This document shows positions 1 to 42,272 of a stretch of DNA of 42,272 nucleotides, one piece after another. Below the pieces are notes generated by a model. It saw nothing but the letters and a program-made list of their open reading frames with translations, had not been told where the DNA came from and ran no database searches. The stretch is from a virus, in the IMG/VR virus record IMGVR_UViG_3300014820_000003, positions 1 through 42,272 of that record; one strand, given 5' to 3'. The first letter of the stretch is position 1; the number at the start of each line of letters is the position of its first letter. A program made the position numbers and the translations under genes.

Positions 1-2
1 GG

Positions 3-191
3 GATATAGACAGGGTGGTTTTCTATGTAAGAAAAAACCCTTTTACTAATTGGTGTAATGATTCTATAGAATTTGTTCCTGAAGATACAGAAGATCCTAC
101 AGGAATTTCTTTTTCTAAAGTAAAAAAATTAGCGGAGAATGTACAAAATAGACGTGAAAGCTCATGTAGACCGAGAAGGCATTCATTTTGA
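3..191 (+). CDS. C-terminal end of a gene entering from the left (unknown)
   Basis: An open frame runs from the left edge to a TGA at 189-191, giving at least 62 residues with no start codon visible. It reads as an ordinary soluble polypeptide with a Pro/Asp-rich middle (VPEDTEDPTG) and an Arg-rich end. The last 53 bases overlap the next gene in another frame, so the true stop may differ if there is a sequencing indel here. No family recognised. Confidence 0.45.
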   Translation, partial: DIDRVVFYVRKNPFTNWCNDSIEFVPEDTEDPTGISFSKVKKLAENVQNRRESSCRPRRHSF

Positions 192-471
192 TAATGAAAA
201 TCTAATATCAAAATTAGAGTGGGGAAATTATGTTGCCACTTTAGTAAAGGAACGTGAATTAAAAACTATTGATGAATATAGAGCTGAATATTTTGCTAAA
301 AGAGATATATTAGCAAATGATACAGGCAATTCTAAAAAAGATGTACATGAGGAAGCAAAGAAAAGATTTTTAGACGGTTCTTCCACTACTTCTTTATCAT
401 TAGAAGAATGGGTAGAATTTATTAATAAGTTTAAAGAATGGAGTTTTGAATATTTTAATTGTTATTTATGA
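139..471 (+). CDS. Hypothetical protein, 110 aa
   Basis: I do not recognise this protein. It is 110 residues, strongly charged and mostly helical in character (KERELKTIDEYRAEYFAKRD, then EEAKKRFLDG), ending in an aromatic segment (EWSFEYFNCYL). No membrane segment, signal peptide or Cys/His cluster is visible. The start at 139 is the only ATG in the frame after a stop at 130; it overlaps the incoming gene. Its stop overlaps the next gene in an ATGA arrangement at 468-471, which indicates co-transcription. Confidence 0.6.
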   Translation: MYKIDVKAHVDREGIHFDNENLISKLEWGNYVATLVKERELKTIDEYRAEYFAKRDILANDTGNSKKDVHEEAKKRFLDGSSTTSLSLEEWVEFINKFKEWSFEYFNCYL

Positions 472-656
472 ATACATACGAAAACCAATTGCCCTTTATG
501 AGTTTAGAAAAGGTGCTGTTGCTTAGAAAAGCAACTAAATTGATGCGAAAAAACGCATACTCTGCATCAGGTAGAACATATTCAGAGAAGTGTCTTAGTC
601 TTATAGATAAAAGACTAATGGAACTTGTGCATGCTGCAATGAGTTCAGCAGAATAA
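468..656 (+). CDS. Hypothetical small protein, 62 aa
   Basis: A 62-residue basic, probably helical protein with no recognised family. I chose the ATG at 468 because it makes the ATGA overlap with the upstream stop, as in many gene pairs here; an in-frame ATG at 459 would add three residues. The centre is rich in Lys/Arg and Ser (LRKATKLMRKNAYSASGRTY). It is followed by a 21-base spacer. Confidence 0.6.
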   Translation: MNTYENQLPFMSLEKVLLLRKATKLMRKNAYSASGRTYSEKCLSLIDKRLMELVHAAMSSAE

Positions 657-677
657 TAGGATAATTAAAACTAAACA

Positions 678-1043
678 ATGAAAAAAATCTTTGGGGTATA
701 TGGTACTCTTCGCAGAGGCTATGGAAATAACAGGTGTTTAGGAGATGCTAAGTTCTTAGGAGAATTTAAAACAGAACCAAACTACACCCTCTTTGATGGG
801 GGGTTTCCGGTGTGTGAAAGAGGTGGAAATACCTCTATTCATATAGAACTATTTGAAACAGATAACCCTGAAATAATTTCTGATGTTAACTCATTAGAAG
901 GCTGTACAGGAATAAAAGGCCATCCAGCTAATTGGTATGACGTGGACTATATAAACAGTCCCTACGGAATAGCAACCATATTTGTTATGAACAAAGGAAC
1001 AAGTGGCAGAAACAAAATTTTAGAAACTGGTAAATGGAACTAA
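678..1043 (+). CDS. Gamma-glutamylcyclotransferase-like (AIG2/GGCT) protein
   Basis: The N-terminus carries the hallmark YGTLRRG loop (residues 8-14) after a beta strand. This loop binds the gamma-glutamyl substrate in the AIG2/GGCT fold. Glu57 in IHIELF and Glu74 in SLEG are the visible candidates for the acidic catalytic residue. At 121 residues it matches the small single-domain members. Characterised relatives cyclise the gamma-glutamyl group of amines or peptides to 5-oxoproline, releasing the amine. AIG2-like genes were described with amidoligase/ATP-grasp gene sets in bacteria and phages (Iyer, Aravind and colleagues). The amidoligase cassette starts about 3 kb downstream, so this may be its trimming enzyme; the link is inference. 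Cytoplasmic, as no signal peptide is visible. Confidence 0.85.
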   Translation: MKKIFGVYGTLRRGYGNNRCLGDAKFLGEFKTEPNYTLFDGGFPVCERGGNTSIHIELFETDNPEIISDVNSLEGCTGIKGHPANWYDVDYINSPYGIATIFVMNKGTSGRNKILETGKWN

Positions 1044-1044
1044 A

Positions 1045-1269
1045 ATGACTATAAAAATAACTAAAAGAAAACTGGGAATTGGTTTGTGGGTACTCCTAAT
1101 CTTAGGGTTTTTATTCTTTATTACTTATCCGTTTTATGTTAAGTTTGGATGGGGTTTCCTTATTATTCCAGGAAGTGTTATTTGTTTTGCTCTTTTATGT
1201 TTGTTAGCAGACTATTTAACAAGCTCAGTGGGTCCTTATGGAACAGATAATTGGCATGACTATGAGTAA
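1045..1269 (+). CDS. Small two-pass membrane protein, 74 aa
   Basis: A 74-residue protein with a basic N-terminus (KITKRK), a hydrophobic segment at about residues 10-31, a short polar turn (KFGWG) and a second hydrophobic segment at about 36-57. The C-terminus is polar and acidic. The positive-inside rule predicts both ends in the cytoplasm. It begins one base after the cyclotransferase stop, and its end overlaps the helicase start by 8 bases. Function unknown. It could be an early host-membrane effector, but nothing in the sequence shows that. Confidence 0.65.
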   Translation: MTIKITKRKLGIGLWVLLILGFLFFITYPFYVKFGWGFLIIPGSVICFALLCLLADYLTSSVGPYGTDNWHDYE

Positions 1270-2257
1270 AATATATTACAAAGCATCTGAATTTTACGAT
1301 GATATTAAAATTCTAAGGGAAGAAGGTGTACACAGGGGTATAAACGTAGGCTTCTCAACATTAGATGATTTCTATAATAAGAAATTAGGGCGTTGTACAT
1401 ATATCTATTCTGCTCCTTTTTCAGGTAAGAGTCAATTTGCTTTTGAGCTTTCTATCAATTCTGCTTCTGCTTATAATTGGATTACTGCTGTATACTCACC
1501 TGAGAGTGGAACCAAAGAGGAGATAGTTGCAAAGCTTGTGTTTATGATAACAGGAAAACAGTTATATGCTAAACACAAAAATTCAATAGATGAAGAACTG
1601 TTGAAAAGTGCCATGTCTTTTATAAATGATCACTTTATATTTATTGACCCAGATAATCCTCATGTAGATGATATATATGAAAATGCAATGCTTACACTTT
1701 TAGATTTTTACAGATGTGTTAAGCAAGCAGAGTCATATTATGGTATCTCTATTCAAGAAACATTAATTGATCCTTTTAATGAACTTGCTCATGATTTTTC
1801 TAAAGATGAAGGTAGACAAGATCTTTACATAGAAAGAATGTTAGGGATTGCTCGTAGAGATGCTAAAATAAATCTTAGACATAACACTATAGTAACACAC
1901 GTAGTAGACCAACAAATAGAACGCAAAGGAGATATAAGATATTATCCTCCTGCCATGCCAAGAGAATTAGCAGGTGGACAAGCATGGTATCGTAAAGGAG
2001 ATATGATGGCATCATTATGGAGACCTCCATTTGGTTTAAAAGATGCAGAAGGCAGAGATTGGGAAGAAAATGAAATGCACGTTATAATTCAAAAAGTAAA
2101 GCCTGAATATTGTGGAAAAAGAGGAACAGCAATCCTGTTTTTTGATATGGAAACAGGTAGGTATTATGAAAGAATAAATGGAAAAAACTATTACGCTTTT
2201 CAATATCAGAAACATATAGACGCATTAGAAAAACAACATCAAATATTAATAAAATAA
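1262..2257 (+). CDS. DnaB-type replicative helicase (SF4 RecA-like ATPase)
   Basis: This is the RecA-like motor domain of a hexameric SF4 helicase, 331 residues, without the usual DnaB N-terminal domain. Visible landmarks are GFSTLDD (30-36), a Walker A loop SAPFSGKS (50-57, first Gly replaced by Ser), Glu81 in the YSPES strand at the place of the catalytic Glu, Walker B ETLIDPFNEL with Asp170, and the H3-like VTHV strand (212-215). The GGQAWYRKGDMMASLWR segment (238-254) resembles the DnaB motif that carries the subunit-interface Arg/Lys. It would unwind DNA ahead of the family A polymerase and work with the primase at 36.2 kb. I chose ATG 1262 (MSKIYY), which overlaps the upstream stop by 8 bases; ATGs at 1238 and 1256 are also in frame. 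The gene is followed by a terminator. Confidence 0.85.
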   Translation: MSKIYYKASEFYDDIKILREEGVHRGINVGFSTLDDFYNKKLGRCTYIYSAPFSGKSQFAFELSINSASAYNWITAVYSPESGTKEEIVAKLVFMITGKQLYAKHKNSIDEELLKSAMSFINDHFIFIDPDNPHVDDIYENAMLTLLDFYRCVKQAESYYGISIQETLIDPFNELAHDFSKDEGRQDLYIERMLGIARRDAKINLRHNTIVTHVVDQQIERKGDIRYYPPAMPRELAGGQAWYRKGDMMASLWRPPFGLKDAEGRDWEENEMHVIIQKVKPEYCGKRGTAILFFDMETGRYYERINGKNYYAFQYQKHIDALEKQHQILIK

Positions 2258-2279
2258 TTACCTACAGACCATAGGTAAT
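2257..2279 (+). other. Inverted repeat: 8-bp stem, 7-nt loop
   Basis: ATTACCTA at 2257-2264 is the exact reverse complement of TAGGTAAT at 2272-2279, with loop CAGACCA. It begins at the last base of the helicase stop and lies just before the terminator hairpin. There is no U-tract after it, so it is not itself an intrinsic terminator. It could protect the 3' end, be an operator, or be an RNA processing site. Confidence 0.5.
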
Positions 2280-2291
2280 AGACGTAGAGGT

Positions 2292-2317
2292 AGCCCTGTG
2301 AAAACAGGGCTTTTTTA
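2292..2317 (+). terminator. Rho-independent terminator
   Basis: An 8-bp stem AGCCCTGT / ACAGGGCT closed by a GAAA tetraloop at 2300-2303 is followed at once by T6 (2311-2316). It sits 35 bases after the helicase stop and 16 bases before the next ATG. It marks the end of the first transcription unit, or an attenuator for the next. Confidence 0.9.
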
Positions 2318-2332
2318 TTTAATTAAGTTATT

Positions 2333-2572
2333 ATGGATTATAAATTAATGAGAATAAATCAAATAGAGGATGATATAAGATTAGAGTTTGGCATACTGGA
2401 ATCTGCTATTGTAGAAGAATGGCATACAAAAGATTTTGTTTACATAGAAACCAATCATATTATTTATAAAAAGAAAATAAACGATGATGCACAAAATAGA
2501 AAGGAAAAAATTGCAAAGATTAATGATGCTAAAAATCGTAGTCAATTGTTAAATTATGTACCAATAATTTAA
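2333..2572 (+). CDS. Hypothetical protein, 79 aa
   Basis: First gene after the terminator; no Bacteroidota-type promoter is evident in the short gap. The 79 residues are charged and probably alpha/beta (IRLEFGILESAIVEEW, then FVYIETNHIIYKKK), with a basic helical tail. No known motif. The next gene follows after 11 bases. Confidence 0.6.
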   Translation: MDYKLMRINQIEDDIRLEFGILESAIVEEWHTKDFVYIETNHIIYKKKINDDAQNRKEKIAKINDAKNRSQLLNYVPII

Positions 2573-2583
2573 AATTAAAATAA

Positions 2584-2931
2584 ATGAACCCAATAAAATT
2601 AACAGAAGAACACAAGTCTAAATTATTAGAAATGTGTAAAGTATTGTTTCCTACATGGAAAGCACATTCTTTAATTAGTAATGAGCAATATATTTCTGAC
2701 GATACTGAAAATTTTTCAGAATCAGATGAAACATTTTCAATTCATTGGTTTGAATTTTGTGTACGTCAATTAATCCCAAAATTATTTTCTGATGATGACT
2801 ACGGAATATTTGAAGATATTTCAGACATGAATTACGCCTATGTATTAATAAATACCTCAGAACAACATCCTATTGATTATTTATATTTAAAATTTAAATC
2901 AAAATATGAAACTTCGCTCAATGTTAGGTGA
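2584..2931 (+). CDS. Hypothetical protein, 115 aa
   Basis: An acidic 115-residue protein of unknown family. It has a helical start (LTEEHKSKLLEMCKVLFPTW), an Asp/Ser/Glu-rich stretch (residues about 40-52), then IHWFEFCVRQLIPKLF. Size and composition resemble accessory proteins common in Bacteroidota phages. Its last 26 bases overlap the uracil-DNA glycosylase-like gene in another frame, suggesting translational coupling. Confidence 0.6.
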   Translation: MNPIKLTEEHKSKLLEMCKVLFPTWKAHSLISNEQYISDDTENFSESDETFSIHWFEFCVRQLIPKLFSDDDYGIFEDISDMNYAYVLINTSEQHPIDYLYLKFKSKYETSLNVR

Positions 2932-3625
2932 TGACTGGTTTGATTTTTTACAACCATTTTTAAAATCAGGTTTATTTAAAACATTAGAAGAAAAACTTTT
3001 GTTAGAAATTAAAAGAGAAAATTCTATATTAGTTCCTTCACTTTCGTATGTATTTGAGCCATTTAAAAACTGTCCATTAAAAGAGTTGAAAGTAGTGATA
3101 CTTAATGATACACCTTTTAAAGACTTAAAAGCAAATGACGGACTTGCTTTTTCTGTATCTAATACAGATATTGGAATAATGGACATACCGTTAGAGGCAG
3201 AATGCTTTTGGGAAGGAGTAGAATTAGATGTGTGTGATGGGTTCCATCTTCAAAAAGATTATGACCATCATAAACTGGCAAATCAGGGAGTTTTATTATT
3301 AAACTGTTCTCCTACACTATCTTATATAGATAACAAATTAGATACACCCTTTTGGGAATCACACTATGATTTATGGAAATCTTTCATAAAATATGTTATC
3401 TATACAATTTGTAAAAACTACACAGGGATAATATTTGTTACTCTTGGAAGTAAACCAAGAGAGTATATATCTCCTGTTATAAAATCTAACAATTATCTGC
3501 TCACTTCTACCCACCCAAGAAGTGTTTCTAATTCTTCAAAAACCTGGGATAGTGGTGGAGTGTTTTCAACAATAAATAAAATTCTTAAACAAAACAATAA
3601 TTTAGAACTTAATTGGTTAAATTAA
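2906..3625 (+). CDS. Divergent uracil-DNA glycosylase (family 1) homologue
   Basis: The whole 239-residue chain follows the family 1 (Ung) layout. It has an N-terminal GDDWFDFLQPFL segment, the KVVIL strand followed by the active-site loop, GLAFSV (uracil-stacking Phe conserved), QGVLLLNCSPTL (uracil-binding Asn conserved), and a C-terminal THPRSVS in place of HPSPLS (His conserved). Ung flips uracil out of DNA and cleaves its glycosidic bond. The water-activating loop, normally GQDPYH, reads NDTPFK: the Asp is displaced by one position and Thr occupies its usual place, while Tyr has become Phe. The protein may therefore be weakly active, altered in specificity, or a non-catalytic DNA-binding factor. 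ATG 2906 is preferred because translation gives the typical N-terminal DW motif. Confidence 0.8.
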   Translation: MKLRSMLGDDWFDFLQPFLKSGLFKTLEEKLLLEIKRENSILVPSLSYVFEPFKNCPLKELKVVILNDTPFKDLKANDGLAFSVSNTDIGIMDIPLEAECFWEGVELDVCDGFHLQKDYDHHKLANQGVLLLNCSPTLSYIDNKLDTPFWESHYDLWKSFIKYVIYTICKNYTGIIFVTLGSKPREYISPVIKSNNYLLTSTHPRSVSNSSKTWDSGGVFSTINKILKQNNNLELNWLN

Positions 3626-3631
3626 AATTTT

Positions 3632-3994
3632 ATGCCAGAAAATGCCCAAATAACACAAACAGAGTGTTGCGCCTTATTTCAAATAAGCGGAATAAGCAAT
3701 GATTCTACTATTGTAGATATTCAAGAAGCAATTGATGAAGTTAAGGAAGATGAAGATATGCATGGAAGAGCGGTTTTTGTAATAACAATGAAAGAGGAGG
3801 TAGACTTAGTGGCAAAATTAAAAGAATTAGATTTTAAGAAAGTCACCACTTTTTCAAGAAAGTATTGTTATGAGCAAACAGGACTTACAATGTGGCTTAA
3901 AAAATTAGATTACAAAGAAGAATACGATGAGATGATAGAAGAGGAAAGAGAAATGGAGGAAGATTATGAACATTATGAATATGATAACGAATAA
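3632..3994 (+). CDS. Hypothetical protein with acidic C-terminal tail, 120 aa
   Basis: The first 100 residues look like a compact alpha/beta domain: CALFQISGIS, AVFVITMKEE, then LKELDFKKVTTFSRKY and GLTMWLKKL. The closing pattern is reminiscent of the last strands of GNAT-like folds, but no acetyl-CoA motif is visible, so I do not assign a function. The last 25 residues are almost entirely Glu/Asp/Tyr. It lies between the glycosylase homologue (6 bases) and the first amidoligase (14 bases). Confidence 0.6.
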   Translation: MPENAQITQTECCALFQISGISNDSTIVDIQEAIDEVKEDEDMHGRAVFVITMKEEVDLVAKLKELDFKKVTTFSRKYCYEQTGLTMWLKKLDYKEEYDEMIEEEREMEEDYEHYEYDNE

Positions 3995-4008
3995 TTAAAA
4001 ATAAATAT

Positions 4009-4845
4009 ATGAATAGATTAATTAATAATCCGTTAATAGGAACGGATTTTGAATTGTTTCTTAAACATAAAGAAACTAATGAAATAGTATCTGCTGAGGG
4101 GCTTATACAAGGAACTAAATATGTTCCATTTAACTTCGATAAGTCTAATCAGTATTTTTCTACTTCTCTTGACAATGTTCTTGCAGAGGCAACTATTCCT
4201 CCTGTTAATAACGTTGAAGCGTGGGTAGCTAATATAAAAAAATCAAGGGATTACATAGAATCTATCCTGCCAAATCATTTATGTACAGTGGCAACTCCTG
4301 CTGCAATATTAGATGATAAGTGGCTTGGCACTATCAATGCACAGACTTTTGGGTGTGAACCTGATTATGATGCTTGGTTAAAAGCTCCTAATGAAAGACC
4401 AAAGGCAGATAATCTTAATTTAAGAAGCGCTGGTGCTCATATCCATGTAGGATATGATATGCCATTGAAGGACAATGGAGAAGTTGATATGGCAAGGGTA
4501 ATAACAATTGGAGAATTTATTATAAAAACAATGGATTTATTTGTTGGAATTCCGTCTGTTATTCAGGAACCTGAAAACGATAGAAAGAAACTATACGGAA
4601 AAGCAGGTGCTTTCAGATTTAAAGAGTATGGAGTAGAATATCGCACAGTGAGTAATTATTATTTAGAAAATGAAAAGCTTACTAAGTGGGTATTTGGAGC
4701 CACAATAAAAGCTTTGGATTTTGTTAATGATGAGCGCATGGATGAAATTGAAGCAGTGGCAGAAATTATACAGGAAGCAATAAATAACAATGACAAAGTT
4801 CTTGCAGGCAATTTAATTAATCAATTTAATCTTGAGTTAGTATGA
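4009..4845 (+). CDS. phiEco32-like amidoligase (type 2 COOH-NH2 ligase)
   Basis: The 278-residue protein matches the phage amidoligase family of the glutamine-synthetase/GCS fold. It has GTDFELF near the N-terminus (11-17, metal-binding Glu), RSAGAHIHVGYD (139-150, paired His), and RKKLYGKAGAFRFKEYGVEYRT (192-213, nucleotide- and substrate-binding basic residues) followed by SN. These enzymes are predicted to use ATP to join a carboxylate to an amine, making an amide or gamma-glutamyl-type bond. The family was defined from phage phiEco32-like gene neighbourhoods containing ATP-grasp and glutamine amidotransferase genes, exactly what follows here. The substrate is unknown. Its stop overlaps the next start (ATGA, 4842-4845). 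Confidence 0.88.
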   Translation: MNRLINNPLIGTDFELFLKHKETNEIVSAEGLIQGTKYVPFNFDKSNQYFSTSLDNVLAEATIPPVNNVEAWVANIKKSRDYIESILPNHLCTVATPAAILDDKWLGTINAQTFGCEPDYDAWLKAPNERPKADNLNLRSAGAHIHVGYDMPLKDNGEVDMARVITIGEFIIKTMDLFVGIPSVIQEPENDRKKLYGKAGAFRFKEYGVEYRTVSNYYLENEKLTKWVFGATIKALDFVNDERMDEIEAVAEIIQEAINNNDKVLAGNLINQFNLELV

Positions 4846-5129
4846 ATAATTTACAATTTTTCTTTTTACGTAGGGCTAATCATTTGGAACACACTCGTCT
4901 GATTAGTGGAGAAAACTCTGCTCCTATAGGTAATTTAGGTGATTCCTACACTTACACCTTTGAGGGAATAAAGGATAATAAACCTGATGTAGTTACAATT
5001 TCCTTTTATGGTAGGGGTTTTAATATTGGGGATACAGTAAAATGGTCTTATAATAAGAGATATATTGTTACAAGCAAGAAAAAATTTCACTATAAAAAGG
5101 AAAACTTGAATTTAAAACATAATCTATGA
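4842..5129 (+). CDS. Hypothetical protein, 95 aa
   Basis: A basic 95-residue protein, probably beta-rich (SYTYTFEGI, VVTISFYGRGF, DTVKWSYNKRYIVTS), that could be a small beta-barrel. It has no recognised motif. It is coupled to the amidoligase by an ATGA overlap, so it may be a partner or substrate of the amide-bond cassette, but only the position suggests this. Confidence 0.6.
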   Translation: MNNLQFFFLRRANHLEHTRLISGENSAPIGNLGDSYTYTFEGIKDNKPDVVTISFYGRGFNIGDTVKWSYNKRYIVTSKKKFHYKKENLNLKHNL

Positions 5130-5132
5130 AAT

Positions 5133-5378
5133 ATGGAAAAAATACCCACAGCACAAGAATGGCTTGAAAGTCAACAATGTATAAGAAATGTTGAAGATTT
5201 TTATAATGATGTTCAACCTGTTGATTTAATTGAGTTTGCTCAACTCCATATTAAAGCTGCCTTTAAAGAGATTTATAATAAACACGAATTCTATCATACT
5301 TCAGATCAATGGGGGCATGAACGATACATAGATGAAGATTCTATTCTAAATTCATATCCTTTAACAAATATTAAATAA
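5133..5378 (+). CDS. Hypothetical protein, 81 aa (Bacteroidota-phage type)
   Basis: This short acidic protein begins IPTAQEWLES, a style of N-terminus that I associate with small proteins recurring in Bacteroidota phages. A helix FAQLHIKAAFKEIYN sits in the middle. Function unknown. It is spaced 3 bases after the previous gene and 1 base before the ATP-grasp gene, so it belongs to the amidoligase operon. Confidence 0.6.
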   Translation: MEKIPTAQEWLESQQCIRNVEDFYNDVQPVDLIEFAQLHIKAAFKEIYNKHEFYHTSDQWGHERYIDEDSILNSYPLTNIK

Positions 5379-5379
5379 T

Positions 5380-6192
5380 ATGAGAAAATTAAAGGTGTTT
5401 TCCCGCCATCCATCACACCAAGATTTAAGGGAAGCAGGTTTGTTATTTGAAAAGAGAACACTCATAAGACTTGGCTCAGAAACAATTCCAAGACACAAAT
5501 TTGCTGTAGAAATAAACTCCCCTGAAGTAGCAAAAATATCTGGTAATAAGCTATTAATGAAGCAAAAGTTTACAGAAGCAGGTGTTAAAACGGCGGGATG
5601 GATAAAAGGAAAAGACATTTTGGATGAAGATAATCATCCTATTGATTTTCCTATAATAGCCAAACATATTTATGGAAGCAGAGGTACAGGTAATTATAAA
5701 CTTGGTAGTGAAGAAGAATTAAACAATTGGCTTGATAAACCAAATAGAGATTTATCTAAATTCATATTTGAAGAGTTCTTTAAGAAAGGGCGTGAATATA
5801 GACTTCATGTAACAAAAGATGGATGTTTTTATACTTGCCGAAAACTTCTAAAAAATGATGCAGATCAAAGATGGCACAGACATGCAGATAATTGTGTGTG
5901 GATATTAGAAGACAATCCTAAATTTGATAAACCTGTTAATTGGGAACTAATAGTTACCGATTGTGTTAAGGCATTAGAGGCTATTGGCGCAGATGTTTTA
6001 GCTTTTGATGTAAAGGTACAGCTAAGTAAAAATAAGAGCGGGAAGGTACGTGAAAACCCCGAATGGATAATAATTGAGTCTTGCTCTGCTCCTTCATTTG
6101 GAGATATTACTTTACAGAAGTATATTGAAGAACTTCCTAAAATTTATAAAAACAAAACAAATGAAAACATTAGAAGTCTTAGACAAGTATAA
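5380..6192 (+). CDS. ATP-grasp ligase
   Basis: A 270-residue ATP-grasp enzyme. SGNKLLMKQKFTEAGV (54-69) gives the first nucleotide-contacting lobe (Lys57). FPIIAKHIYGSRGTGNY (90-106) is the glycine-rich grasp loop with Lys95. FIFEEFF and EYRLHV (139-144) follow, then Asp210 and Glu233 in IIIESCSAPSFG as metal ligands. ATP-grasp ligases activate a carboxylate as acyl phosphate and transfer it to an amine. The closest architectures are RimK/glutathione-synthetase-like stand-alone ligases. Its position between two amidoligases and two glutamine amidotransferases supports a role in peptide-type modification; the acceptor is unknown. The GNAT gene starts inside its 3' end (32-base overlap). Confidence 0.85.
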   Translation: MRKLKVFSRHPSHQDLREAGLLFEKRTLIRLGSETIPRHKFAVEINSPEVAKISGNKLLMKQKFTEAGVKTAGWIKGKDILDEDNHPIDFPIIAKHIYGSRGTGNYKLGSEEELNNWLDKPNRDLSKFIFEEFFKKGREYRLHVTKDGCFYTCRKLLKNDADQRWHRHADNCVWILEDNPKFDKPVNWELIVTDCVKALEAIGADVLAFDVKVQLSKNKSGKVRENPEWIIIESCSAPSFGDITLQKYIEELPKIYKNKTNENIRSLRQV

Positions 6193-6646
6193 AAAAATAC
6201 TTTCTCCTATTTTGCAAGTAAATTCAGAAGATATTTCTTTTTGGGTTGATTATATGCTGATAGGCAAAATAACTTATGACAAGAAAAATGATGAGTTTGT
6301 AAAAAATTGGAATTTGGGTACTTATGAAGTAAAAGTTAAAATTAATGATAAATATGTACAAGTGAGTACATTTAAACTTTATCAATTGCCGCATTGTTGT
6401 GCTTTCATGGTTTCATGCAATGCACTTGTTATGCCTGAATTCAGAGGAAAAAGAATAGGCACAATCTTAAATTCTTTAAGGCAAGATATTGGAAGATTAC
6501 TTGGTTATTCTGCTATTCTTTGCACCGATATTGAACAAAATAATAATCAGCGCAAACTCTTAAAAACTAATGGATGGAAAGATATTTATTCTTTAGTTAA
6601 TAAAAGAACTAACAACAGAGTGTATATAAGCGTAATTAACATATAA
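6161..6646 (+). CDS. GNAT-family acetyltransferase-like protein
   Basis: I chose ATG 6161 (MKTLEVLD) over an upstream in-frame ATG at 6074, because the longer version would translate 87 bases of the ATP-grasp gene out of frame. The 161-residue product has the GNAT acetyl-CoA loop in ALVMPEFRGKRIGTIL (88-103, R/Q-x-x-G-x-G/A type: RGKRIG) and a following helix. ILCTDIEQNN with LLKTNGWKDI is the usual C-terminal strand-helix ('N..a..lyek.GF'). It would acylate an amine using an acyl-CoA. GNAT-like peptidyl ligases were part of the amidoligase analysis by Iyer and colleagues, so it could equally be an aminoacyl-transfer enzyme within the cassette. Confidence 0.75.
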   Translation: MKTLEVLDKYKKILSPILQVNSEDISFWVDYMLIGKITYDKKNDEFVKNWNLGTYEVKVKINDKYVQVSTFKLYQLPHCCAFMVSCNALVMPEFRGKRIGTILNSLRQDIGRLLGYSAILCTDIEQNNNQRKLLKTNGWKDIYSLVNKRTNNRVYISVINI

Positions 6647-6656
6647 AAATATATAA

Positions 6657-7292
6657 ATGAACCAAAGAATTTATGTTGTAGGAAATGCATTTGGATATGC
6701 TAATTGGATGGAAGGTAAATTAACTAATGTGCTTGAAGAAGCAGATTTAGTTGTATTTACAGGAGGAGAGGACATCTCTCCTGCCTTGTATGGTGAAAAA
6801 CGTCATCCAACTACAAGTTCTAATATGAAGAGAGATATTCAGGAAATGGATATATATGATAAAGCTATTAAACTTGGAAAACATATTATAGGAATATGTA
6901 GAGGTTCTCAGTTTTTATGTGTAATGAATGGAGGAAAACTGGTTCAACATCAACAAAATACTTTATACATTCATCCTATAACACTTAGAGATGGTAGTGT
7001 AATTAATATTACCTCAACTCATCACCAAGCCGCTTATCCGTTTAACTTACCAAAAGATTATTATGTAGTGTTGGGGTGGGGGAATAATCTGTCATCATTT
7101 CATTATGATGGTGACGGAAAGGAATTAAAAGACACTCCTGACTTTAAGGAGTGTGAAATAGTATACTATCCTCATACTAAGTGTTTAGGGATTCAAGGGC
7201 ATCCTGAGCATGATGATTACAAATATCAAGAGGGAATGTCCTATCTTCAAAGTTTATTAAATGATTTCTTAAACAATAAAATAAAAATATGA
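6657..7292 (+). CDS. Class I glutamine amidotransferase / gamma-glutamyl hydrolase (peptidase C26-like)
   Basis: A stand-alone class I GATase fold of 211 residues. It has TGGEDISPALYG (35-46), nucleophile Cys81 in HIIGICRGSQ (the nucleophile elbow), and His182/Glu184 in GIQGHPEHD. The TGGEDI-P-Y-G motif is typical of the PuuD/gamma-glutamyl-GABA hydrolase branch rather than biosynthetic subunits. It should hydrolyse gamma-glutamyl amides, or release ammonia from glutamine for a partner ligase. In this cassette it can either supply nitrogen or reverse the ligations. It starts 10 bases after the GNAT gene and overlaps the class II GATase by ATGA. Confidence 0.85.
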   Translation: MNQRIYVVGNAFGYANWMEGKLTNVLEEADLVVFTGGEDISPALYGEKRHPTTSSNMKRDIQEMDIYDKAIKLGKHIIGICRGSQFLCVMNGGKLVQHQQNTLYIHPITLRDGSVINITSTHHQAAYPFNLPKDYYVVLGWGNNLSSFHYDGDGKELKDTPDFKECEIVYYPHTKCLGIQGHPEHDDYKYQEGMSYLQSLLNDFLNNKIKI

Positions 7293-9670
7293 TAACATTA
7301 TTTGTAAGTCTTTATCTCTTTTCATATATATTACGAATAGTTCGTGGTGCTAAAATAAACACATTGTCGTGCGGACTATTTGGTTATTGCGGAAGCGAGC
7401 CTCCTGATATGAGTAAGATTAAAATATTAGGAATTTTAAATGAGGCAAGGGGTACACATTCCTGTGGAGTGTTTTATAATAATAAAATACTAAAGGGAGT
7501 TGATAAAGAAGCAATATTTACTAATTTTTTAGCTAACAATACAATCAATGCTGTAGAAGGAGCAAATATCTTTATAGGACATACCCGTTGGGCTACTCAT
7601 GGAGAGCACTCTGCTGAAAATGCTCATCCGTTTTCAGTAAATAATGAGTTAGTATTAGCTCATAATGGAACGCTTTCTAACTCTTGGACATTGTGTAATA
7701 CCTATAAAATAAAGCACGATAATATCAGAGTGGATAGTTTGGCACTTGCTTGTTTATTACACCAAGAAGGTGAGAAGGTCTTATCTGAATACAAAGGAGC
7801 TGCTGCCCTACTTTATTATAAAGTAGATAGTCCAGACAGCTTATTTGTATATCATGGAGCATCTAAGAAAAAACCTGACGGAGAGGAAGAAGAGGAAAGA
7901 CCATTATACTATATGAAAACCAAAACAGGTTTCTATTTCTCCAGTTTATCTTATGCTTTGGAAGCTATAAAAGAAAATAGTAAAGAAATTCCCACGCTTG
8001 TTCCTTATAATAGAGTATTAAAATTTACTAAAGATAAGCAGGAAAGAAAATTTTTTAAAGTAGATAGAGGAGATTGTAATGTAGAGTATCCGAGGCAAGT
8101 CAATAATAATTCAGATATTAGACAATTTATTGGCTACCCTAAAGCCTCTGATTATGCTGGTAAAGGAACTGTTGCTTTTAATTCCTCAATCAAAAAAGGA
8201 GAAGAAAAAGTAGAATCGGAAATTTGGAAAGAAAGCTTACCTAACAAGTCTTATGATAACACTAACAATTTTATTTATTTTCATAAAGGGAGATATTGGA
8301 AAATAGAGAATAGCGAACAAGCTCAGGTAACTACTCTTGCTGACGGTTGTTTAAACTTATCCAAAAAAAGTGGTTTTATATGTGACAATGGAGTACACTT
8401 TTATTTCTATAAAGGGGTGTTGTTAACAGGATACACTGCTTTTAACACTGTTAAATCTTCTGAGGTTCAGGAGAAGTTAAAAAATCTAAACTTTGCTTCT
8501 GTAATAAGTAAGTATTCAAAATACCCTGTTACAAATCTTGAAGATGAAAGTGAATATGTTCCTGTAGCAGCAGTAAGATTTTGCTGGTATAGAAACGGCA
8601 GACCAGAAAGATCTGGTTTTACTCCCCTGTTCTCCAACAGAACTTATGTTTTTAAAGAAGGACAATTGATAAAAATATCATGCTCTGATAAAGCAGAAGA
8701 ACCTTTATTTAAAAAAGATTATTCTAAATTGTTAAAAGAACTGATAGAAGCAGATAAAAGATTCTCTGAAAATGAAGAAGACTTGGCTAAGCAAGTTAAA
8801 ATCAATTTTCCTACAGAAAAAGAAAAAGCAGAACATCTTCATAAGTTTGAAAAAGAATTAAAATTCTTTAACAAAAAAGGATGGGCAAAAGATACAGATA
8901 TTCATGCTGAACTTACTAATGTAGGACAAAATGCTTTAGATGCTTATATAAGAGATGCATCTTGGGCACAATCAGAAGTAACTATTCTTACAAAGGAAGT
9001 TAATGAAAGAATGGAGGTAATTTTTTCAGATGCTGTATTAAACAGTACATCAATCCTTCAAGAACTTCCGAATATTGGAAATTTTAGTGACTATTTAGAA
9101 GACGCAATAGAAGACCAAAGAGCTTTAAGTTCTGCTATAAAAGGAGTTGTAAGAAATGGGACTGATTCTTCAAGACATTCTGCTTCTTCTGAGTATGAGA
9201 TAAGTGATTCTGGACTTTGGGTTCTTAAGAGTGACCTTACTACTAATGTTGAGAACTTTGCAGAAAAATCTTGTAAAGAGTGTGGAGGAATTGGTTTAGA
9301 CTTAGAAAAAGAAGAAAAAATAAAATGTCCTAACTGTGGAGGAACGGGAATAGAACCAACAAATAAATTATTTTCTGACCCCGAATTAAATGAAAATAAA
9401 GAAGCATTGCTTACTGATTTGGAAGAAGCTAAAATTTTAGAGGATAGTTGTGCTACTGAAATTTTATCAGATTTTGTAGATACTATAAGAAGTTTAGATT
9501 CCACAATAGATTCTCTATCAGAATTAGATAATTCTGAATTAGCAGCAGATTCCTGTCAGATATTAGTTGAACAAGTATCAATTATTAAAAGAAGTCTTAC
9601 AGAAGTAGGAAGTAGGTTTGGATTAGATAAATTCATAACACAAATAAATAAAAAATCATTACTATGTTAA
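7289..9670 (+). CDS. Class II glutamine amidotransferase fused to a long C-terminal region with a DnaJ-like zinc motif
   Basis: A 793-residue protein. Residues about 28-235 are an Ntn-type glutamine amidotransferase: CGLFGYCG with candidate nucleophile Cys28, RGTHSCG, IGHTRWATHG and LAHNGTLSN, closest in pattern to the GlmS/PurF glutaminase domain. Cys28 is not next to the initiator Met; a hydrophobic leader (residues 2-19) precedes it. The ATG at 7289 is supported by the ATGA overlap, so the leader must be a propeptide that is removed, as in PurF or GltB. The rest (about 240-793) is not recognised, apart from two CxxCxGxG-type units, CKECGGIG and CPNCGGTG (about 661-687), that resemble the DnaJ zinc finger. 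It probably delivers ammonia to the amidoligase encoded next door (7-base overlap). Confidence 0.82.
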   Translation: MITLFVSLYLFSYILRIVRGAKINTLSCGLFGYCGSEPPDMSKIKILGILNEARGTHSCGVFYNNKILKGVDKEAIFTNFLANNTINAVEGANIFIGHTRWATHGEHSAENAHPFSVNNELVLAHNGTLSNSWTLCNTYKIKHDNIRVDSLALACLLHQEGEKVLSEYKGAAALLYYKVDSPDSLFVYHGASKKKPDGEEEEERPLYYMKTKTGFYFSSLSYALEAIKENSKEIPTLVPYNRVLKFTKDKQERKFFKVDRGDCNVEYPRQVNNNSDIRQFIGYPKASDYAGKGTVAFNSSIKKGEEKVESEIWKESLPNKSYDNTNNFIYFHKGRYWKIENSEQAQVTTLADGCLNLSKKSGFICDNGVHFYFYKGVLLTGYTAFNTVKSSEVQEKLKNLNFASVISKYSKYPVTNLEDESEYVPVAAVRFCWYRNGRPERSGFTPLFSNRTYVFKEGQLIKISCSDKAEEPLFKKDYSKLLKELIEADKRFSENEEDLAKQVKINFPTEKEKAEHLHKFEKELKFFNKKGWAKDTDIHAELTNVGQNALDAYIRDASWAQSEVTILTKEVNERMEVIFSDAVLNSTSILQELPNIGNFSDYLEDAIEDQRALSSAIKGVVRNGTDSSRHSASSEYEISDSGLWVLKSDLTTNVENFAEKSCKECGGIGLDLEKEEKIKCPNCGGTGIEPTNKLFSDPELNENKEALLTDLEEAKILEDSCATEILSDFVDTIRSLDSTIDSLSELDNSELAADSCQILVEQVSIIKRSLTEVGSRFGLDKFITQINKKSLLC

Positions 9671-11229
9671 GTCACTCAGAAGATTCTACTTTACCAAATA
9701 AAGTAGTTACCCTTTTCAATGGCTCATTAGAATATAGAGCAAATTGTAAAAAGATTAAAAACAATTTTTATGTTATAAATAAACATTGTTTTGAAGTAGA
9801 TGGTAAATGGTATAGAGAAGAATCAGGATTAGTAAGTAAAGATTATGAAACAGAAAAATGGTTTTTAAATGATTCTCCTCATAGAAGAATAAAAGCTTTA
9901 GTAGATTTTAAAGATGGAGAGCCTGTAATTGGGTGGATTACGGAGAATCCATACAATAATGTATTAGCAAAAACCAAACCTTCATCATTTGATAGAGTTC
10001 CTTTATTATATGCTCTAAATTCAGATATTTTATCTGAAAATGGATATATTGAAGATATTTCTTCTGGAGTATGGTCGTCTAAAAAAGATTTATCGTTAGA
10101 CTCAATAAGAAAACATAACATTATTACTAATTCAGTTAATTACACTGAGAAAGGATATAACATAGAGGATAATTACAATGAAGCTGCATTAAAAAAGAAA
10201 TATTATGATGAGTATGATTTGCCTCTTACTAAAGATGTAAGAAGGTATTCTAAATTTTTAAATGATGTTACTTTCGGATTAGAGTTAGAATGTTCTCATG
10301 GTTTTATTCCTGACAATTTACAAAACAGAATGAACTTAGTAGTTTGTAGAGATGGTAGTTTAAACGATGAGAGAGGAAGACCTGGGCCGGAATTTGTTAC
10401 AAACCCATTGAGAGGCGCTAAAGGTTTACAAAACATTGTCAATATATCTAATGAGTTAAAAAAGAGAACTTTAATAAGTACTAAATGCTCATTACATATT
10501 CATTTAGGTAATCTCCCTACTTCAAGATTATTTTTAATAAGCTTATATGTACTTTCTTATAAAATTCAGGACGAGGTATACAAAATGTTTCCCTATTATA
10601 AAACAGATTACAATGCTGCAAATAAAGAAAAGGATTATTGTCAGAAACTGAAGAAAATGAATATGGGTAAACTGTCTCCTTCTGCTGATAAGGAAGAGTA
10701 TGAAAAATATATAAATGATAATTATACTAAATTATTTTATTGGTTATCTCAAAATCATAATGGTAGTGGGTATAACCCAGGCCAAGACTGTAATAGAAAA
10801 CAACATTGCCACCCAGTTGCTCAAAAATGGCAAAGAAAGAACAGATACTATTGGGTTAATTTAATGAACACTCTTTTCTCAACAAGAAACACTGTGGAAT
10901 TTAGATTGCATACACCTACTGTTAACAGTCAAAAAATTATAAATTGGTTATTTATAGTTAATGCAATAGCAAGATATGCTGTACTTAATAGCAGAGAGAT
11001 CTTAACCTCATCTAAAAAGATAACACTAAGTTCTGTTTTAAACTATTATAAAGATACATTCAGAATACCACAAGCGGAATTTTTAAGCGAGTATCTTAAA
11101 GCTTACGTAGATGAAAGAACAGAAGCTTTCCAAAAAGACTACATAAAAGGAGATTATCTATCTTCATGGGAATTAGAAGGAGATAAAACTTATGAATTTA
11201 AGCACAAAAATATTTCACATTTATTTTAA
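9664..11229 (+). CDS. Amidoligase_2-family enzyme (second amidoligase)
   Basis: A 521-residue protein. The C-terminal two-thirds matches the putative amidoligase family: FGLELECSHGF (metal-binding Glu pair), RDGSLN with GPEFVTNPLRG, SLHIHLGN (paired His), RYYWVNLMNTLF and NTVEFRLHTPTVN, all in the expected order for the glutamine-synthetase/GCS-like fold. The first about 190 residues are an extra region, with IKNNFYVINKHCFEVDGKWY resembling short stretches of the preceding GATase gene. The enzyme should form amides with ATP. It overlaps the class II GATase by 7 bases, which suggests that the two act together, the GATase feeding ammonia or presenting glutamine. It is the last gene of the cassette; substrate unknown. 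Confidence 0.85.
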   Translation: MLSHSEDSTLPNKVVTLFNGSLEYRANCKKIKNNFYVINKHCFEVDGKWYREESGLVSKDYETEKWFLNDSPHRRIKALVDFKDGEPVIGWITENPYNNVLAKTKPSSFDRVPLLYALNSDILSENGYIEDISSGVWSSKKDLSLDSIRKHNIITNSVNYTEKGYNIEDNYNEAALKKKYYDEYDLPLTKDVRRYSKFLNDVTFGLELECSHGFIPDNLQNRMNLVVCRDGSLNDERGRPGPEFVTNPLRGAKGLQNIVNISNELKKRTLISTKCSLHIHLGNLPTSRLFLISLYVLSYKIQDEVYKMFPYYKTDYNAANKEKDYCQKLKKMNMGKLSPSADKEEYEKYINDNYTKLFYWLSQNHNGSGYNPGQDCNRKQHCHPVAQKWQRKNRYYWVNLMNTLFSTRNTVEFRLHTPTVNSQKIINWLFIVNAIARYAVLNSREILTSSKKITLSSVLNYYKDTFRIPQAEFLSEYLKAYVDERTEAFQKDYIKGDYLSSWELEGDKTYEFKHKNISHLF

Positions 11230-11238
11230 CTATTATTT

Positions 11239-11892
11239 ATGAAGACTTATTATAATTTTATTCCTTATGATGAGGTTGTTTCATTAAAGAGTTTTATATG
11301 TATTTATGGAACATATGATAATTATAGAAAAAGAAAAAAACCTAATTTCTTTACCTTTAATCATGAAGATTTATGTATTACAGGTGAAGAATTTATAAAA
11401 TTCTGTAAGATATTAAATTTATGGGGATTTTCTAACACAGTGGAGATTGTAAAAGAAGGATTTATCTGTGTCTTCCCAAATAAAGATTACGACACAGATA
11501 AACAATTCTTAACTGCTGTAACAATTATAAGATATGCAGTAAAAACATCTTATCTTGGAATAAATTATGGAACAGATAAAGTTATTCATACTATGTTTGA
11601 ATACAAAAAGAAACATCCACGTTTAGATTATTTTATCTGCTTTCAAATTGCTTGTTATTTAACAATGGAAGGTAAAAATTGCCCTGGACATTCTTGTTTC
11701 CTTTCAGTTTCTAAATTAGTATCCTTTAAAGAATTAAAGGAAAAGAAATTTCCAGTCGATTCTGTTAATTCCTTATTTTTTAAGGAACTGATTCCTGAGT
11801 TTAGCTCTGATTATCCAGATTCTTGGATGTTTAAAAAAATGCACGACTTAATAAACAAAGATGAAGAAGCAGCATTAAAACTTTTGTTATGA
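11239..11892 (+). CDS. Hypothetical protein, 217 aa (paralogue of the gene at 13150)
   Basis: No known family. The protein contains KFCKILNLWGF near residue 60, an FLTAVTIIRYAV helix and a CPGHSCFLS segment. The same pattern, with matching spacing, occurs in the protein encoded at 13150-13938 (RFMNYCGF, IFAALTAMRYIY, DTGHSFSG). They look like diverged copies of one gene. The conserved GHS with nearby Cys could be a metal or active site, but that is a guess. The end overlaps the next gene by ATGA. Confidence 0.65.
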   Translation: MKTYYNFIPYDEVVSLKSFICIYGTYDNYRKRKKPNFFTFNHEDLCITGEEFIKFCKILNLWGFSNTVEIVKEGFICVFPNKDYDTDKQFLTAVTIIRYAVKTSYLGINYGTDKVIHTMFEYKKKHPRLDYFICFQIACYLTMEGKNCPGHSCFLSVSKLVSFKELKEKKFPVDSVNSLFFKELIPEFSSDYPDSWMFKKMHDLINKDEEAALKLLL

Positions 11893-12263
11893 AAGAAGAA
11901 AAATTAAAAATAATAAAGAAATTATACTCAATAGCTATTGGCGAACTTGTAGGAGATAGAATGAATATAGAAGAATATACTAATCGTATTAAAAGAGAAG
12001 TAAACAAAGTAAAAGAAATATATCCTGATTATACAGAAATTACTTTTGAAGGAGAATATGAATATGGTTATTATAATGATAGTTCATATAAGGTATATTT
12101 TTATGGCGTTAGAGAAGAAACGGATGAGGAATATAACAAGCGTATGGAAGAACATGAAAAAAGGAAAGAATCTGCAATAAAAGCTGCAATAACGCTAAAA
12201 AAGAAAAAAGCAGAAGAAGAACTATCTCTATATCAGAAGCTAAAAGCTAAGTTTGAAAAATAA
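11889..12263 (+). CDS. Hypothetical charged coiled-coil protein, 124 aa
   Basis: A Lys/Glu-rich protein with an ordered-looking core (ITFEGEYEYGYYNDSSYKVY, beta-type) and a long helical C-terminus from about residue 75 (EETDEEYNKRMEEHEKRKES and on) likely to form a coiled coil. Function unknown. The gene ends directly at the promoter for the HNH gene; its TAA forms part of the upstream AATAAATTTG block. Confidence 0.6.
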   Translation: MKEEKLKIIKKLYSIAIGELVGDRMNIEEYTNRIKREVNKVKEIYPDYTEITFEGEYEYGYYNDSSYKVYFYGVREETDEEYNKRMEEHEKRKESAIKAAITLKKKKAEEELSLYQKLKAKFEK

Positions 12264-12264
12264 A

Positions 12265-12296
12265 TTTGCTTTTCTAAATAATTAATCATAGCTTTG
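12265..12296 (+). promoter_or_regulatory. Bacteroidota-type promoter TTTG-N20-TAGCTTTG
   Basis: TTTG at 12265-12268 and TAGCTTTG at 12289-12296 are separated by exactly 20 bases, matching the known Bacteroides -33 TTTG / -7 TAnnTTTG promoter. The start codon at 12302 is only 5 bases after the -7 box, so transcription should begin at or next to the ATG and give a leaderless mRNA. The -7 box lies inside a palindrome (12287-12304). Confidence 0.8.
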
Positions 12297-12304
12297 CAGC
12301 TATG
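12287..12304. repeat. Palindrome over the -7 box and start codon
   Basis: CATAGCT (12287-12293) and AGCTATG (12298-12304) are perfect inverted repeats around TTGC. They cover the -7 element and the ATG of the HNH gene. Because the transcript should start near 12302, the left arm would not be transcribed, so a DNA operator is likelier than an RNA hairpin. Confidence 0.5.
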
Positions 12305-12664
12305 AAAAGAAAAAGTAAAATTGAAAAACCTTATAATGCAGGTACAATGACATCTGCGGCGTTCTTTGGAATGATAAGAAGCAGGCTAAGACAAGCGAGC
12401 AGATGGTGGAAACCTATATTAAATGTTAAAAATGCTGCAAAAGTTCCTTATAAAGGAGATAATAAGAGAAGAAAATTTTCTTATATATGTTCAGGCTGTA
12501 AAAAAGAATTTGATGCAAAGAGTGTGCAGGTGCATCACATCGTGGAGTGCGGTACATTACGTTCTTTTGAGGACACAGGAGAATTTTGTAGAAAACTATT
12601 CTGCGAAGAAAAAGATTTAGAACTCTTATGTGATAAATGCCACGATAAAAAACACAAAAAATGA
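12302..12664 (+). CDS. HNH endonuclease-like protein
   Basis: A 120-residue protein with a basic N-terminus and a C-terminal HNH layout. The first zinc knuckle is CSGC (63-66), then VHHIVECGT (77-85) with the catalytic His pair, and LELLCDKCHDKKH (106-118) with the second Cys pair (110/113) and the final His114. HNH enzymes with structural zinc nick or cut DNA. Single-gene phage versions act in packaging, recombination or as homing nucleases. The size and isolated promoter fit a phage housekeeping HNH rather than a NUMOD-type homing enzyme. It is transcribed from its own promoter, probably as a leaderless mRNA, with a palindrome that may make it autoregulated. Confidence 0.75.
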   Translation: MKRKSKIEKPYNAGTMTSAAFFGMIRSRLRQASRWWKPILNVKNAAKVPYKGDNKRRKFSYICSGCKKEFDAKSVQVHHIVECGTLRSFEDTGEFCRKLFCEEKDLELLCDKCHDKKHKK

Positions 12665-13137
12665 AAATATATTTTGCTAAATATTTTCCTGTAGAGGGAG
12701 AACCCGATAATGGAGATATGGTAATTTCGCCTGATGGTAAAATTACTAAAGTTGTTTTAAGTGAAATTACTTACCCCGAAGATTATACAATAGGTGGTGC
12801 TAATTTAGCCAAACTCTTCCTTTGTTCAAAAGATATAAAGATAGGAGATAAAGTTAAACTACTTGAAGGTTCAAATAATGATTATGATATTAAATTTGAA
12901 GATGAAATAGGAAACGATCTATGGTTTAAAGTAATAGGAGAACTTAGTCCAGACGCAATTTGGGTAAAAGAAGGAGATGAATTTAATGAGGAAGAATGGT
13001 CATTATTTGGTTATAAACAAGGAATGATCTTTCCAGATGGAATATTAAAAAATCCTGAGTATCAAGCAAAATACAAAAAAGATTATATTCACTTATTTGT
13101 AAAAATTAAATGTCCAACCTGTAACACATTTCACTAA
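12661..13137 (+). CDS. Hypothetical protein, 158 aa
   Basis: An acidic protein with a beta-rich start (KIYFAKYFPVEGEPDNGDMV) and a C-terminus ending in CPTCNTFH, a lone zinc-knuckle-like CxxC...H. I recognise no family; the look is that of accessory proteins in Bacteroidota phages. It overlaps the HNH gene by ATGA and so shares its promoter. Confidence 0.6.
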   Translation: MKIYFAKYFPVEGEPDNGDMVISPDGKITKVVLSEITYPEDYTIGGANLAKLFLCSKDIKIGDKVKLLEGSNNDYDIKFEDEIGNDLWFKVIGELSPDAIWVKEGDEFNEEEWSLFGYKQGMIFPDGILKNPEYQAKYKKDYIHLFVKIKCPTCNTFH

Positions 13138-13149
13138 AAAATATTTTGT

Positions 13150-13938
13150 ATGAATAATTTATATGACAAACCACTAAAACTTATACATAATGGTGGAAGA
13201 TATGAGCATAGTTGTATTTATAAAATGGATAACCCCGATAAGTTTTATCAAAAAATTGGAGCTTGTCACTCAGGAGTAAAAGATTATCTTCAGTTTAATC
13301 CAAAAAGTAAGAATGAATTTTTTCTCTATATTAGAAAAGACCTGTTAGTATATTCTTTAGATGATTTAAAGAGGTGGTTGAGGTTTATGAACTACTGTGG
13401 GTTTAAATTTCATTTCCTAAAAGAAGAGAAAATTTCTTTGGGTAAAGAGCCAGGCAATCCATATTCATATAGTTTTTCAGGAGATGTTTACACACTAAAA
13501 TTAAAATGTGTAGAATATATAAATAATATGCATATATTTGCAGCCCTTACAGCTATGAGATATATCTATTATAATTTTGGTTTTGGGTATATTAAAATTC
13601 CAGAGGCAGTTTTTACTTTAAAAAAAGAATTTAAAGGAAAGATTGATGGAATACAAGCATTATTATTAGCCTATCATTGCATTGGAGTAGATGATACAGG
13701 ACATAGTTTTTCAGGATTAGAACCTAATCATAGAGATAAGGGAATAACTATTTCTAAAAAATCTTTTTATAAAGGAATAAAAGCTGTGGTGAAAGAAAAA
13801 GTTACTACTCTAAATTCTTTACTTTATGAGCCTTCTACTAAAAGTAGTAGAAAGATAAGATCATTATATGAGGAAGGTAATTTTAAAGCATTGGGAGAAT
13901 ATATTTTTAATAAAAAAGAGAAAAAAAATATAATTTAA
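13150..13938 (+). CDS. Hypothetical protein, 262 aa (paralogue of the gene at 11239)
   Basis: No known family. It shares with the product of 11239-11892 the ordered blocks LRFMNYCGF / CKILNLWGF, IFAALTAMRYIY / FLTAVTIIRYAV and DTGHSFSG / CPGHSCFL, and the overall alpha/beta rhythm. This copy has a longer N-terminus and a basic C-terminus (KKEKKN). The next gene begins directly after the stop codon. Confidence 0.65.
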   Translation: MNNLYDKPLKLIHNGGRYEHSCIYKMDNPDKFYQKIGACHSGVKDYLQFNPKSKNEFFLYIRKDLLVYSLDDLKRWLRFMNYCGFKFHFLKEEKISLGKEPGNPYSYSFSGDVYTLKLKCVEYINNMHIFAALTAMRYIYYNFGFGYIKIPEAVFTLKKEFKGKIDGIQALLLAYHCIGVDDTGHSFSGLEPNHRDKGITISKKSFYKGIKAVVKEKVTTLNSLLYEPSTKSSRKIRSLYEEGNFKALGEYIFNKKEKKNII

Positions 13939-14517
13939 ATGATAGATAATTTTTTCCAACTAAAAGCATTGCTTAAATTTGAATCTGAAGATGATTTTTA
14001 TTTTTGTCAGATACTAAAGCGTAAGAAAGAGCATAAAGAACTTGGAAGTAATTCTTATGTTGTTAAAACTTATTTTATTAAGAGTGCAGAAGATTTAGAA
14101 TTTTACAAACCTGAAATGATTAATATTGCTGAGTTTCATAATGCAAGGGTTTATTTAAATCTGAATAAACGTAGCTTTGAGCGCACAGCATTTCACACAT
14201 TAAAGAAAATTACAGATCAAATCCTCAATAAGGACTATAAGAGCGCAAGAAAGGCCTATGCTTCAGTATGTGGAATGTATGCAGCAGATGAAGATAAAAC
14301 ATGGGTAGTAGATATTGATACCCCTAAAGGTAGACAAGCTAATGAAGTTCTTAAACTTATAGATAGTTTGCAACCTGTTGGTAATAAGCTTATTGCAATC
14401 GTAGATACTAAAAATGGTTTTCATATTATAACAAAGCCTTTCAATATACAGGAGTTTAGTAAACACTATGATTATAATGTGCATAAAAATAATCCAACGG
14501 CACTTTACATTCCTTAA
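13939..14517 (+). CDS. Possible archaeo-eukaryotic primase (AEP)-like protein
   Basis: A 192-residue protein whose C-terminal half carries TWVVDIDTP (Asp125, Asp127) and, 35 residues later, VDTKNGFHIITKP (His162). The order DxD, then a small-residue turn with His on a strand, resembles motifs I and II of the AEP/PrimPol fold, where the aspartates bind metal and the His binds the nucleotide. Motif III (a further acidic residue) is not obvious, and the chain is short. It may therefore be a minimal or inactive primase-like domain. A DnaG-like primase is also encoded at 36249. Confidence in the gene is high, in the function low. Confidence 0.5.
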   Translation: MIDNFFQLKALLKFESEDDFYFCQILKRKKEHKELGSNSYVVKTYFIKSAEDLEFYKPEMINIAEFHNARVYLNLNKRSFERTAFHTLKKITDQILNKDYKSARKAYASVCGMYAADEDKTWVVDIDTPKGRQANEVLKLIDSLQPVGNKLIAIVDTKNGFHIITKPFNIQEFSKHYDYNVHKNNPTALYIP

Positions 14518-14524
14518 AAATAAA

Positions 14525-14556
14525 TTTGGAAAATTAAAATAAAGGTTTTACCTTTG
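14525..14556 (+). promoter_or_regulatory. Bacteroidota-type promoter TTTG-N20-TACCTTTG
   Basis: TTTG at 14525-14528, a 20-base spacer, and a perfect TAnnTTTG at 14549-14556. The upstream AAATAAATTTGG block is shared with the promoter at 34524. The ATG of the nuclease gene (14561) is 4 bases after the -7 box, so the transcript is predicted to be leaderless. Confidence 0.85.
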
Positions 14557-14560
14557 AAAA

Positions 14561-15583
14561 ATGCAAGAAGAAAAATACGCAAACACATTAGCAATCAGCT
14601 CCACATCTGTCAAACAGTTTAAGACTATGCCTCCTATAGAATGGAAGAAGTTGTGGATTACTAAAGAAAAGGAGCAAAAGAGTAGCATTGCTTTAAATAA
14701 AGGCTCATTAACAGATGATTTATTATTTAATCCTGATGTAGTAGATGAGCGATATTTAGTAATGGAAGTTAAAAAGCCTTCAGACTCTATCTCTTATATA
14801 ATAGAAAATATATTTGCGCCTGATGAAAATATTTTTCTTGGAGATTTAAAAGATAAGGCGTTAGAATGTGCTAAAAGAGCGCCAATGCCTGATAATAAAA
14901 CAGGATATGGACAATCTTGGAATGAGGATACACTATTTGATAAAATTATATCAGCAGGCAGTGAGTATTATGAGTTTCTAAAGACTACTAATGGAAAGTG
15001 TGTAGTAGGTTCTTCTGAATACATGGCTGCTCTTGGAATGGCAGAGGCTATGAAAAAATCTAAAGAAGTTGAAGAATTTCTTAATCCTAAATTGAATAAA
15101 TTCCAATTCCAAATAATAACAGACGATGATTTTCCTGATAAACTTAAAGGTTGTTTAGATATTTTGCATATTAACGATAAGAAGAAGCAGATTAGAATAG
15201 TAGATTTTAAAACAGCAGATAATGCTTTTTATTTTATATCTAATATAGTAAAGTTTGGGTACTTAGAACAGATGTCATTCTATATCAAGTTGCTTAATAT
15301 TTGGCTTCAAGAAAATGGTAAAAAATATTTGAAATATGAAATACTGCCACCTATGAATATAGTTATAGATAGCAGATATAACACTCCATATTTCTACGAA
15401 TATAATTGGAAAGATATTCAAGCAGCGTGGAATGGATATTTTAAATACGGAAAAATGCAAAATGGTATTAAAGACACTATAAAAGAAATTCAGTGGCATA
15501 TCCTTAATGACAAATGGGACTATCCTATGGAGCATTACATATATGGAAAGATTAATTTAAGTTTAATAAATCACAATGAATAA
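14561..15583 (+). CDS. PD-(D/E)XK nuclease, RecB/exonuclease VIII-like
   Basis: A 340-residue protein with a clear PD-(D/E)XK core: KLKGCLDIL (Asp200), KKQIRIVDFKTAD (Asp215, Lys217), then FGYLEQMSFY containing the QxxxY motif (Gln237, Tyr241) typical of the RecB/AddAB/lambda-exonuclease branch. Glu/Asp and Lys bind two metals for hydrolysis. Phage members degrade one strand at DNA ends to make single-stranded tails for annealing or RecA. The window also encodes RecA, a Sak4-like ATPase and an SSB-like protein, which fit that pathway. It has its own promoter. The last 8 bases overlap the next gene if that gene starts at 15576. Confidence 0.85.
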   Translation: MQEEKYANTLAISSTSVKQFKTMPPIEWKKLWITKEKEQKSSIALNKGSLTDDLLFNPDVVDERYLVMEVKKPSDSISYIIENIFAPDENIFLGDLKDKALECAKRAPMPDNKTGYGQSWNEDTLFDKIISAGSEYYEFLKTTNGKCVVGSSEYMAALGMAEAMKKSKEVEEFLNPKLNKFQFQIITDDDFPDKLKGCLDILHINDKKKQIRIVDFKTADNAFYFISNIVKFGYLEQMSFYIKLLNIWLQENGKKYLKYEILPPMNIVIDSRYNTPYFYEYNWKDIQAAWNGYFKYGKMQNGIKDTIKEIQWHILNDKWDYPMEHYIYGKINLSLINHNE

Positions 15584-15914
15584 ACACATGAATACAGAAA
15601 TAAAAACAGGTATTGAGCTAATTGCCGAAGAAAGGAGAGAGCAAATTGAAAAGCACGGACGAACTATTGCAAAAGATTTTGAAATAAATAAAGGAAGGCA
15701 ACTATCAGAAGTAGCCGCAGCACTATGTCATCCTATGATTCCCACTCCACGAAAAAGACTTACTCTTATGCCAGCTACTTGGGATGATGAAATGCTTTTA
15801 AAAATGTGTAAAAAAAGTTATAAAGAACGTCTTATAATAGCAGGAGCTTTAATAGCCGCTGAACTTGATCGAATAAAGATTGTGGGAGACAGGTTATCTG
15901 ATGATGGCATATAA
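15576..15914 (+). CDS. Hypothetical phage protein of the ERxxQ/AA-rich type, 112 aa
   Basis: The pattern GIELIAEERREQIEKHG followed by an acidic turn, GRQLSEVAAALC and IIAGALIAAELDR is a recurrent small phage protein type, usually annotated as hypothetical and sometimes compared to MazG-like all-alpha proteins. No catalytic assignment is justified. Two starts are possible: 15576 (overlapping the nuclease stop) and 15588. The second lies in an 18-base block repeated at the start of the next gene. Confidence 0.6.
   Translation: MNKHMNTEIKTGIELIAEERREQIEKHGRTIAKDFEINKGRQLSEVAAALCHPMIPTPRKRLTLMPATWDDEMLLKMCKKSYKERLIIAGALIAAELDRIKIVGDRLSDDGI
15589..15606 (+). repeat. Direct repeat, copy 1 (18 bp at a gene start)
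   Basis: TGAATACAGAAATAAAAA at 15589-15606 is identical to 15934-15951. In both places it encodes the N-terminal NTEIK of a gene: here after an ATG, in the second copy after a TTG. Confidence 0.8.
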
Positions 15915-15932
15915 CAATTAAAAAATAAATAC

Positions 15933-16634
15933 TTGAATACAGAAATAAAAAGCGCAGCACCAGATTGGTATGAACAGAATGATGAGCTTCAGCGCCTTGA
16001 ATCAGTTATTGAATTAACAATGAAACAGGTTTTTGAACTGCAAAAAGAAAATGAAGAACTGAAAAATAATGCAGGTGGTAATGTATGGATTAAAGCAAGT
16101 GAAAGATTGCCTGAATTTGGTCAACTTATTACATATGTTAGGGATACCGGGGATAATCTTATTTACGAATCAGGATTTTGGTGTAAAGAAGATTTAAAAT
16201 ATTGGAAAATGAATAACATTACCCATTGGATGCTATTACCAAATCCTCCAAATAACGATGAACAACCAGTAAGTAATGTAAGTGAAGATGTGAAGGATAA
16301 ACTCTTTGTAATAGTCTATAAAGATTTTTCATTTGAAACCATAGATGAAGATATGTTAGATCAGTATAGGGATAAACAAAATGTCCTAACTATTTTACCT
16401 TATGACCTTTACTGGAATTTTGAAAAAGACGAAATGACAGAGAAGCATAATGAAAGAATGTATGATAAGGTAATAGGATGGATTGACGGATATAAAGACG
16501 CTATACAAAAAGAAAATGTAAGTGGAGATAAGATTGATAAAGCTATTGAATGGTGTGCGAGTAATGTAAAATATGGCAGCCAAAAGTATATCACATTTGA
16601 AGACCTTTTAAACTATCTACAAACCTTAAAATAA
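15933..16634 (+). CDS. DUF551-domain protein with TTG start
   Basis: The only sensible start is TTG 15933, giving MNTEIKSAAP and 233 residues. A coiled-coil-prone segment (residues about 18-46) is followed by a DUF551-like domain at about 50-108: NVWIKASERLPE, a Trp-rich centre (GFWCKEDLKYW) and ITHWMLLPNPP, which is the family's signature ending. DUF551 proteins are small, common in phages and of unknown function. The C-terminal 110 residues are unrecognised. The start lies in the second copy of an 18-base direct repeat shared with the preceding gene, so the N-terminus may have been copied from it. Confidence 0.7.
   Translation: MNTEIKSAAPDWYEQNDELQRLESVIELTMKQVFELQKENEELKNNAGGNVWIKASERLPEFGQLITYVRDTGDNLIYESGFWCKEDLKYWKMNNITHWMLLPNPPNNDEQPVSNVSEDVKDKLFVIVYKDFSFETIDEDMLDQYRDKQNVLTILPYDLYWNFEKDEMTEKHNERMYDKVIGWIDGYKDAIQKENVSGDKIDKAIEWCASNVKYGSQKYITFEDLLNYLQTLK
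15934..15951 (+). repeat. Direct repeat, copy 2 (18 bp at a gene start)
   Basis: Identical to 15589-15606. It starts at the second base of the TTG initiation codon of the DUF551 gene. Confidence 0.8.
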
Positions 16635-16636
16635 AC

Positions 16637-17236
16637 ATGAATAAAGAAATAGAATTAATAATAAGGCAACCATATAAAGTAAAAGAACAGATATTAGATG
16701 GTAAATATACAAAAACTACCCACTTTCTTTTGCCAGGACTGCATATTTCTAACTCTTTAGACTTATTTACTAAATATTTTGTTAACGCTTTTATAGAAGA
16801 TGGTGGTATTACTCATATTATTAAAAATCCACTATTTATATTATGCAGAACTAAAATATTTGATGAAGAGTGGAAAAAATTTGAAGACTCATTAAAGGCT
16901 TCTCCAAGATGTGTTTATGAGTATGATGTTGGAAAGTATGAAGATGACTATCTTGTAATGTTTTTATTTGAGTTTCCTGCTGCATATAGAGCAGACTACT
17001 TTAGATTTTTAGAAAGTGAATATTCTAAATTTTCTGATCATTACAAGAAATTATTTAAAGAAATAATGCTAAATGAAAGAGGAGAATCAGTAGAAAACTC
17101 TTTATATGGAATTATATATAAAACTCCTTCATTTAAAAGGACTATGGAAAAAGTAATAGATGCTCCATTAGATTCTACAAAAGAATATTGGGAAAAATGG
17201 AACCCTGAACGTGAAATATTTAGAAAACAAATTTGA
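16637..17236 (+). CDS. Hypothetical protein, 199 aa
   Basis: An alpha/beta-looking protein with no recognised motif. Its segments include HFLLPGLHIS, LFTKYFVNAFIEDGG, DYLVMFLFEFPAAYRADYF and a charged C-terminus. The composition is typical of soluble phage proteins. It starts 2 bases after the DUF551 stop, and its TGA overlaps the start of a 45-residue gene (TGATG). Confidence 0.6.
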   Translation: MNKEIELIIRQPYKVKEQILDGKYTKTTHFLLPGLHISNSLDLFTKYFVNAFIEDGGITHIIKNPLFILCRTKIFDEEWKKFEDSLKASPRCVYEYDVGKYEDDYLVMFLFEFPAAYRADYFRFLESEYSKFSDHYKKLFKEIMLNERGESVENSLYGIIYKTPSFKRTMEKVIDAPLDSTKEYWEKWNPEREIFRKQI

Positions 17237-17373
17237 TGGCAAGTAAGAACAAAAAAAATAAATTAAAAAATGCCTATTGTGTAGGTTCAGTATTTAAAGA
17301 CAAGACTTTAAGGCTAAAAAGATGTATGTTTTTTACTGCTTCTCAACGCAAACAATTAAATAAAACAAGATGA
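17236..17373 (+). CDS. Very small basic protein, 45 aa
   Basis: A short open frame with start overlapping the upstream TGA (TGATG at 17234-17238) and stop overlapping the next ATG (ATGA at 17370-17373). This makes it a real gene by context, and it fills an otherwise empty 133-base gap. The product is Lys/Arg-rich (KNKKNKLKN, RLKRCMFF, RKQLNKTR) with two Cys, so nucleic-acid binding is plausible. No family recognised. Confidence 0.6.
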   Translation: MASKNKKNKLKNAYCVGSVFKDKTLRLKRCMFFTASQRKQLNKTR

Positions 17374-17585
17374 TAATATATCTAATAGGATACATTATAG
17401 CATATATTTTAATAAGAACTCTTTCTATGATAAACACTCATTCTGTAAAATTTTTTACTTTTTGGGATGAGTTATTTTTAATATTATGGTGTATTCCTTC
17501 TTATATAAGTATAATTGCTGCTCTATGGCTATGGTCAGAGTATTTATTCAAACTAATTAAAAATAAAAAGAATGATAATAATTAA
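17370..17585 (+). CDS. Small membrane protein, 71 aa
   Basis: The N-terminus is a hydrophobic segment (residues 1-20, IIYLIGYIIAYILIRTLSM). A second long one follows at about 32-62 (DELFLILWCIPSYISIIAAL and on), and then a Lys-rich tail. Probably a two-pass inner membrane protein with cytoplasmic C-terminus. Function unknown. It overlaps both neighbours. Confidence 0.6.
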   Translation: MIIYLIGYIIAYILIRTLSMINTHSVKFFTFWDELFLILWCIPSYISIIAALWLWSEYLFKLIKNKKNDNN

Positions 17586-17793
17586 ATTTGCCAAACAGAA
17601 AATGGATGTGATTGAAAATGCACAACCTGATTTGAAAAAAACTCTTGACATAAATCTCCCAGATGTAGAAGAGAGGACTAAAGGAATAGTAGCAGGGTTA
17701 ATAATTGAATATGTTCTGAAATCAGGAGGCAATCCTTCTATATTTCAAAGTGTGTTTGATGATTATATAACAGAAGAATTTATAATTGATTAA
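17572..17793 (+). CDS. Hypothetical protein, 73 aa
   Basis: Small acidic protein with KKTLDINLPDVEERTKGIVA and a C-terminal acidic end. Start uncertain: ATG 17572 overlaps the previous gene by 14 bases, and ATG 17602 is an alternative that avoids the overlap. No recognised motif. Confidence 0.55.
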   Translation: MIIIKFAKQKMDVIENAQPDLKKTLDINLPDVEERTKGIVAGLIIEYVLKSGGNPSIFQSVFDDYITEEFIID

Positions 17794-17796
17794 ATT

Positions 17797-18093
17797 ATGA
17801 AAACATATAATGAAATAATAGAATTAGCCTTAAAGAAAGGCTACCGTCCAAGAGTAGGAAAAAGCATGGCTCTTCGTAAGAATTACAACGATGAGGACGT
17901 TCTTATAAGGATGACTTCTATACAAAAGTGGCTAAGAGATAAATATGGAATATTTTTATTTATACATCCTGCTTATTCTTATGTAATAAGTAGTGACTAT
18001 TCTGAAACTATTACAACAAGACATTTTGCTTTTGATTCTTATGAGCAAGCTTTATCAGAAGGTATTTATAAATCTTTAAAACTAATAAAATGA
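17797..18093 (+). CDS. Hypothetical protein, 98 aa
   Basis: The pattern EIIELALKKGYRPR, then VLIRMTSIQKWLRDKYGIFL, SYVIS and HFAFDSYEQALSEGI..SL is a recurrent small phage protein layout (helix, strand, strand, helix). I cannot give it a function. Its stop overlaps the next start by ATGA. Confidence 0.6.
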   Translation: MKTYNEIIELALKKGYRPRVGKSMALRKNYNDEDVLIRMTSIQKWLRDKYGIFLFIHPAYSYVISSDYSETITTRHFAFDSYEQALSEGIYKSLKLIK

Positions 18094-18893
18094 GCAAAGA
18101 TTTAGGGCTTAGATATAATGAAGGTAAAAACAGGATGGATTTACTTGAACCATATGCTATAGAGCAATTAGCTAAAGTATTTACTATTGGAGCTAATAAG
18201 TATGAGCCTGGAAACTGGTTAAAAGGAATGAAGTGGTCTAAGGTAGTAGCTTCTCTTAAAAGACATCTAAACTCTTTTGAGCAAGGAGTTGATTATGATG
18301 ATGAAACTCATCTTTTACATGCTGCCCATATTGCGTGGAACGCAATGGCATTAGTAAGTTATTATAAGCATTACCCACAGGGAGATGATAGAAGACATAA
18401 TTATCTGCATACTAAAAAGATAGGTTTAGATATTGACGGGGTTTTGGCTGATTTTACAGGACATTTACTTACTAAATTAGGGTATCCCGAACATATTCCT
18501 TTACATTGGAATGATCCTATAATAAGAAATGGATTTGAGTTGCATAAACATGACAAACAATTTTGGTTAGATATTCCACCTTTAGTAACAAGAGAAGATA
18601 TTAATTTTGAGCCTCATGCATATATAACTGCACGAAGTATAGATGAAGAAGTAACTAAAGCATGGCTTGATAAGTATAATTTTCCTACAGCCAAGATATA
18701 TTCTATAGGAATAGGAGAATCTAAAGTGGAAGTAGCAAAGAAGTCGGGGGTGGAAATTTTTGTAGACGATAATTTTGATAACTTTATTCAGCTTACAAAT
18801 GCAGGAATTTTTACTTATTTATATAATGCACCATACAATGAAAAATATTCTGTTGGTTTTAGAAGGATTCATAACTTAAATGAAATAGTATAA
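18090..18893 (+). CDS. dATP/dGTP diphosphohydrolase-like domain fused to a HAD 5'-nucleotidase
   Basis: Residues 1-110 match the phage dATP/dGTP diphosphohydrolase N-terminal domain (formerly DUF5664): LRYNEGKNRMDLLEP, YEPGNWLKG, LKRHLNSF and THLLHAAHIAWNAMAL, with the expected metal-binding His/Asp/Glu. Residues about 110-267 are a HAD phosphatase of the 5'(3')-deoxyribonucleotidase type: KIGLDIDGVLADF (Asp114, Asp116), AYITARS (motif II Thr) and EIFVDDNFDNF (acidic motif). The first domain would convert a purine dNTP to dNMP and diphosphate, the second dNMP to nucleoside. The fusion therefore suggests one polypeptide that strips a purine deoxynucleotide from the pool. No PurZ-like gene is present in this window. 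It is followed by a MazG-like gene (1-base overlap). Confidence 0.8.
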   Translation: MSKDLGLRYNEGKNRMDLLEPYAIEQLAKVFTIGANKYEPGNWLKGMKWSKVVASLKRHLNSFEQGVDYDDETHLLHAAHIAWNAMALVSYYKHYPQGDDRRHNYLHTKKIGLDIDGVLADFTGHLLTKLGYPEHIPLHWNDPIIRNGFELHKHDKQFWLDIPPLVTREDINFEPHAYITARSIDEEVTKAWLDKYNFPTAKIYSIGIGESKVEVAKKSGVEIFVDDNFDNFIQLTNAGIFTYLYNAPYNEKYSVGFRRIHNLNEIV

Positions 18894-19186
18894 TGGAAGA
18901 TTCAATACAAACAATACTTAATTACAACATTCCTGAGTTTAATTATATTAAACTTGCAGAAGAATTAGCAGAATTAAGTGAAGTGGTTCTTAAAATGTAT
19001 CTAAAAAAAGCAGAACACAAGCCTCCTAAGGAGAGATTAGTAGAAGAGATTGGTGATGTAATTCTAAGGCTTAAAATTTTAAGTAAAATGGAAAACATTA
19101 GTTTTGATGTTAATGCAAGAGTGCAAAAGAAAACATTTCAAATTTTACAATGGATTGATGAAGGTAAATATAAAGGAGGAGCATAA
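18893..19186 (+). CDS. MazG-like nucleotide pyrophosphohydrolase
   Basis: A 97-residue all-alpha protein with KLAEELAELSEVVLK (Glu23/24/27) and RLVEEIGDVILRLKIL (Glu51/52, Asp55), the ExxE...ExxD metal-binding pattern of MazG/dUTPase-like pyrophosphatases. It would hydrolyse an NTP or dNTP to the monophosphate. It is wedged between the diphosphohydrolase-nucleotidase fusion and a small gene with one-base overlaps at both ends (TAATG), so it belongs to a nucleotide-pool unit. Confidence 0.75.
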   Translation: MEDSIQTILNYNIPEFNYIKLAEELAELSEVVLKMYLKKAEHKPPKERLVEEIGDVILRLKILSKMENISFDVNARVQKKTFQILQWIDEGKYKGGA

Positions 19187-19386
19187 TGACAGATAAAGAA
19201 AAAATAAATATCCTAAGCAGTTTTTTAATAAGATTACACACAGCACGTTGGACAGGAAATACTAAGATGTTTGCAGAACTTATGGAACGTATAGCTGCAT
19301 ATAGTTATGCAAGAACTAATTCAAATGGATTTGAGGATGAGGAAGAATTAAACAGAGAAAGAACTCTCTTAAATTTAGATAAATGA
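19186..19386 (+). CDS. Hypothetical protein, 66 aa
   Basis: A short helical protein (LSSFLIRLHTARWTGNTKMF, ELMERIAAYSYAR) with an acidic C-terminus. No recognised family. The tight TAATG and ATGA overlaps with its neighbours support expression. Confidence 0.6.
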   Translation: MTDKEKINILSSFLIRLHTARWTGNTKMFAELMERIAAYSYARTNSNGFEDEEELNRERTLLNLDK

Positions 19387-20117
19387 AAATTATAGCACTT
19401 GGAGATACACATGGTAGAAATGTGTGGAAAGAAATAGTTTTAAAAGAAGAACCTTTTGATAAAATAGTGTTTATAGGAGACTATTGGGATAGCTTTGATA
19501 TTCCATATGAAGAGCAAGCTAAAAATTTTCTTGATATTTGTGAATATAAAAAAGATAATATTAATAAAGTAGTGTTGCTTATTGGAAATCATGACTTCCA
19601 TTATTTAGATTGTATAAGAGATACAGGAGAAAGTTATTCAGGATTTCAAGGAAACGTATCTTCTCATATAGGATTTCTATTAGAAGAAAATAAGAAATTA
19701 TTTCAAGCAGCTTATGAATATAAAAATTTTTTATTTACTCATGCAGGAGTTACTCAAACATGGCTTGAGTGTAATAACTTTAATGTAAAAGAGTTAACTA
19801 TTGCAGATGCAATAAATGAGATATTTAACTATCGTCCTGAAGCTTTTAGATTTGAGGGATATAATCCTTATGGAGATGACATTACTCAAAGTCCTATATG
19901 GGTAAGACCTAAAAGCTTAATGGAAGATGCTAAGAAATTTAAAAAACAAATTATACAAATTGTAGGACACACAGGACAAAATTGTATAGATGAAAAAGGA
20001 AAATCAACGGGGGGAAGATACTATTTTATAGATACTCTTGGTAGTTCTAAAGAGTATTTGATCATAGAGAATGATTTAATCATAGTAGGAAAAATAAGTA
20101 ATAACTCGGTGGGATAA
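19383..20117 (+). CDS. PPP-type metallophosphoesterase
   Basis: All calcineurin-like motifs are present: ALGDTHGR (Asp8, His10), FIGDYWDS (Asp33), LIGNHDFHY (Asn69, His70, Asp71), FTHAG (His120) and VGHTG near residue 200. The GDYWDS...GNHD pattern is that of the PPP/ApaH/PrpE group, which dephosphorylates proteins or splits Ap4A. Length 244 is normal for the family. It sits just upstream of the RNA ligase/kinase pair, so a role in RNA end healing (removing a 2' or 3' phosphate) is possible, as is signalling. The final codons form part of the 5' arm of a folded RNA at 20102-20182. Confidence 0.85.
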   Translation: MKIIALGDTHGRNVWKEIVLKEEPFDKIVFIGDYWDSFDIPYEEQAKNFLDICEYKKDNINKVVLLIGNHDFHYLDCIRDTGESYSGFQGNVSSHIGFLLEENKKLFQAAYEYKNFLFTHAGVTQTWLECNNFNVKELTIADAINEIFNYRPEAFRFEGYNPYGDDITQSPIWVRPKSLMEDAKKFKKQIIQIVGHTGQNCIDEKGKSTGGRYYFIDTLGSSKEYLIIENDLIIVGKISNNSVG

Positions 20118-20189
20118 GTCTGCCAGCAGCATCCCTTAAATTACGCAAGAAACTTTGCAGATACTTGATGTAGCCGAAATTACTTTTTT
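20102..20189 (+). ncRNA. Candidate structured RNA / leader upstream of the RNA ligase
   Basis: The 92-base gap folds as a junction. The outer stem is TAA-TCGG (20102-20109) with CCGA-TTA (20174-20182). Hairpin 1 is GGGAT (20111-20115) with ATCCC (20131-20135) and an inner CTG/CAG. Hairpin 2 is GCAAG (20145-20149) with TTTGC (20154-20158). T6 follows at 20184-20189, then an A-rich stretch to the ATG at 20210. It could be a leader element, an attenuator, or the target of the RNA-repair enzymes. It is not a tRNA: no T-arm or seven-base acceptor is present. Pairings were found by eye. Confidence 0.4.
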
Positions 20190-20209
20190 AAAAAATAAAA
20201 ATATATAAA

Positions 20210-21337
20210 ATGGAAAATTTGTCCAGTGTTTGTTTTGTAGGAAAAATAGAACAAATTAATTCTATAGAAGGTGCAGATAAAATAGTACAAGCTGTTATTA
20301 GTGGGTGGGAATGTGTAATAGGGAAAGACCAGCATAAAGTTGGAGATCTTGTAGTCATAGCTACAACAGATGCTGTTATACCTTTTGAACTTGCGGAAAA
20401 TTTGGGAGTAACCTCCTATCTAAAAAATAGAAAAAAGACAGGACAATTAACTGTTAAGACTACTAAGTTGCGTGGAGTGTACAGCACTGCACTTATTATA
20501 AACGATAATATTATGCAATATAGACATTCTGAAGGAGAAGACTGCATGAGTAATTATAATATAGAAAAATACGAAGAACCTGCTGAAATTATACAAACTA
20601 TTTCTGGAAGAAAATTTCGTTATCATAAGAATCCAAATTTTCATGTATATTACAAATTTCCTAATTCCAAGAATGCTCCTGACATGTTCACTGAGGAAGA
20701 TGAAGTAATAATAACACGCAAATTACATGGAAGTAATGGACGTTGGGGAATAGTAAAAAAACCTAAATTATCTTTATTAGATAAAATTAAAAAACTTCTT
20801 GGAAATAAATCTATAGAATATTCTTATTGCTATGGTTCTCATGAAGTAGAAAAAGGTAGTGATTCACAAGGATTTTATTCAACTGATATATGGAGAGAAG
20901 TAGCAGATAAATTTTATATAAAAGAAAAGCTCTGGCAAATAGTGAAAAATTTAGATAGGCAAACAATTGGAAAAGGTATTATTATTTATGGGGAAGTAAT
21001 AGGAAATGGGGTACAGAAATATTATGATTATGGTTATAAAGAACGCAGAGTAAGATTTTTTGATATAAAACTTAACGATAGTTATGTAAATAATGAAATA
21101 TTTGAACAAATCTGCTCCTCTTTTTCATTAGAGAAAGTACCTGTTCTCTATAGAGGCAACTGGACTAAGGAAGGAGAGAACAAATTTCTTTTTGATAAAA
21201 TTAAGGACTCTAAAATATATCACGAAGGAATAGTAGTAAAACATATATCAGGGGATAGAAATAAAATATACAAGGTAATATCTCCTGCATACCTGGAATT
21301 TCAATCAAAAAAGGAGGATAGTACAGACTTTCATTAA
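20210..21337 (+). CDS. RNA ligase with N-terminal OB-like domain (Deinococcus Rnl-like)
   Basis: A 375-residue nucleotidyltransferase-type ligase. Motif I is ITRKLHGSNGRWG with the AMP-accepting Lys171. IIIYGEVIGNGVQKYYDYG is motif III and its surroundings, HEGIVVKHI motif IV, and KIYKVIS motif V. The first about 115 residues form a separate domain (SSVCFVGKIEQINSIEGADK, DLVVIATTDAVIP) as in the Deinococcus radiodurans Rnl group, which seals 5'-phosphate/3'-OH ends. Such ligases repair nicked or cleaved RNA, including tRNAs broken by host anticodon nucleases. A polynucleotide kinase gene, interrupted by a stop, and a metallophosphoesterase lie directly downstream, a common end-healing/sealing set. 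Confidence 0.85.
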   Translation: MENLSSVCFVGKIEQINSIEGADKIVQAVISGWECVIGKDQHKVGDLVVIATTDAVIPFELAENLGVTSYLKNRKKTGQLTVKTTKLRGVYSTALIINDNIMQYRHSEGEDCMSNYNIEKYEEPAEIIQTISGRKFRYHKNPNFHVYYKFPNSKNAPDMFTEEDEVIITRKLHGSNGRWGIVKKPKLSLLDKIKKLLGNKSIEYSYCYGSHEVEKGSDSQGFYSTDIWREVADKFYIKEKLWQIVKNLDRQTIGKGIIIYGEVIGNGVQKYYDYGYKERRVRFFDIKLNDSYVNNEIFEQICSSFSLEKVPVLYRGNWTKEGENKFLFDKIKDSKIYHEGIVVKHISGDRNKIYKVISPAYLEFQSKKEDSTDFH

Positions 21338-21429
21338 AATAAAACAACATGGAAAACTTATTATATAATTGAAAAGAGAAGAAATATTAGAATTACACAA
21401 TAAAAAACAAATTAAATTTTTAAATATAT

Positions 21430-21918
21430 ATGAATCAAAATTCAAAAAATACAACGAATCCCCTGAATAGTAACCCTAAAGTTATTATTTTACAGGGGAT
21501 TCCGTAACTATGTAGCGGAAAATCAACATGGATAAGGAAACATTGTCCTATGGATTCACAAGGATATAGGTATAAAATACATTCTTGTGATGTTATAAGA
21601 GAACAAATGTTCGGAAAGAAATACAAACACAATAATGCAGATGAATTAATAGTTTGGGAAACATTTTATACACTCATTAATAACTCTGTAATAGACACAG
21701 AAAGTTTCATTATAGATAATACTAATCTAAGACAGAAATATATTAATCAAATAATGTGCCGTCTAACAGACAACTATGAGATAGAAATTAAAAAGTTTTC
21801 TATTCCCCTATGGAAAGCCCAATTACGTAATTATCTAAGACGAATAAAAACAGGAAAATATATACCTAACAAAGTACTAAAAAACTTTTATACAAGATTT
21901 AAAAATTTAAACAATTAA
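21430..21918 (+). pseudogene. Polynucleotide kinase-like P-loop protein with in-frame TAA in the Walker A loop
   Basis: Read from ATG 21430, the product has a strand KVIILQGIP, then a TAA at 21505-21507, then Leu-Cys-SGKSTW and a full kinase remainder: SCDVIREQMFG, SFIIDNTNLRQKYI and IEIKKFSIPLW. This is the layout of T4 Pnkp-like 5' kinase domains, where the loop should read GxxxxGKST. Removing the 6 bases TAACTA gives GIPCSGKST, a perfect Walker A, in the same frame. The stop sits in the 11-base loop of a TTCCG/CGGAA hairpin. Either this is a fresh disruption, or recoding (readthrough or bypass) is used. The 122-residue product from ATG 21550 would lack the P-loop. Neighbours are the RNA ligase and a phosphoesterase. 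Confidence 0.65.
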
Positions 21919-21920
21919 GA

Positions 21921-22550
21921 ATGGAATTTTACTTTACAAGCGATAGTCATTATAATCATAAAAACATAGTGAGAGGAGTATCAGGTTGGGACAATAAAGA
22001 CAGGTGCAGAGACTTTGACACTTTAGAAGAGCATAATCAGGTATTAGTTGATAACATAAATAAAACAGTGGGAGAAAATGATATATTGTATCACGCTGGG
22101 GATTGGTCTTTTGGCGGTATACAATCAATCTATGAATTTAGACAACAAATAAAATGTAAAACAATACATTTCATAATAGGAAACCATGACCATCATATTA
22201 AAATGAATAGAGTACTTAAGATAGAAGAGGGATTTATGAATACTAAAAATTTGTTTACAACAGTGGACAAGCTTTTAGATAAAACTGTTAATGGTCAGAA
22301 TATGGTAATGTGTCACTATCCTTTAAGGTCTTGGTTAAATGGTTCTAAGGGTTCTTGGATGTTGTTTGGTCATACTCATGGCAGTTTACCTGAGTATAGT
22401 GCAGTGAAGGGTTATCCAAAAAAAAATGCAGAAATATTTAAAACTATGGATGTGGGAATTGATACTCACAAAGAGTTTAGACCTTACCATTTTGATGAAA
22501 TTGCAGAAATAATGCATAATAGATCAGACTTAAATGTTGACCACCATTAA
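21921..22550 (+). CDS. Calcineurin-like metallophosphoesterase
   Basis: A 209-residue enzyme with the motif series FTSDSHYNHKNI (Asp8, His10), HAGDWSFGG, FIIGNHDHH, VMCHYPL and LFGHTHGS. These are the five metal-binding motifs of the YfcE/phage phosphoesterase branch. TSDSHxxHxNI is characteristic of small phage-encoded members. It hydrolyses phosphomonoesters or diesters. Its position immediately after the ligase/kinase genes (2 bases) suggests the 3' end-healing or 2',3'-cyclic phosphate step, which is inference. Confidence 0.85.
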   Translation: MEFYFTSDSHYNHKNIVRGVSGWDNKDRCRDFDTLEEHNQVLVDNINKTVGENDILYHAGDWSFGGIQSIYEFRQQIKCKTIHFIIGNHDHHIKMNRVLKIEEGFMNTKNLFTTVDKLLDKTVNGQNMVMCHYPLRSWLNGSKGSWMLFGHTHGSLPEYSAVKGYPKKNAEIFKTMDVGIDTHKEFRPYHFDEIAEIMHNRSDLNVDHH

Positions 22551-22553
22551 GAT

Positions 22554-22799
22554 ATGGATAATACAAAAATATTTCAATTACATTTAGATAAAATATTCCC
22601 ACTAAGTTACCAATTTTTAGATAATTTAACTACTTCTCAAGTTCCTATTAATTTTGGCATAAAGCGTGAAGGATATTTTATATTAAATACTGATAAGCAA
22701 TTACTTAATCCTGAGAACTCTATAGAAAAACAAACATATAATTTACTGCTACAAGCGTGTAGTATAAGAAGATTTAATTTAATAATGTTAAAATTTTAA
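22554..22799 (+). CDS. Hypothetical protein, 81 aa
   Basis: A small soluble protein (IFQLHLDKIFPLSYQFLDNL, then VPINFGIKREGYFILN). No recognised family. Spacers are three bases from the phosphoesterase and four to the next gene. Confidence 0.55.
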   Translation: MDNTKIFQLHLDKIFPLSYQFLDNLTTSQVPINFGIKREGYFILNTDKQLLNPENSIEKQTYNLLLQACSIRRFNLIMLKF

Positions 22800-22803
22800 A
22801 ATT

Positions 22804-23241
22804 ATGCTAAATCAATTTATTAATGGTATTGATGAACAAATAGAAGCAATAGGAGCGCTAAGAGAAGATGCTCGTCTAAGAGCACAGATTCATTTAAGAG
22901 AACATCCTCTTCAGATACCTGAGATGGAAGTAGGTCAGGGTATACCCATTCCTGTACCTGTTGAACCTGATATAAATTTTATTAGGGCGAGGCAAGTTGG
23001 GATAATAAATGCGGTGCAGAATGACGAAGCAGATTATGCATATATTAATCCTTATAATTATGTGGAAAGGCCAAAAAAACCACTTTCTAAAAAAGATGAA
23101 TTAGAGTCTAATTATGTTAGAATAGATTTAGATGAAGCAGCTAAGAAATTAGCAGCTCTTCTACATAAGGATGAAAGCTCAGAGGGATTTTTAGAAACCT
23201 ATGATATTTATTATGACATATTATTTAAATGTAAAAAATGA
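22804..23241 (+). CDS. Hypothetical protein, 145 aa
   Basis: It starts with a helical segment (GIDEQIEAIGALREDARLRA), then a Pro-rich linker (GIPIPVPVEPDI), then a region with NPYNYVERPKKPLSKKDELE. The layout suggests an extended or scaffold-like protein, but I recognise no family. It overlaps the following tiny membrane gene by ATGA. Confidence 0.6.
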   Translation: MLNQFINGIDEQIEAIGALREDARLRAQIHLREHPLQIPEMEVGQGIPIPVPVEPDINFIRARQVGIINAVQNDEADYAYINPYNYVERPKKPLSKKDELESNYVRIDLDEAAKKLAALLHKDESSEGFLETYDIYYDILFKCKK

Positions 23242-23330
23242 TAGGATTTATAGTTATAGTATTAATAATTGGTTTTATTTTGTTTTGCACGGTGTTTGAT
23301 ATTTTGACAACAATTAAAAAACGAAAATGA
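23238..23330 (+). CDS. Tiny single-pass membrane peptide, 30 aa
   Basis: A 30-residue ORF with one hydrophobic helix (GFIVIVLIIGFILFCTVFD) and a basic tail (KKRK). It is framed by ATGA overlaps with both neighbours (23238-23241 and 23327-23330), which is why I accept it. The positive tail should stay in the cytoplasm. Function unknown; such peptides may act on the host membrane or just couple translation. Confidence 0.55.
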   Translation: MIGFIVIVLIIGFILFCTVFDILTTIKKRK

Positions 23331-25234
23331 TTTTTACATGCGGTATCAATAGGATTGATTACAGAGAGGTTTCTGTAGAAAATATTTATTCTTATTTTAA
23401 GAATAAGAAATACATACAAGTTGATACAGAAACCAGCGGACGAGATCCCCATATAGACAAAATAGTTTCCCTTCAATTAGGAGATGGGGATAATCAATTT
23501 TTTATTGATTGCAGAATTGTTAATATTCTTAAGTTTAAAGACTTATTAGAAAATAATGATTTGATTTTGCAAAATGCAAAGTTTGATTATAAAATGTTAA
23601 AAGCAGCAGGCATTGTTATAGAAAATATATTTGATACAATGATTGCTGAATGTGTTCTATATTGTGGGTATAATGGGTGGGGATACGCTCTTGATAAGTT
23701 AGTTGAAAGATATTGTCATATAGCTATAAGCAAGGAAGAACGAAAAGGTTTTATAGCTATTGGAGACAATAAATTTTCTGTAAAACAAATTGAGTATGGT
23801 TGCACTGATGTAAAATATTTAGAAGACATTAAAGATAAGCAAGAAATTAAAATTAAGGAATTAGACTTAGAGTATTGTATAAATCTTGAAATGCAGGTTA
23901 TAAAAGCTCTTGGTGATATAGAGTACAATGGAATGCTTTTAGACAAAGAAGCGTGGTTAAAAAATACAGAAGAATATAAAGACAAGCTTGAAATTACTAA
24001 AAAAGAATTAGATGAAATAGTTATTAATGAGTGTAAGTTATCTAAATACGTTCCTAAATTTACACAAGGAAATTTATTTGGAATTAAGGAGCGTAGACTT
24101 AATATAAACTATGATAGTCCTTCACAAGTATTAAAAATATTTTTAGCATTAGGATTTAATACGGAAGGAACAGGAGAAAGAGAGTTATCTCGTTTAGTTA
24201 AAATAGATAATGATGAGGTGGTGTGGACAAAGCATGATTTCTTCACCAAGTTATTTTACTATAGAAAATATGCTAAAACAGTTTCTACTTATGGAGAATC
24301 TTTTCTAAACTATATTAATCCCAAAACAGGAAGAGTTCATACGTCATTTTGGCAAGTGGCTTCAACAGGAAGAGTTACATCAGGAAATAAAGATGAAAAT
24401 GCTCCTAATGTTCAGAATATACCTGCTAAAAAAGAATTTAGAAATGCTTTTATTCCACGAAAGGGATTTAAGTGGGTATCTTTAGATTATTCAGGACAAG
24501 AACTTAGATTAATGGCTGATGGTAGTGGTGAACAAGGTTTTATAGACGTTCTAAATAGAGGAGAAGATTTGCATTGTTATGCAGGAAGTATAATGTTTAA
24601 AAAACAAATTACTAAAGCTGACAAAGAACTTCGTAATAAGGCAAAGACTATAAATTTTGGTAAACCTTATGGGATGGGAATTCCTAAATTAGCAGATGAA
24701 TTACAAATTTCTATAAAGGAATCTACTGAGTTATTTAAAGAATACGGAATAGCATTTCCAGTTTTAAATAAGTGGCTTGAAGGTCAGCAAGCATTCGCTA
24801 AGAAAAATAAATATTCTGTAACTTTTGCACCGTGTAGACGTAAACGATTCTACCCTGATATGGATGAAGCCATAAGTCTTAGAAAGACAGTGAAGAGAGG
24901 AGATAAGGATACTTGGAGACGTATAATGATTATTGAAGGTAGTACAGAACGTGAAGGTGGTAATCATTGCATACAAGGTAGTGGTGCAGACATTACTAAA
25001 GAATCATTAGTTGAAGCAAGAAATTTAGTTTTAGAATATAATAAGCAATATACAGAAGAAGTAATATTTCTTAATTGCACAGTACATGATGAAATAGATG
25101 CAGAGGTAAGGGAAGATTTAGCAGAAGAAGTAACACAAAAATTTAAAAAAATAATGATTGATTGTGGTAATAAATATGTTTCTAAAGTAAAAATGGAAGT
25201 CGAAGAAAGTATTACCAATTATTGGAGTAAATAA
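23327..25234 (+). CDS. polA-like: Family A DNA polymerase with 3'-5' exonuclease domain
   Basis: A 635-residue replicative polymerase. The exonuclease motifs are VDTETSG (Asp33, Glu35), LQNAKFDYKML and YGCTDVKYLED; all catalytic acids are in place, so proofreading is predicted. The polymerase motifs are A, SLDYSGQELRLMA; B, NKAKTINFGKPYGMG (O helix, with Phe rather than Tyr, implying discrimination against dideoxynucleotides); and C, VHDEIDAEV. There is no 5' nuclease domain. It synthesises phage DNA with the helicase, primase and SSB-like protein encoded elsewhere in the window. It starts within the stop of the 30-residue membrane gene (ATGA). Confidence 0.95.
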   Translation: MIFTCGINRIDYREVSVENIYSYFKNKKYIQVDTETSGRDPHIDKIVSLQLGDGDNQFFIDCRIVNILKFKDLLENNDLILQNAKFDYKMLKAAGIVIENIFDTMIAECVLYCGYNGWGYALDKLVERYCHIAISKEERKGFIAIGDNKFSVKQIEYGCTDVKYLEDIKDKQEIKIKELDLEYCINLEMQVIKALGDIEYNGMLLDKEAWLKNTEEYKDKLEITKKELDEIVINECKLSKYVPKFTQGNLFGIKERRLNINYDSPSQVLKIFLALGFNTEGTGERELSRLVKIDNDEVVWTKHDFFTKLFYYRKYAKTVSTYGESFLNYINPKTGRVHTSFWQVASTGRVTSGNKDENAPNVQNIPAKKEFRNAFIPRKGFKWVSLDYSGQELRLMADGSGEQGFIDVLNRGEDLHCYAGSIMFKKQITKADKELRNKAKTINFGKPYGMGIPKLADELQISIKESTELFKEYGIAFPVLNKWLEGQQAFAKKNKYSVTFAPCRRKRFYPDMDEAISLRKTVKRGDKDTWRRIMIIEGSTEREGGNHCIQGSGADITKESLVEARNLVLEYNKQYTEEVIFLNCTVHDEIDAEVREDLAEEVTQKFKKIMIDCGNKYVSKVKMEVEESITNYWSK

Positions 25235-25243
25235 ATAAATAAT

Positions 25244-25465
25244 ATGAACGCAAAAATGCCACTACCGTACAAAGGAATGAATACAAGAGCAGAAATTGCA
25301 AGTAGAATATTTCCCGCAATATTTGCTGAACAAATTAAAATATGGGGTGATCTTCATAATGAAGATAATCACAAGGATGTAGCAATGAAGACACTTTTAT
25401 ATACCGAAGCTCTTATAAAAGAATTAGCTAAATATGATGAAAAGGAGAATGTTAAAAATTTATAA
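25244..25465 (+). CDS. Hypothetical protein, 73 aa
   Basis: The product begins LPYKGMNTRAEIASRIFPAI and continues with a helix VAMKTLLYTEALIKELAKY. This layout resembles small proteins found next to phage replication genes, but no function is known. Its stop overlaps the helicase start by one base (TAATG). Confidence 0.6.
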   Translation: MNAKMPLPYKGMNTRAEIASRIFPAIFAEQIKIWGDLHNEDNHKDVAMKTLLYTEALIKELAKYDEKENVKNL

Positions 25466-26598
25466 TGGAAATTAATGAAAGAAAAAGAGAAATAGGGCAG
25501 GAATGTGTAGATAAATTTATAGAGAATGATTTCTACGGAGCAGCTATTTTACCAACTGGAACTGGTAAAACATGGGTAATGCTTAAATGCATGAGTGAAT
25601 TATTTGAAAGAGATAAAATTAAGTCTGTTTTATACACTTGTAATAGTATAAATTTAAGAGATGAGGATTTTCCCAATGAAGTGACAAAGTGGGGATATGG
25701 AAAACATCTAAAAGATATACAAAGGCTTTGTTATCAAAGCGCTTATAAGTTAGAAGGACAAAGTTTTGATTTAGGATTAATAGATGAGGGTGACTTTTCT
25801 CTTACTCCTGAGTATATAAAATTATTTTTGAATAATTCATTTAAATACCTTATCTTTGTATCTGCAACACTTGAACCTGAAAAATTAAAACTTTTAAAAT
25901 CCTTAAAACCTAACATTCCTATTATTTATAAAAAAGAAATGTCAGAGTTGGAAAACGAAAGTGTATTAAATAAGTCTAAGTATCACTATGTTAATTTTAT
26001 GCTAACTGAAGAAGAAAATACTAAATATTTAAGATATAATAAAGCAATTTCTTCTGTTTTAAATAGGGATGGTTATTCTCACAAAGATTTAGAATTTGTT
26101 TTAAGACAGAGAAAGCTATTTATGAACAGTTTAAAAAGTTCTGCACAGATTTGTAGAAGTTTATTAAGACATATAGAATGCAGGAGTTTAGTATTTTCTG
26201 AATTAACAGAACAATCAGATAGGGTTTGTGAATTTACTTATCATGGAAAGAATGAAGGAGAAGAAAATCTTCTTAAGTTTGAAAATGAGGAAATTGATAA
26301 ATTAGGAGTTTGCGGAAAAGTAGACAGGGGAGTTAATATAAAAAGAGTAGAAAATGTTGTGTTAGAAAGTTGCAGCTCTTCTAAAACTAAAATAGTACAG
26401 AAATTAGGAAGAGGAAAAAGACTTTTAGTAGATGAGTTTTTAAATGTATTTATGCTAATTCCTCACTATAAACAAACACGATATGATAATTATAAAAGGA
26501 AAACTGTAACAGAAATTAAACCAACAATAGTAAAGTCATGGCTTGAAAAAGCTTTGAAGGATTTTAATATACCTAAAATAGAAGTATTTAAATTTTAA
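25465..26598 (+). CDS. SF2 DNA/RNA helicase
   Basis: A compact 377-residue SF2 helicase with motif I LPTGTGKT (29-36), motif II LIDEGD (a DExx variant, Asp107/Glu108), motif III VSATLEPE, and motif VI QKLGRGKR with Arg fingers. The region between III and VI is shorter than in full RecG or UvsW proteins. Phage homologues such as T4 UvsW help with branch migration and replication restart. Here it follows PolA and is followed by a winged-helix protein, consistent with a replication/recombination role. Confidence 0.85.
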   Translation: MEINERKREIGQECVDKFIENDFYGAAILPTGTGKTWVMLKCMSELFERDKIKSVLYTCNSINLRDEDFPNEVTKWGYGKHLKDIQRLCYQSAYKLEGQSFDLGLIDEGDFSLTPEYIKLFLNNSFKYLIFVSATLEPEKLKLLKSLKPNIPIIYKKEMSELENESVLNKSKYHYVNFMLTEEENTKYLRYNKAISSVLNRDGYSHKDLEFVLRQRKLFMNSLKSSAQICRSLLRHIECRSLVFSELTEQSDRVCEFTYHGKNEGEENLLKFENEEIDKLGVCGKVDRGVNIKRVENVVLESCSSSKTKIVQKLGRGKRLLVDEFLNVFMLIPHYKQTRYDNYKRKTVTEIKPTIVKSWLEKALKDFNIPKIEVFKF

Positions 26599-26600
26599 TA

Positions 26601-27230
26601 ATGACACTAACAATTACAGAAAAAACAATTTTAAGACTCAGACAGAGTGGATTTTATCCTGATGAAATGATTTCTTTATATTTTGTGCTAAAAGGACTAC
26701 AACAGCAAGAAGTGGAACTCTTAGACGGGTATGATGATTTTAATACATCTAAAAGAGCTGCTATATCTTATCAAACTCTTTTTCGTAAAAGTTTTATAGA
26801 AAAGGATAGAGAGGGTAGTAGACTATTTTTCAAACTTACAGAGAAAGGAAAAGAATTTCTAAAAGAATTAGAACCAGAAGAAATAGTAAAAACTAAAATA
26901 GATTGGATTGGAGAATGGCTTGAACTCTTTCCTGAAAAGAATCAGAATGGCGTATTAAGATCTAATGAAGCTGATTGTATAGGAAGAATGCAGACGTTTA
27001 TAAAAAAGTATAAGTATTCTAAAGAAATTATAATGGCTGCAACCAAGTCATATATTATTGAAGAGTCTACTAAAGGCTATAAATATACCAAAAGAGCAAT
27101 GTATTTTATAGATAAGAGAGGAGAAGGAAGTTTACTCGCTGCGTGGTGTAAAAATGTAGAAGAGAATAAAATTAAAACAGGTCAACTAAATGATGGTTCA
27201 CGGACTAAAATTATACAAACTTTAAACTAA
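26601..27230 (+). CDS. Predicted winged-helix DNA-binding protein
   Basis: A 209-residue protein with an N-terminal winged-helix-like region: helices DEMISLYFVLKGLQQQ and RAAISYQTLFRKSFIEK, then the wing RLFFKLTEKGKEFL. The C-terminal part (WIGEWLELFPEKNQNGVLRS and onward) is a helical module seen in phage proteins of unknown role. It could act as a helicase loader, initiator or transcription factor. Its position directly after the SF2 helicase (2 bases) favours replication. Confidence 0.65.
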   Translation: MTLTITEKTILRLRQSGFYPDEMISLYFVLKGLQQQEVELLDGYDDFNTSKRAAISYQTLFRKSFIEKDREGSRLFFKLTEKGKEFLKELEPEEIVKTKIDWIGEWLELFPEKNQNGVLRSNEADCIGRMQTFIKKYKYSKEIIMAATKSYIIEESTKGYKYTKRAMYFIDKRGEGSLLAAWCKNVEENKIKTGQLNDGSRTKIIQTLN

Positions 27231-27482
27231 ATGAGAATAGCAGAAGAATTTTTAATAGATGAATTTGATCCAGATAGCCAAGATTGCCAAACAAGGAGAG
27301 AAGATTTAAGAATAGCAATAGTATTAAATCCATTACTTGAAAAGTTTGAAAAAGCAATAAATGAAGCAAGAAAAGAAGCTATTGAAGAATGTGCTAAAGA
27401 GGCTGATTTAATTAGAGAAGGGAAAAATGAAGGAGATATTGATAAACAATCAATTCTTAAACTAATTAATGAGCTAATATAA
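27231..27482 (+). CDS. Hypothetical helical protein, 83 aa
   Basis: The protein is acidic and helical (LEKFEKAINEARKEAIEECA) and begins MRIAEEFLIDEFD. No recognised family. It starts directly after the previous stop codon and is the last gene of this unit; a bidirectional terminator follows. Confidence 0.6.
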   Translation: MRIAEEFLIDEFDPDSQDCQTRREDLRIAIVLNPLLEKFEKAINEARKEAIEECAKEADLIREGKNEGDIDKQSILKLINELI

Positions 27483-27509
27483 AAAAGCCTGACTAACAAT
27501 CAGGCTTTT
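27483..27509. terminator. Bidirectional rho-independent terminator
   Basis: A 10-bp perfect stem AAAAGCCTGA / TCAGGCTTTT with a 7-base loop CTAACAA. The T-run serves the plus strand, and the A-run (A6 at 27481-27486) becomes a U-run on the minus strand. It lies between the converging genes ending at 27482 and 27534, so it should stop transcription from both sides. Confidence 0.9.
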
Positions 27510-27533
27510 GTGTTTTCATAGGTTTATGTTTTC

Positions 27534-27995
27534 TTAGGATTTAATTTCCTTTCCATTTGCATCTACTAATGCATCAATTTTTGGTAAGTCTTTTTGTTCT
27601 TCCGCTGTTATGGGTTGGTCAGAAGAAACCTTCAGCTGTTGTTGAGCAGCAAAATATTTTTGAATTTGTGCTTGATAATCTTTTACTACATCTTCAGGTA
27701 CATCTTTACCATCTTTATCTTTGTAAGTAAAATGAATTTTACCGTTTTCAAGATTCTTTTGAAGGATACTTTCACCTGCCATTACAGCATTTCTAAATAA
27801 GTTCAAAAAATTGTAAATAGCTTCAAACTCTAAGCCATTCATTTCGATGGAATCTTTTGAGTTCCATACTGGATACTGTTGTGCAATTGGAGATTCTGGA
27901 ATGTTTACTTCACTCATTTTACGTTGATTTTTTATGTTTTGTTTAAAATTTTTTACCCTCTCTTTATGAGATTTATTAGTTTTTGACTGTGACAT
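27534..27995 (-). CDS. Hypothetical protein on the opposite strand, 153 aa
   Basis: This is the only minus-strand gene inside the long plus-strand block. I chose the start at 27995 (MSQSKTNK), because a good promoter ends 7 bases upstream; a longer frame from 28058 would pass through that promoter. The N-terminus is very basic (SKTNKSHKERVKNFKQ). The middle (EMNGLEFEAIYNFLNLFRNA) is helical, and the C-terminus is acidic and Gln-rich. No family recognised. Its private promoter, orientation and leaderless arrangement suggest separate regulation, for example very early or late expression. Confidence 0.7.
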   Translation of the reverse strand: MSQSKTNKSHKERVKNFKQNIKNQRKMSEVNIPESPIAQQYPVWNSKDSIEMNGLEFEAIYNFLNLFRNAVMAGESILQKNLENGKIHFTYKDKDGKDVPEDVVKDYQAQIQKYFAAQQQLKVSSDQPITAEEQKDLPKIDALVDANGKEIKS

Positions 27996-28002
27996 TTGAA
28001 TA

Positions 28003-28034
28003 CAAAGATATGTAAAATAATTGAAACTACCAAA
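28003..28034 (-). promoter_or_regulatory. Bacteroidota-type promoter, minus strand (TTTG-N20-TATCTTTG)
   Basis: On the minus strand TTTG (28034-28031) is followed after 20 bases by TATCTTTG (28010-28003). The ATG of the minus gene (27995) is 7 bases after the box, so the message should have no or almost no leader. The promoter is back to back with the ribonucleotide reductase promoter. Confidence 0.85.
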
Positions 28035-28075
28035 AAAATCTTTTTTAATTATAATCACTATTTATGATAAATAAA

Positions 28076-28107
28076 TTTGTTTTTCTCACTTCTTTGAGTT
28101 ATCTTTG
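28076..28107 (+). promoter_or_regulatory. Bacteroidota-type promoter of the ribonucleotide reductase unit
   Basis: TTTG at 28076-28079, 20 bases, then TATCTTTG at 28100-28107, preceded by the AATAAA block shared with the other plus-strand promoters. Unlike the promoters at 12.3 and 14.5 kb, it leaves about 40 bases before the ATG at 28148, so this message has a short leader. The rest of the 152-base intergenic region (27996-28147) holds nothing else I can recognise. Confidence 0.85.
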
Positions 28108-28147
28108 TTCTACTTTTAACTAAAACCTCAAATAAGTAAAGTAATAA

Positions 28148-30073
28148 ATGGATATTCGTGAACTAAAAGACAAAATACAAATTCCCTGGGGGGAAATAGG
28201 TTATATAACCTTTAAAAGAACTTATGCAAGACGTTTGAAAGAAGACGATAGAGATAGTAAAACAGAAGAATTTTGGCAAGTAGTTCAACGTGAATTAGAT
28301 GCAAGTGACAAGCAACTTGGAGTAGGATTTACAGAAAAAGAAAAACAAAGATATGCTGAAACAAGACTCCAACTTAAATGGAGCGTTGCTGGTCGCTTTA
28401 TGTGGCAATTAGGCACTAAAACAGTAGATAAATTAGGACTCCCATCCTTACAGAACTGTGCAGCAGTCGTAGTAAATGAACCTATAAGACCATTTACATG
28501 GACATTTGAAATGTTGATGTTAGGTAGTGGAGTAGGCTATAATATACAAAGACATAATGTATATCAATTACCTAAAGTAAAAAAGAAAGTAAAAATAATC
28601 AGACAAGATGATGAATCTGCTGATTTTATTGTTCCTGATACAAGAGAAGGATGGGTAAAACTTTTAGGTAAAGTACTTAAAGCTCATTTTTATACAGGTG
28701 ATGGATTCACTTATTCTACACAATTAATTCGTGGTAAAGGTGCTCCTATTAAAGGATTTGGAGGTACTGCTGCTGGGCCAGAAGAGTTATGTTGGGGAAT
28801 AGAAGAAATAAATAAAATTCTTAACAGTAGGAGTGGTAAGAAACTTCAACCTATAGATTGTCTTGATATTATGAATATCATAGGTTTTATAGTGGTATCA
28901 GGAAATGTTAGAAGAAGTGCTCAACTTGCAATAGGAGATTATGATGATATAGATTTTCTTATGGCTAAGAGATGGGATTTAGGAATTATTCCTAAGTGGA
29001 GAGGAATGAGTAATAATTCTATAGCTACTCCCGAAAATTTAGATAAACTTCCCGAGGAATTTTGGGAAACCTATCAACAAGGAGAGCCATACGGTCTAAT
29101 TAATATAGACCTATCCAAAGAAGTTGGTCGAACAGGAGAAACTCAGTACCCTGATCCTGATGTAGAGGTATATAATCCTTGTGGGGAGCAAGGTCTCTTT
29201 AATAAAGAAACTTGTTGCTTAGGACTTGTATTTTTACCTTCTATAGTTAGTTATGATGAGTTATTAGAGTGTTTGGCATTTTCTTATCGAATGTGTAAAC
29301 ACAGCTTATCTTTACATTGTAGTTTAAAAGACACTGAAGAAGTTGTTCATAAAAATATGAGGATGGGGATAGGTCTTCCAGGATATTTGCAAGCAACGGA
29401 AGAACAAAGGGTATGGGCAAAAGATGCCTATGAGTGGCTTCGTCAGTATGACGTAGAATACAGTGAAAAACATGGGTTTCCTGTTAGTAATAAACTTACT
29501 ACATCAAAACCTGATGGAACAGGGGCTTTACTTAGAGGAGTAACTCCAGGTTGTATGCCAAGTCCAGCCCCAAGTCAATACTATTGGAGAACTATGAGGA
29601 TTTCTTCTCATTCAAATTTAGTAGAAGTATGTAGAAGTCACGGGTATAAAATAGAACCTAATCTAAATATAGATGGTAGCGTAGATCATAATACAATGGT
29701 TGTATATTTTCCATGCAAATTAGCAGATGGAGTTCCTTACTCAAGTCAGTTTACTTGGAAAGAACAATTGGATACTATAAGAAGAGTTCAAAGAGAGTGG
29801 AGTGATAATTCTGTAAGTTGCACAGTATACTATAATAAAGAAGATATTCCTGAAATTAAAAAATATCTAAAGAAACACTTTAGAAATGAAATTAAGACAG
29901 TATCCTTCTTACTATCATTTGGTCATGGTTTTAAACAAGCTCCTTATCAGCCTCTAACAAAAGAAGAGTATGAAATAGAAGTAGGAAAAGTTAAACCTAT
30001 TACAAGTGTGGAGGTTAAAGAATTAGATTATGAATTAGAAGAATGTAGTAGTGGAGCATGTCCAATAAAATAA
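28148..30073 (+). CDS. nrdJ-like: Class II (adenosylcobalamin-dependent) ribonucleoside-triphosphate reductase
   Basis: A 641-residue monomeric class II reductase of the Lactobacillus leichmannii type. Cys104 (LQNCAAVVV), Cys345 and Glu347 (YNPCGEQ) and Cys356 (TCCLGL) occupy the places of leichmannii Cys119, Cys408, Glu410 and Cys419. The spacing of Cys345 to Cys356 is the same 11 residues. The C-terminal CSSGAC (Cys633, Cys638) is the swinging redox pair that is re-reduced by thioredoxin. TTSKPDGTGALLRG is the substrate-binding region. It makes dNTPs from NTPs without oxygen dependence but needs the host's B12 cofactor. It heads the transcription unit from the promoter at 28076 and supplies precursors to the replisome. 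Confidence 0.93.
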   Translation: MDIRELKDKIQIPWGEIGYITFKRTYARRLKEDDRDSKTEEFWQVVQRELDASDKQLGVGFTEKEKQRYAETRLQLKWSVAGRFMWQLGTKTVDKLGLPSLQNCAAVVVNEPIRPFTWTFEMLMLGSGVGYNIQRHNVYQLPKVKKKVKIIRQDDESADFIVPDTREGWVKLLGKVLKAHFYTGDGFTYSTQLIRGKGAPIKGFGGTAAGPEELCWGIEEINKILNSRSGKKLQPIDCLDIMNIIGFIVVSGNVRRSAQLAIGDYDDIDFLMAKRWDLGIIPKWRGMSNNSIATPENLDKLPEEFWETYQQGEPYGLINIDLSKEVGRTGETQYPDPDVEVYNPCGEQGLFNKETCCLGLVFLPSIVSYDELLECLAFSYRMCKHSLSLHCSLKDTEEVVHKNMRMGIGLPGYLQATEEQRVWAKDAYEWLRQYDVEYSEKHGFPVSNKLTTSKPDGTGALLRGVTPGCMPSPAPSQYYWRTMRISSHSNLVEVCRSHGYKIEPNLNIDGSVDHNTMVVYFPCKLADGVPYSSQFTWKEQLDTIRRVQREWSDNSVSCTVYYNKEDIPEIKKYLKKHFRNEIKTVSFLLSFGHGFKQAPYQPLTKEEYEIEVGKVKPITSVEVKELDYELEECSSGACPIK

Positions 30074-30075
30074 TT

Positions 30076-30396
30076 ATGATAGCATATAAATTAGTTAGGA
30101 AATTAAAAAACGGTTCTTTATCACCATTGTTTATTAATAAGAAAAGTAGAATGCTAATAAATGAATGGTTGAGAGCAGAAGCACATCCCACAAAAGGATT
30201 TGCATATAGAAAAGGTTGGCATTGTACTTTAAAACCAACAGCTCCACATTTATCAACTAAAGATAGAGTATGGGTTAAAGTTAGTATTAAAGATTGTGAA
30301 TATTATAATAGGCCAGAATCGCAAGGAGGTACTTGGGTTTTAGCACAAAATATGAAAATAATTTGTGAGTTAAATTTAAAAATATGGAAATATTGA
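30076..30396 (+). CDS. Conserved phage hypothetical protein, 106 aa
   Basis: I chose ATG 30076 (MIAYKLVR); the in-frame ATG at 30058 lies within the reductase gene. The sequence AYKLVRKLKNGSLSPLFINK, then HPTKGFAYRKGWHCTLKPTA, PHLSTKDRVWVKVSI and NMKIICEL is a widespread phage/plasmid protein type found near nucleotide-metabolism genes. No function is established. It has conserved Trp/His/Cys (GWHC) that could bind metal. Confidence 0.7.
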   Translation: MIAYKLVRKLKNGSLSPLFINKKSRMLINEWLRAEAHPTKGFAYRKGWHCTLKPTAPHLSTKDRVWVKVSIKDCEYYNRPESQGGTWVLAQNMKIICELNLKIWKY

Positions 30397-30527
30397 TTAA
30401 TAATAAGTGGATGCCTTATAAAGAATATTTAATATATAAAGAAAAATTAGATAGAGAAGAAAAGAAAATTTTAAAAAAGAATGGTTTAGGATGGTTACTT
30501 AAATTTTTACAAAAATCAAAATTATGA
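30384..30527 (+). CDS. Small hypothetical protein, 47 aa
   Basis: A 47-residue ORF filling the gap between two genes. It overlaps the upstream gene by 13 bases and the next start by ATGA (30524-30527). The product is basic and helical (EYLIYKEKLDREEKKILKKN) with a Trp-containing end. No recognised family. Confidence 0.55.
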   Translation: MEILINNKWMPYKEYLIYKEKLDREEKKILKKNGLGWLLKFLQKSKL

Positions 30528-30787
30528 GAAGAGAAGAAGTTTACAAAATAATAGACAATGAAAGAAATTATCAAGATAGAAAATGGGGTGTAATGGCTCA
30601 TGATGAAGGTCATGGTGTTAATGATTTTATTTTGTATATGCAACATTATCTCACAAAATCTATTGCAGAAGCTACAAATAACTGGTCTAATGAAAAATCC
30701 TTAGATGAATTAAGGAAAGTAGTAGCTCTTGGTATAGCATGTATGGAAGTACATGGAGCTCCTGAAAGATATGTTATGTTAACTTAA
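30524..30787 (+). CDS. Conserved phage hypothetical protein, 87 aa
   Basis: The pattern IIDNERNYQDRKWG, DEGHGVNDFILYMQHYL, then LRKVVALGIACMEVHGAPER is a recurring all-alpha phage protein. The similarity in style to the gene at 15576 (ERREQI...) and to MazG-like folds hints at a nucleotide or metal-binding helical protein, but the catalytic acids are not clear. Function unknown. Confidence 0.65.
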   Translation: MRREEVYKIIDNERNYQDRKWGVMAHDEGHGVNDFILYMQHYLTKSIAEATNNWSNEKSLDELRKVVALGIACMEVHGAPERYVMLT

Positions 30788-30799
30788 AAAATATATATA

Positions 30800-30910
30800 A
30801 TGTTTAGATGGCTACGTCAACTATTTTGTCCTCACAAAGAAAGTTATACAATAACTTTTAGTTTTGGTAATCGGAGGACTTTTTGTAAAAAATGTGATAA
30901 AAAATTATAA
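30800..30910 (+). CDS. Tiny putative zinc-binding protein, 36 aa
   Basis: A 36-residue ORF in the gap before the next gene. CPHKES near the N-terminus and CKKCDKK at the C-terminus give three Cys and one His, enough for one zinc site, with beta-type SYTITFSFGNRRT between them. It ends one base before the next ATG. Small Bacteroidota-phage genes of this kind are common; function unknown. Confidence 0.5.
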   Translation: MFRWLRQLFCPHKESYTITFSFGNRRTFCKKCDKKL

Positions 30911-30911
30911 A

Positions 30912-31088
30912 ATGAATAATTATATAATAACTTATGTGGTGATGGGTTCATCTTCACCTATGCCTTTAACAATTACAGTTATAGGAGATTCAGAAGAAGA
31001 TGCTAAAGAACGATTTTTATGCACGGGAAATTTTTATTACACAAATGATGCTCGTAAAGTAGTAATATCTTCAATTAGAAAATTATGA
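30912..31088 (+). CDS. Hypothetical protein, 58 aa
   Basis: I chose ATG 30912 (MNNYIITYVV), directly after the preceding stop; an in-frame ATG at 30864 lies inside the tiny zinc-binding ORF. The product is a compact beta-beta-alpha-beta type (YIITYVVMGS, PLTITVIGDSEEDAKERF, RKVVISSIRKL). No recognised family. It overlaps the next gene by ATGA. Confidence 0.55.
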   Translation: MNNYIITYVVMGSSSPMPLTITVIGDSEEDAKERFLCTGNFYYTNDARKVVISSIRKL

Positions 31089-31306
31089 TAATAACTTCAG
31101 ACCTCCTAAAAACTATAGGATATACCACTAAGTATCCTGATAATAAGATAACAGTGTATTTCTCTAAAAATAGAGAGTCTTACATAGCAGTAGATGGCTG
31201 GCAAATAATTTTTACAAAATTTGTTAATGACCGACCAAAGGAAATTTACAGAGGAGAGATAGAAAATGAAGAAGAATTACAAAATTTAATAAATCAAGAT
31301 AAATGA
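31085..31306 (+). CDS. Hypothetical protein, 73 aa
   Basis: A small alpha/beta protein (DLLKTIGYTTKYPDNKITVY, SYIAVDGWQIIFTKF) with an acidic C-terminal helix. No known motif. It overlaps the following receiver-domain gene by ATGA. Confidence 0.55.
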   Translation: MIITSDLLKTIGYTTKYPDNKITVYFSKNRESYIAVDGWQIIFTKFVNDRPKEIYRGEIENEEELQNLINQDK

Positions 31307-31713
31307 AAATATTTTTAGATGATTTTAGAAATCCACAAGATGCAGCAATGTATATGCATTCAAGGATTGGCGCACTAAATCTAATTTATTTAGAAGAGTG
31401 GGTTTTAGTTAAGAATTATTATGAGTTTGTAGATATTATCTCTGAAAATATTGATAGTATAACCCACATCTCATTTGATCACGATTTAGCTGATGAACAC
31501 TACACTCCTGAAGAATACTGGGATGATTATAACAAGTCAAAAGAGTATCAGGATTCAAGACAATATAAAGAAAAAACAGGACTTGATTGTGCTAAATGGA
31601 TGAAGGATTTTTATTTTAAAAATGACACAGACTTGCCAACAATATTTATTCACTCCATGAATCCTGTTGGTGTAGATAATATTAAAAATATAATAAACCA
31701 AAAAAATGAATGA
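31303..31713 (+). CDS. Cyclic-phosphate processing receiver-like (cREC) protein
   Basis: A 136-residue single domain. IFLDDFRNP at the N-terminus (Asp6, Asp7), THISFDHDLADEH in the middle, GLDCAKWMKDFY, and PTIFIHSMNPVGVDNIKNII at the end reproduce the pattern of the receiver-derived domain that Burroughs and Aravind predicted to process 2',3'-cyclic phosphate ends in RNA repair. The acidic pocket is that of a response-regulator receiver domain without a DNA-binding partner. With the RNA ligase, kinase-like gene and phosphoesterases at 19.4-22.6 kb, it may complete an end-healing set; the catalytic role in this family is a prediction. Confidence 0.75.
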   Translation: MKIFLDDFRNPQDAAMYMHSRIGALNLIYLEEWVLVKNYYEFVDIISENIDSITHISFDHDLADEHYTPEEYWDDYNKSKEYQDSRQYKEKTGLDCAKWMKDFYFKNDTDLPTIFIHSMNPVGVDNIKNIINQKNE

Positions 31714-32251
31714 GCTTTGGAAAGATATAATAGGTTATGAAGGTGTATATCAAATTTCTAATAAAGGAAAAATTAGAAGTTTAGATAGACTTCTTAATAC
31801 CAGTAACAACTCTTTTAGAAGTTGTAAAGGACAATTTTTAAAAACTAAGTTAGATAAATATGGCTATTTAGCTATTGGACTTTCGTGTAATCAACATATC
31901 AAATGGTATACAATACATAGATTAGTATCAATAGTTTTCATTCCAAATCCTGAAAATAAACCAACTGTTAACCACAAAGATGGAAATAAACAAAATAACA
32001 ATGATTGGAATTTAGAATGGAATACATGGTTAGAAAATTCACAACATGCTGTTAAAACAGGATTAAGAGAAGGAGCCGTTAAAGTAGGAGAAGATAATAA
32101 TTTAGCAAAACTTAAAGAAAAAGATGTATTATTCATACGGGAAAATTATAATAAAAAATCCTGTAATTTACAAGTTTTAGCTGATAAATTTCACGTTTCT
32201 GTAAGCAATATATCTCAAATAAAAAATCATAAACATTGGAAACACATATAA
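31706..32251 (+). CDS. Free-standing HNH homing endonuclease with NUMOD4 domain
   Basis: A 181-residue protein. The NUMOD4 motif is [20 protein letters not shown] (residues 4-23). The HNH core has [20 protein letters not shown] and [14 protein letters not shown] (the NHKDGxxxNNxxxNLEW signature). A helix-turn-helix-like tail ([20 protein letters not shown]) completes it. Such selfish enzymes cut a specific site in phage genomes lacking the gene and spread into them. Here it lies immediately upstream of recA and overlaps the recA reading frame, so it probably inserted at that junction. Confidence 0.88.
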
Positions 32252-33228
32252 ACAAGGAAGAAAGAAAAAAAAATTTAAAACTTATAATGGACAAGTTAAA
32301 TAAGGAAATAGGAGCAGGAACTGTTATGACCTTAAAAGACTCTCCCTTAGATATAGAAGTTATATCAACAGGTTCTATTGCATTAAATGCAGCATTAGGA
32401 GTAGGAGGTTTCCCTAAAGGACGTATAGTAGAGATATATGGGCAGGAAATGTCGGGTAAGACAACTTTAGCTATACACGCTATGGCAGAATGCCAAAAGT
32501 TAGGAGGAGTTTGTGTTCTAATTGATGCAGAACATAGTTTTGATAAAAAATATGCCGAAGCCCTGGGAGTAAATACAGATGAATTGATAGTAAATCAACC
32601 TGATTATGGAGAGCAGGGATTGGAAGTGGCGGAAAAATTAATAAGTTCTGGAACAGTAGATTTAGTGGTAGTAGACTCTATAGCAGCTTTAGTCCCTAAA
32701 GGTGAGTTGGAAGGTGAGATGGGAGAATCCAGAATGGGAGGACAAGCAAGAATGCTTGGACAAGCCTTACGTAAACTTACAGGAACAGTTAGTAAAAATA
32801 ATGTTTTATTGATTTTTATTAATCAGTTAAGAGAAAAGATCGGTGTAATATATGGTTCTCCATTAGTTACAAGTGGGGGAAATGCAATGCGCTTCTATGC
32901 TTCTATTAGATTAGATGTAAGCAAATCTCTAATAAAAGATGGAGATGAGATTACTGGAAATAAAACAAAAGTGAAAGTTATTAAAAATAAAGTAGCTTGT
33001 CCTTTTAAAATTGCAGAGTTTGACATAAATTATGGAGAAGGCATTTCTAAAGTAGGAGAAATTGTAGATATAGGGTCTGATTTAGGAATAATTAAAAAAG
33101 GAGGAAGTTGGTATTCTTATGGTGACATAAAATTAGGACAAGGAAGAGATAACGTTATCAAATTATTAAAAGATAATCCTGAGTTAGAAGAAGAACTAAA
33201 AGAAAAAATACTTAATTATGGAAAATAA
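32236..33228 (+). CDS. recA: RecA recombinase
   Basis: A 330-residue bacterial-type RecA. It has [14 protein letters not shown], Walker [10 protein letters not shown] (69-77), [18 protein letters not shown], Walker [21 protein letters not shown], loop L1 with [26 protein letters not shown] and loop L2 [12 protein letters not shown]. It forms filaments on single-stranded DNA and drives strand exchange. The start is unusual: the frame is closed by TAA at 32230, and the only candidates are TTG 32236 or ATG 32287. The N-terminal helix present in other RecAs is encoded between them, so TTG is chosen. The start region overlaps the homing endonuclease by 16 bases, which may have replaced the original initiation site. 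Confidence 0.93.
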
Positions 33229-33682
33229 ATATTTTACACCTTCAATAGAAGATATAAGAATAGGGTATGAAGTTGAGTCTAATGAGTGGTGTATGGATGA
33301 AAGCGGAAACCCTGAATTTAACTATAATAAATGGGTTAATAAAAAGCTTTCTGCTCCATATGTTACTACATTGCTAACATATGGAATAAAAAAAGGAAAT
33401 CTTAGAGTTCCCTATCTAACAAAAGAACAAATAGAAGCAGAGGGATGGAAAAGAATACTTGCAAGTCTTTATGAGAAAGTAATTCAAATAACTGAATTAG
33501 ATAAAATTGTATACACACTTAGAATAGATAAAAATATTATTAACATAACAAAATGTAATGTAACTAATTTAAGAATTGAAAGTTGTCCAAGAGGAGAAAA
33601 CTATCATACTGCTCCTATATATGTGGGAAAATGCCCCTCTATAAATGAATTTAGATATATAAGTAAATTACTTGGGATATGA
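33218..33682 (+). CDS. Hypothetical protein, 154 aa (Bacteroidota-phage type)
   Basis: It begins [16 protein letters not shown], an N-terminus recurring in small proteins of Bacteroidota phages, and contains [16 protein letters not shown] and a beta-rich C-terminal half ([18 protein letters not shown]). No function is known. It overlaps recA by 11 bases and the next gene by ATGA. Confidence 0.65.
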
Positions 33683-33879
33683 GTAAATATTATACACAGT
33701 ATAAAGGAATTTGGTATAAATACACTCCATTAAATCTTAGTACAATAACAGGAGTGTGGGAGCTGTCTGAAAGTAGAGATGACATGCTTGGAGCATCTTC
33801 TAATTATAATGCTGATATTTATAGAATAGACCAATGCTTTGATGAATTTTTTAAAATGTTACAGAAATGGAAAAATTAA
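33679..33879 (+). CDS. Hypothetical protein, 66 aa
   Basis: A Tyr/Trp-rich small protein (YYTQYKGIWYKYTPLN, TGVWELSESRDDM). No recognised family. It overlaps the next gene by 13 bases. Confidence 0.55.
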   Translation: MSKYYTQYKGIWYKYTPLNLSTITGVWELSESRDDMLGASSNYNADIYRIDQCFDEFFKMLQKWKN

Positions 33880-34112
33880 CAATGTGTGATTATATAAATC
33901 ACAAAACTTTTATGAATATAAAAGATATAGGAGGTTTCTATGAACTTCTTATGAAGTCTTCTATAGTATATGAAGATGGAGTTTCTCCTGCTTTTTATAC
34001 ACTACTTGATTATAAAATAGATTCTTATAAATACATAATGCTTTTTTCTAAATATGACAACAATTCTCACATCCAAACAGATAAAATCAATGACACTCCT
34101 CCAAATAGTTGA
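33867..34112 (+). CDS. Hypothetical protein, 81 aa
   Basis: Small protein with INHKTFMNIKDIGGFYELLM and a Tyr-rich middle. No recognised family. The start could also be ATG 33882 (MCDYIN), which would remove the overlap with the upstream gene. Confidence 0.5.
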   Translation: MEKLTMCDYINHKTFMNIKDIGGFYELLMKSSIVYEDGVSPAFYTLLDYKIDSYKYIMLFSKYDNNSHIQTDKINDTPPNS

Positions 34113-34191
34113 GTTAACTAAATCTAAAAATATTAATGTAGATTTAAAAGGAGCGCAAGCTATTAGAGAAAAAATTAAAGAAAATGGATGA
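34090..34191 (+). CDS. Tiny hypothetical protein, 33 aa
   Basis: A 33-codon ORF (LLQIVELTKSKNINVDLKGA and onward) that spans the gap between two genes, overlapping the first by 23 bases and the next by 8. It has a balanced soluble composition typical of a translated small protein. Support is positional only. Confidence 0.4.
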   Translation: MTLLQIVELTKSKNINVDLKGAQAIREKIKENG

Positions 34192-34522
34192 AAAAATAGA
34201 ACTAATCAAACAAATAGTTAAGCACCACCCGGCTTTAGGCACAGATAAAGGATGGTCTACTTATACAGGGGGAATGGCAGATACAGGATACTGGTATTGG
34301 GATAAAATGATAGATGTTTCTGAATATGATTTACAAAAGTTTTTACTATTTTTAACAGAAACATATAAAAAAGTTGAAGAAGCTTATAGAGAAAGAGAAA
34401 GAATATTTGCTCTACCTAAAGAAGAAAGAGATGCTATTTATAAAAAAGAGCAAGAAGAACAAAGGAATTTATTAATAGAATATGGAGAAATAATGGAAAA
34501 AAGATTACTTTGGGGAAAATAA
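34184..34522 (+). CDS. Hypothetical protein, 112 aa
   Basis: An N-terminal part with KQIVKHHPALGTDKGWSTYT and GYWYWDKM, followed by a long charged helix (KKVEEAYRERERIFALPKEE and onward) that may be a coiled coil. The style recurs in Bacteroidota phages. Function unknown. It is the last gene before the promoter at 34524; its TAA is part of the AAATAAATTTGG block. Confidence 0.6.
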   Translation: MDEKIELIKQIVKHHPALGTDKGWSTYTGGMADTGYWYWDKMIDVSEYDLQKFLLFLTETYKKVEEAYRERERIFALPKEERDAIYKKEQEEQRNLLIEYGEIMEKRLLWGK

Positions 34523-34523
34523 A

Positions 34524-34555
34524 TTTGGAAAATCCAAATATTCTTTTTACCTTTA
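34524..34555 (+). promoter_or_regulatory. Bacteroidota-type promoter TTTG-N20-TACCTTTA
   Basis: TTTG at 34524-34527, exactly 20 bases, and TACCTTTA at 34548-34555 (last base A instead of G). The AAATAAATTTGGAAAAT block is nearly identical to the one at 14518-14534. The ATG of the Sak4-like gene is 24 bases downstream, so a short leader is expected. It drives the recombination/SSB/primase unit. Confidence 0.8.
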
Positions 34556-34579
34556 CAATAATTAAATAAAAACAAACCA

Positions 34580-35266
34580 ATGGGACAACCTGTACTAATA
34601 TTAGGAGAAAGTGGAAGCGGAAAATCACGCTCTACAAAAAATTTAAACTCAAAAGAAACATTTATAATTAATGTTTCAGGAAAGGAGCTTCCTTATAAAG
34701 AAGCTTTTAAAAATTACACAGAATTTCATCCTAAAGATTTACCTAAAGGAAATCATTTTATATCTTCCAAAGCAAGTGATATAATTCAAGCATTAGTTTA
34801 TATATCTGAAAAAAGACCAGAAATTAAGCAGGTGGTTATTGATGACAATACTTACATAGCAGCCTTTGAATTTATGGATAGAATTAATGAGGTAGGATAT
34901 GCAAAATTTAATGATATTGGAAGTAATATTTTTCGATTAGTGATGGCCGTTAAACAACGTACTCGAAAAGATTTAAAAGTATTTTTCTTAAATCATATAG
35001 AAGAGTCTATAGATTATAAAGGTATTAAGAGGCTTAAGGCTCGAACAGTTGGAAAATTAGTTGATGAAAAACTTACTTATGAAGGACTATTCACAATTGT
35101 ATTAGGAACAGAGGTGGAAGAGAAAAATGAAAAATTAGAATATTTTTTTGTAACTAATTCTGATGGAAGCAATACACTAAAATCCCCAGAAGAGATGTTT
35201 GAAACAATACGCATACCAAATGATTTACAATTAGTCGTAAACGCAATAGATAATTATTACAAATAA
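34580..35266 (+). CDS. Sak4-like/AAA_24 RecA-fold ATPase
   Basis: A 228-residue P-loop ATPase with Walker A LILGESGSGKSRS (Gly14-Lys15-Ser16) at the extreme N-terminus, Walker B KQVVIDDNTY, and a sensor-like VFFLNHIEES strand. The compact RecA core without extra domains matches the phage nucleotide-binding family that includes Sak4 single-strand-annealing recombinases. These are commonly encoded next to an SSB, as here (SSB-like gene 267 bases downstream). The product would bind single-stranded DNA and promote annealing with the PD-(D/E)XK exonuclease. Confidence 0.8.
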   Translation: MGQPVLILGESGSGKSRSTKNLNSKETFIINVSGKELPYKEAFKNYTEFHPKDLPKGNHFISSKASDIIQALVYISEKRPEIKQVVIDDNTYIAAFEFMDRINEVGYAKFNDIGSNIFRLVMAVKQRTRKDLKVFFLNHIEESIDYKGIKRLKARTVGKLVDEKLTYEGLFTIVLGTEVEEKNEKLEYFFVTNSDGSNTLKSPEEMFETIRIPNDLQLVVNAIDNYYK

Positions 35267-35511
35267 TGAATTATGAAGTACAACAAGCCTTAGAAAGAAA
35301 AGTAGAAACTTGGAAAATTTTAAGCTTAGAAGAAGAGTTTAGAAGGTCAAAATCAGAAATAGATCAATTAGAAAGAAAAGTTGGAAATTTAGAAGGAGTG
35401 GTATCAAACTATTATAATCTTTTTAGTATGTTACTTGATACTATAGCAGAGAATAGTGATTATAAAGAAGAGTATGCAAATCAAATTTTATCGCTTAAAC
35501 AATATTTATAA
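35266..35511 (+). CDS. Hypothetical coiled-coil protein, 81 aa
   Basis: Residues 15-50 (EEEFRRSKSEIDQLERKVGN and following) form a heptad-like coiled coil, followed by a helical C-terminus. No family recognised. It overlaps the Sak4-like stop by one base (TAATG) and precedes the SSB-like gene, so it may be an accessory of single-strand DNA handling. Confidence 0.6.
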   Translation: MNYEVQQALERKVETWKILSLEEEFRRSKSEIDQLERKVGNLEGVVSNYYNLFSMLLDTIAENSDYKEEYANQILSLKQYL

Positions 35512-35532
35512 AACAAAAAACAAAAATCAATT

Positions 35533-36102
35533 ATGAATCAAGAAACTTTAGACTTCAGCTCAGTAGATGCCGCTGAAAGCAGCGCAGGTAATTATTTAAA
35601 ACCTGGAATTTACAGAGTGAAGCCAACATTAGTAGAGTTAGTAGAACGTGAAGGCGGGACTACTGCTATTAAAGTAACTTTTGAAGGAGTTACAGAACCT
35701 TATGAGGGTCAGATAGTAGAAGAAAAATTCTTCTTAAGTCAGAAAGCACTTCCTCGTTTGCAGTATTTTCATGAAAAGTACTTAGGCTTTAAATTAGAGA
35801 ATAAGGCTATTACCTATCAAAAACTTTCAGATTATTTGTCTCAGAAGTTTTTAACTAAGCCTAAAACAGTTCTTATTGCTGTGGGCGGAAGAGAGGGTAA
35901 TGATGGCAAGGTGTACGGTCAATTACCATTTACAGATTTTATATTAGACTCTGATAGTGATGTAGAAGAAGGTGCTTATGAAGAAGGTAGCGCACAGTAT
36001 AACAAATCTATTCGCAAGAATAGAAATCCTGCTACTATGTCTACTTCAGGAGTGTTAAATACTCCAACGACAGCTAAGTCGGATTTGCCATGGGAGGACT
36101 GA
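35533..36102 (+). CDS. Single-stranded DNA-binding-like protein
   Basis: A 189-residue protein with a beta-rich central domain (GIYRVKPTLVELVEREGG, TAIKVTFEGV, IVEEKFFLSQKALPRLQYFH) and a disordered, polar linker ending in KSDLPWED. A terminal acidic tip with hydrophobic residues is the hallmark of SSBs, where it recruits replication partners. Proteins of this design are annotated as SSB in crAss-like and related phages. Position between the Sak4-like ATPase and the primase fits. Its first residues (TLDFSSVD) nearly repeat those of the downstream primase (TLNFSSVE). Confidence 0.7.
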   Translation: MNQETLDFSSVDAAESSAGNYLKPGIYRVKPTLVELVEREGGTTAIKVTFEGVTEPYEGQIVEEKFFLSQKALPRLQYFHEKYLGFKLENKAITYQKLSDYLSQKFLTKPKTVLIAVGGREGNDGKVYGQLPFTDFILDSDSDVEEGAYEEGSAQYNKSIRKNRNPATMSTSGVLNTPTTAKSDLPWED

Positions 36103-36110
36103 TAATCAAG

Positions 36111-36123
36111 TAGTTATGAACTA
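36111..36123 (+). other. Small hairpin TAGTT-ATG-AACTA
   Basis: A 5-bp stem with a 3-base loop, located 8 bases after the SSB-like stop and just upstream of the large RNA fold. It may be part of that RNA or a chance structure. Confidence 0.3.
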
Positions 36124-36125
36124 AT

Positions 36126-36238
36126 AAATGACGGCGACCAAACATCAAAAAAACTGAAATGGGGTTATACTAACCTTCACGGTAAATAATAAAAAGTTCA
36201 ACGCAGTAGTGCGGAAGCGGGTGTCGTCGTCATTTTTT
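36126..36238 (+). ncRNA. Candidate structured RNA closed by a 13-bp stem
   Basis: This region between the SSB-like gene and the primase has no coding capacity. Its ends pair over 13 bp: AAATGACGGCGAC (36126-36138) with GTCGTCGTCATTT (36223-36235), one G-U pair and no mismatch. Inside are two hairpins. The first is ACTG-AAA-TGG-GGTTA / TAACC-T-TCA-CGGT (36153-36183, triloop TAC). The second is CGCA-GTAG-TGCG (36202-36213). An 18-base A-rich linker joins them. T6 follows at 36233-36238, and the ATG of the primase comes 10 bases later. The layout is a three-way junction with a terminator-like end. It could be a free phage ncRNA or a cis-acting control of the primase. I match it to no known class. 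Confidence 0.6.
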
Positions 36239-36248
36239 AAATTTTTAA

Positions 36249-37265
36249 ATGGAACAAACATTAAATTTTTCCAGTGTAGAATCCCCACATCTTGTAAACT
36301 CAGAGTGGGTTTTAAATAAAGTTGATCAAAATCAAATTTTTTATGCTTATTTTGGAGATTTTATTCCTTATAAGAAGTCATATAATTCTGTATTTAGAAA
36401 GGATAGATCTGCGAGTACGGGATTTTTCTTTGGTGATAGTGGAGAGTTAGTATATTATGATCTTGGTACAGGAGAAAATTTAAATTGTTTTGCTTTTGTA
36501 GCAAAAATGTATGGGATAAAATATGGAGAGGCTATAAGGAAAGTAGCATGTGATTTTGGACTTATTCAATGTGAAGGATTACATTTTGAAAAAAAAGAAA
36601 TAAACAACTCTATAAACTTTGAAAAAAAGAATAAAGAAGAAAGAGAGATTCAAATTATTCCTGCTGTGTGGAATTTAAAACATGCAAAATATTGGAGACA
36701 ATATGGAATAACTAAAGAGGAGTTAGAAAAAGAACATGTTTACGCAGTGGATAAATTATTCATAGATAAAAATCTAATAGTTAATAAGAATGATGTACTA
36801 AGATTTGCCTATGTAGTTTCTGTTAAGGGGAAGGGTTATATGAAGATTTACAGTCCATACGCAGATAAGTTCAAATGGATTAGCAATATAAATCTTAACA
36901 CGCCTTTTGGATGGGATACTCTAAATCTTGATTCTGAGACTGTTTACGTGACAAAAAGCTTAAAAGATATGATTGTACTCAAAAAGATTTTTCCGAGCGT
37001 TATAAGCACGCAAAATGAGTCTGAGGGAGCTTTAAACAGTGGACTTGTTAAGTTCCTGTGCAAAAACTTCAAAAAGAGAATAATTGTATTTGATAATGAT
37101 GCTGTAGGTGTAGAAAATTGTAAAAAATTTAACGAAAAAGGCTTTGGATATTTTAATATACCAAAAGATTATATATATGAAGGAATAAAAGATCCTTCTG
37201 ATTTTGTAGCAGCTTATGGAATTGAGAAATTAAAAAATTTATTTAAACAAAAAAACTTATTATGA
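36249..37265 (+). CDS. DnaG-like primase with degenerate zinc and TOPRIM motifs
   Basis: A 338-residue protein with the two-part layout of DnaG-like primases. The N-terminal part (residues 45-105) has [18 protein letters not shown] and [20 protein letters not shown], which aligns with the zinc-finger module (fold of P-H-D-K-T-P...F-GxGGD-F) but lacks its Cys/His ligands. The TOPRIM part has [10 protein letters not shown] (Lys236 where the catalytic Glu stands in DnaG; Asp240 kept) and [10 protein letters not shown] (Asp282, Asp284). It should synthesise RNA primers for the family A polymerase. The Glu-to-Lys change is either a lineage feature or loss of primer synthesis. It is preceded by the folded RNA at 36126-36238. 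Confidence 0.75.
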
Positions 37266-37693
37266 AGGTAGAAGATTATTTTGATAATTATACAAAACCG
37301 AGAGAAAAAACTATTTCAGAAACTTTGGCAGAACAAAAGAAACTTTATCCTTTAACTACCAAAGAAGCATTTATATCGGACAGTTTTAATGCTTATCAAG
37401 AATTTGTAAATGGAATTAAAGTATATCCTGAACAGCATAAGATTGTTTATCCAATGTTAGGAGTTATGGGAGAAGCAGGAGAGTGTTCAGAGAAGGTAAA
37501 GAAGTGGCTTAGAGGTGATAAAGACCTTGATAAGAATGAATTAGCTAAAGAGTTAGGGGATGTTTTATGGTATCTCGCTGCGTTAGCTGATGATTTAGGA
37601 TACTCTTTAGAATATGTTGCAAATCAAAATATTGAAAAATTAACTAAAAGAAAAGAAAATGGGAAACTCAAAGGTGAAGGAGATAACAGATAA
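37262..37693 (+). CDS. MazG-like nucleotide pyrophosphohydrolase with N-terminal extension
   Basis: A 143-residue protein. Residues 62-110 contain the MazG signature [20 protein letters not shown] (Glu71, Glu74) and [20 protein letters not shown] (Glu93, Glu97, Asp100), a complete ExxE-12-28-ExxD metal site. The first 60 residues are an extension with [20 protein letters not shown]. It would hydrolyse non-canonical or excess dNTPs, or lower ppGpp-type alarmones as suggested for phage MazG. It overlaps the primase by ATGA. Confidence 0.82.
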
Positions 37694-37718
37694 TAATGGT
37701 TTATCAATTAATATAAAT

Positions 37719-38099
37719 ATGAAAAAAGAAAATAAACAAACACAATTTCCCTACAGTGATAGGGTAGTAGTTAGAAAAATAGATGTAGAATATAAATCTA
37801 AAGGTGGCATTATACTTGGAGAGATAGAAAAGGATGCCGAAACGATGTTTGGCAGGGTGATAGCTGTAGGAAGAGGTAAATGGTTAGAAAGCGGAATAGT
37901 TCCTATGGAAACTGAGGTGGGGGATATAGTTGTTATGGTAGCAAATGCTCCAAGAAAAATTAATATAAAAGGAGAGTACTTCTATATAATTAATGAAAGT
38001 AATCTCCTCGAAAAAATTGTGGATAGTGATTTAGTAGAGAAAGAATTTAAAACAGAAGGATATGAATTTGAGGCAAGTGGAACAAAAATATTAAATTAA
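37719..38099 (+). CDS. GroES-like co-chaperonin
   Basis: I chose ATG 37719 (MKKENKQ); an in-frame ATG at 37659 lies inside the MazG gene. The 126-residue product follows the Cpn10 layout: PYSDRVVVRKIDVE, a mobile loop with KSKGGIILGEIEKD, GRVIAVGRGKW, VGDIVVM, then EYFYIINESNLL. It has a C-terminal extension of about 25 residues. Phage GroES analogues such as T4 gp31 replace host GroES so that GroEL can fold the large capsid protein. It is the last gene of the plus-strand block, with its TAA two bases from the converging gene's stop. Confidence 0.82.
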   Translation: MKKENKQTQFPYSDRVVVRKIDVEYKSKGGIILGEIEKDAETMFGRVIAVGRGKWLESGIVPMETEVGDIVVMVANAPRKINIKGEYFYIINESNLLEKIVDSDLVEKEFKTEGYEFEASGTKILN

Positions 38100-38103
38100 T
38101 TTA
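38092..38103. other. 12-bp perfect palindrome at the convergent stops
   Basis: TAAATTAATTTA contains the TAA of the GroES-like gene (38097-38099) and, on the other strand, the TAA of the protease gene (38103-38101). It is too AT-rich and short to be a convincing terminator, and there is no other signal between the converging units. Confidence 0.4.
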
Positions 38104-38865
38104 TTTTAAATTATTCAAATCAGTCTGTAATAACTCCAAATTAATATTATTTGGAGCTAAATTATTATTAAGCCAGTCCATGCTAAAAGCAGCATGCACC
38201 TCATCACCATAATCAAGAAACCATCCCCACTCAACTTTTAGTATAGTGCCCCAGCTAATAACATATACATAAGTTTCGTCATAAGCACAACCTAAAAAGG
38301 AGTGACCGCCCCAACTTCCAGGAGCGTTCCCTCCTTGTAAATTTCCTTTAGGATCTGTCCATATTGATTGGTATTGAACAGAAATTGGCATTTGAGCACA
38401 AAGTCTAACACACCCAAAAATACTTATAGCTGCTTTAATTAAATCAACTCTATTTTGTTGTATTTGTGTATAGGCTAAAATTTTATGTCCATCAATACCT
38501 GTATTTCTCAGATATGAAAGTACATCAAGTTCTATTGCCCCATTATCGTTAAGTCCATTTATGGTGTTATATCCACTTACGTCTGAATACCCTTTTATAA
38601 TAGCCTTATCATCAATGATGATCTGATTACCATTATTAGCACTCCATAGCTGTACCGCATGACCTGCTGTTGCAAAAGTACAGTCACCTATAAGATCATT
38701 ACCCATCATACCTAAATTGGTAATTTTATCACTCCAACTTTGTGCTGCTGGGTATGTAGGAGCTGTGTAATATTTTTCAAAAAGGAATACCTTATTATCA
38801 CGCTTTGCAGGTAATTTACCTAAGCATGGTAATATGTATACTCCTAATTCTTCAAGTAACTGCAT
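38101..38865 (-). CDS. Papain-like cysteine peptidase
   Basis: A 254-residue protein. NDLIGDCTFATAGHAVQLW gives the nucleophile Cys62 with the preceding small residues. GSWGGHSFLGCAYDETYVYV gives His188. VISWGTI shows the papain SWG motif where the Asn stands in NSWG. Order and spacing are those of the papain (C1) fold. Phage members are thought to cut peptidoglycan stem peptides or virion or host proteins. It ends the minus-strand operon that carries a holin-like protein and a lipoprotein, so an endolysin or tail-associated role is likely. No signal peptide is visible. Confidence 0.7.
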   Translation of the reverse strand: MQLLEELGVYILPCLGKLPAKRDNKVFLFEKYYTAPTYPAAQSWSDKITNLGMMGNDLIGDCTFATAGHAVQLWSANNGNQIIIDDKAIIKGYSDVSGYNTINGLNDNGAIELDVLSYLRNTGIDGHKILAYTQIQQNRVDLIKAAISIFGCVRLCAQMPISVQYQSIWTDPKGNLQGGNAPGSWGGHSFLGCAYDETYVYVISWGTILKVEWGWFLDYGDEVHAAFSMDWLNNNLAPNNINLELLQTDLNNLK

Positions 38866-38869
38866 ATTA

Positions 38870-39388
38870 TTAATTTATAGGCAAATGACCAACAATTACT
38901 AAATCTGATTGGCCAGAAGTTCCTGCAATAAATGGAGCCTTCCAACAATATCCTATTAGAATGATATTATTAAATAAACCTACTGCTGGGCCGACCCCTA
39001 CAATATTTTTATTACTTGGATTTAAAGAAGGTATTCCTAACTGAGCTGCTCCCCAAAGCATAGCATTAATAGAAAACTTGGAATGGTAAATAGAAATACT
39101 ATCTACATAATGTAATCTGTTATATCCATAACCTACTCCGCCAATAAGATTATTATTAAAAACTCCATATCCTACAACTGGCCCAATAATTCTAAATGTT
39201 GCTATATCTGGGTAGGTAGTTGTAACTACATTTTTGGATAGTGATAATTTTGGATGTATCTTCCCTTCATACATTAGTTGTATTGGAGATTTTACTTTAT
39301 GTAAAATATTTGTTTTTACATATTTAACTTGTGCCTGTGTTGTTGCTGTTATTATAATAAATAGCAAAATTAATTTTAGACGTTTCAT
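38870..39388 (-). CDS. Secreted protein, possible outer-membrane/beta-rich, 172 aa
   Basis: The N-terminus is a clear Sec signal peptide (KRLKLILLFIIITATTQAQ, cleavage after AQA-Q or nearby). The mature part is Gly- and beta-rich (IIGPVVGYGVFNNNLIGGVG, AVGLFNNIILIGYCW), as in small outer-membrane-associated proteins of Bacteroidota. No family recognised. It may modify the host surface or act in lysis. It sits four bases before the protease gene. Confidence 0.65.
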   Translation of the reverse strand: MKRLKLILLFIIITATTQAQVKYVKTNILHKVKSPIQLMYEGKIHPKLSLSKNVVTTTYPDIATFRIIGPVVGYGVFNNNLIGGVGYGYNRLHYVDSISIYHSKFSINAMLWGAAQLGIPSLNPSNKNIVGVGPAVGLFNNIILIGYCWKAPFIAGTSGQSDLVIVGHLPIN

Positions 39389-39416
39389 TTTTTATTTTTA
39401 ATTATTATTTACAAAA

Positions 39417-39839
39417 TTATTTAGGCATATTCCCGCCAACTGGTAATTTACTATTATCTATAATGTTTTCAACAGGTGGTACTTCTTTTGCTTTCACAAT
39501 TTCAGCACTTTTCTCATAGCTCAAAGGCTTAGGTGGTGGTGCAACAGAAGATAAGATTGCTGCAACTCCAAACATTATAAATTGTTGCCATGAAAAAGTG
39601 CCAGTTTGATTCATAGTTACGAATACTCCTGAAAGTGTTCCTACAATTCCAAAAATTGTGATACCTTGTCCTCTCCATTGTGTTGAGATAAAAGATAAAG
39701 CTGCCATCAAAGTAGCAAAAAGATAAACCTTCAGATCTTGAGAATGTCCAGTGGTTGAAAGTAATTGATTTAAAGAGACTGCTACAGCAGCAGCAAGTCC
39801 AGATAAAAATACTTTGTATTTGTTTAAAAATGTTCGCAT
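39417..39839 (-). CDS. Holin-like multi-pass membrane protein, 140 aa
   Basis: It has a short basic N-terminus (RTFLNKYKVF), then three or four hydrophobic segments within residues 11-95 (VFLSGLAAAVAVSL, KVYLFATLMAALSFIST, GITIFGIVGTLSGVFVT, FIMFGVAAILSSVA), then a charged, Pro-rich C-terminus. Size, topology and position between a secreted protein and a small lipoprotein fit a holin. No signature sequence proves it, so another phage membrane protein is possible. Confidence 0.6.
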   Translation of the reverse strand: MRTFLNKYKVFLSGLAAAVAVSLNQLLSTTGHSQDLKVYLFATLMAALSFISTQWRGQGITIFGIVGTLSGVFVTMNQTGTFSWQQFIMFGVAAILSSVAPPPKPLSYEKSAEIVKAKEVPPVENIIDNSKLPVGGNMPK

Positions 39840-39854
39840 ATTTATTTATTTTTT

Positions 39855-40046
39855 TTATCTTATTTGAGATTGATATAATATATTTTTAGTACCGTCCTTA
39901 TTAACACTTGTAATTCTTACTACCCTATAAATAGTAGGAATAGGAGCAGGAGTAGGCTTCGTTGTAGTACAGGAATTAAATACAATAGCAAAAATTATAC
40001 ACATCAAAATCACAATCATTGTTATCAGTATCTTTTTTGCTGTCAT
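39855..40046 (-). CDS. Small lipoprotein, possible outer-membrane spanin subunit, 63 aa
   Basis: The N-terminus is a lipoprotein signal: a basic start (TAKK), a hydrophobic stretch (ILITMIVILMCIIFAIVF) and the lipobox FNSC at about residues 22-25. The mature peptide is short and Pro/Thr-rich (TTTKPTPAPIP), then a beta-type tail. Short lipidated peptides like this serve as o-spanins in phage lysis cassettes. No partner i-spanin with a coiled coil is obvious here, so the assignment is tentative. It overlaps the upstream gene by ATGA. Confidence 0.6.
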   Translation of the reverse strand: MTAKKILITMIVILMCIIFAIVFNSCTTTKPTPAPIPTIYRVVRITSVNKDGTKNILYQSQIR

Positions 40047-40336
40047 ATAAAATTTGCTTTGTTTTTAGTAATAATATAATGAGCTTTACAATTATACTGA
40101 AGTATAGAACCAATTAGAGTTATTCTGTTTTGATTATCAACTTCGAGTTGCCACCCTGCTGGTGACCTGTTTACTGGTAACATAATAAAATCACCACACC
40201 CACACAAACACTTACAAGAAATTTGATCTCTGTTTTTAGAAACATAAATTGTACTTTCTTCGTATTTAGAAGGTATTTGAGGAACTTCACCTTCACAAAA
40301 AACAGGCATTATCTCAACTTGCTTTATTGTTTTCAT
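40043..40336 (-). CDS. DUF6527-like zinc-binding protein
   Basis: A 97-residue protein containing ISCKCLCGCGDFIMLPV (Cys41, 43, 45, 47), then AGWQLEVDNQNRITLIGSIL and YNCKAHYII (Cys83, His86). This closely follows the DUF6527 layout (CPCGCG...W.L...vTL.PSI...C.SHf.I). The Cys/His set likely binds one zinc. DUF6527 genes occur in phages and, as I recall, beside bacterial ubiquitin-like systems; the role is unknown. It overlaps both neighbours by ATGA, so it is in the lysis/secretion operon. Confidence 0.72.
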   Translation of the reverse strand: MKTIKQVEIMPVFCEGEVPQIPSKYEESTIYVSKNRDQISCKCLCGCGDFIMLPVNRSPAGWQLEVDNQNRITLIGSILQYNCKAHYIITKNKANFI

Positions 40337-40755
40337 TTTAGATTAATTTTATAGGTTGAATTTCCTTTAGGAATTACTCTTTCTGTTTCAATAAAATGCA
40401 CTCCGTCTACACTTTCTTCAATAGAATAATAATCTAAATTATTTTCATTTCCACTTGTCCAATTTAAAAATCCATTTTGTGTATATACATTAATGATGTT
40501 AACTGGCATTGCTTCATATACCAATACCTTGTTACTTATTACGCTTCCTGATTTTAACCTGTAATAATAAGTTGGCCCCGGTACTTTGCATGTATCTACG
40601 CCTCCCTTCACTATTGCTATGGTTTTGAAATTAATGCTATCAATTGATTGCTGCACGCTGTCCAATCTTTGCCCTGTTGGAGTCCAGTGAGCAACGTACT
40701 GGCTAAATATGTTTGCGCTTATAAATAGAAATAATATCGTAATGATTATTCTCAC
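40333..40755 (-). CDS. Secreted FN3-like protein with GTG start, 140 aa
   Basis: The start is GTG (40755), overlapping the stop of the upstream gene (GTGA). It has a Sec signal peptide (RIIITILFLFISANIFSQ), then a region with a Pro-rich KVPGPTYYYRLK turn. The C-terminal beta-sandwich segment (GFLNWTSGNENNLDYYSIEE, VDGVHFIETERV) is typical of the FN3-like domains of Bacteroidota secreted proteins ('W.t..E.nn..f.ieRs.dG..f'). Such domains bind surfaces or glycans. The protein looks host-derived and may help adsorption or surface display. Confidence 0.7.
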   Translation of the reverse strand: MRIIITILFLFISANIFSQYVAHWTPTGQRLDSVQQSIDSINFKTIAIVKGGVDTCKVPGPTYYYRLKSGSVISNKVLVYEAMPVNIINVYTQNGFLNWTSGNENNLDYYSIEESVDGVHFIETERVIPKGNSTYKINLK

Positions 40756-42272
40756 AAAAAAAGTATATTGTTGTGATTAGTTACACTAAGTTTTGTTGCT
40801 GCAACTGAAACTCCATTCTTAATCCCTATATAACTACCATACGCAGGTATTGTTACAGTCCCGGTATTATTCGTTGTTCCATCCATGTTAGTTAATCCGT
40901 AGCCAACTCCCTGGTTAATTGAAGATGTTGAAGGGTTTATTAACGTTACAATTTTAGAAGTGTCACTTGCTGCTATTGGTGATTTATTACTATGTGCATC
41001 AAATCCTGAATATGTTACCCACCCCGATAATGATCTTGTGGTGAATGTTCCCGACCATCCATTTATTATTGTCCTCATATCCAAATTATCGTCTAAAGGT
41101 CTTGCCCAATAATTACTATCTATGCTGCTTGCCGAACCGAAACTTGCGATGTCGTTTGTGTAGGAAAAAAATGTTGAGGCCAGTTGTGTGGAAGCCTTTG
41201 CTACAACTATATTATTTTTGAAGGTAGTATTTCTAACAGGCGCAGTTGAGGAACTGGAATTAAGTGTAACCACTTCTTCGCCTCCATCGTAAATAGTATT
41301 ATTGTGGGCGTTAATCAAATCTGTATTATGCAGGAATAATCCAGCCTGTACGCTATTGATGCAGGTATTGTTATAAATCTCTACTCCATAAGTTCCATCA
41401 TCCATGTAGATGCCATTCACAAGCGCCACGGGTTCCCCCGATGTTCCGGCAATAGTTCCTATACCATCCTTAACTATGTTGTTATATATTTTCTGCCCGG
41501 TGTATGGAGAATAACTCGATGGCCCATACCAAGTATAAATTGCAGCTCCATCCATTTTTTCAATACAATAATTAGTAATGTAATTATGATGTATCAATGA
41601 ATTGTATCTTCCAAAATTGATAGCATTGTGTCCCACGCTGTCAATCGTATTATAGCTGACAGTTAAGCTATCAGCGTATATCATCATTCCCTGTAATGAG
41701 CCATACCCGCTTGAACCATTATCGCCCATGCCATCGCTAACGCCAGTATTGCTTATGGTATTATTTGTAATAATTGCGTCTTTAAATTCAGTTTCTAAAG
41801 TAAATACCTGATTATTGGTGTGGTTGACAATATTATTTTGGAATAGAAAATTGTTAGCTCCTATGCCGCCGTAATTTTGCCCTCCCCAAACAGCATCCTT
41901 TCCAGAAAAATCTATCGTACAATTCTGGATAGTTAATCCATAAGACCCCGGAATAACAAAGGCATCTTTATTAGAACCTATAAAATCAATTCCATCAAAA
42001 GTTATAAAATCATTTTGAGTTGTATAAACGAGTGTATCAATGGTTGCAACCTGTACACCCGTTGGAGAACTTGTGCTATAAATCTTTATCTTATTTGCGG
42101 ATGGATCATAATACCATTCATTTTGAGCATCTAATGTTCTTGCATCATTTTCGATATAAAAACCATAATTAGCATTTCCGCTATTGGATGAACCGGAAGT
42201 GTAATTTAAAGTTCCTCCTGACTGTGAAGTTATTGGGCTTATATCAGTTACATAGTTATTTTTCCTTATCAC
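40752..42272 (-). CDS. Right-handed beta-helix protein, C-terminal part (runs off the right edge)
   Basis: The gene reads in from the right edge; 506 residues are visible without a certain start. The chain shows many regular parallel beta-helix turns with Asn/Ser/Ile ladders, for example FDGIDFIGSNKDAFVI, YGLTIQNCTIDFSGKD, NFLFQNNIVNHTNNQV, AIITNNTISNTGVSD, LTVSYNTIDSVGHNAI and VEIYNNTCINSV. This fold is used by phage tail spikes and by pectate-lyase-like glycan enzymes. Codon use is less AT-rich than in the plus-strand block, suggesting separate acquisition. The end has no recognisable secretion-sorting domain. It may be a tail-spike or depolymerase; catalytic residues are not evident. Confidence 0.75.
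   Translation of the reverse strand: MIRKNNYVTDISPITSQSGGTLNYTSGSSNSGNANYGFYIENDARTLDAQNEWYYDPSANKIKIYSTSSPTGVQVATIDTLVYTTQNDFITFDGIDFIGSNKDAFVIPGSYGLTIQNCTIDFSGKDAVWGGQNYGGIGANNFLFQNNIVNHTNNQVFTLETEFKDAIITNNTISNTGVSDGMGDNGSSGYGSLQGMMIYADSLTVSYNTIDSVGHNAINFGRYNSLIHHNYITNYCIEKMDGAAIYTWYGPSSYSPYTGQKIYNNIVKDGIGTIAGTSGEPVALVNGIYMDDGTYGVEIYNNTCINSVQAGLFLHNTDLINAHNNTIYDGGEEVVTLNSSSSTAPVRNTTFKNNIVVAKASTQLASTFFSYTNDIASFGSASSIDSNYWARPLDDNLDMRTIINGWSGTFTTRSLSGWVTYSGFDAHSNKSPIAASDTSKIVTLINPSTSSINQGVGYGLTNMDGTTNNTGTVTIPAYGSYIGIKNGVSVAATKLSVTNHNNILFL

Follow-up and report, generated by a model that had tools for sequence, protein, structure and literature searches.

The window, i.e., the whole 42,272-nucleotide stretch of viral DNA analysed here, carries a conserved virus-borne cassette for gamma-glutamyl and amide-bond chemistry; of this assignment, the chemistry included, we are practically certain. 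By its sequence the window is that of a putative crAss-like phage. The gene set itself is not undescribed, as it is already known from other phages. New are a membrane-leader form of the class II glutamine amidotransferase (GATase) in the cassette, a previously unannotated protein family, ORPH, linked to it, and the pairing of GATase with Amidoligase_2 and of C26 with COOH-NH2 ligase. All named reading frames lie on one strand and are joined by overlaps of 4-32 bp or by short gaps:

678-1043, + strand: GGCT/AIG2 gamma-glutamyl cyclotransferase (PF06094, 1.3e-9; PHROG 2520, 9.2e-14)
4009-4845, + strand: COOH-NH2 ligase type 2, a phiEco32-like amidoligase (PF14395, 2.9e-9; PHROG 3815, 1.2e-63)
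4842-5129, + strand: small ORF, passenger (no homologue among 232 loci)
5133-5378, + strand: small ORF, passenger (seven matches, spread over five loci and outside the cassette core)
5380-6192, + strand: ATP-grasp peptide ligase (PHROG 2599, S6 glutaminyl transferase family, 4.6e-19)
6161-6646, + strand: putative GNAT, sporadic accessory (PF00583, E 0.02)
6657-7292, + strand: C26 protein, PuuD/Lin1909-like, probable gamma-glutamyl hydrolase (PF07722, 1.8e-18)
7289-9670, + strand: class II (Ntn) glutamine amidotransferase GAT2, 793 aa (PF13522, 2.1e-14)
7289-7369, + strand: hydrophobic leader of GAT2, 27 residues, a predicted membrane helix ending directly 5' of the catalytic Cys codon (7370-7372)
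9664-11229, + strand: Amidoligase_2 (GCS/GS-like) with an N-terminal extension of ~200 residues (PF12224, 6.3e-10; PHROG 2443, 6.9e-26)
11239-11892, + strand: ORPH copy 1, directly after Amidoligase_2 (hhalign 84% to the cr108_1 orphan family)
13150-13938, + strand: ORPH copy 2 (two independent orphan families matched by hhalign at 91% and 88%)

The cassette is wider than the 4009-11229 assigned to it in the preliminary description and extends from GGCT at 678 to 13938. GGCT is parted from the rest by a DnaB-like helicase and a UDG gene, and is nevertheless a core member. Helicase, UDG, PolA, primase and RNR share the strand of the cassette, which thus sits among early/replication genes. Other features by which phage amidoligase cassettes are recognised are present too: the PF14395 and PF12224 ligases share one operon, and an ATP-grasp ligase, a class II GATase and GGCT accompany them. 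PolA matches best those of cr108_1, cr111 and crAss001 (28-31% identity); no Crassvirales capsid, portal or terminase was recognised among the ORFs of the 42-kb fragment.

Profile searches bear out the families and positions first read from the letters: the genes at 678, 4009, 6657, 7289 and 9664 all exceed the Pfam cut-off. Family-conserved residues, taken as columns conserved in at least 85% of each family, are nearly all kept in the six families, i.e., GGCT (6/7, including Glu74), COOH-NH2 ligase (29/32), ATP-grasp (15/16), C26 (25/25, with the triad Cys81/His182/Glu184), GAT2 (42/43) and Amidoligase_2 (29/31, both misses looking like misalignment). All core enzymes are apparently catalytically intact. 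The COOH-NH2 ligase is 53% identical to its homologue from Leptolyngbya phage Lbo-JY46. PDB profile searches gave no credible match for either amidoligase.

The ATP-grasp assignment holds by its PHROG match, though in Pfam the protein stays under the cut-off (16 vs 27 bits); its family profile matches PurK/PurT-type and D-Ala-D-Ala ligase structures. The metal-binding Asp ... Glu-x-Asn pattern is incomplete: D210 and E233 are kept and Asn235 is replaced by Cys, a swap shared by 6 of 161 relatives. This Cys in place of the usual metal-binding Asn counts against the mechanism favoured below.

Two GATase classes had been claimed. As a family C26 stands; as an ammonia donor it is doubtful. Its nearest structures in the PDB profile search are Lin1909 (1.2e-6), PuuD (8.9e-5) and a Pseudomonas probable amidotransferase, therefore a gamma-glutamyl hydrolase is more likely. 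The GNAT at 6161 scores below the Pfam gathering cut-off (15.6 vs 20.7 bits), which makes its name weak, and has homologues in four other loci only. The small ORFs at 4842 and 5133, once considered as carriers or substrates, lack conservation, and so this idea fails.

The class II glutaminase and its membrane leader

By sequence and structural model GAT2 is a predicted GlmS/PurF-type glutaminase with Cys28 as nucleophile. The Ntn catalytic residues C28, R100, N126-G127 and D149 are invariant. Comparison with E. coli GlmS gives a VIA Z of 24.8 across 214 residues, and Cys28 aligns with Cys1 of GlmS, PurF and GltS (Z up to 24.8). GAT2 shows no recognisable SIS, PRTase or synthetase domain, and hhalign gave no signal between its C-terminal region and ORPH, the Amidoligase_2 extension or the podoviral 190-aa protein.

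The leader was missed in the preliminary description, as was ORPH, whereas the core enzymes were correctly named. In the AF2 model the leader helix comprises residues 2-19, and helix and Ntn domain are both modelled at high pLDDT. The charge following the helix is net positive, which predicts an N-out/C-in orientation. The leader ends exactly before the catalytic Cys, implying a membrane-born proenzyme from which the leader would be removed. The hydrophobicity criterion is satisfied by 85% of leaders and by 0.9% of 2542 control ORFs.

An N-terminal transmembrane leader is present in 37 of 130 distinct GAT2 proteins (about 28%), as in the window; the GAT2s of cultured podoviruses have none. Its history involves at least 11 gains or losses. 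Given this sporadic occurrence, membrane attachment is not essential. Position -2 of Cys28 is a Leu across homologues, spelled by many codons, mostly TTA; hence the TTG two codons ahead of Cys28 was rejected as an alternative start. A lipoprotein signal was likewise rejected, residue -1 often being Asn, Tyr or Phe.

Co-occurrence, gene pairing and the ORPH family

When the ATP-grasp gene alone was used as seed, 42 viral loci of at least 19 kb each were collected. All 42 contain Amidoligase_2 and GAT2, 39 the COOH-NH2 ligase, 34 C26 and 34 GGCT. This co-occurrence is far above chance. The original claim that these genes form a functionally linked cassette for amide bonds, of the type described by Iyer, Aravind and colleagues, is thus borne out. 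GNAT occurs in a single locus and does not belong to the conserved set. Related loci were found with profile queries; a search with the single Amidoligase_2 sequence gave no matches. A bacterial chromosomal origin was rejected: a scan of 84,980 genomes, which relies on short conserved patterns only, returned a single cassette, from a possibly viral MAG contig of 9 kb, and one weak partial match.

Within the cassette particular genes are coupled. Amidoligase_2 directly follows GAT2 in 74 of 78 crAss-type loci, and C26 is always accompanied by the COOH-NH2 ligase (105/105). The third coupling is that of ORPH and C26: ORPH accompanies the cassette in crAss-like and podoviral lineages and in most cases immediately precedes C26. 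For the copy at 11239 the next best of 89 control ORFs reached 7% in hhalign. The ORPH structure model is confident, and an independent fold search with it returns cassette phages. The PDB yielded no identification (best Foldseek E 0.07; best VIA Z 4.8, a tandem KH, with McsB/arginine kinase at 3.9).

ORPH copies evolve fast and are sometimes paired. As such they could be substrates or adaptors if the cassette, RimK-like, modified virion proteins or proteins of the host (ribosome, RNA polymerase) with glutamyl or other amino-acyl groups. The naming of the ATP-grasp PHROG as S6 glutaminyl transferase and the early-gene location agree with such protein tagging. Nonetheless we regard it as rather unlikely: gamma-glutamyl chemistry on small molecules or peptides is what a pair of GCS/GS-like ligases with GGCT and C26 suggests, no conserved small carrier was found, and a membrane leader on GAT2 is unexpected for a ribosomal or capsid target.

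Roughly half of the loci collected with ATP-grasp have UDG beside the cassette, and the block lies among replication genes. Both facts would suit a hypermodification of phage DNA with amide-linked groups. Yet in many cassette loci no UDG was detected, none of the conserved members is a base-modifying enzyme and the leader points to the membrane, which renders this exceedingly improbable.

Possible target of the chemistry

Our tentative preference, the target included, is a modification of a host peptide that is fuelled by glutamine and takes place at the membrane; this peptide would most likely be a cytoplasmic peptidoglycan precursor. The cassette would be expressed together with the replication genes of the crAss-like phage. 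The leader may target GAT2 to the inner membrane, on its cytoplasmic side, and would then be removed, probably by autoproteolysis as with PurF-type propeptides, freeing Cys28. Ammonia from GAT2 would pass to Amidoligase_2, which would amidate a carboxyl group, and ATP-grasp and COOH-NH2 ligase might attach amino-acyl or gamma-glutamyl groups, to be trimmed or recycled by C26 and GGCT. ORPH could be a structural or acceptor-recognition partner. The acceptor would most likely be the stem peptide of a cytoplasmic or lipid-linked peptidoglycan precursor. The changed wall of the infected cell might exclude superinfection or be readied for lysis, as earlier authors proposed.

Every named host is diderm in an evenly spread sample of 60 of the 316 phages with a COOH-NH2 ligase, as expected for an envelope target. 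Diderm-only hosts could also stem from phage lineage instead of target. A known peptidoglycan-binding or lipid-II-specific domain was found in none of the cassette proteins. A more elaborate form of the wall reading appears doubtful to us: a membrane-assembled, glutamine-dependent complex of proenzyme GAT2 and Amidoligase_2 plus a module of C26, COOH-NH2 ligase and ORPH would remodel lipid-linked peptidoglycan precursors, with GAT2 setting its catalytic Cys free at the inner membrane and ORPH as the acceptor-recognition subunit.

In the butirosin and gamma-glutamyl-putrescine pathways ligation is followed by gamma-glutamyl removal. The combination of ligases with C26 and GGCT resembles this logic, and thus the product might be a small molecule for counter-defence, either an effector or a protective metabolite, e.g., a gamma-glutamyl conjugate or an amidated nucleotide, with gamma-glutamyl as temporary protecting group. 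In several relatives the cassette has NAD-salvage-type genes nearby; however, such loci are a minority, no gene of this type was found in the window, and a conserved transporter or carrier protein is missing, so that we deem a metabolite product unlikely. For Planctomycetes phage ZRK32, in which an amidoligase, a GATase and GGCT are encoded, an auxiliary nitrogen or glutamine metabolism that raises host or phage amino-acid supply has been proposed (PMC10945688). The link published there is a correlation, these families do not add up to a known nitrogen-assimilation route, and strict multi-enzyme conservation and the membrane leader are left unexplained. We consider it very improbable.

The membrane-tethered proenzyme form and ORPH make the long-standing cell-wall hypothesis testable: they are handles on the site of the chemistry, on protein pairing and on what to purify. 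If the hypothesis is true, a way of rewriting peptidoglycan during infection is common to several phage lineages that are unrelated and infect diderm hosts.

Comparison with known cassettes and glutaminases

The podoviral set has already been termed a "peptidoglycan modification cassette" (PMC5498523, PMC11945000). It is assigned to phiRIO-1, phiEco32, Salmonella 7-11, PA11, LUZ24, PaP3 and CW02, and a remodelling of the host wall by phage amidoligase cassettes has been predicted since 2009 (Iyer 2009 and Hardies 2013, as cited in later papers; Duhaime 2017). No experimental test of peptidoglycan modification by the cassette was found in the literature searched. Podoviral cassettes and the window share two amidoligases, ATP-grasp, class II GATase, GGCT and the early/replication location. 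The window differs by its long Amidoligase_2, the leader of GAT2 and C26, which is absent from the annotation of phiEco32 and PaP3. Conversely, it lacks the ~190-aa gene (PHROG 4877/11055) between the two podoviral amidoligases. That the ~190-aa protein corresponds to the N-terminal extension of the long Amidoligase_2 was rejected (hhalign probability 0.2%).

The suggestion that this particular set might be undescribed is contradicted by PA11, CVT22, cr108_1 and Lbo-JY46, which carry an equivalent one with both amidoligases, ATP-grasp, class II GATase and C26, and by phi14:2, which has all but C26. The Zobellviridae PA11 (Pseudomonas) and CVT22 (Citrobacter) possess both GATase classes like the window, yet their GAT2 has no leader and their Amidoligase_2 is short. 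In PA11 C26, GATase II, COOH-NH2 ligase, amidoligase and ATP-grasp are annotated in gp1-gp8; in CVT22 an orphan protein lies upstream of C26. The window's six families recur in Cellulophaga phi14:2 and crAssphage cr108_1 (Crassvirales, Steigviridae) and in Leptolyngbya phage Lbo-JY46, except for C26 in phi14:2 and GGCT, which is not annotated in cr108_1. Gene order and small accessory ORFs differ from the window. Two orphan proteins precede C26 in cr108_1, whereas in the window two follow Amidoligase_2. The GAT2 of phi14:2 has a leader, as in the window.

PurF, GltS and GlmS share with the window's GAT2 the Ntn fold and the Cys1/Arg/Asn-Gly/Asp residues, and in some of these glutaminases the N-terminal Cys is made by processing. 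Unlike theirs, the propeptide of the window's GAT2 is a predicted membrane helix.

Cassette genes and their virus

The open reading frames (ORFs) listed in the preliminary description are present where it placed them, closely packed on the plus strand. The cassette comprises:

678, GGCT
4009, plus strand, COOH-NH2 ligase
5380, plus strand, ATP-grasp protein
6657, plus strand, C26, a gamma-glutamyl-hydrolase-like class I-type glutamine amidotransferase (GATase)
7289-9670, plus strand, GAT2, a class II (Ntn) GATase
9664, plus strand, Amidoligase_2 (AMD2)

The COOH-NH2 ligase, C26, GAT2 and AMD2 are backed by Pfam and PHROGs, as is GGCT, which lies beyond the range of 4009-11229 first assigned to the set. 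The ATP-grasp call is borne out by PHROGs and profile matches, yet lacks Pfam support. The GNAT proposed at 6161 fell under its own cut-off. Nearly all family-wide conserved columns are retained in the window proteins, among them the catalytic residues of both C26 and GAT2; the sole clear departure is Asn235 of the ATP-grasp protein, an E-x-N motif position that is Cys here, as in 6/161 relatives. Residues 660-690 of GAT2 form a C-terminal CxxC...CxxC zinc-ribbon-like stretch with weak DnaJ/anti-TRAP matches; it did not appear in any of the three relatives aligned with GAT2.

The DNA polymerase I is nearest to those of the crAss-like phages cr108_1, cr111 and crAss001 (28-31% identity), and the cassette to those of Leptolyngbya phage Lbo-JY46, crAssphage cr108_1 and Cellulophaga phage phi14:2. 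Replication genes are present in this 42,272-bp viral record and no capsid or terminase genes were recognised in it; thus, the label 'crAss-like' rests on replication and cassette genes.

Further features were seen in the window. At 38101-42272 the GC skew flips and the genes change to the minus strand; one ORF there matches PHROG 19005 (function not known), the other tested ORFs are without PHROG match. A 199-aa protein of no known function (16637-17236), with profile matches in 75 loci, is apparently widespread in these phages. An RNA ligase gene lies at 20210-21337 (PHROG 968, 4.6e-51); in GAP52 and Aeromonas 4_4572, too, annotation places RNA ligase 2 genes close to the cassette.

Linkage and distribution

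Profiles were built per family and searched against all ORFs of 232 sequences, i.e., the window, annotated phage regions and viral contigs. Loci were retrieved via cassette genes and related viruses are not independent, so every count tells how often genes occur together once one member is present. Loci seeded by the ATP-grasp gene and at least 19 kb long contain AMD2 and GAT2 in 42/42 cases each, the COOH-NH2 ligase in 39/42, and C26 and GGCT in 34/42 each; among 118 distinct loci every one with C26 also has the COOH-NH2 ligase (105/105), and AMD2 is directly 3' of GAT2 in 74 of the 78 crAss-type loci. Among 84,980 genomes of bacteria and archaea that were scanned, the only cassette was on a short MAG contig, and one other match was weak and partial. 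This suggests a virus-borne system. Among 60 evenly spread entries out of 316 phages with the COOH-NH2 ligase, every host that is named is a diderm bacterium.

Some loci (L002, which is Lbo-JY46, L068, L112 and L114) have two or three C26 paralogues, one near canonical gamma-glutamyl hydrolases and one specialised beside the COOH-NH2 ligase. NAD-salvage/PRPP-synthetase genes (PncB, PrsA, nicotinamide phosphoribosyltransferase) are located a few kb from the cassette in Lbo-JY46 (L002:4470-8679), GAP52 (L259:1-1280) and Aeromonas 4_4572 (L260:15006-15809), with homologues in several other cassette loci.

The GAT2 leader and the ORPH family

The catalytic Cys of the window GAT2 is not the first residue. 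A 27-residue leader, MITLFVSLYLFSYILRIVRGAKINTLS, precedes Cys28. Leaders occur in 37 of 130 distinct GAT2 sequences (window counted), phi14:2 among them, and were repeatedly gained or lost across relatives; most GAT2 proteins without one begin Met-Cys-Gly. The leaders are hydrophobic (85% over threshold vs 0.9% of 2542 other ORFs). Past the hydrophobic part their net charge is positive, which under the positive-inside rule implies an N-out/C-in orientation, and many have a KPKxNTLx|C-like motif at their end. When close pairs were compared codon by codon, both synonymous and replacement changes appeared, as expected of a coding stretch. Leu at -2 was rejected as an alternative start because its codon is mostly TTA across homologues.

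An AF2 model predicts a helix (2-19) and the Ntn domain (28-257) with high pLDDT; the domain arrangement is not trusted because the overall pTM is only 0.44. Cys28 aligns with residue 1 of the GlmS, PurF and GltS structures (GlmS: Z 24.8, rmsd 2.5, 214 residues). An Ntn nucleophile needs a free amino group, which PurF- and GltS-type enzymes free by processing. Therefore, the leader would have to be removed, and we infer that GAT2 is a membrane-born proenzyme.

Clustering of non-core ORFs disclosed proteins of no known function near the cassette. Profile comparison joined orphan families from cr108_1 (crAss-like) and CVT22-type (podoviral) phages with window ORFs 11239 and 13150 into one family, termed ORPH. 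Among the 89 ORFs of a control, scores of 84-99.9% went to the four ORPH proteins alone (next best 7%). The next cassette gene is C26 in 52 and the COOH-NH2 ligase in 9 of 69 distinct copies, mostly within 150 bp, counts favoured by a membership partly iterated inside cassette neighbourhoods; the profile found few additional matches away from the cassette among all ORFs. No Pfam family matches ORPH, nor does any PHROG of named function, and the model of a crAss-type member (pLDDT 85.9, pTM 0.88) has no match in the PDB. Among predicted viral structures, the fold search returned cr108_1 and another crAss-like virus. Weaker matches came from two phages that carry the cassette, Cronobacter phage GAP52 and Aeromonas phage 4_4572. 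Assigned by length, the respective genes are two genes upstream (GAP52) and about 3.5 kb upstream (4_4572) of the COOH-NH2 ligase.

Extra ORPH copies reside several kb outside the core of cassette-bearing loci (L038:684-1334, L040:6368-7018, L048:869-1450, L126:2464-3051 and 18837-19505). A 120-aa unknown protein encoded immediately 5' of the window COOH-NH2 ligase (3632-3994) has relatives in nine loci; in L040 and L048 these directly adjoin an ORPH copy.

Proposed chemistry and described cassettes

GAT2 has a glutaminase domain and no recognised synthetase domain, and its constant neighbour AMD2 is an ATP-dependent amidoligase. Thus, the simplest reading is that both constitute a two-protein glutamine-dependent amide synthetase. 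The COOH-NH2 ligase and the ATP-grasp protein may form additional amide bonds, and C26, with Lin1909, PuuD and a Pseudomonas homologue as nearest structures, may with GGCT strip gamma-glutamyl groups. The membrane leader, the diderm hosts and the early-gene location favour an inner-membrane-associated acceptor. A lipid-linked peptidoglycan precursor would be most natural, the weakest step of this mechanism.

The set had been considered possibly undescribed; it is already known from annotated phages and papers. Lbo-JY46, cr108_1 and phi14:2 have the cassette near replication genes (phi14:2 without C26). PaP3 and phiEco32 possess the COOH-NH2 ligase, Amidoligase_2, class II GATase, ATP-grasp and GGCT; PA11 and CVT22 carry C26 too, so both amidoligases and both GATase classes were already annotated. 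PMC5498523 reports a 'peptidoglycan modification cassette' of seven genes from RIO-1-like podoviruses and names phiEco32, 7-11, PA11, tf, LUZ24, PaP3 and CW02. Superinfection exclusion or wall weakening are repeated as proposed roles in PMC11945000 and PMC10580990, and nitrogen metabolism is proposed in PMC10945688; the portions of the literature searched report no direct test of the cassette enzymes. The cassette, then, is real, though for the most part it belongs to an already described kind. New, as far as the literature searched shows, are GAT2 with a membrane leader and the recognition that ORPH recurs as part of the cassette.

Follow-up and report, generated by a model that had tools for sequence, protein, structure and literature searches.

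The polynucleotide kinase gene of the phage sequence analysed here (IMG/VR record IMGVR_UViG_3300014820_000003, 42,272 nucleotides, referred to as the window) is interrupted by an in-frame TAA codon inside its Walker A loop. The same order of elements, a CCN codon (the Pro of GxP), a stop codon, a short gap and the P-loop, was shared by 33 distinct phage sites in at least five groups of P-loop proteins. The stop is in all likelihood the scar of a mobile homing cassette, over which the ribosome would pass by a programmed "stop hop". A hairpin upstream of the stop very probably makes the ribosome jump, and the enzyme would still be made intact. The sequences show a conserved geometry, a hairpin, an association with endonucleases, empty sites and purifying selection; the geometry, the reading frames and the dN/dS values together would require that coding resumes in one product.

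The interrupted kinase gene and its surroundings

The kinase ORF starts with the ATG at 21430 and reads M...KVIILQGIP up to the TAA at 21505-21507, which is followed by CTA (21508-21510) and by CSGKST from the TGT at 21511. Beyond the in-frame TAA the frame stays open to the terminal TAA at 21916-21918, and no further lesion was found in the gene. With X placed at the stop, the protein matched AAA_33 (1.3e-8) and PHROG 505, polynucleotide kinase (1.6e-20), across the kinase domain. Both the frame GIP-TAA-L-CSGKST and the polynucleotide kinase identity had been proposed in an earlier note on this DNA and were borne out. The features of the region are as follows.

20210..21337, + strand: RNA ligase, neighbouring gene (PF09414, PHROG 968)
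21369..21470, + strand: putative homing endonuclease remnant, C-terminal part (LKREEILELHNKKQIKFLNIYESKFKK...), in a different frame from the kinase, whose start it overlaps (HMM, tblastx)
21430..21504, + strand: kinase ORF part 1, from the ATG to the take-off codon, MNQNSKNTTNPLNSNPKVIILQGIP
21456..21465, + strand: 5' arm of the hairpin, GAATCCCCTG (fold and stem scoring)
21493..21502, + strand: 3' arm of the hairpin, CAGGGGATTC; its last base is the first of the take-off codon (equivalent covarying stems at other sites)
21502..21504, + strand: take-off codon CCG (Pro); CCG or CCT at 32 of 33 sites
21505..21510, + strand: six-nt gap TAA-CTA, the stop codon and the proposed landing codon CTA; 11 of 33 sites have TAACTA, more than any other gap
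21511..21918, + strand: kinase ORF part 2, resuming at TGT (CSGKSTW...; reading frame, profile matches)
21921..22550, + strand: calcineurin-like phosphoesterase, neighbouring gene (PF00149, PHROG 547; synteny)

TAA is an ordinary stop codon in this phage. It ends 26 of the 37 checked ORFs and TGA ends the other 11, and a reassigned TAA was rejected on that ground. ARAGORN found no tRNA in the window, and therefore no suppressor tRNA there.

Searches of IMG/VR with the window kinase found no close protein relatives and no copy of the exact DNA of the site, and no phage records resembling the window DNA were found. Relatives of the window RNA ligase and DNA polymerase were found, without a window-type kinase. 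The phosphoesterase also lies downstream of the kinase in L047 and L013; the latter was reached via the phosphoesterase and was the only such relative with the kinase, which is uninterrupted there. The relative of the window DNA polymerase in L016 (8001-10688, 59% identity) is about 2.7 kb long versus 1.9 kb, and therefore may hold an intron, an intein or another insert. The B12-dependent ribonucleotide reductase at 28148-30073 of the window was closest to those of Maribacter phage Panino (58%) and an uncultured spring phage; the match to the Maribacter phage suggests that the host belongs to the Bacteroidota.

Recurrence of the stop, the gap and the upstream hairpin

A scan of IMG/VR for P-loops of the form GxP-TAA-xx-SGK[ST] returned 37 stretches, mostly real P-loop genes that were open on both sides. 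Sites were added by a second scan of IMG/VR, with the gap length left free and TAA or TGA as the stop, and by a homology scan without any stop requirement, whose results included five interrupted genes. In the sites from the pattern scans the stop after GxP holds by construction, and it was likewise present in the five interrupted genes of the homology scan. The deduplicated set consisted of 33 sites, the window included, each with an open frame of at least 40 codons past the gap; L044 and L045 were left out because of their short downstream frames. At position 4191 of L044, GLP-TAA-CTT-RSGKTTF is followed by only 25 open codons, and this may be a match by chance or an additional hop site that also carries another lesion. 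Identical sites came from separate metagenomes, namely L048, L056, L058 and L059, and likewise L039, L064 and L068.

Of the sites, 16 were in kinases that carry an NTFTQEWEM motif and 10 in kinases whose C-terminal part is long; the others were in a T4-like kinase with a HAD phosphatase (L065), further PNK-like kinases (the window, L047, L061 and L069) and a non-kinase P-loop protein (L049 and L050). Kinases resembling NEDD4BP2/PNK are thus represented, and so is a protein of another kind. The non-kinase protein, at 11269 in L049 and on the reverse strand of L050 (about 1327 in the turned locus), reads GLP*PKAGKSTF, had no Pfam match and is not an obvious kinase; its stems were weaker and an endonuclease was not found nearby. 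Two more specific patterns gave no match in 84,980 bacterial and archaeal genomes. Inspection of a few isolate phage records revealed no cultivated phage whose gene is interrupted, and five of these records annotate the kinase as a single uninterrupted gene. When 1.16 Mb of the collected loci were scanned for strong stems that end at a stop codon past which the frame stays open, no convincing site outside P-loops was found: 25 of the 35 candidates were the known P-loop sites, and the others looked terminator-like or due to chance by eye. Most sites were collected by means of P-loop patterns, and the restriction to P-loops is therefore partly a matter of ascertainment.

The stop was TAA at 27 sites and TGA at 6. 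The gap was 6 nt long at 28 sites, 5 nt at two, 9 nt at two and 7 nt at one, and it always ended where the next codon completes GxPGSGKST. At 30 of the 33 sites the landing codon, the last of the gap, can pair with tRNA-Pro(UGG) if G-U pairs are allowed, as compared with 16% of codons expected in these genes, and this UGG anticodon may not be that of the hosts; take-off and landing codons could thus pair with the same peptidyl-tRNA. The three exceptions were ACA, a poor match to tRNA-Pro. The take-off codon was CCG at 18 sites and CCT at 14, and almost never CCA, whereas CCA accounted for 18 of 48 proline codons in intact homologues (P = 3e-4, a value that overstates independence as the sites are related). 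The tRNA would accordingly appear to leave a wobble-paired codon, CCG or CCT, for one that mostly ends in A.

A stop followed by C is a leaky context, and C was the base after the stop at 27 of the 33 sites. The residues before the stop were Val/Ile/Leu-Pro, and in E. coli termination is slow when Val-Pro or Ile-Pro precedes the stop (PMC3985003). By eye, the N-terminal peptides differed between the families.

Several sites deviated from the common form. L131 (1488-1494) and L133 have a 7-nt gap, TGAGCTA, with CTA as the landing codon, so that the hop would also change the frame. L077 (and L080, L081, L084 and L086) and L079 have the 5-nt gap TGACA with ACA as the landing codon, which fits tRNA-Pro poorly; landing there might rely on pairing at two of three bases, or a different tRNA might be used. 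The L077 frame closes after about 156 further codons, and the remainder lies in a second ORF. In the window, 21494-21507 reads AGGGG-ATT-CCG-TAA-C, which we take to resemble the RF2 frameshift site AGGGGG-TAT-CTT-TGA-C, and a Shine-Dalgarno-like effect could add to that of the hairpin.

The segment 21456-21502 of the window folds as a strong hairpin (z = -4.3, none of 200 shuffles as stable), with GAATCCCCTG / CAGGGGATTC as its ten basal pairs. Its stem score was 26, versus a maximum of 18.5 among 200 shuffles. Interrupted sites had a median stem score of 25.0; in 51 intact homologues, which lack the hairpin, the median was 10.0. At most sites 0 or 1 of 200 left-side shuffles reached the observed score, the exceptions being L049 and two sites whose stems are weak, L050 (score 12.5) and L069 (16). 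Pair position -4 occurs as A-T, C-G, T-A and G-C across the sites, and native arms averaged 25.3 versus 14.6 for arms exchanged between families. Judging from these comparisons, the upstream hairpin is under selection. The base of the stem reaches the take-off codon, and full closure would therefore be possible only once the tRNA has let go.

The earlier note had placed the stop in the loop of a small hairpin. This hairpin, TTCCG-TAACTATGTAG-CGGAA, occurs a single time in the window, at 21500-21520, and shares bases with the stronger upstream hairpin. It was rejected as a conserved feature, as comparable stems around the stop did no better across the sites than stems with permuted partners (79 of 500 permutations equally good); the conserved stem is instead the upstream one, which that note had missed.

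Homing endonuclease genes and cassette-free relatives

Homing endonuclease genes or their remnants flank 19 of 32 testable sites and none of 73 uninterrupted homologues within the DNA examined, so that the endonuclease is linked to the interrupted sites and absent from uninterrupted relatives. Complete endonuclease genes were located directly upstream at 16 of the 32 sites, and begin or end some 30-140 nt upstream. At 15 of these sites the product is a NUMOD3 / TnsA-like nuclease (about 236-317 aa), and at L069 it is an HNH nuclease; in L065 a NUMOD1 protein, which looks GIY-YIG-like by eye, lies behind the gene. Upstream remnants were identified in L061 (3.8e-14), L079 (1.5e-4) and the window (3.5e-4), and no endonuclease or remnant was detected at twelve testable hop sites. 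When compared with cultivated phages, the endonucleases gave partial matches only, mostly to the NUMOD3 part.

An HMM was built from 15 endonucleases beside other hop sites, and its best match in the whole window was the remnant (E = 3.5e-4, HMM positions 267-295 of 297), the next best having an E-value of 0.79. By tblastx, the tail of the complete endonuclease of L047 was 58% identical to window 21369-21446, collinear with the kinase and the phosphoesterase; the L047 order of endonuclease, kinase and phosphoesterase is that of the window with the remnant. The remnant probably represents the last 30 or so codons of the endonuclease; it is short, and its identity rests partly on position and synteny.

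Comparison of interrupted L053 with uninterrupted L137, whose flanks are 93% and 90% identical, showed that 1049 bp in L053 replace 36 bp in L137, from the start codon to the P-loop proline, and that similarity resumes exactly at the resume codon. The cassette accordingly measures about 1 kb, and its right edge coincides exactly with the resume codon. L151 and L141, one interrupted and the other not, are 99.2% identical downstream, and the interruption is therefore recent there. In the tree of the NTFTQ family there were about eight changes between the interrupted and uninterrupted states, at least six of them on well supported branches. Cassette-bearing members of the family have a longer N-terminus, which carries the left arm of the stem.

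The earlier note had taken close relatives with an intact loop as a sign of an assembly error. Intact P-loop homologues do exist, but as cassette-free empty sites, and that reading of them was misleading.

Mechanism, competing explanations and known systems

We propose that the P-loop codons of a phage kinase were the point of entry of a free-standing homing endonuclease gene, and that the cassette brought a new start region, the hairpin and a short stop-containing gap, with the Walker A glycine codon as its right edge. Termination after Val/Ile/Leu-Pro would be slow, and the peptidyl-tRNA-Pro, held by a weak wobble pair on CCG or CCU, would detach with the stop in the A site. The base of the hairpin, closing behind the ribosome, may then pull the mRNA forward, as in T4 gene 60. 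The tRNA would re-pair on CTA, CCA or a similar codon 5-9 nt downstream, and decoding would resume, so that the finished GxPxSGKST loop is normal and holds a single proline. If MobA and gene 60 are a guide, the gap would shield the cassette-bearing gene from the endonuclease. A short programmed bypass would pay the price of the cassette, which is a stop and a few extra bases. The window has presumably lost the endonuclease save for its last codons and kept the hop.

In favour of decay or artefact, meaning a dead gene or an assembly error, lesions typically include a stop at a catalytic motif, and IMG/VR yielded none of the closest relatives of the window itself. Against this stand the 33 recurrences, the identical sites in independent metagenome assemblies, the conserved hairpin, the window gene free of further lesions, and pairwise dN/dS values of 0.12-0.49 downstream of the stop (pairs with 43-70% amino-acid identity), which lie well below 1 but are rough values, synonymous sites being almost saturated. 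The stretch past the stop is thus under purifying selection, and we regard decay or artefact as very improbable; the earlier note had already doubted random decay, and the recent inactivation and assembly error that it listed do not fit these observations. Plain stop-codon readthrough, with an amino acid inserted at the stop and two extra residues in the P-loop, is improbable too. The 28 gaps of 6 nt are in frame, as are two more of 9 nt, and the leaky C after most stops would favour it, but gaps of 5 nt (L077, L079) and 7 nt (L131) are out of frame and therefore cannot be served by plain readthrough. In addition, the spacing of Gx4GK[ST] is strict, the P-loop would gain two to three residues, and the proline-compatible landing codon would have no explanation.

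Removal of the gap at the RNA level, in which the mRNA would be cut and rejoined, perhaps by RNA repair enzymes of the phage itself, draws on the RNA ligase gene that adjoins the kinase in the window. The gaps of 5 to 9 nt share no cleavage motif, the constraint on the landing codon would not be explained and there was no Rfam match at the site, making this the least probable reading. A two-part or regulated expression, in which the cassette explains only where the hop came from and the hop now serves as a switch that responds to release factor, tRNA-Pro or translational stress, is unlikely but deserves more weight than the others. The enzymes are kinases of the nucleic-acid-repair type with an RNA ligase adjacent, the hop was kept at the twelve sites where no endonuclease was detected, and the downstream parts are under selection. 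A hop that outlasts its endonuclease is equally expected from immunity or from difficult removal, however, and Rfam, terminator and promoter scans yielded nothing relevant and no regulatory feature. Bypass, one of the alternatives in the earlier note, is strongly supported by the 33 recurrent sites and the purifying selection downstream; that interpretation stands without its hairpin, which is not the conserved element, and had not seen the link to homing endonucleases.

The kind of event is already known from the bypass in T4 gene 60 with the homing endonuclease MobA (Bonocora et al. 2011, as described in PMC8300805 and PMC5009743), where closing of the base of the 5' stem-loop is thought to pull the mRNA (PMC5009743). 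The phage sites resemble gene 60 in the stop directly after the take-off codon, in a 5' stem-loop just upstream of take-off that is able to act as a motor, in the homing endonuclease next door and in the insertion in a functionally critical region of the gene. They differ in the gap (5-9 nt versus 50 nt), in the take-off Pro codon CCG/CCU with a near-cognate landing codon versus matched GGA codons, in the lack of a conserved take-off stem-loop with the stop in its loop, and in that no shared nascent-peptide signal was seen, unlike in gene 60. P-loop kinases and mostly a NUMOD3/TnsA-like nuclease are involved here, versus a topoisomerase and an HNH nuclease there, and there are at least 33 P-loop sites versus one gene 60 site.

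The stop hops engineered in E. coli (Weiss et al. 1987, as summarized in PMC5009743) are similar in that nine nt (codon, stop, codon) would give one amino acid and in their +5 and +6 events, whereas the phage sites are natural and recurrent and have an upstream hairpin and near-cognate landing codons. The mobile bypassing elements (byps) of Magnusiomyces mitochondria, as outlined in PMC5009743, are likewise short inserts tolerated by bypassing and are mobile, but they are mitochondrial, apparently independent of mRNA context, and tied neither to P-loops nor to a stop. A 2016 review knew of no natural in-frame stop hop and asked for shorter relatives of gene 60 (PMC5009743). No later report was found in the literature searched, which covers only a minority of subscription journals and preprints. 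New as far as found are the size of 5-9 nt, the proline hop, the P-loop location, the type of nuclease and the abundance.

The programmed +1 frameshift of prfB (RF2) appears to share a G-rich stretch, a slow stop followed by C and a forward slip of the P-site tRNA; the phage sites differ from it in the hop of 5-9 nt and in the paired hairpin, as prfB has a free Shine-Dalgarno-like sequence.

Beyond the window, it seems likely that the in-frame stop hop occurs in nature, is common among uncultivated phages and evolved repeatedly as a means by which homing endonucleases from more than one nuclease family establish themselves in the P-loops of essential enzymes without needing an intron or an intein, the edge of the cassette being the landing site. 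Very few natural cases of bypassing are known, and at least 33 sites are added here. These sites vary in gap length, landing codon, stop and stem and have cassette-free relatives as controls, so that the requirements of the hop would be readable from nature and testable. Gene callers will break such genes, and P-loop enzymes would therefore be missed or called pseudogenes in viral metagenomes. The proposed cassette would show how, without recourse to an intron or intein, an endonuclease can occupy the active site of a protein.

Follow-up and report, generated by a model that had tools for sequence, protein, structure and literature searches.

What is encoded in the structured gap between the SSB-like gene and the primase gene of this virus: an RNA with a function of its own, a regulator of the primase, or the end of the upstream message? 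The window, i.e., the whole 42,272-base virus record analyzed here, harbors a replication module with genes for a DNA polymerase, a helicase, a ribonucleotide reductase, a UvsX-like recombinase, a Sak4-like ATPase, an SSB-like protein, a primase, MazG, and chaperonin-10. The gene upstream of the gap (35533–36102, plus strand) encodes a 189-aa protein with an acidic C-terminal tail ending in DLPWEDD; Pfam and PHROG searches with this protein gave no match, and the name SSB-like is based on its tail, position, and size. The gene downstream (36249–37265, plus strand) encodes a DNA primase of 338 aa which matches PHROG 12622 with an E-value of 2.5e-37. In tblastn searches, this primase found 127 phage records, all with less than 60% identity, many of which are crAss-like phages or phages of Bacteroides or Flavobacterium. 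Relatives of the window SSB detected by tblastn are located directly upstream of related primases in three loci (L261, L262, and L263, the last being the same contig as L159).

The gap itself spans 146 nt (36103–36248), from the stop of the upstream ORF at 36102 to the primase ATG at 36249. Direct reading bore out what the original prediction had claimed for it, namely a gene-free region whose ends pair over 13 bp with one G-U: the 5′ arm AAATGACGGCGAC (36126–36138) pairs with the 3′ arm GTCGTCGTCATTT (36223–36235), both read on the plus strand, without any mismatch and with the single G-U at 36134/36227. Both arms are also supported by a shuffle test and by folding, which predicts pair probabilities of 0.73–1.0 for the closing stem. 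Of 2000 shuffles of the gap that preserve dinucleotide composition, none reached the stacking energy of the stem (−23 kcal/mol), and the stem ranks first by this measure among all uninterrupted helices spanning at most 140 nt in the entire 42,272 bases. The fold of the complete element (36126–36235) has a z-score of −3.4, and that of the gap with a little flanking sequence a z-score of −2.1. A T-rich tail of the terminator type (T6, AAA, T5; 36233–36246, plus strand) is found at the 3′ side. The T6 described earlier as following the stem is indeed present at 36233–36238, but its first three Ts lie opposite AAA and belong to the stem itself.

The loop enclosed by this stem comprises 84 nt (36139–36222, plus strand) and is only weakly folded, with a minimum free energy of −12.5 kcal/mol when folded alone (z −1.0); 32 of 200 shuffles fold equally well. 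Two inner hairpins, which had been taken as a sign of elaborate structure, are predicted by folding on the plus strand, i.e., a bulged one at 36152–36184 and a small one, CGCA GTAG TGCG, at 36202–36213, but their stability is within chance (z −1.2 for the former and z −1.6 for region 36190–36222 containing the latter). The closing stem is the exceptional part of the element, the evidence for a special structure sits in stem and tail, and the stability of the interior is not beyond the chance level.

Searches with the Rfam 15 covariance models detected no family in the window at curated or relaxed thresholds, in agreement with the earlier remark that a match to a known class could not be made; the best weak matches (14–17 bits) were on the minus strand and far below the gathering cut-off. 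A blastn search of the region against phages gave no match, no close homolog of the window RNA was found in viral contigs or phage records, and primase and SSB used as single-protein queries in IMG/VR found no relative. An exact 15-mer of the stem occurs in 71 stretches of viral contigs, which we took as chance matches, the same downstream sequence being present in none of the stretches listed. ARAGORN detected no tRNA in the window. A tRNA-like origin of the element was rejected: the only call was on the minus strand at a lowered threshold with introns allowed, and no T-arm sequence was seen. In the literature on crAss-like-phage, long-loop, large-loop, and SSB–primase terminators, covered mostly at the level of abstracts, no such element was recognized.

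We propose, with a probability of roughly 0.77, that the element is an intrinsic terminator at the 3′ end of the SSB-like gene which carries an enlarged loop of 84 nt. Like intrinsic (Rho-independent) terminators, it combines a stable, G/C-containing stem with a T-tract on the coding strand (5 Ts in 7 positions 3′ of the stem), it lies just 3′ of a stop codon, and hairpins at this gene end are conserved in relatives. Its unusual feature is the loop. By Term-seq, the median loop length of terminators is 4 nt, and TransTermHP accepts loops of 3–13 nt (PMC12207403). At 84 nt, the loop lies far outside this range, and we therefore class the element as a terminator variant and not as a canonical member. 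It further departs from the canonical form in the foot of the stem, where A/T pairs take in half of the T6, and in the AAA that interrupts the tail, both of which speak against a terminator. The element is absent from the output of a terminator scan tool with a loop limit of 8. Plain, short-loop terminator-like hairpins are found at gene ends elsewhere in the same phage, at 2292–2311 (GCCCTGTGAAAACAGGGC followed by T6) and at 27483–27509.

Conservation of the SSB–primase junction was analyzed in loci collected with the Sak4 protein (80 IMG/VR loci) and with primase alignments (1, 80, 20, and 20 further loci, some contigs being repeated); two distant Sak4 loci from a scan of genome contigs were left unused. 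Not usable were 12 Sak4 loci which end before the primase and three loci without an upstream ORF (L199, L209, and L225). In most loci, the primase is preceded by an ORF of ∼180–230 aa whose tail is often acidic or DLPF-like; the name SSB-like is based here only on the location, the size, and the acidic tail. With the window SSB as tblastn query, matches were obtained in L159 as well as L261–L263, L273–L275, L277, and L278. A gap passed our fixed terminator test if it contained a helix with a score of at least 22, one defect being allowed, and at least 5 Ts in 7 positions at the 3′ foot. The first set of 157 gaps comprised 113 distinct sequences, from which 15 gaps below 30 nt and four others (longer than 230 nt or with an upstream ORF below 150 aa) were removed, leaving 94 gaps including the window. 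Of these 94 gaps of 30–230 nt, 78 pass the test, among them the window gap with a score of 33, compared to 49 of 1880 shuffles. Upon extension by nine new gaps, taken from 20 further primase loci, 86 of 102 relative gaps of this length range pass, these 102 being distinct sequences and not independent lineages. Controls from the same loci rarely do so, with 10/102 for the opposite strand and 9/154 for other same-strand junctions. Kept apart from the count were three loci with an inserted gene (L261, L271, and L275), five with gaps of 0–6 nt (L264, L265, L269, L270, and L272), and three repeats of counted gaps (L263, L266, and L277).

Presence, strand, and position of terminator-type hairpins are directly visible in these relatives: on reading, their gaps contain plain hairpins whose loops are only a few bases long and which are followed by T-tracts. 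In L262, the nearest relative by primase (49% over residues 15–259; 33% for its SSB), the junction carries a canonical terminator, GAGCCCTG GAAA CAGGGCTTTTTT, and plain terminators are found at the junctions of L159 (primase 38%) and of Leptolyngbya phage Lbo-JY46 (TAAGGAGGG ... CCCTCCTTATTTT). The hairpins are not alignable base by base to the window stem, and the distance between stem end and primase ATG, 9 nt in the window as determined by the test, ranges from 1 to 121 nt in relatives. The suggestion that the structure goes far beyond a simple terminator is not upheld, given the terminator-type hairpins of the relatives and the chance-level stability of the inner hairpins.

Several relatives argue against a terminator. 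Sixteen of the 102 testable gaps fail, among them L251 and L253 despite their closing stems with large loops; 15 distinct gaps are shorter than 30 nt and offer no room for a terminator, e.g., in L160 and L161, which are among the closest loci by primase; and none of the four named gut crAss phages (L003–L006) passes. L078 passes only via a helix with a 117-nt loop which reaches into a second ORF, and was left uncounted. The gaps upstream of the primase in L003 (2727–2973), L004 (2784–2985), L005 (2637–2982), and L078 (5634–5850) contain T-arm-like sequences, e.g., GGTTCGAATCC. Neither ARAGORN with default settings nor Rfam reported a tRNA in these four gaps; with introns allowed, ARAGORN calls a tRNA-Asn in L078 whose intron would measure 26 nt. 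A link between the window and the L078 gap, based by eye on a 12-bp stem and the tRNA-like stretch, was discarded as too weak.

Could the element instead act on the gene downstream, as implied by the original description as a cis-regulator of the primase? A leader controlling primase translation would work, for example, by sequestering or exposing the ribosome-binding site or via a 9-codon upstream ORF starting at 36128. The element is indeed located directly upstream of the primase ATG, its 5′ arm overlaps the mini-ORF ATG ACG GCG ACC AAA CAT CAA AAA AAC TGA, and translation of this mini-ORF would open the stem. However, the primase ATG and the A/T-rich stretch preceding it lie outside the stem. 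Moreover, in the three loci where an extra gene separates the upstream ORF from the primase (L261, L271, and L275), the hairpin is found at most 45 nt from the upstream stop, and none that passes the test is present before the primase (3/3). The upstream ORF has an SSB match in L261 and L275; for that of L271 (about 298 aa), no SSB match was found. Because the junction hairpin is conserved in relatives and stays with the upstream gene in all three loci, we favor a 3′-end signal of the SSB gene, that is, an intrinsic terminator, and consider a primase leader very unlikely. Thus, what stands of the earlier interpretation is a real RNA-level structure without an Rfam match, and not its role as a primase regulator or as more than a terminator. 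The position within a replication module and a long perfect inverted repeat that could extrude as a cruciform would also suit an element acting at the DNA level, for example an origin of replication or a hairpin for primase or SSB loading. The T-tract is one-sided, though, with 86/102 gaps passing on the plus strand versus 10/102 on the minus strand, and because of this polarity RNA termination fits and a DNA hairpin does not, which makes a DNA-level element extremely improbable.

An alternative closer to termination is that the element ends the SSB message and has a second job, with the loop holding either a discrete small RNA or an RNA that binds a protein or a ligand, for which stem and T-tract serve as terminator and scaffold. 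Such a loop might be an sRNA, a decoy, a site of SSB autoregulation, or a riboswitch-like switch. This would account for an 84-nt loop that is otherwise unneeded, and at the corresponding junction large loops (38–156 nt) are found repeatedly in a lineage of marine phages, where ∼47 nt of loop sequence are near-identical in L176/L241, L251, and L253 despite differing stems, which suggests a selected RNA. On the other hand, the predicted fold of the window loop is no more stable than expected from shuffles, neither an Rfam family nor a model of the marine loop (R1) matches in the window, the plus strand between 36000 and 36130 contains no sigma-70-like or TANNTTTG match, and prefix folding gave no strong competing antiterminator fold. 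We therefore regard a second function of the loop as unlikely. A still more speculative version, to which we give little credence, is that the SSB terminator of this broad phage group tolerates exchange of its loop and that each lineage carries a functional RNA module of its own at this position, the 84-nt loop of the window being one of them. If so, every SSB message that ends at the terminator would release or display such a module.

As an intrinsic terminator, the element would act during transcription of the replication module. RNA polymerase would copy the 5′ arm, the 84-nt loop, and the 3′ arm in turn, and the 13-bp stem would close while the polymerase copies the T-tract, so that most transcripts stop there and SSB receives an mRNA end of its own. 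The terminator is probably leaky, and the fraction of transcripts reading through would continue into the primase, MazG, and chaperonin-10 genes, resulting in an excess of SSB over primase. The long loop might weaken or tune termination. In the macromolecular synthesis operon of Escherichia coli, too, a primase gene within a co-transcribed set of genes is directly preceded by a terminator, and this rpsU–dnaG terminator, T1, lowers primase output. T1 lies between rpsU and the primase gene dnaG (PMC7863352). It differs from the window element in that T1 is a plain 31-nt terminator and the upstream gene encodes a ribosomal protein, not SSB; the E. coli case is a bacterial operon, and we claim no homology with the window. 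By analogy, dosage control like that of the rpsU–dnaG terminator would be the simplest reading of the SSB–primase terminator. A broad group of environmental and crAss-related phages appears to place an intrinsic terminator often between SSB and primase, and a conserved regulatory habit would thereby explain a striking structured gap.

The loop size of the 86 passing relatives is at most 9 nt in 79 cases, and 38, 42, 47, 49, 81, 156, and 156 nt in the remaining seven (L163, L176, L218, L250, L252, L255, and L257). All seven belong to a single primase lineage, for which we use "marine" as a shorthand that is not derived from sample records; L251 and L253, which fail the score, were grouped with them by eye. 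These terminators share with the window element a closing stem and T-tract, a large loop (38–156 nt), and a position flanked by an SSB-sized gene and a related primase, but differ from it in that no loop sequence was seen in common with the window and their primases belong to a different branch. As judged from these sequences, the window is not alone in having a large loop, and kin of the window loop itself were not found. In overall shape, the window element is closest to the gaps of L250 (2290–2494) and L252 (1905–2109), which are 205 nt long and contain two long hairpins enclosed by a 15-bp stem.

In L176 (3895–3994; the same contig as L241), L251 (2384–2497), and L253 (2387–2500), ∼47 nt of the loop, GATAAC...CCTARAGGACGATTAAGTTCATTCCTARAGGACGAAACT, are nearly invariant and hold two copies of CCTARAGGACGA, whereas the closing stems differ. 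We consider this loop sequence a candidate for a new RNA motif. Model R1, built from these loops, matches only these loci; it gave no match in the window, and membership of the window loop in this motif was rejected. A match to Hammerhead type III obtained at a relaxed threshold in the L241 gap was likewise rejected, with 18.2 bits compared to a cut-off of 48.5 (E = 0.11) and with the Hammerhead core motif CUGANGA absent on reading. Comparison of L255 (2403–2500) and L241 (2401–2500) showed that their primases are 81% identical and the loops of their junction terminators are different; the L255 element (2419–2496) has a z-score of −6.2. The loop of the junction terminator thus seems replaceable. 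The large-loop exceptions, together with the conserved loop of the three marine phages, are a place to look for new phage RNAs, and could reveal how far a terminator loop can stretch before function fails.

Two further sites in the window attracted our attention. Downstream of an RNA ligase gene, a kinase-like frame (21430–21918, plus strand) reads MNQNSKNTTNPLNSNPKVIILQGIP*LCSGKSTW..., in which an in-frame TAA, the stop at 21505, falls inside an apparent Walker A motif. Immediately upstream of this stop is the end of a strong hairpin, GAATCCCCTG / CAGGGGATTC, and gap 21338–21549 folds with a z-score of −4.7. Possible explanations are recoding or bypass at this site, a broken gene, and an error in the assembly. 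In addition, two 62-nt stretches upstream of genes (14517–14578 and 34516–34577) are 73% identical to each other and are possible phage promoters; one of them contains TACCTTTG, which we take to be a −7 element of the Bacteroidota type.
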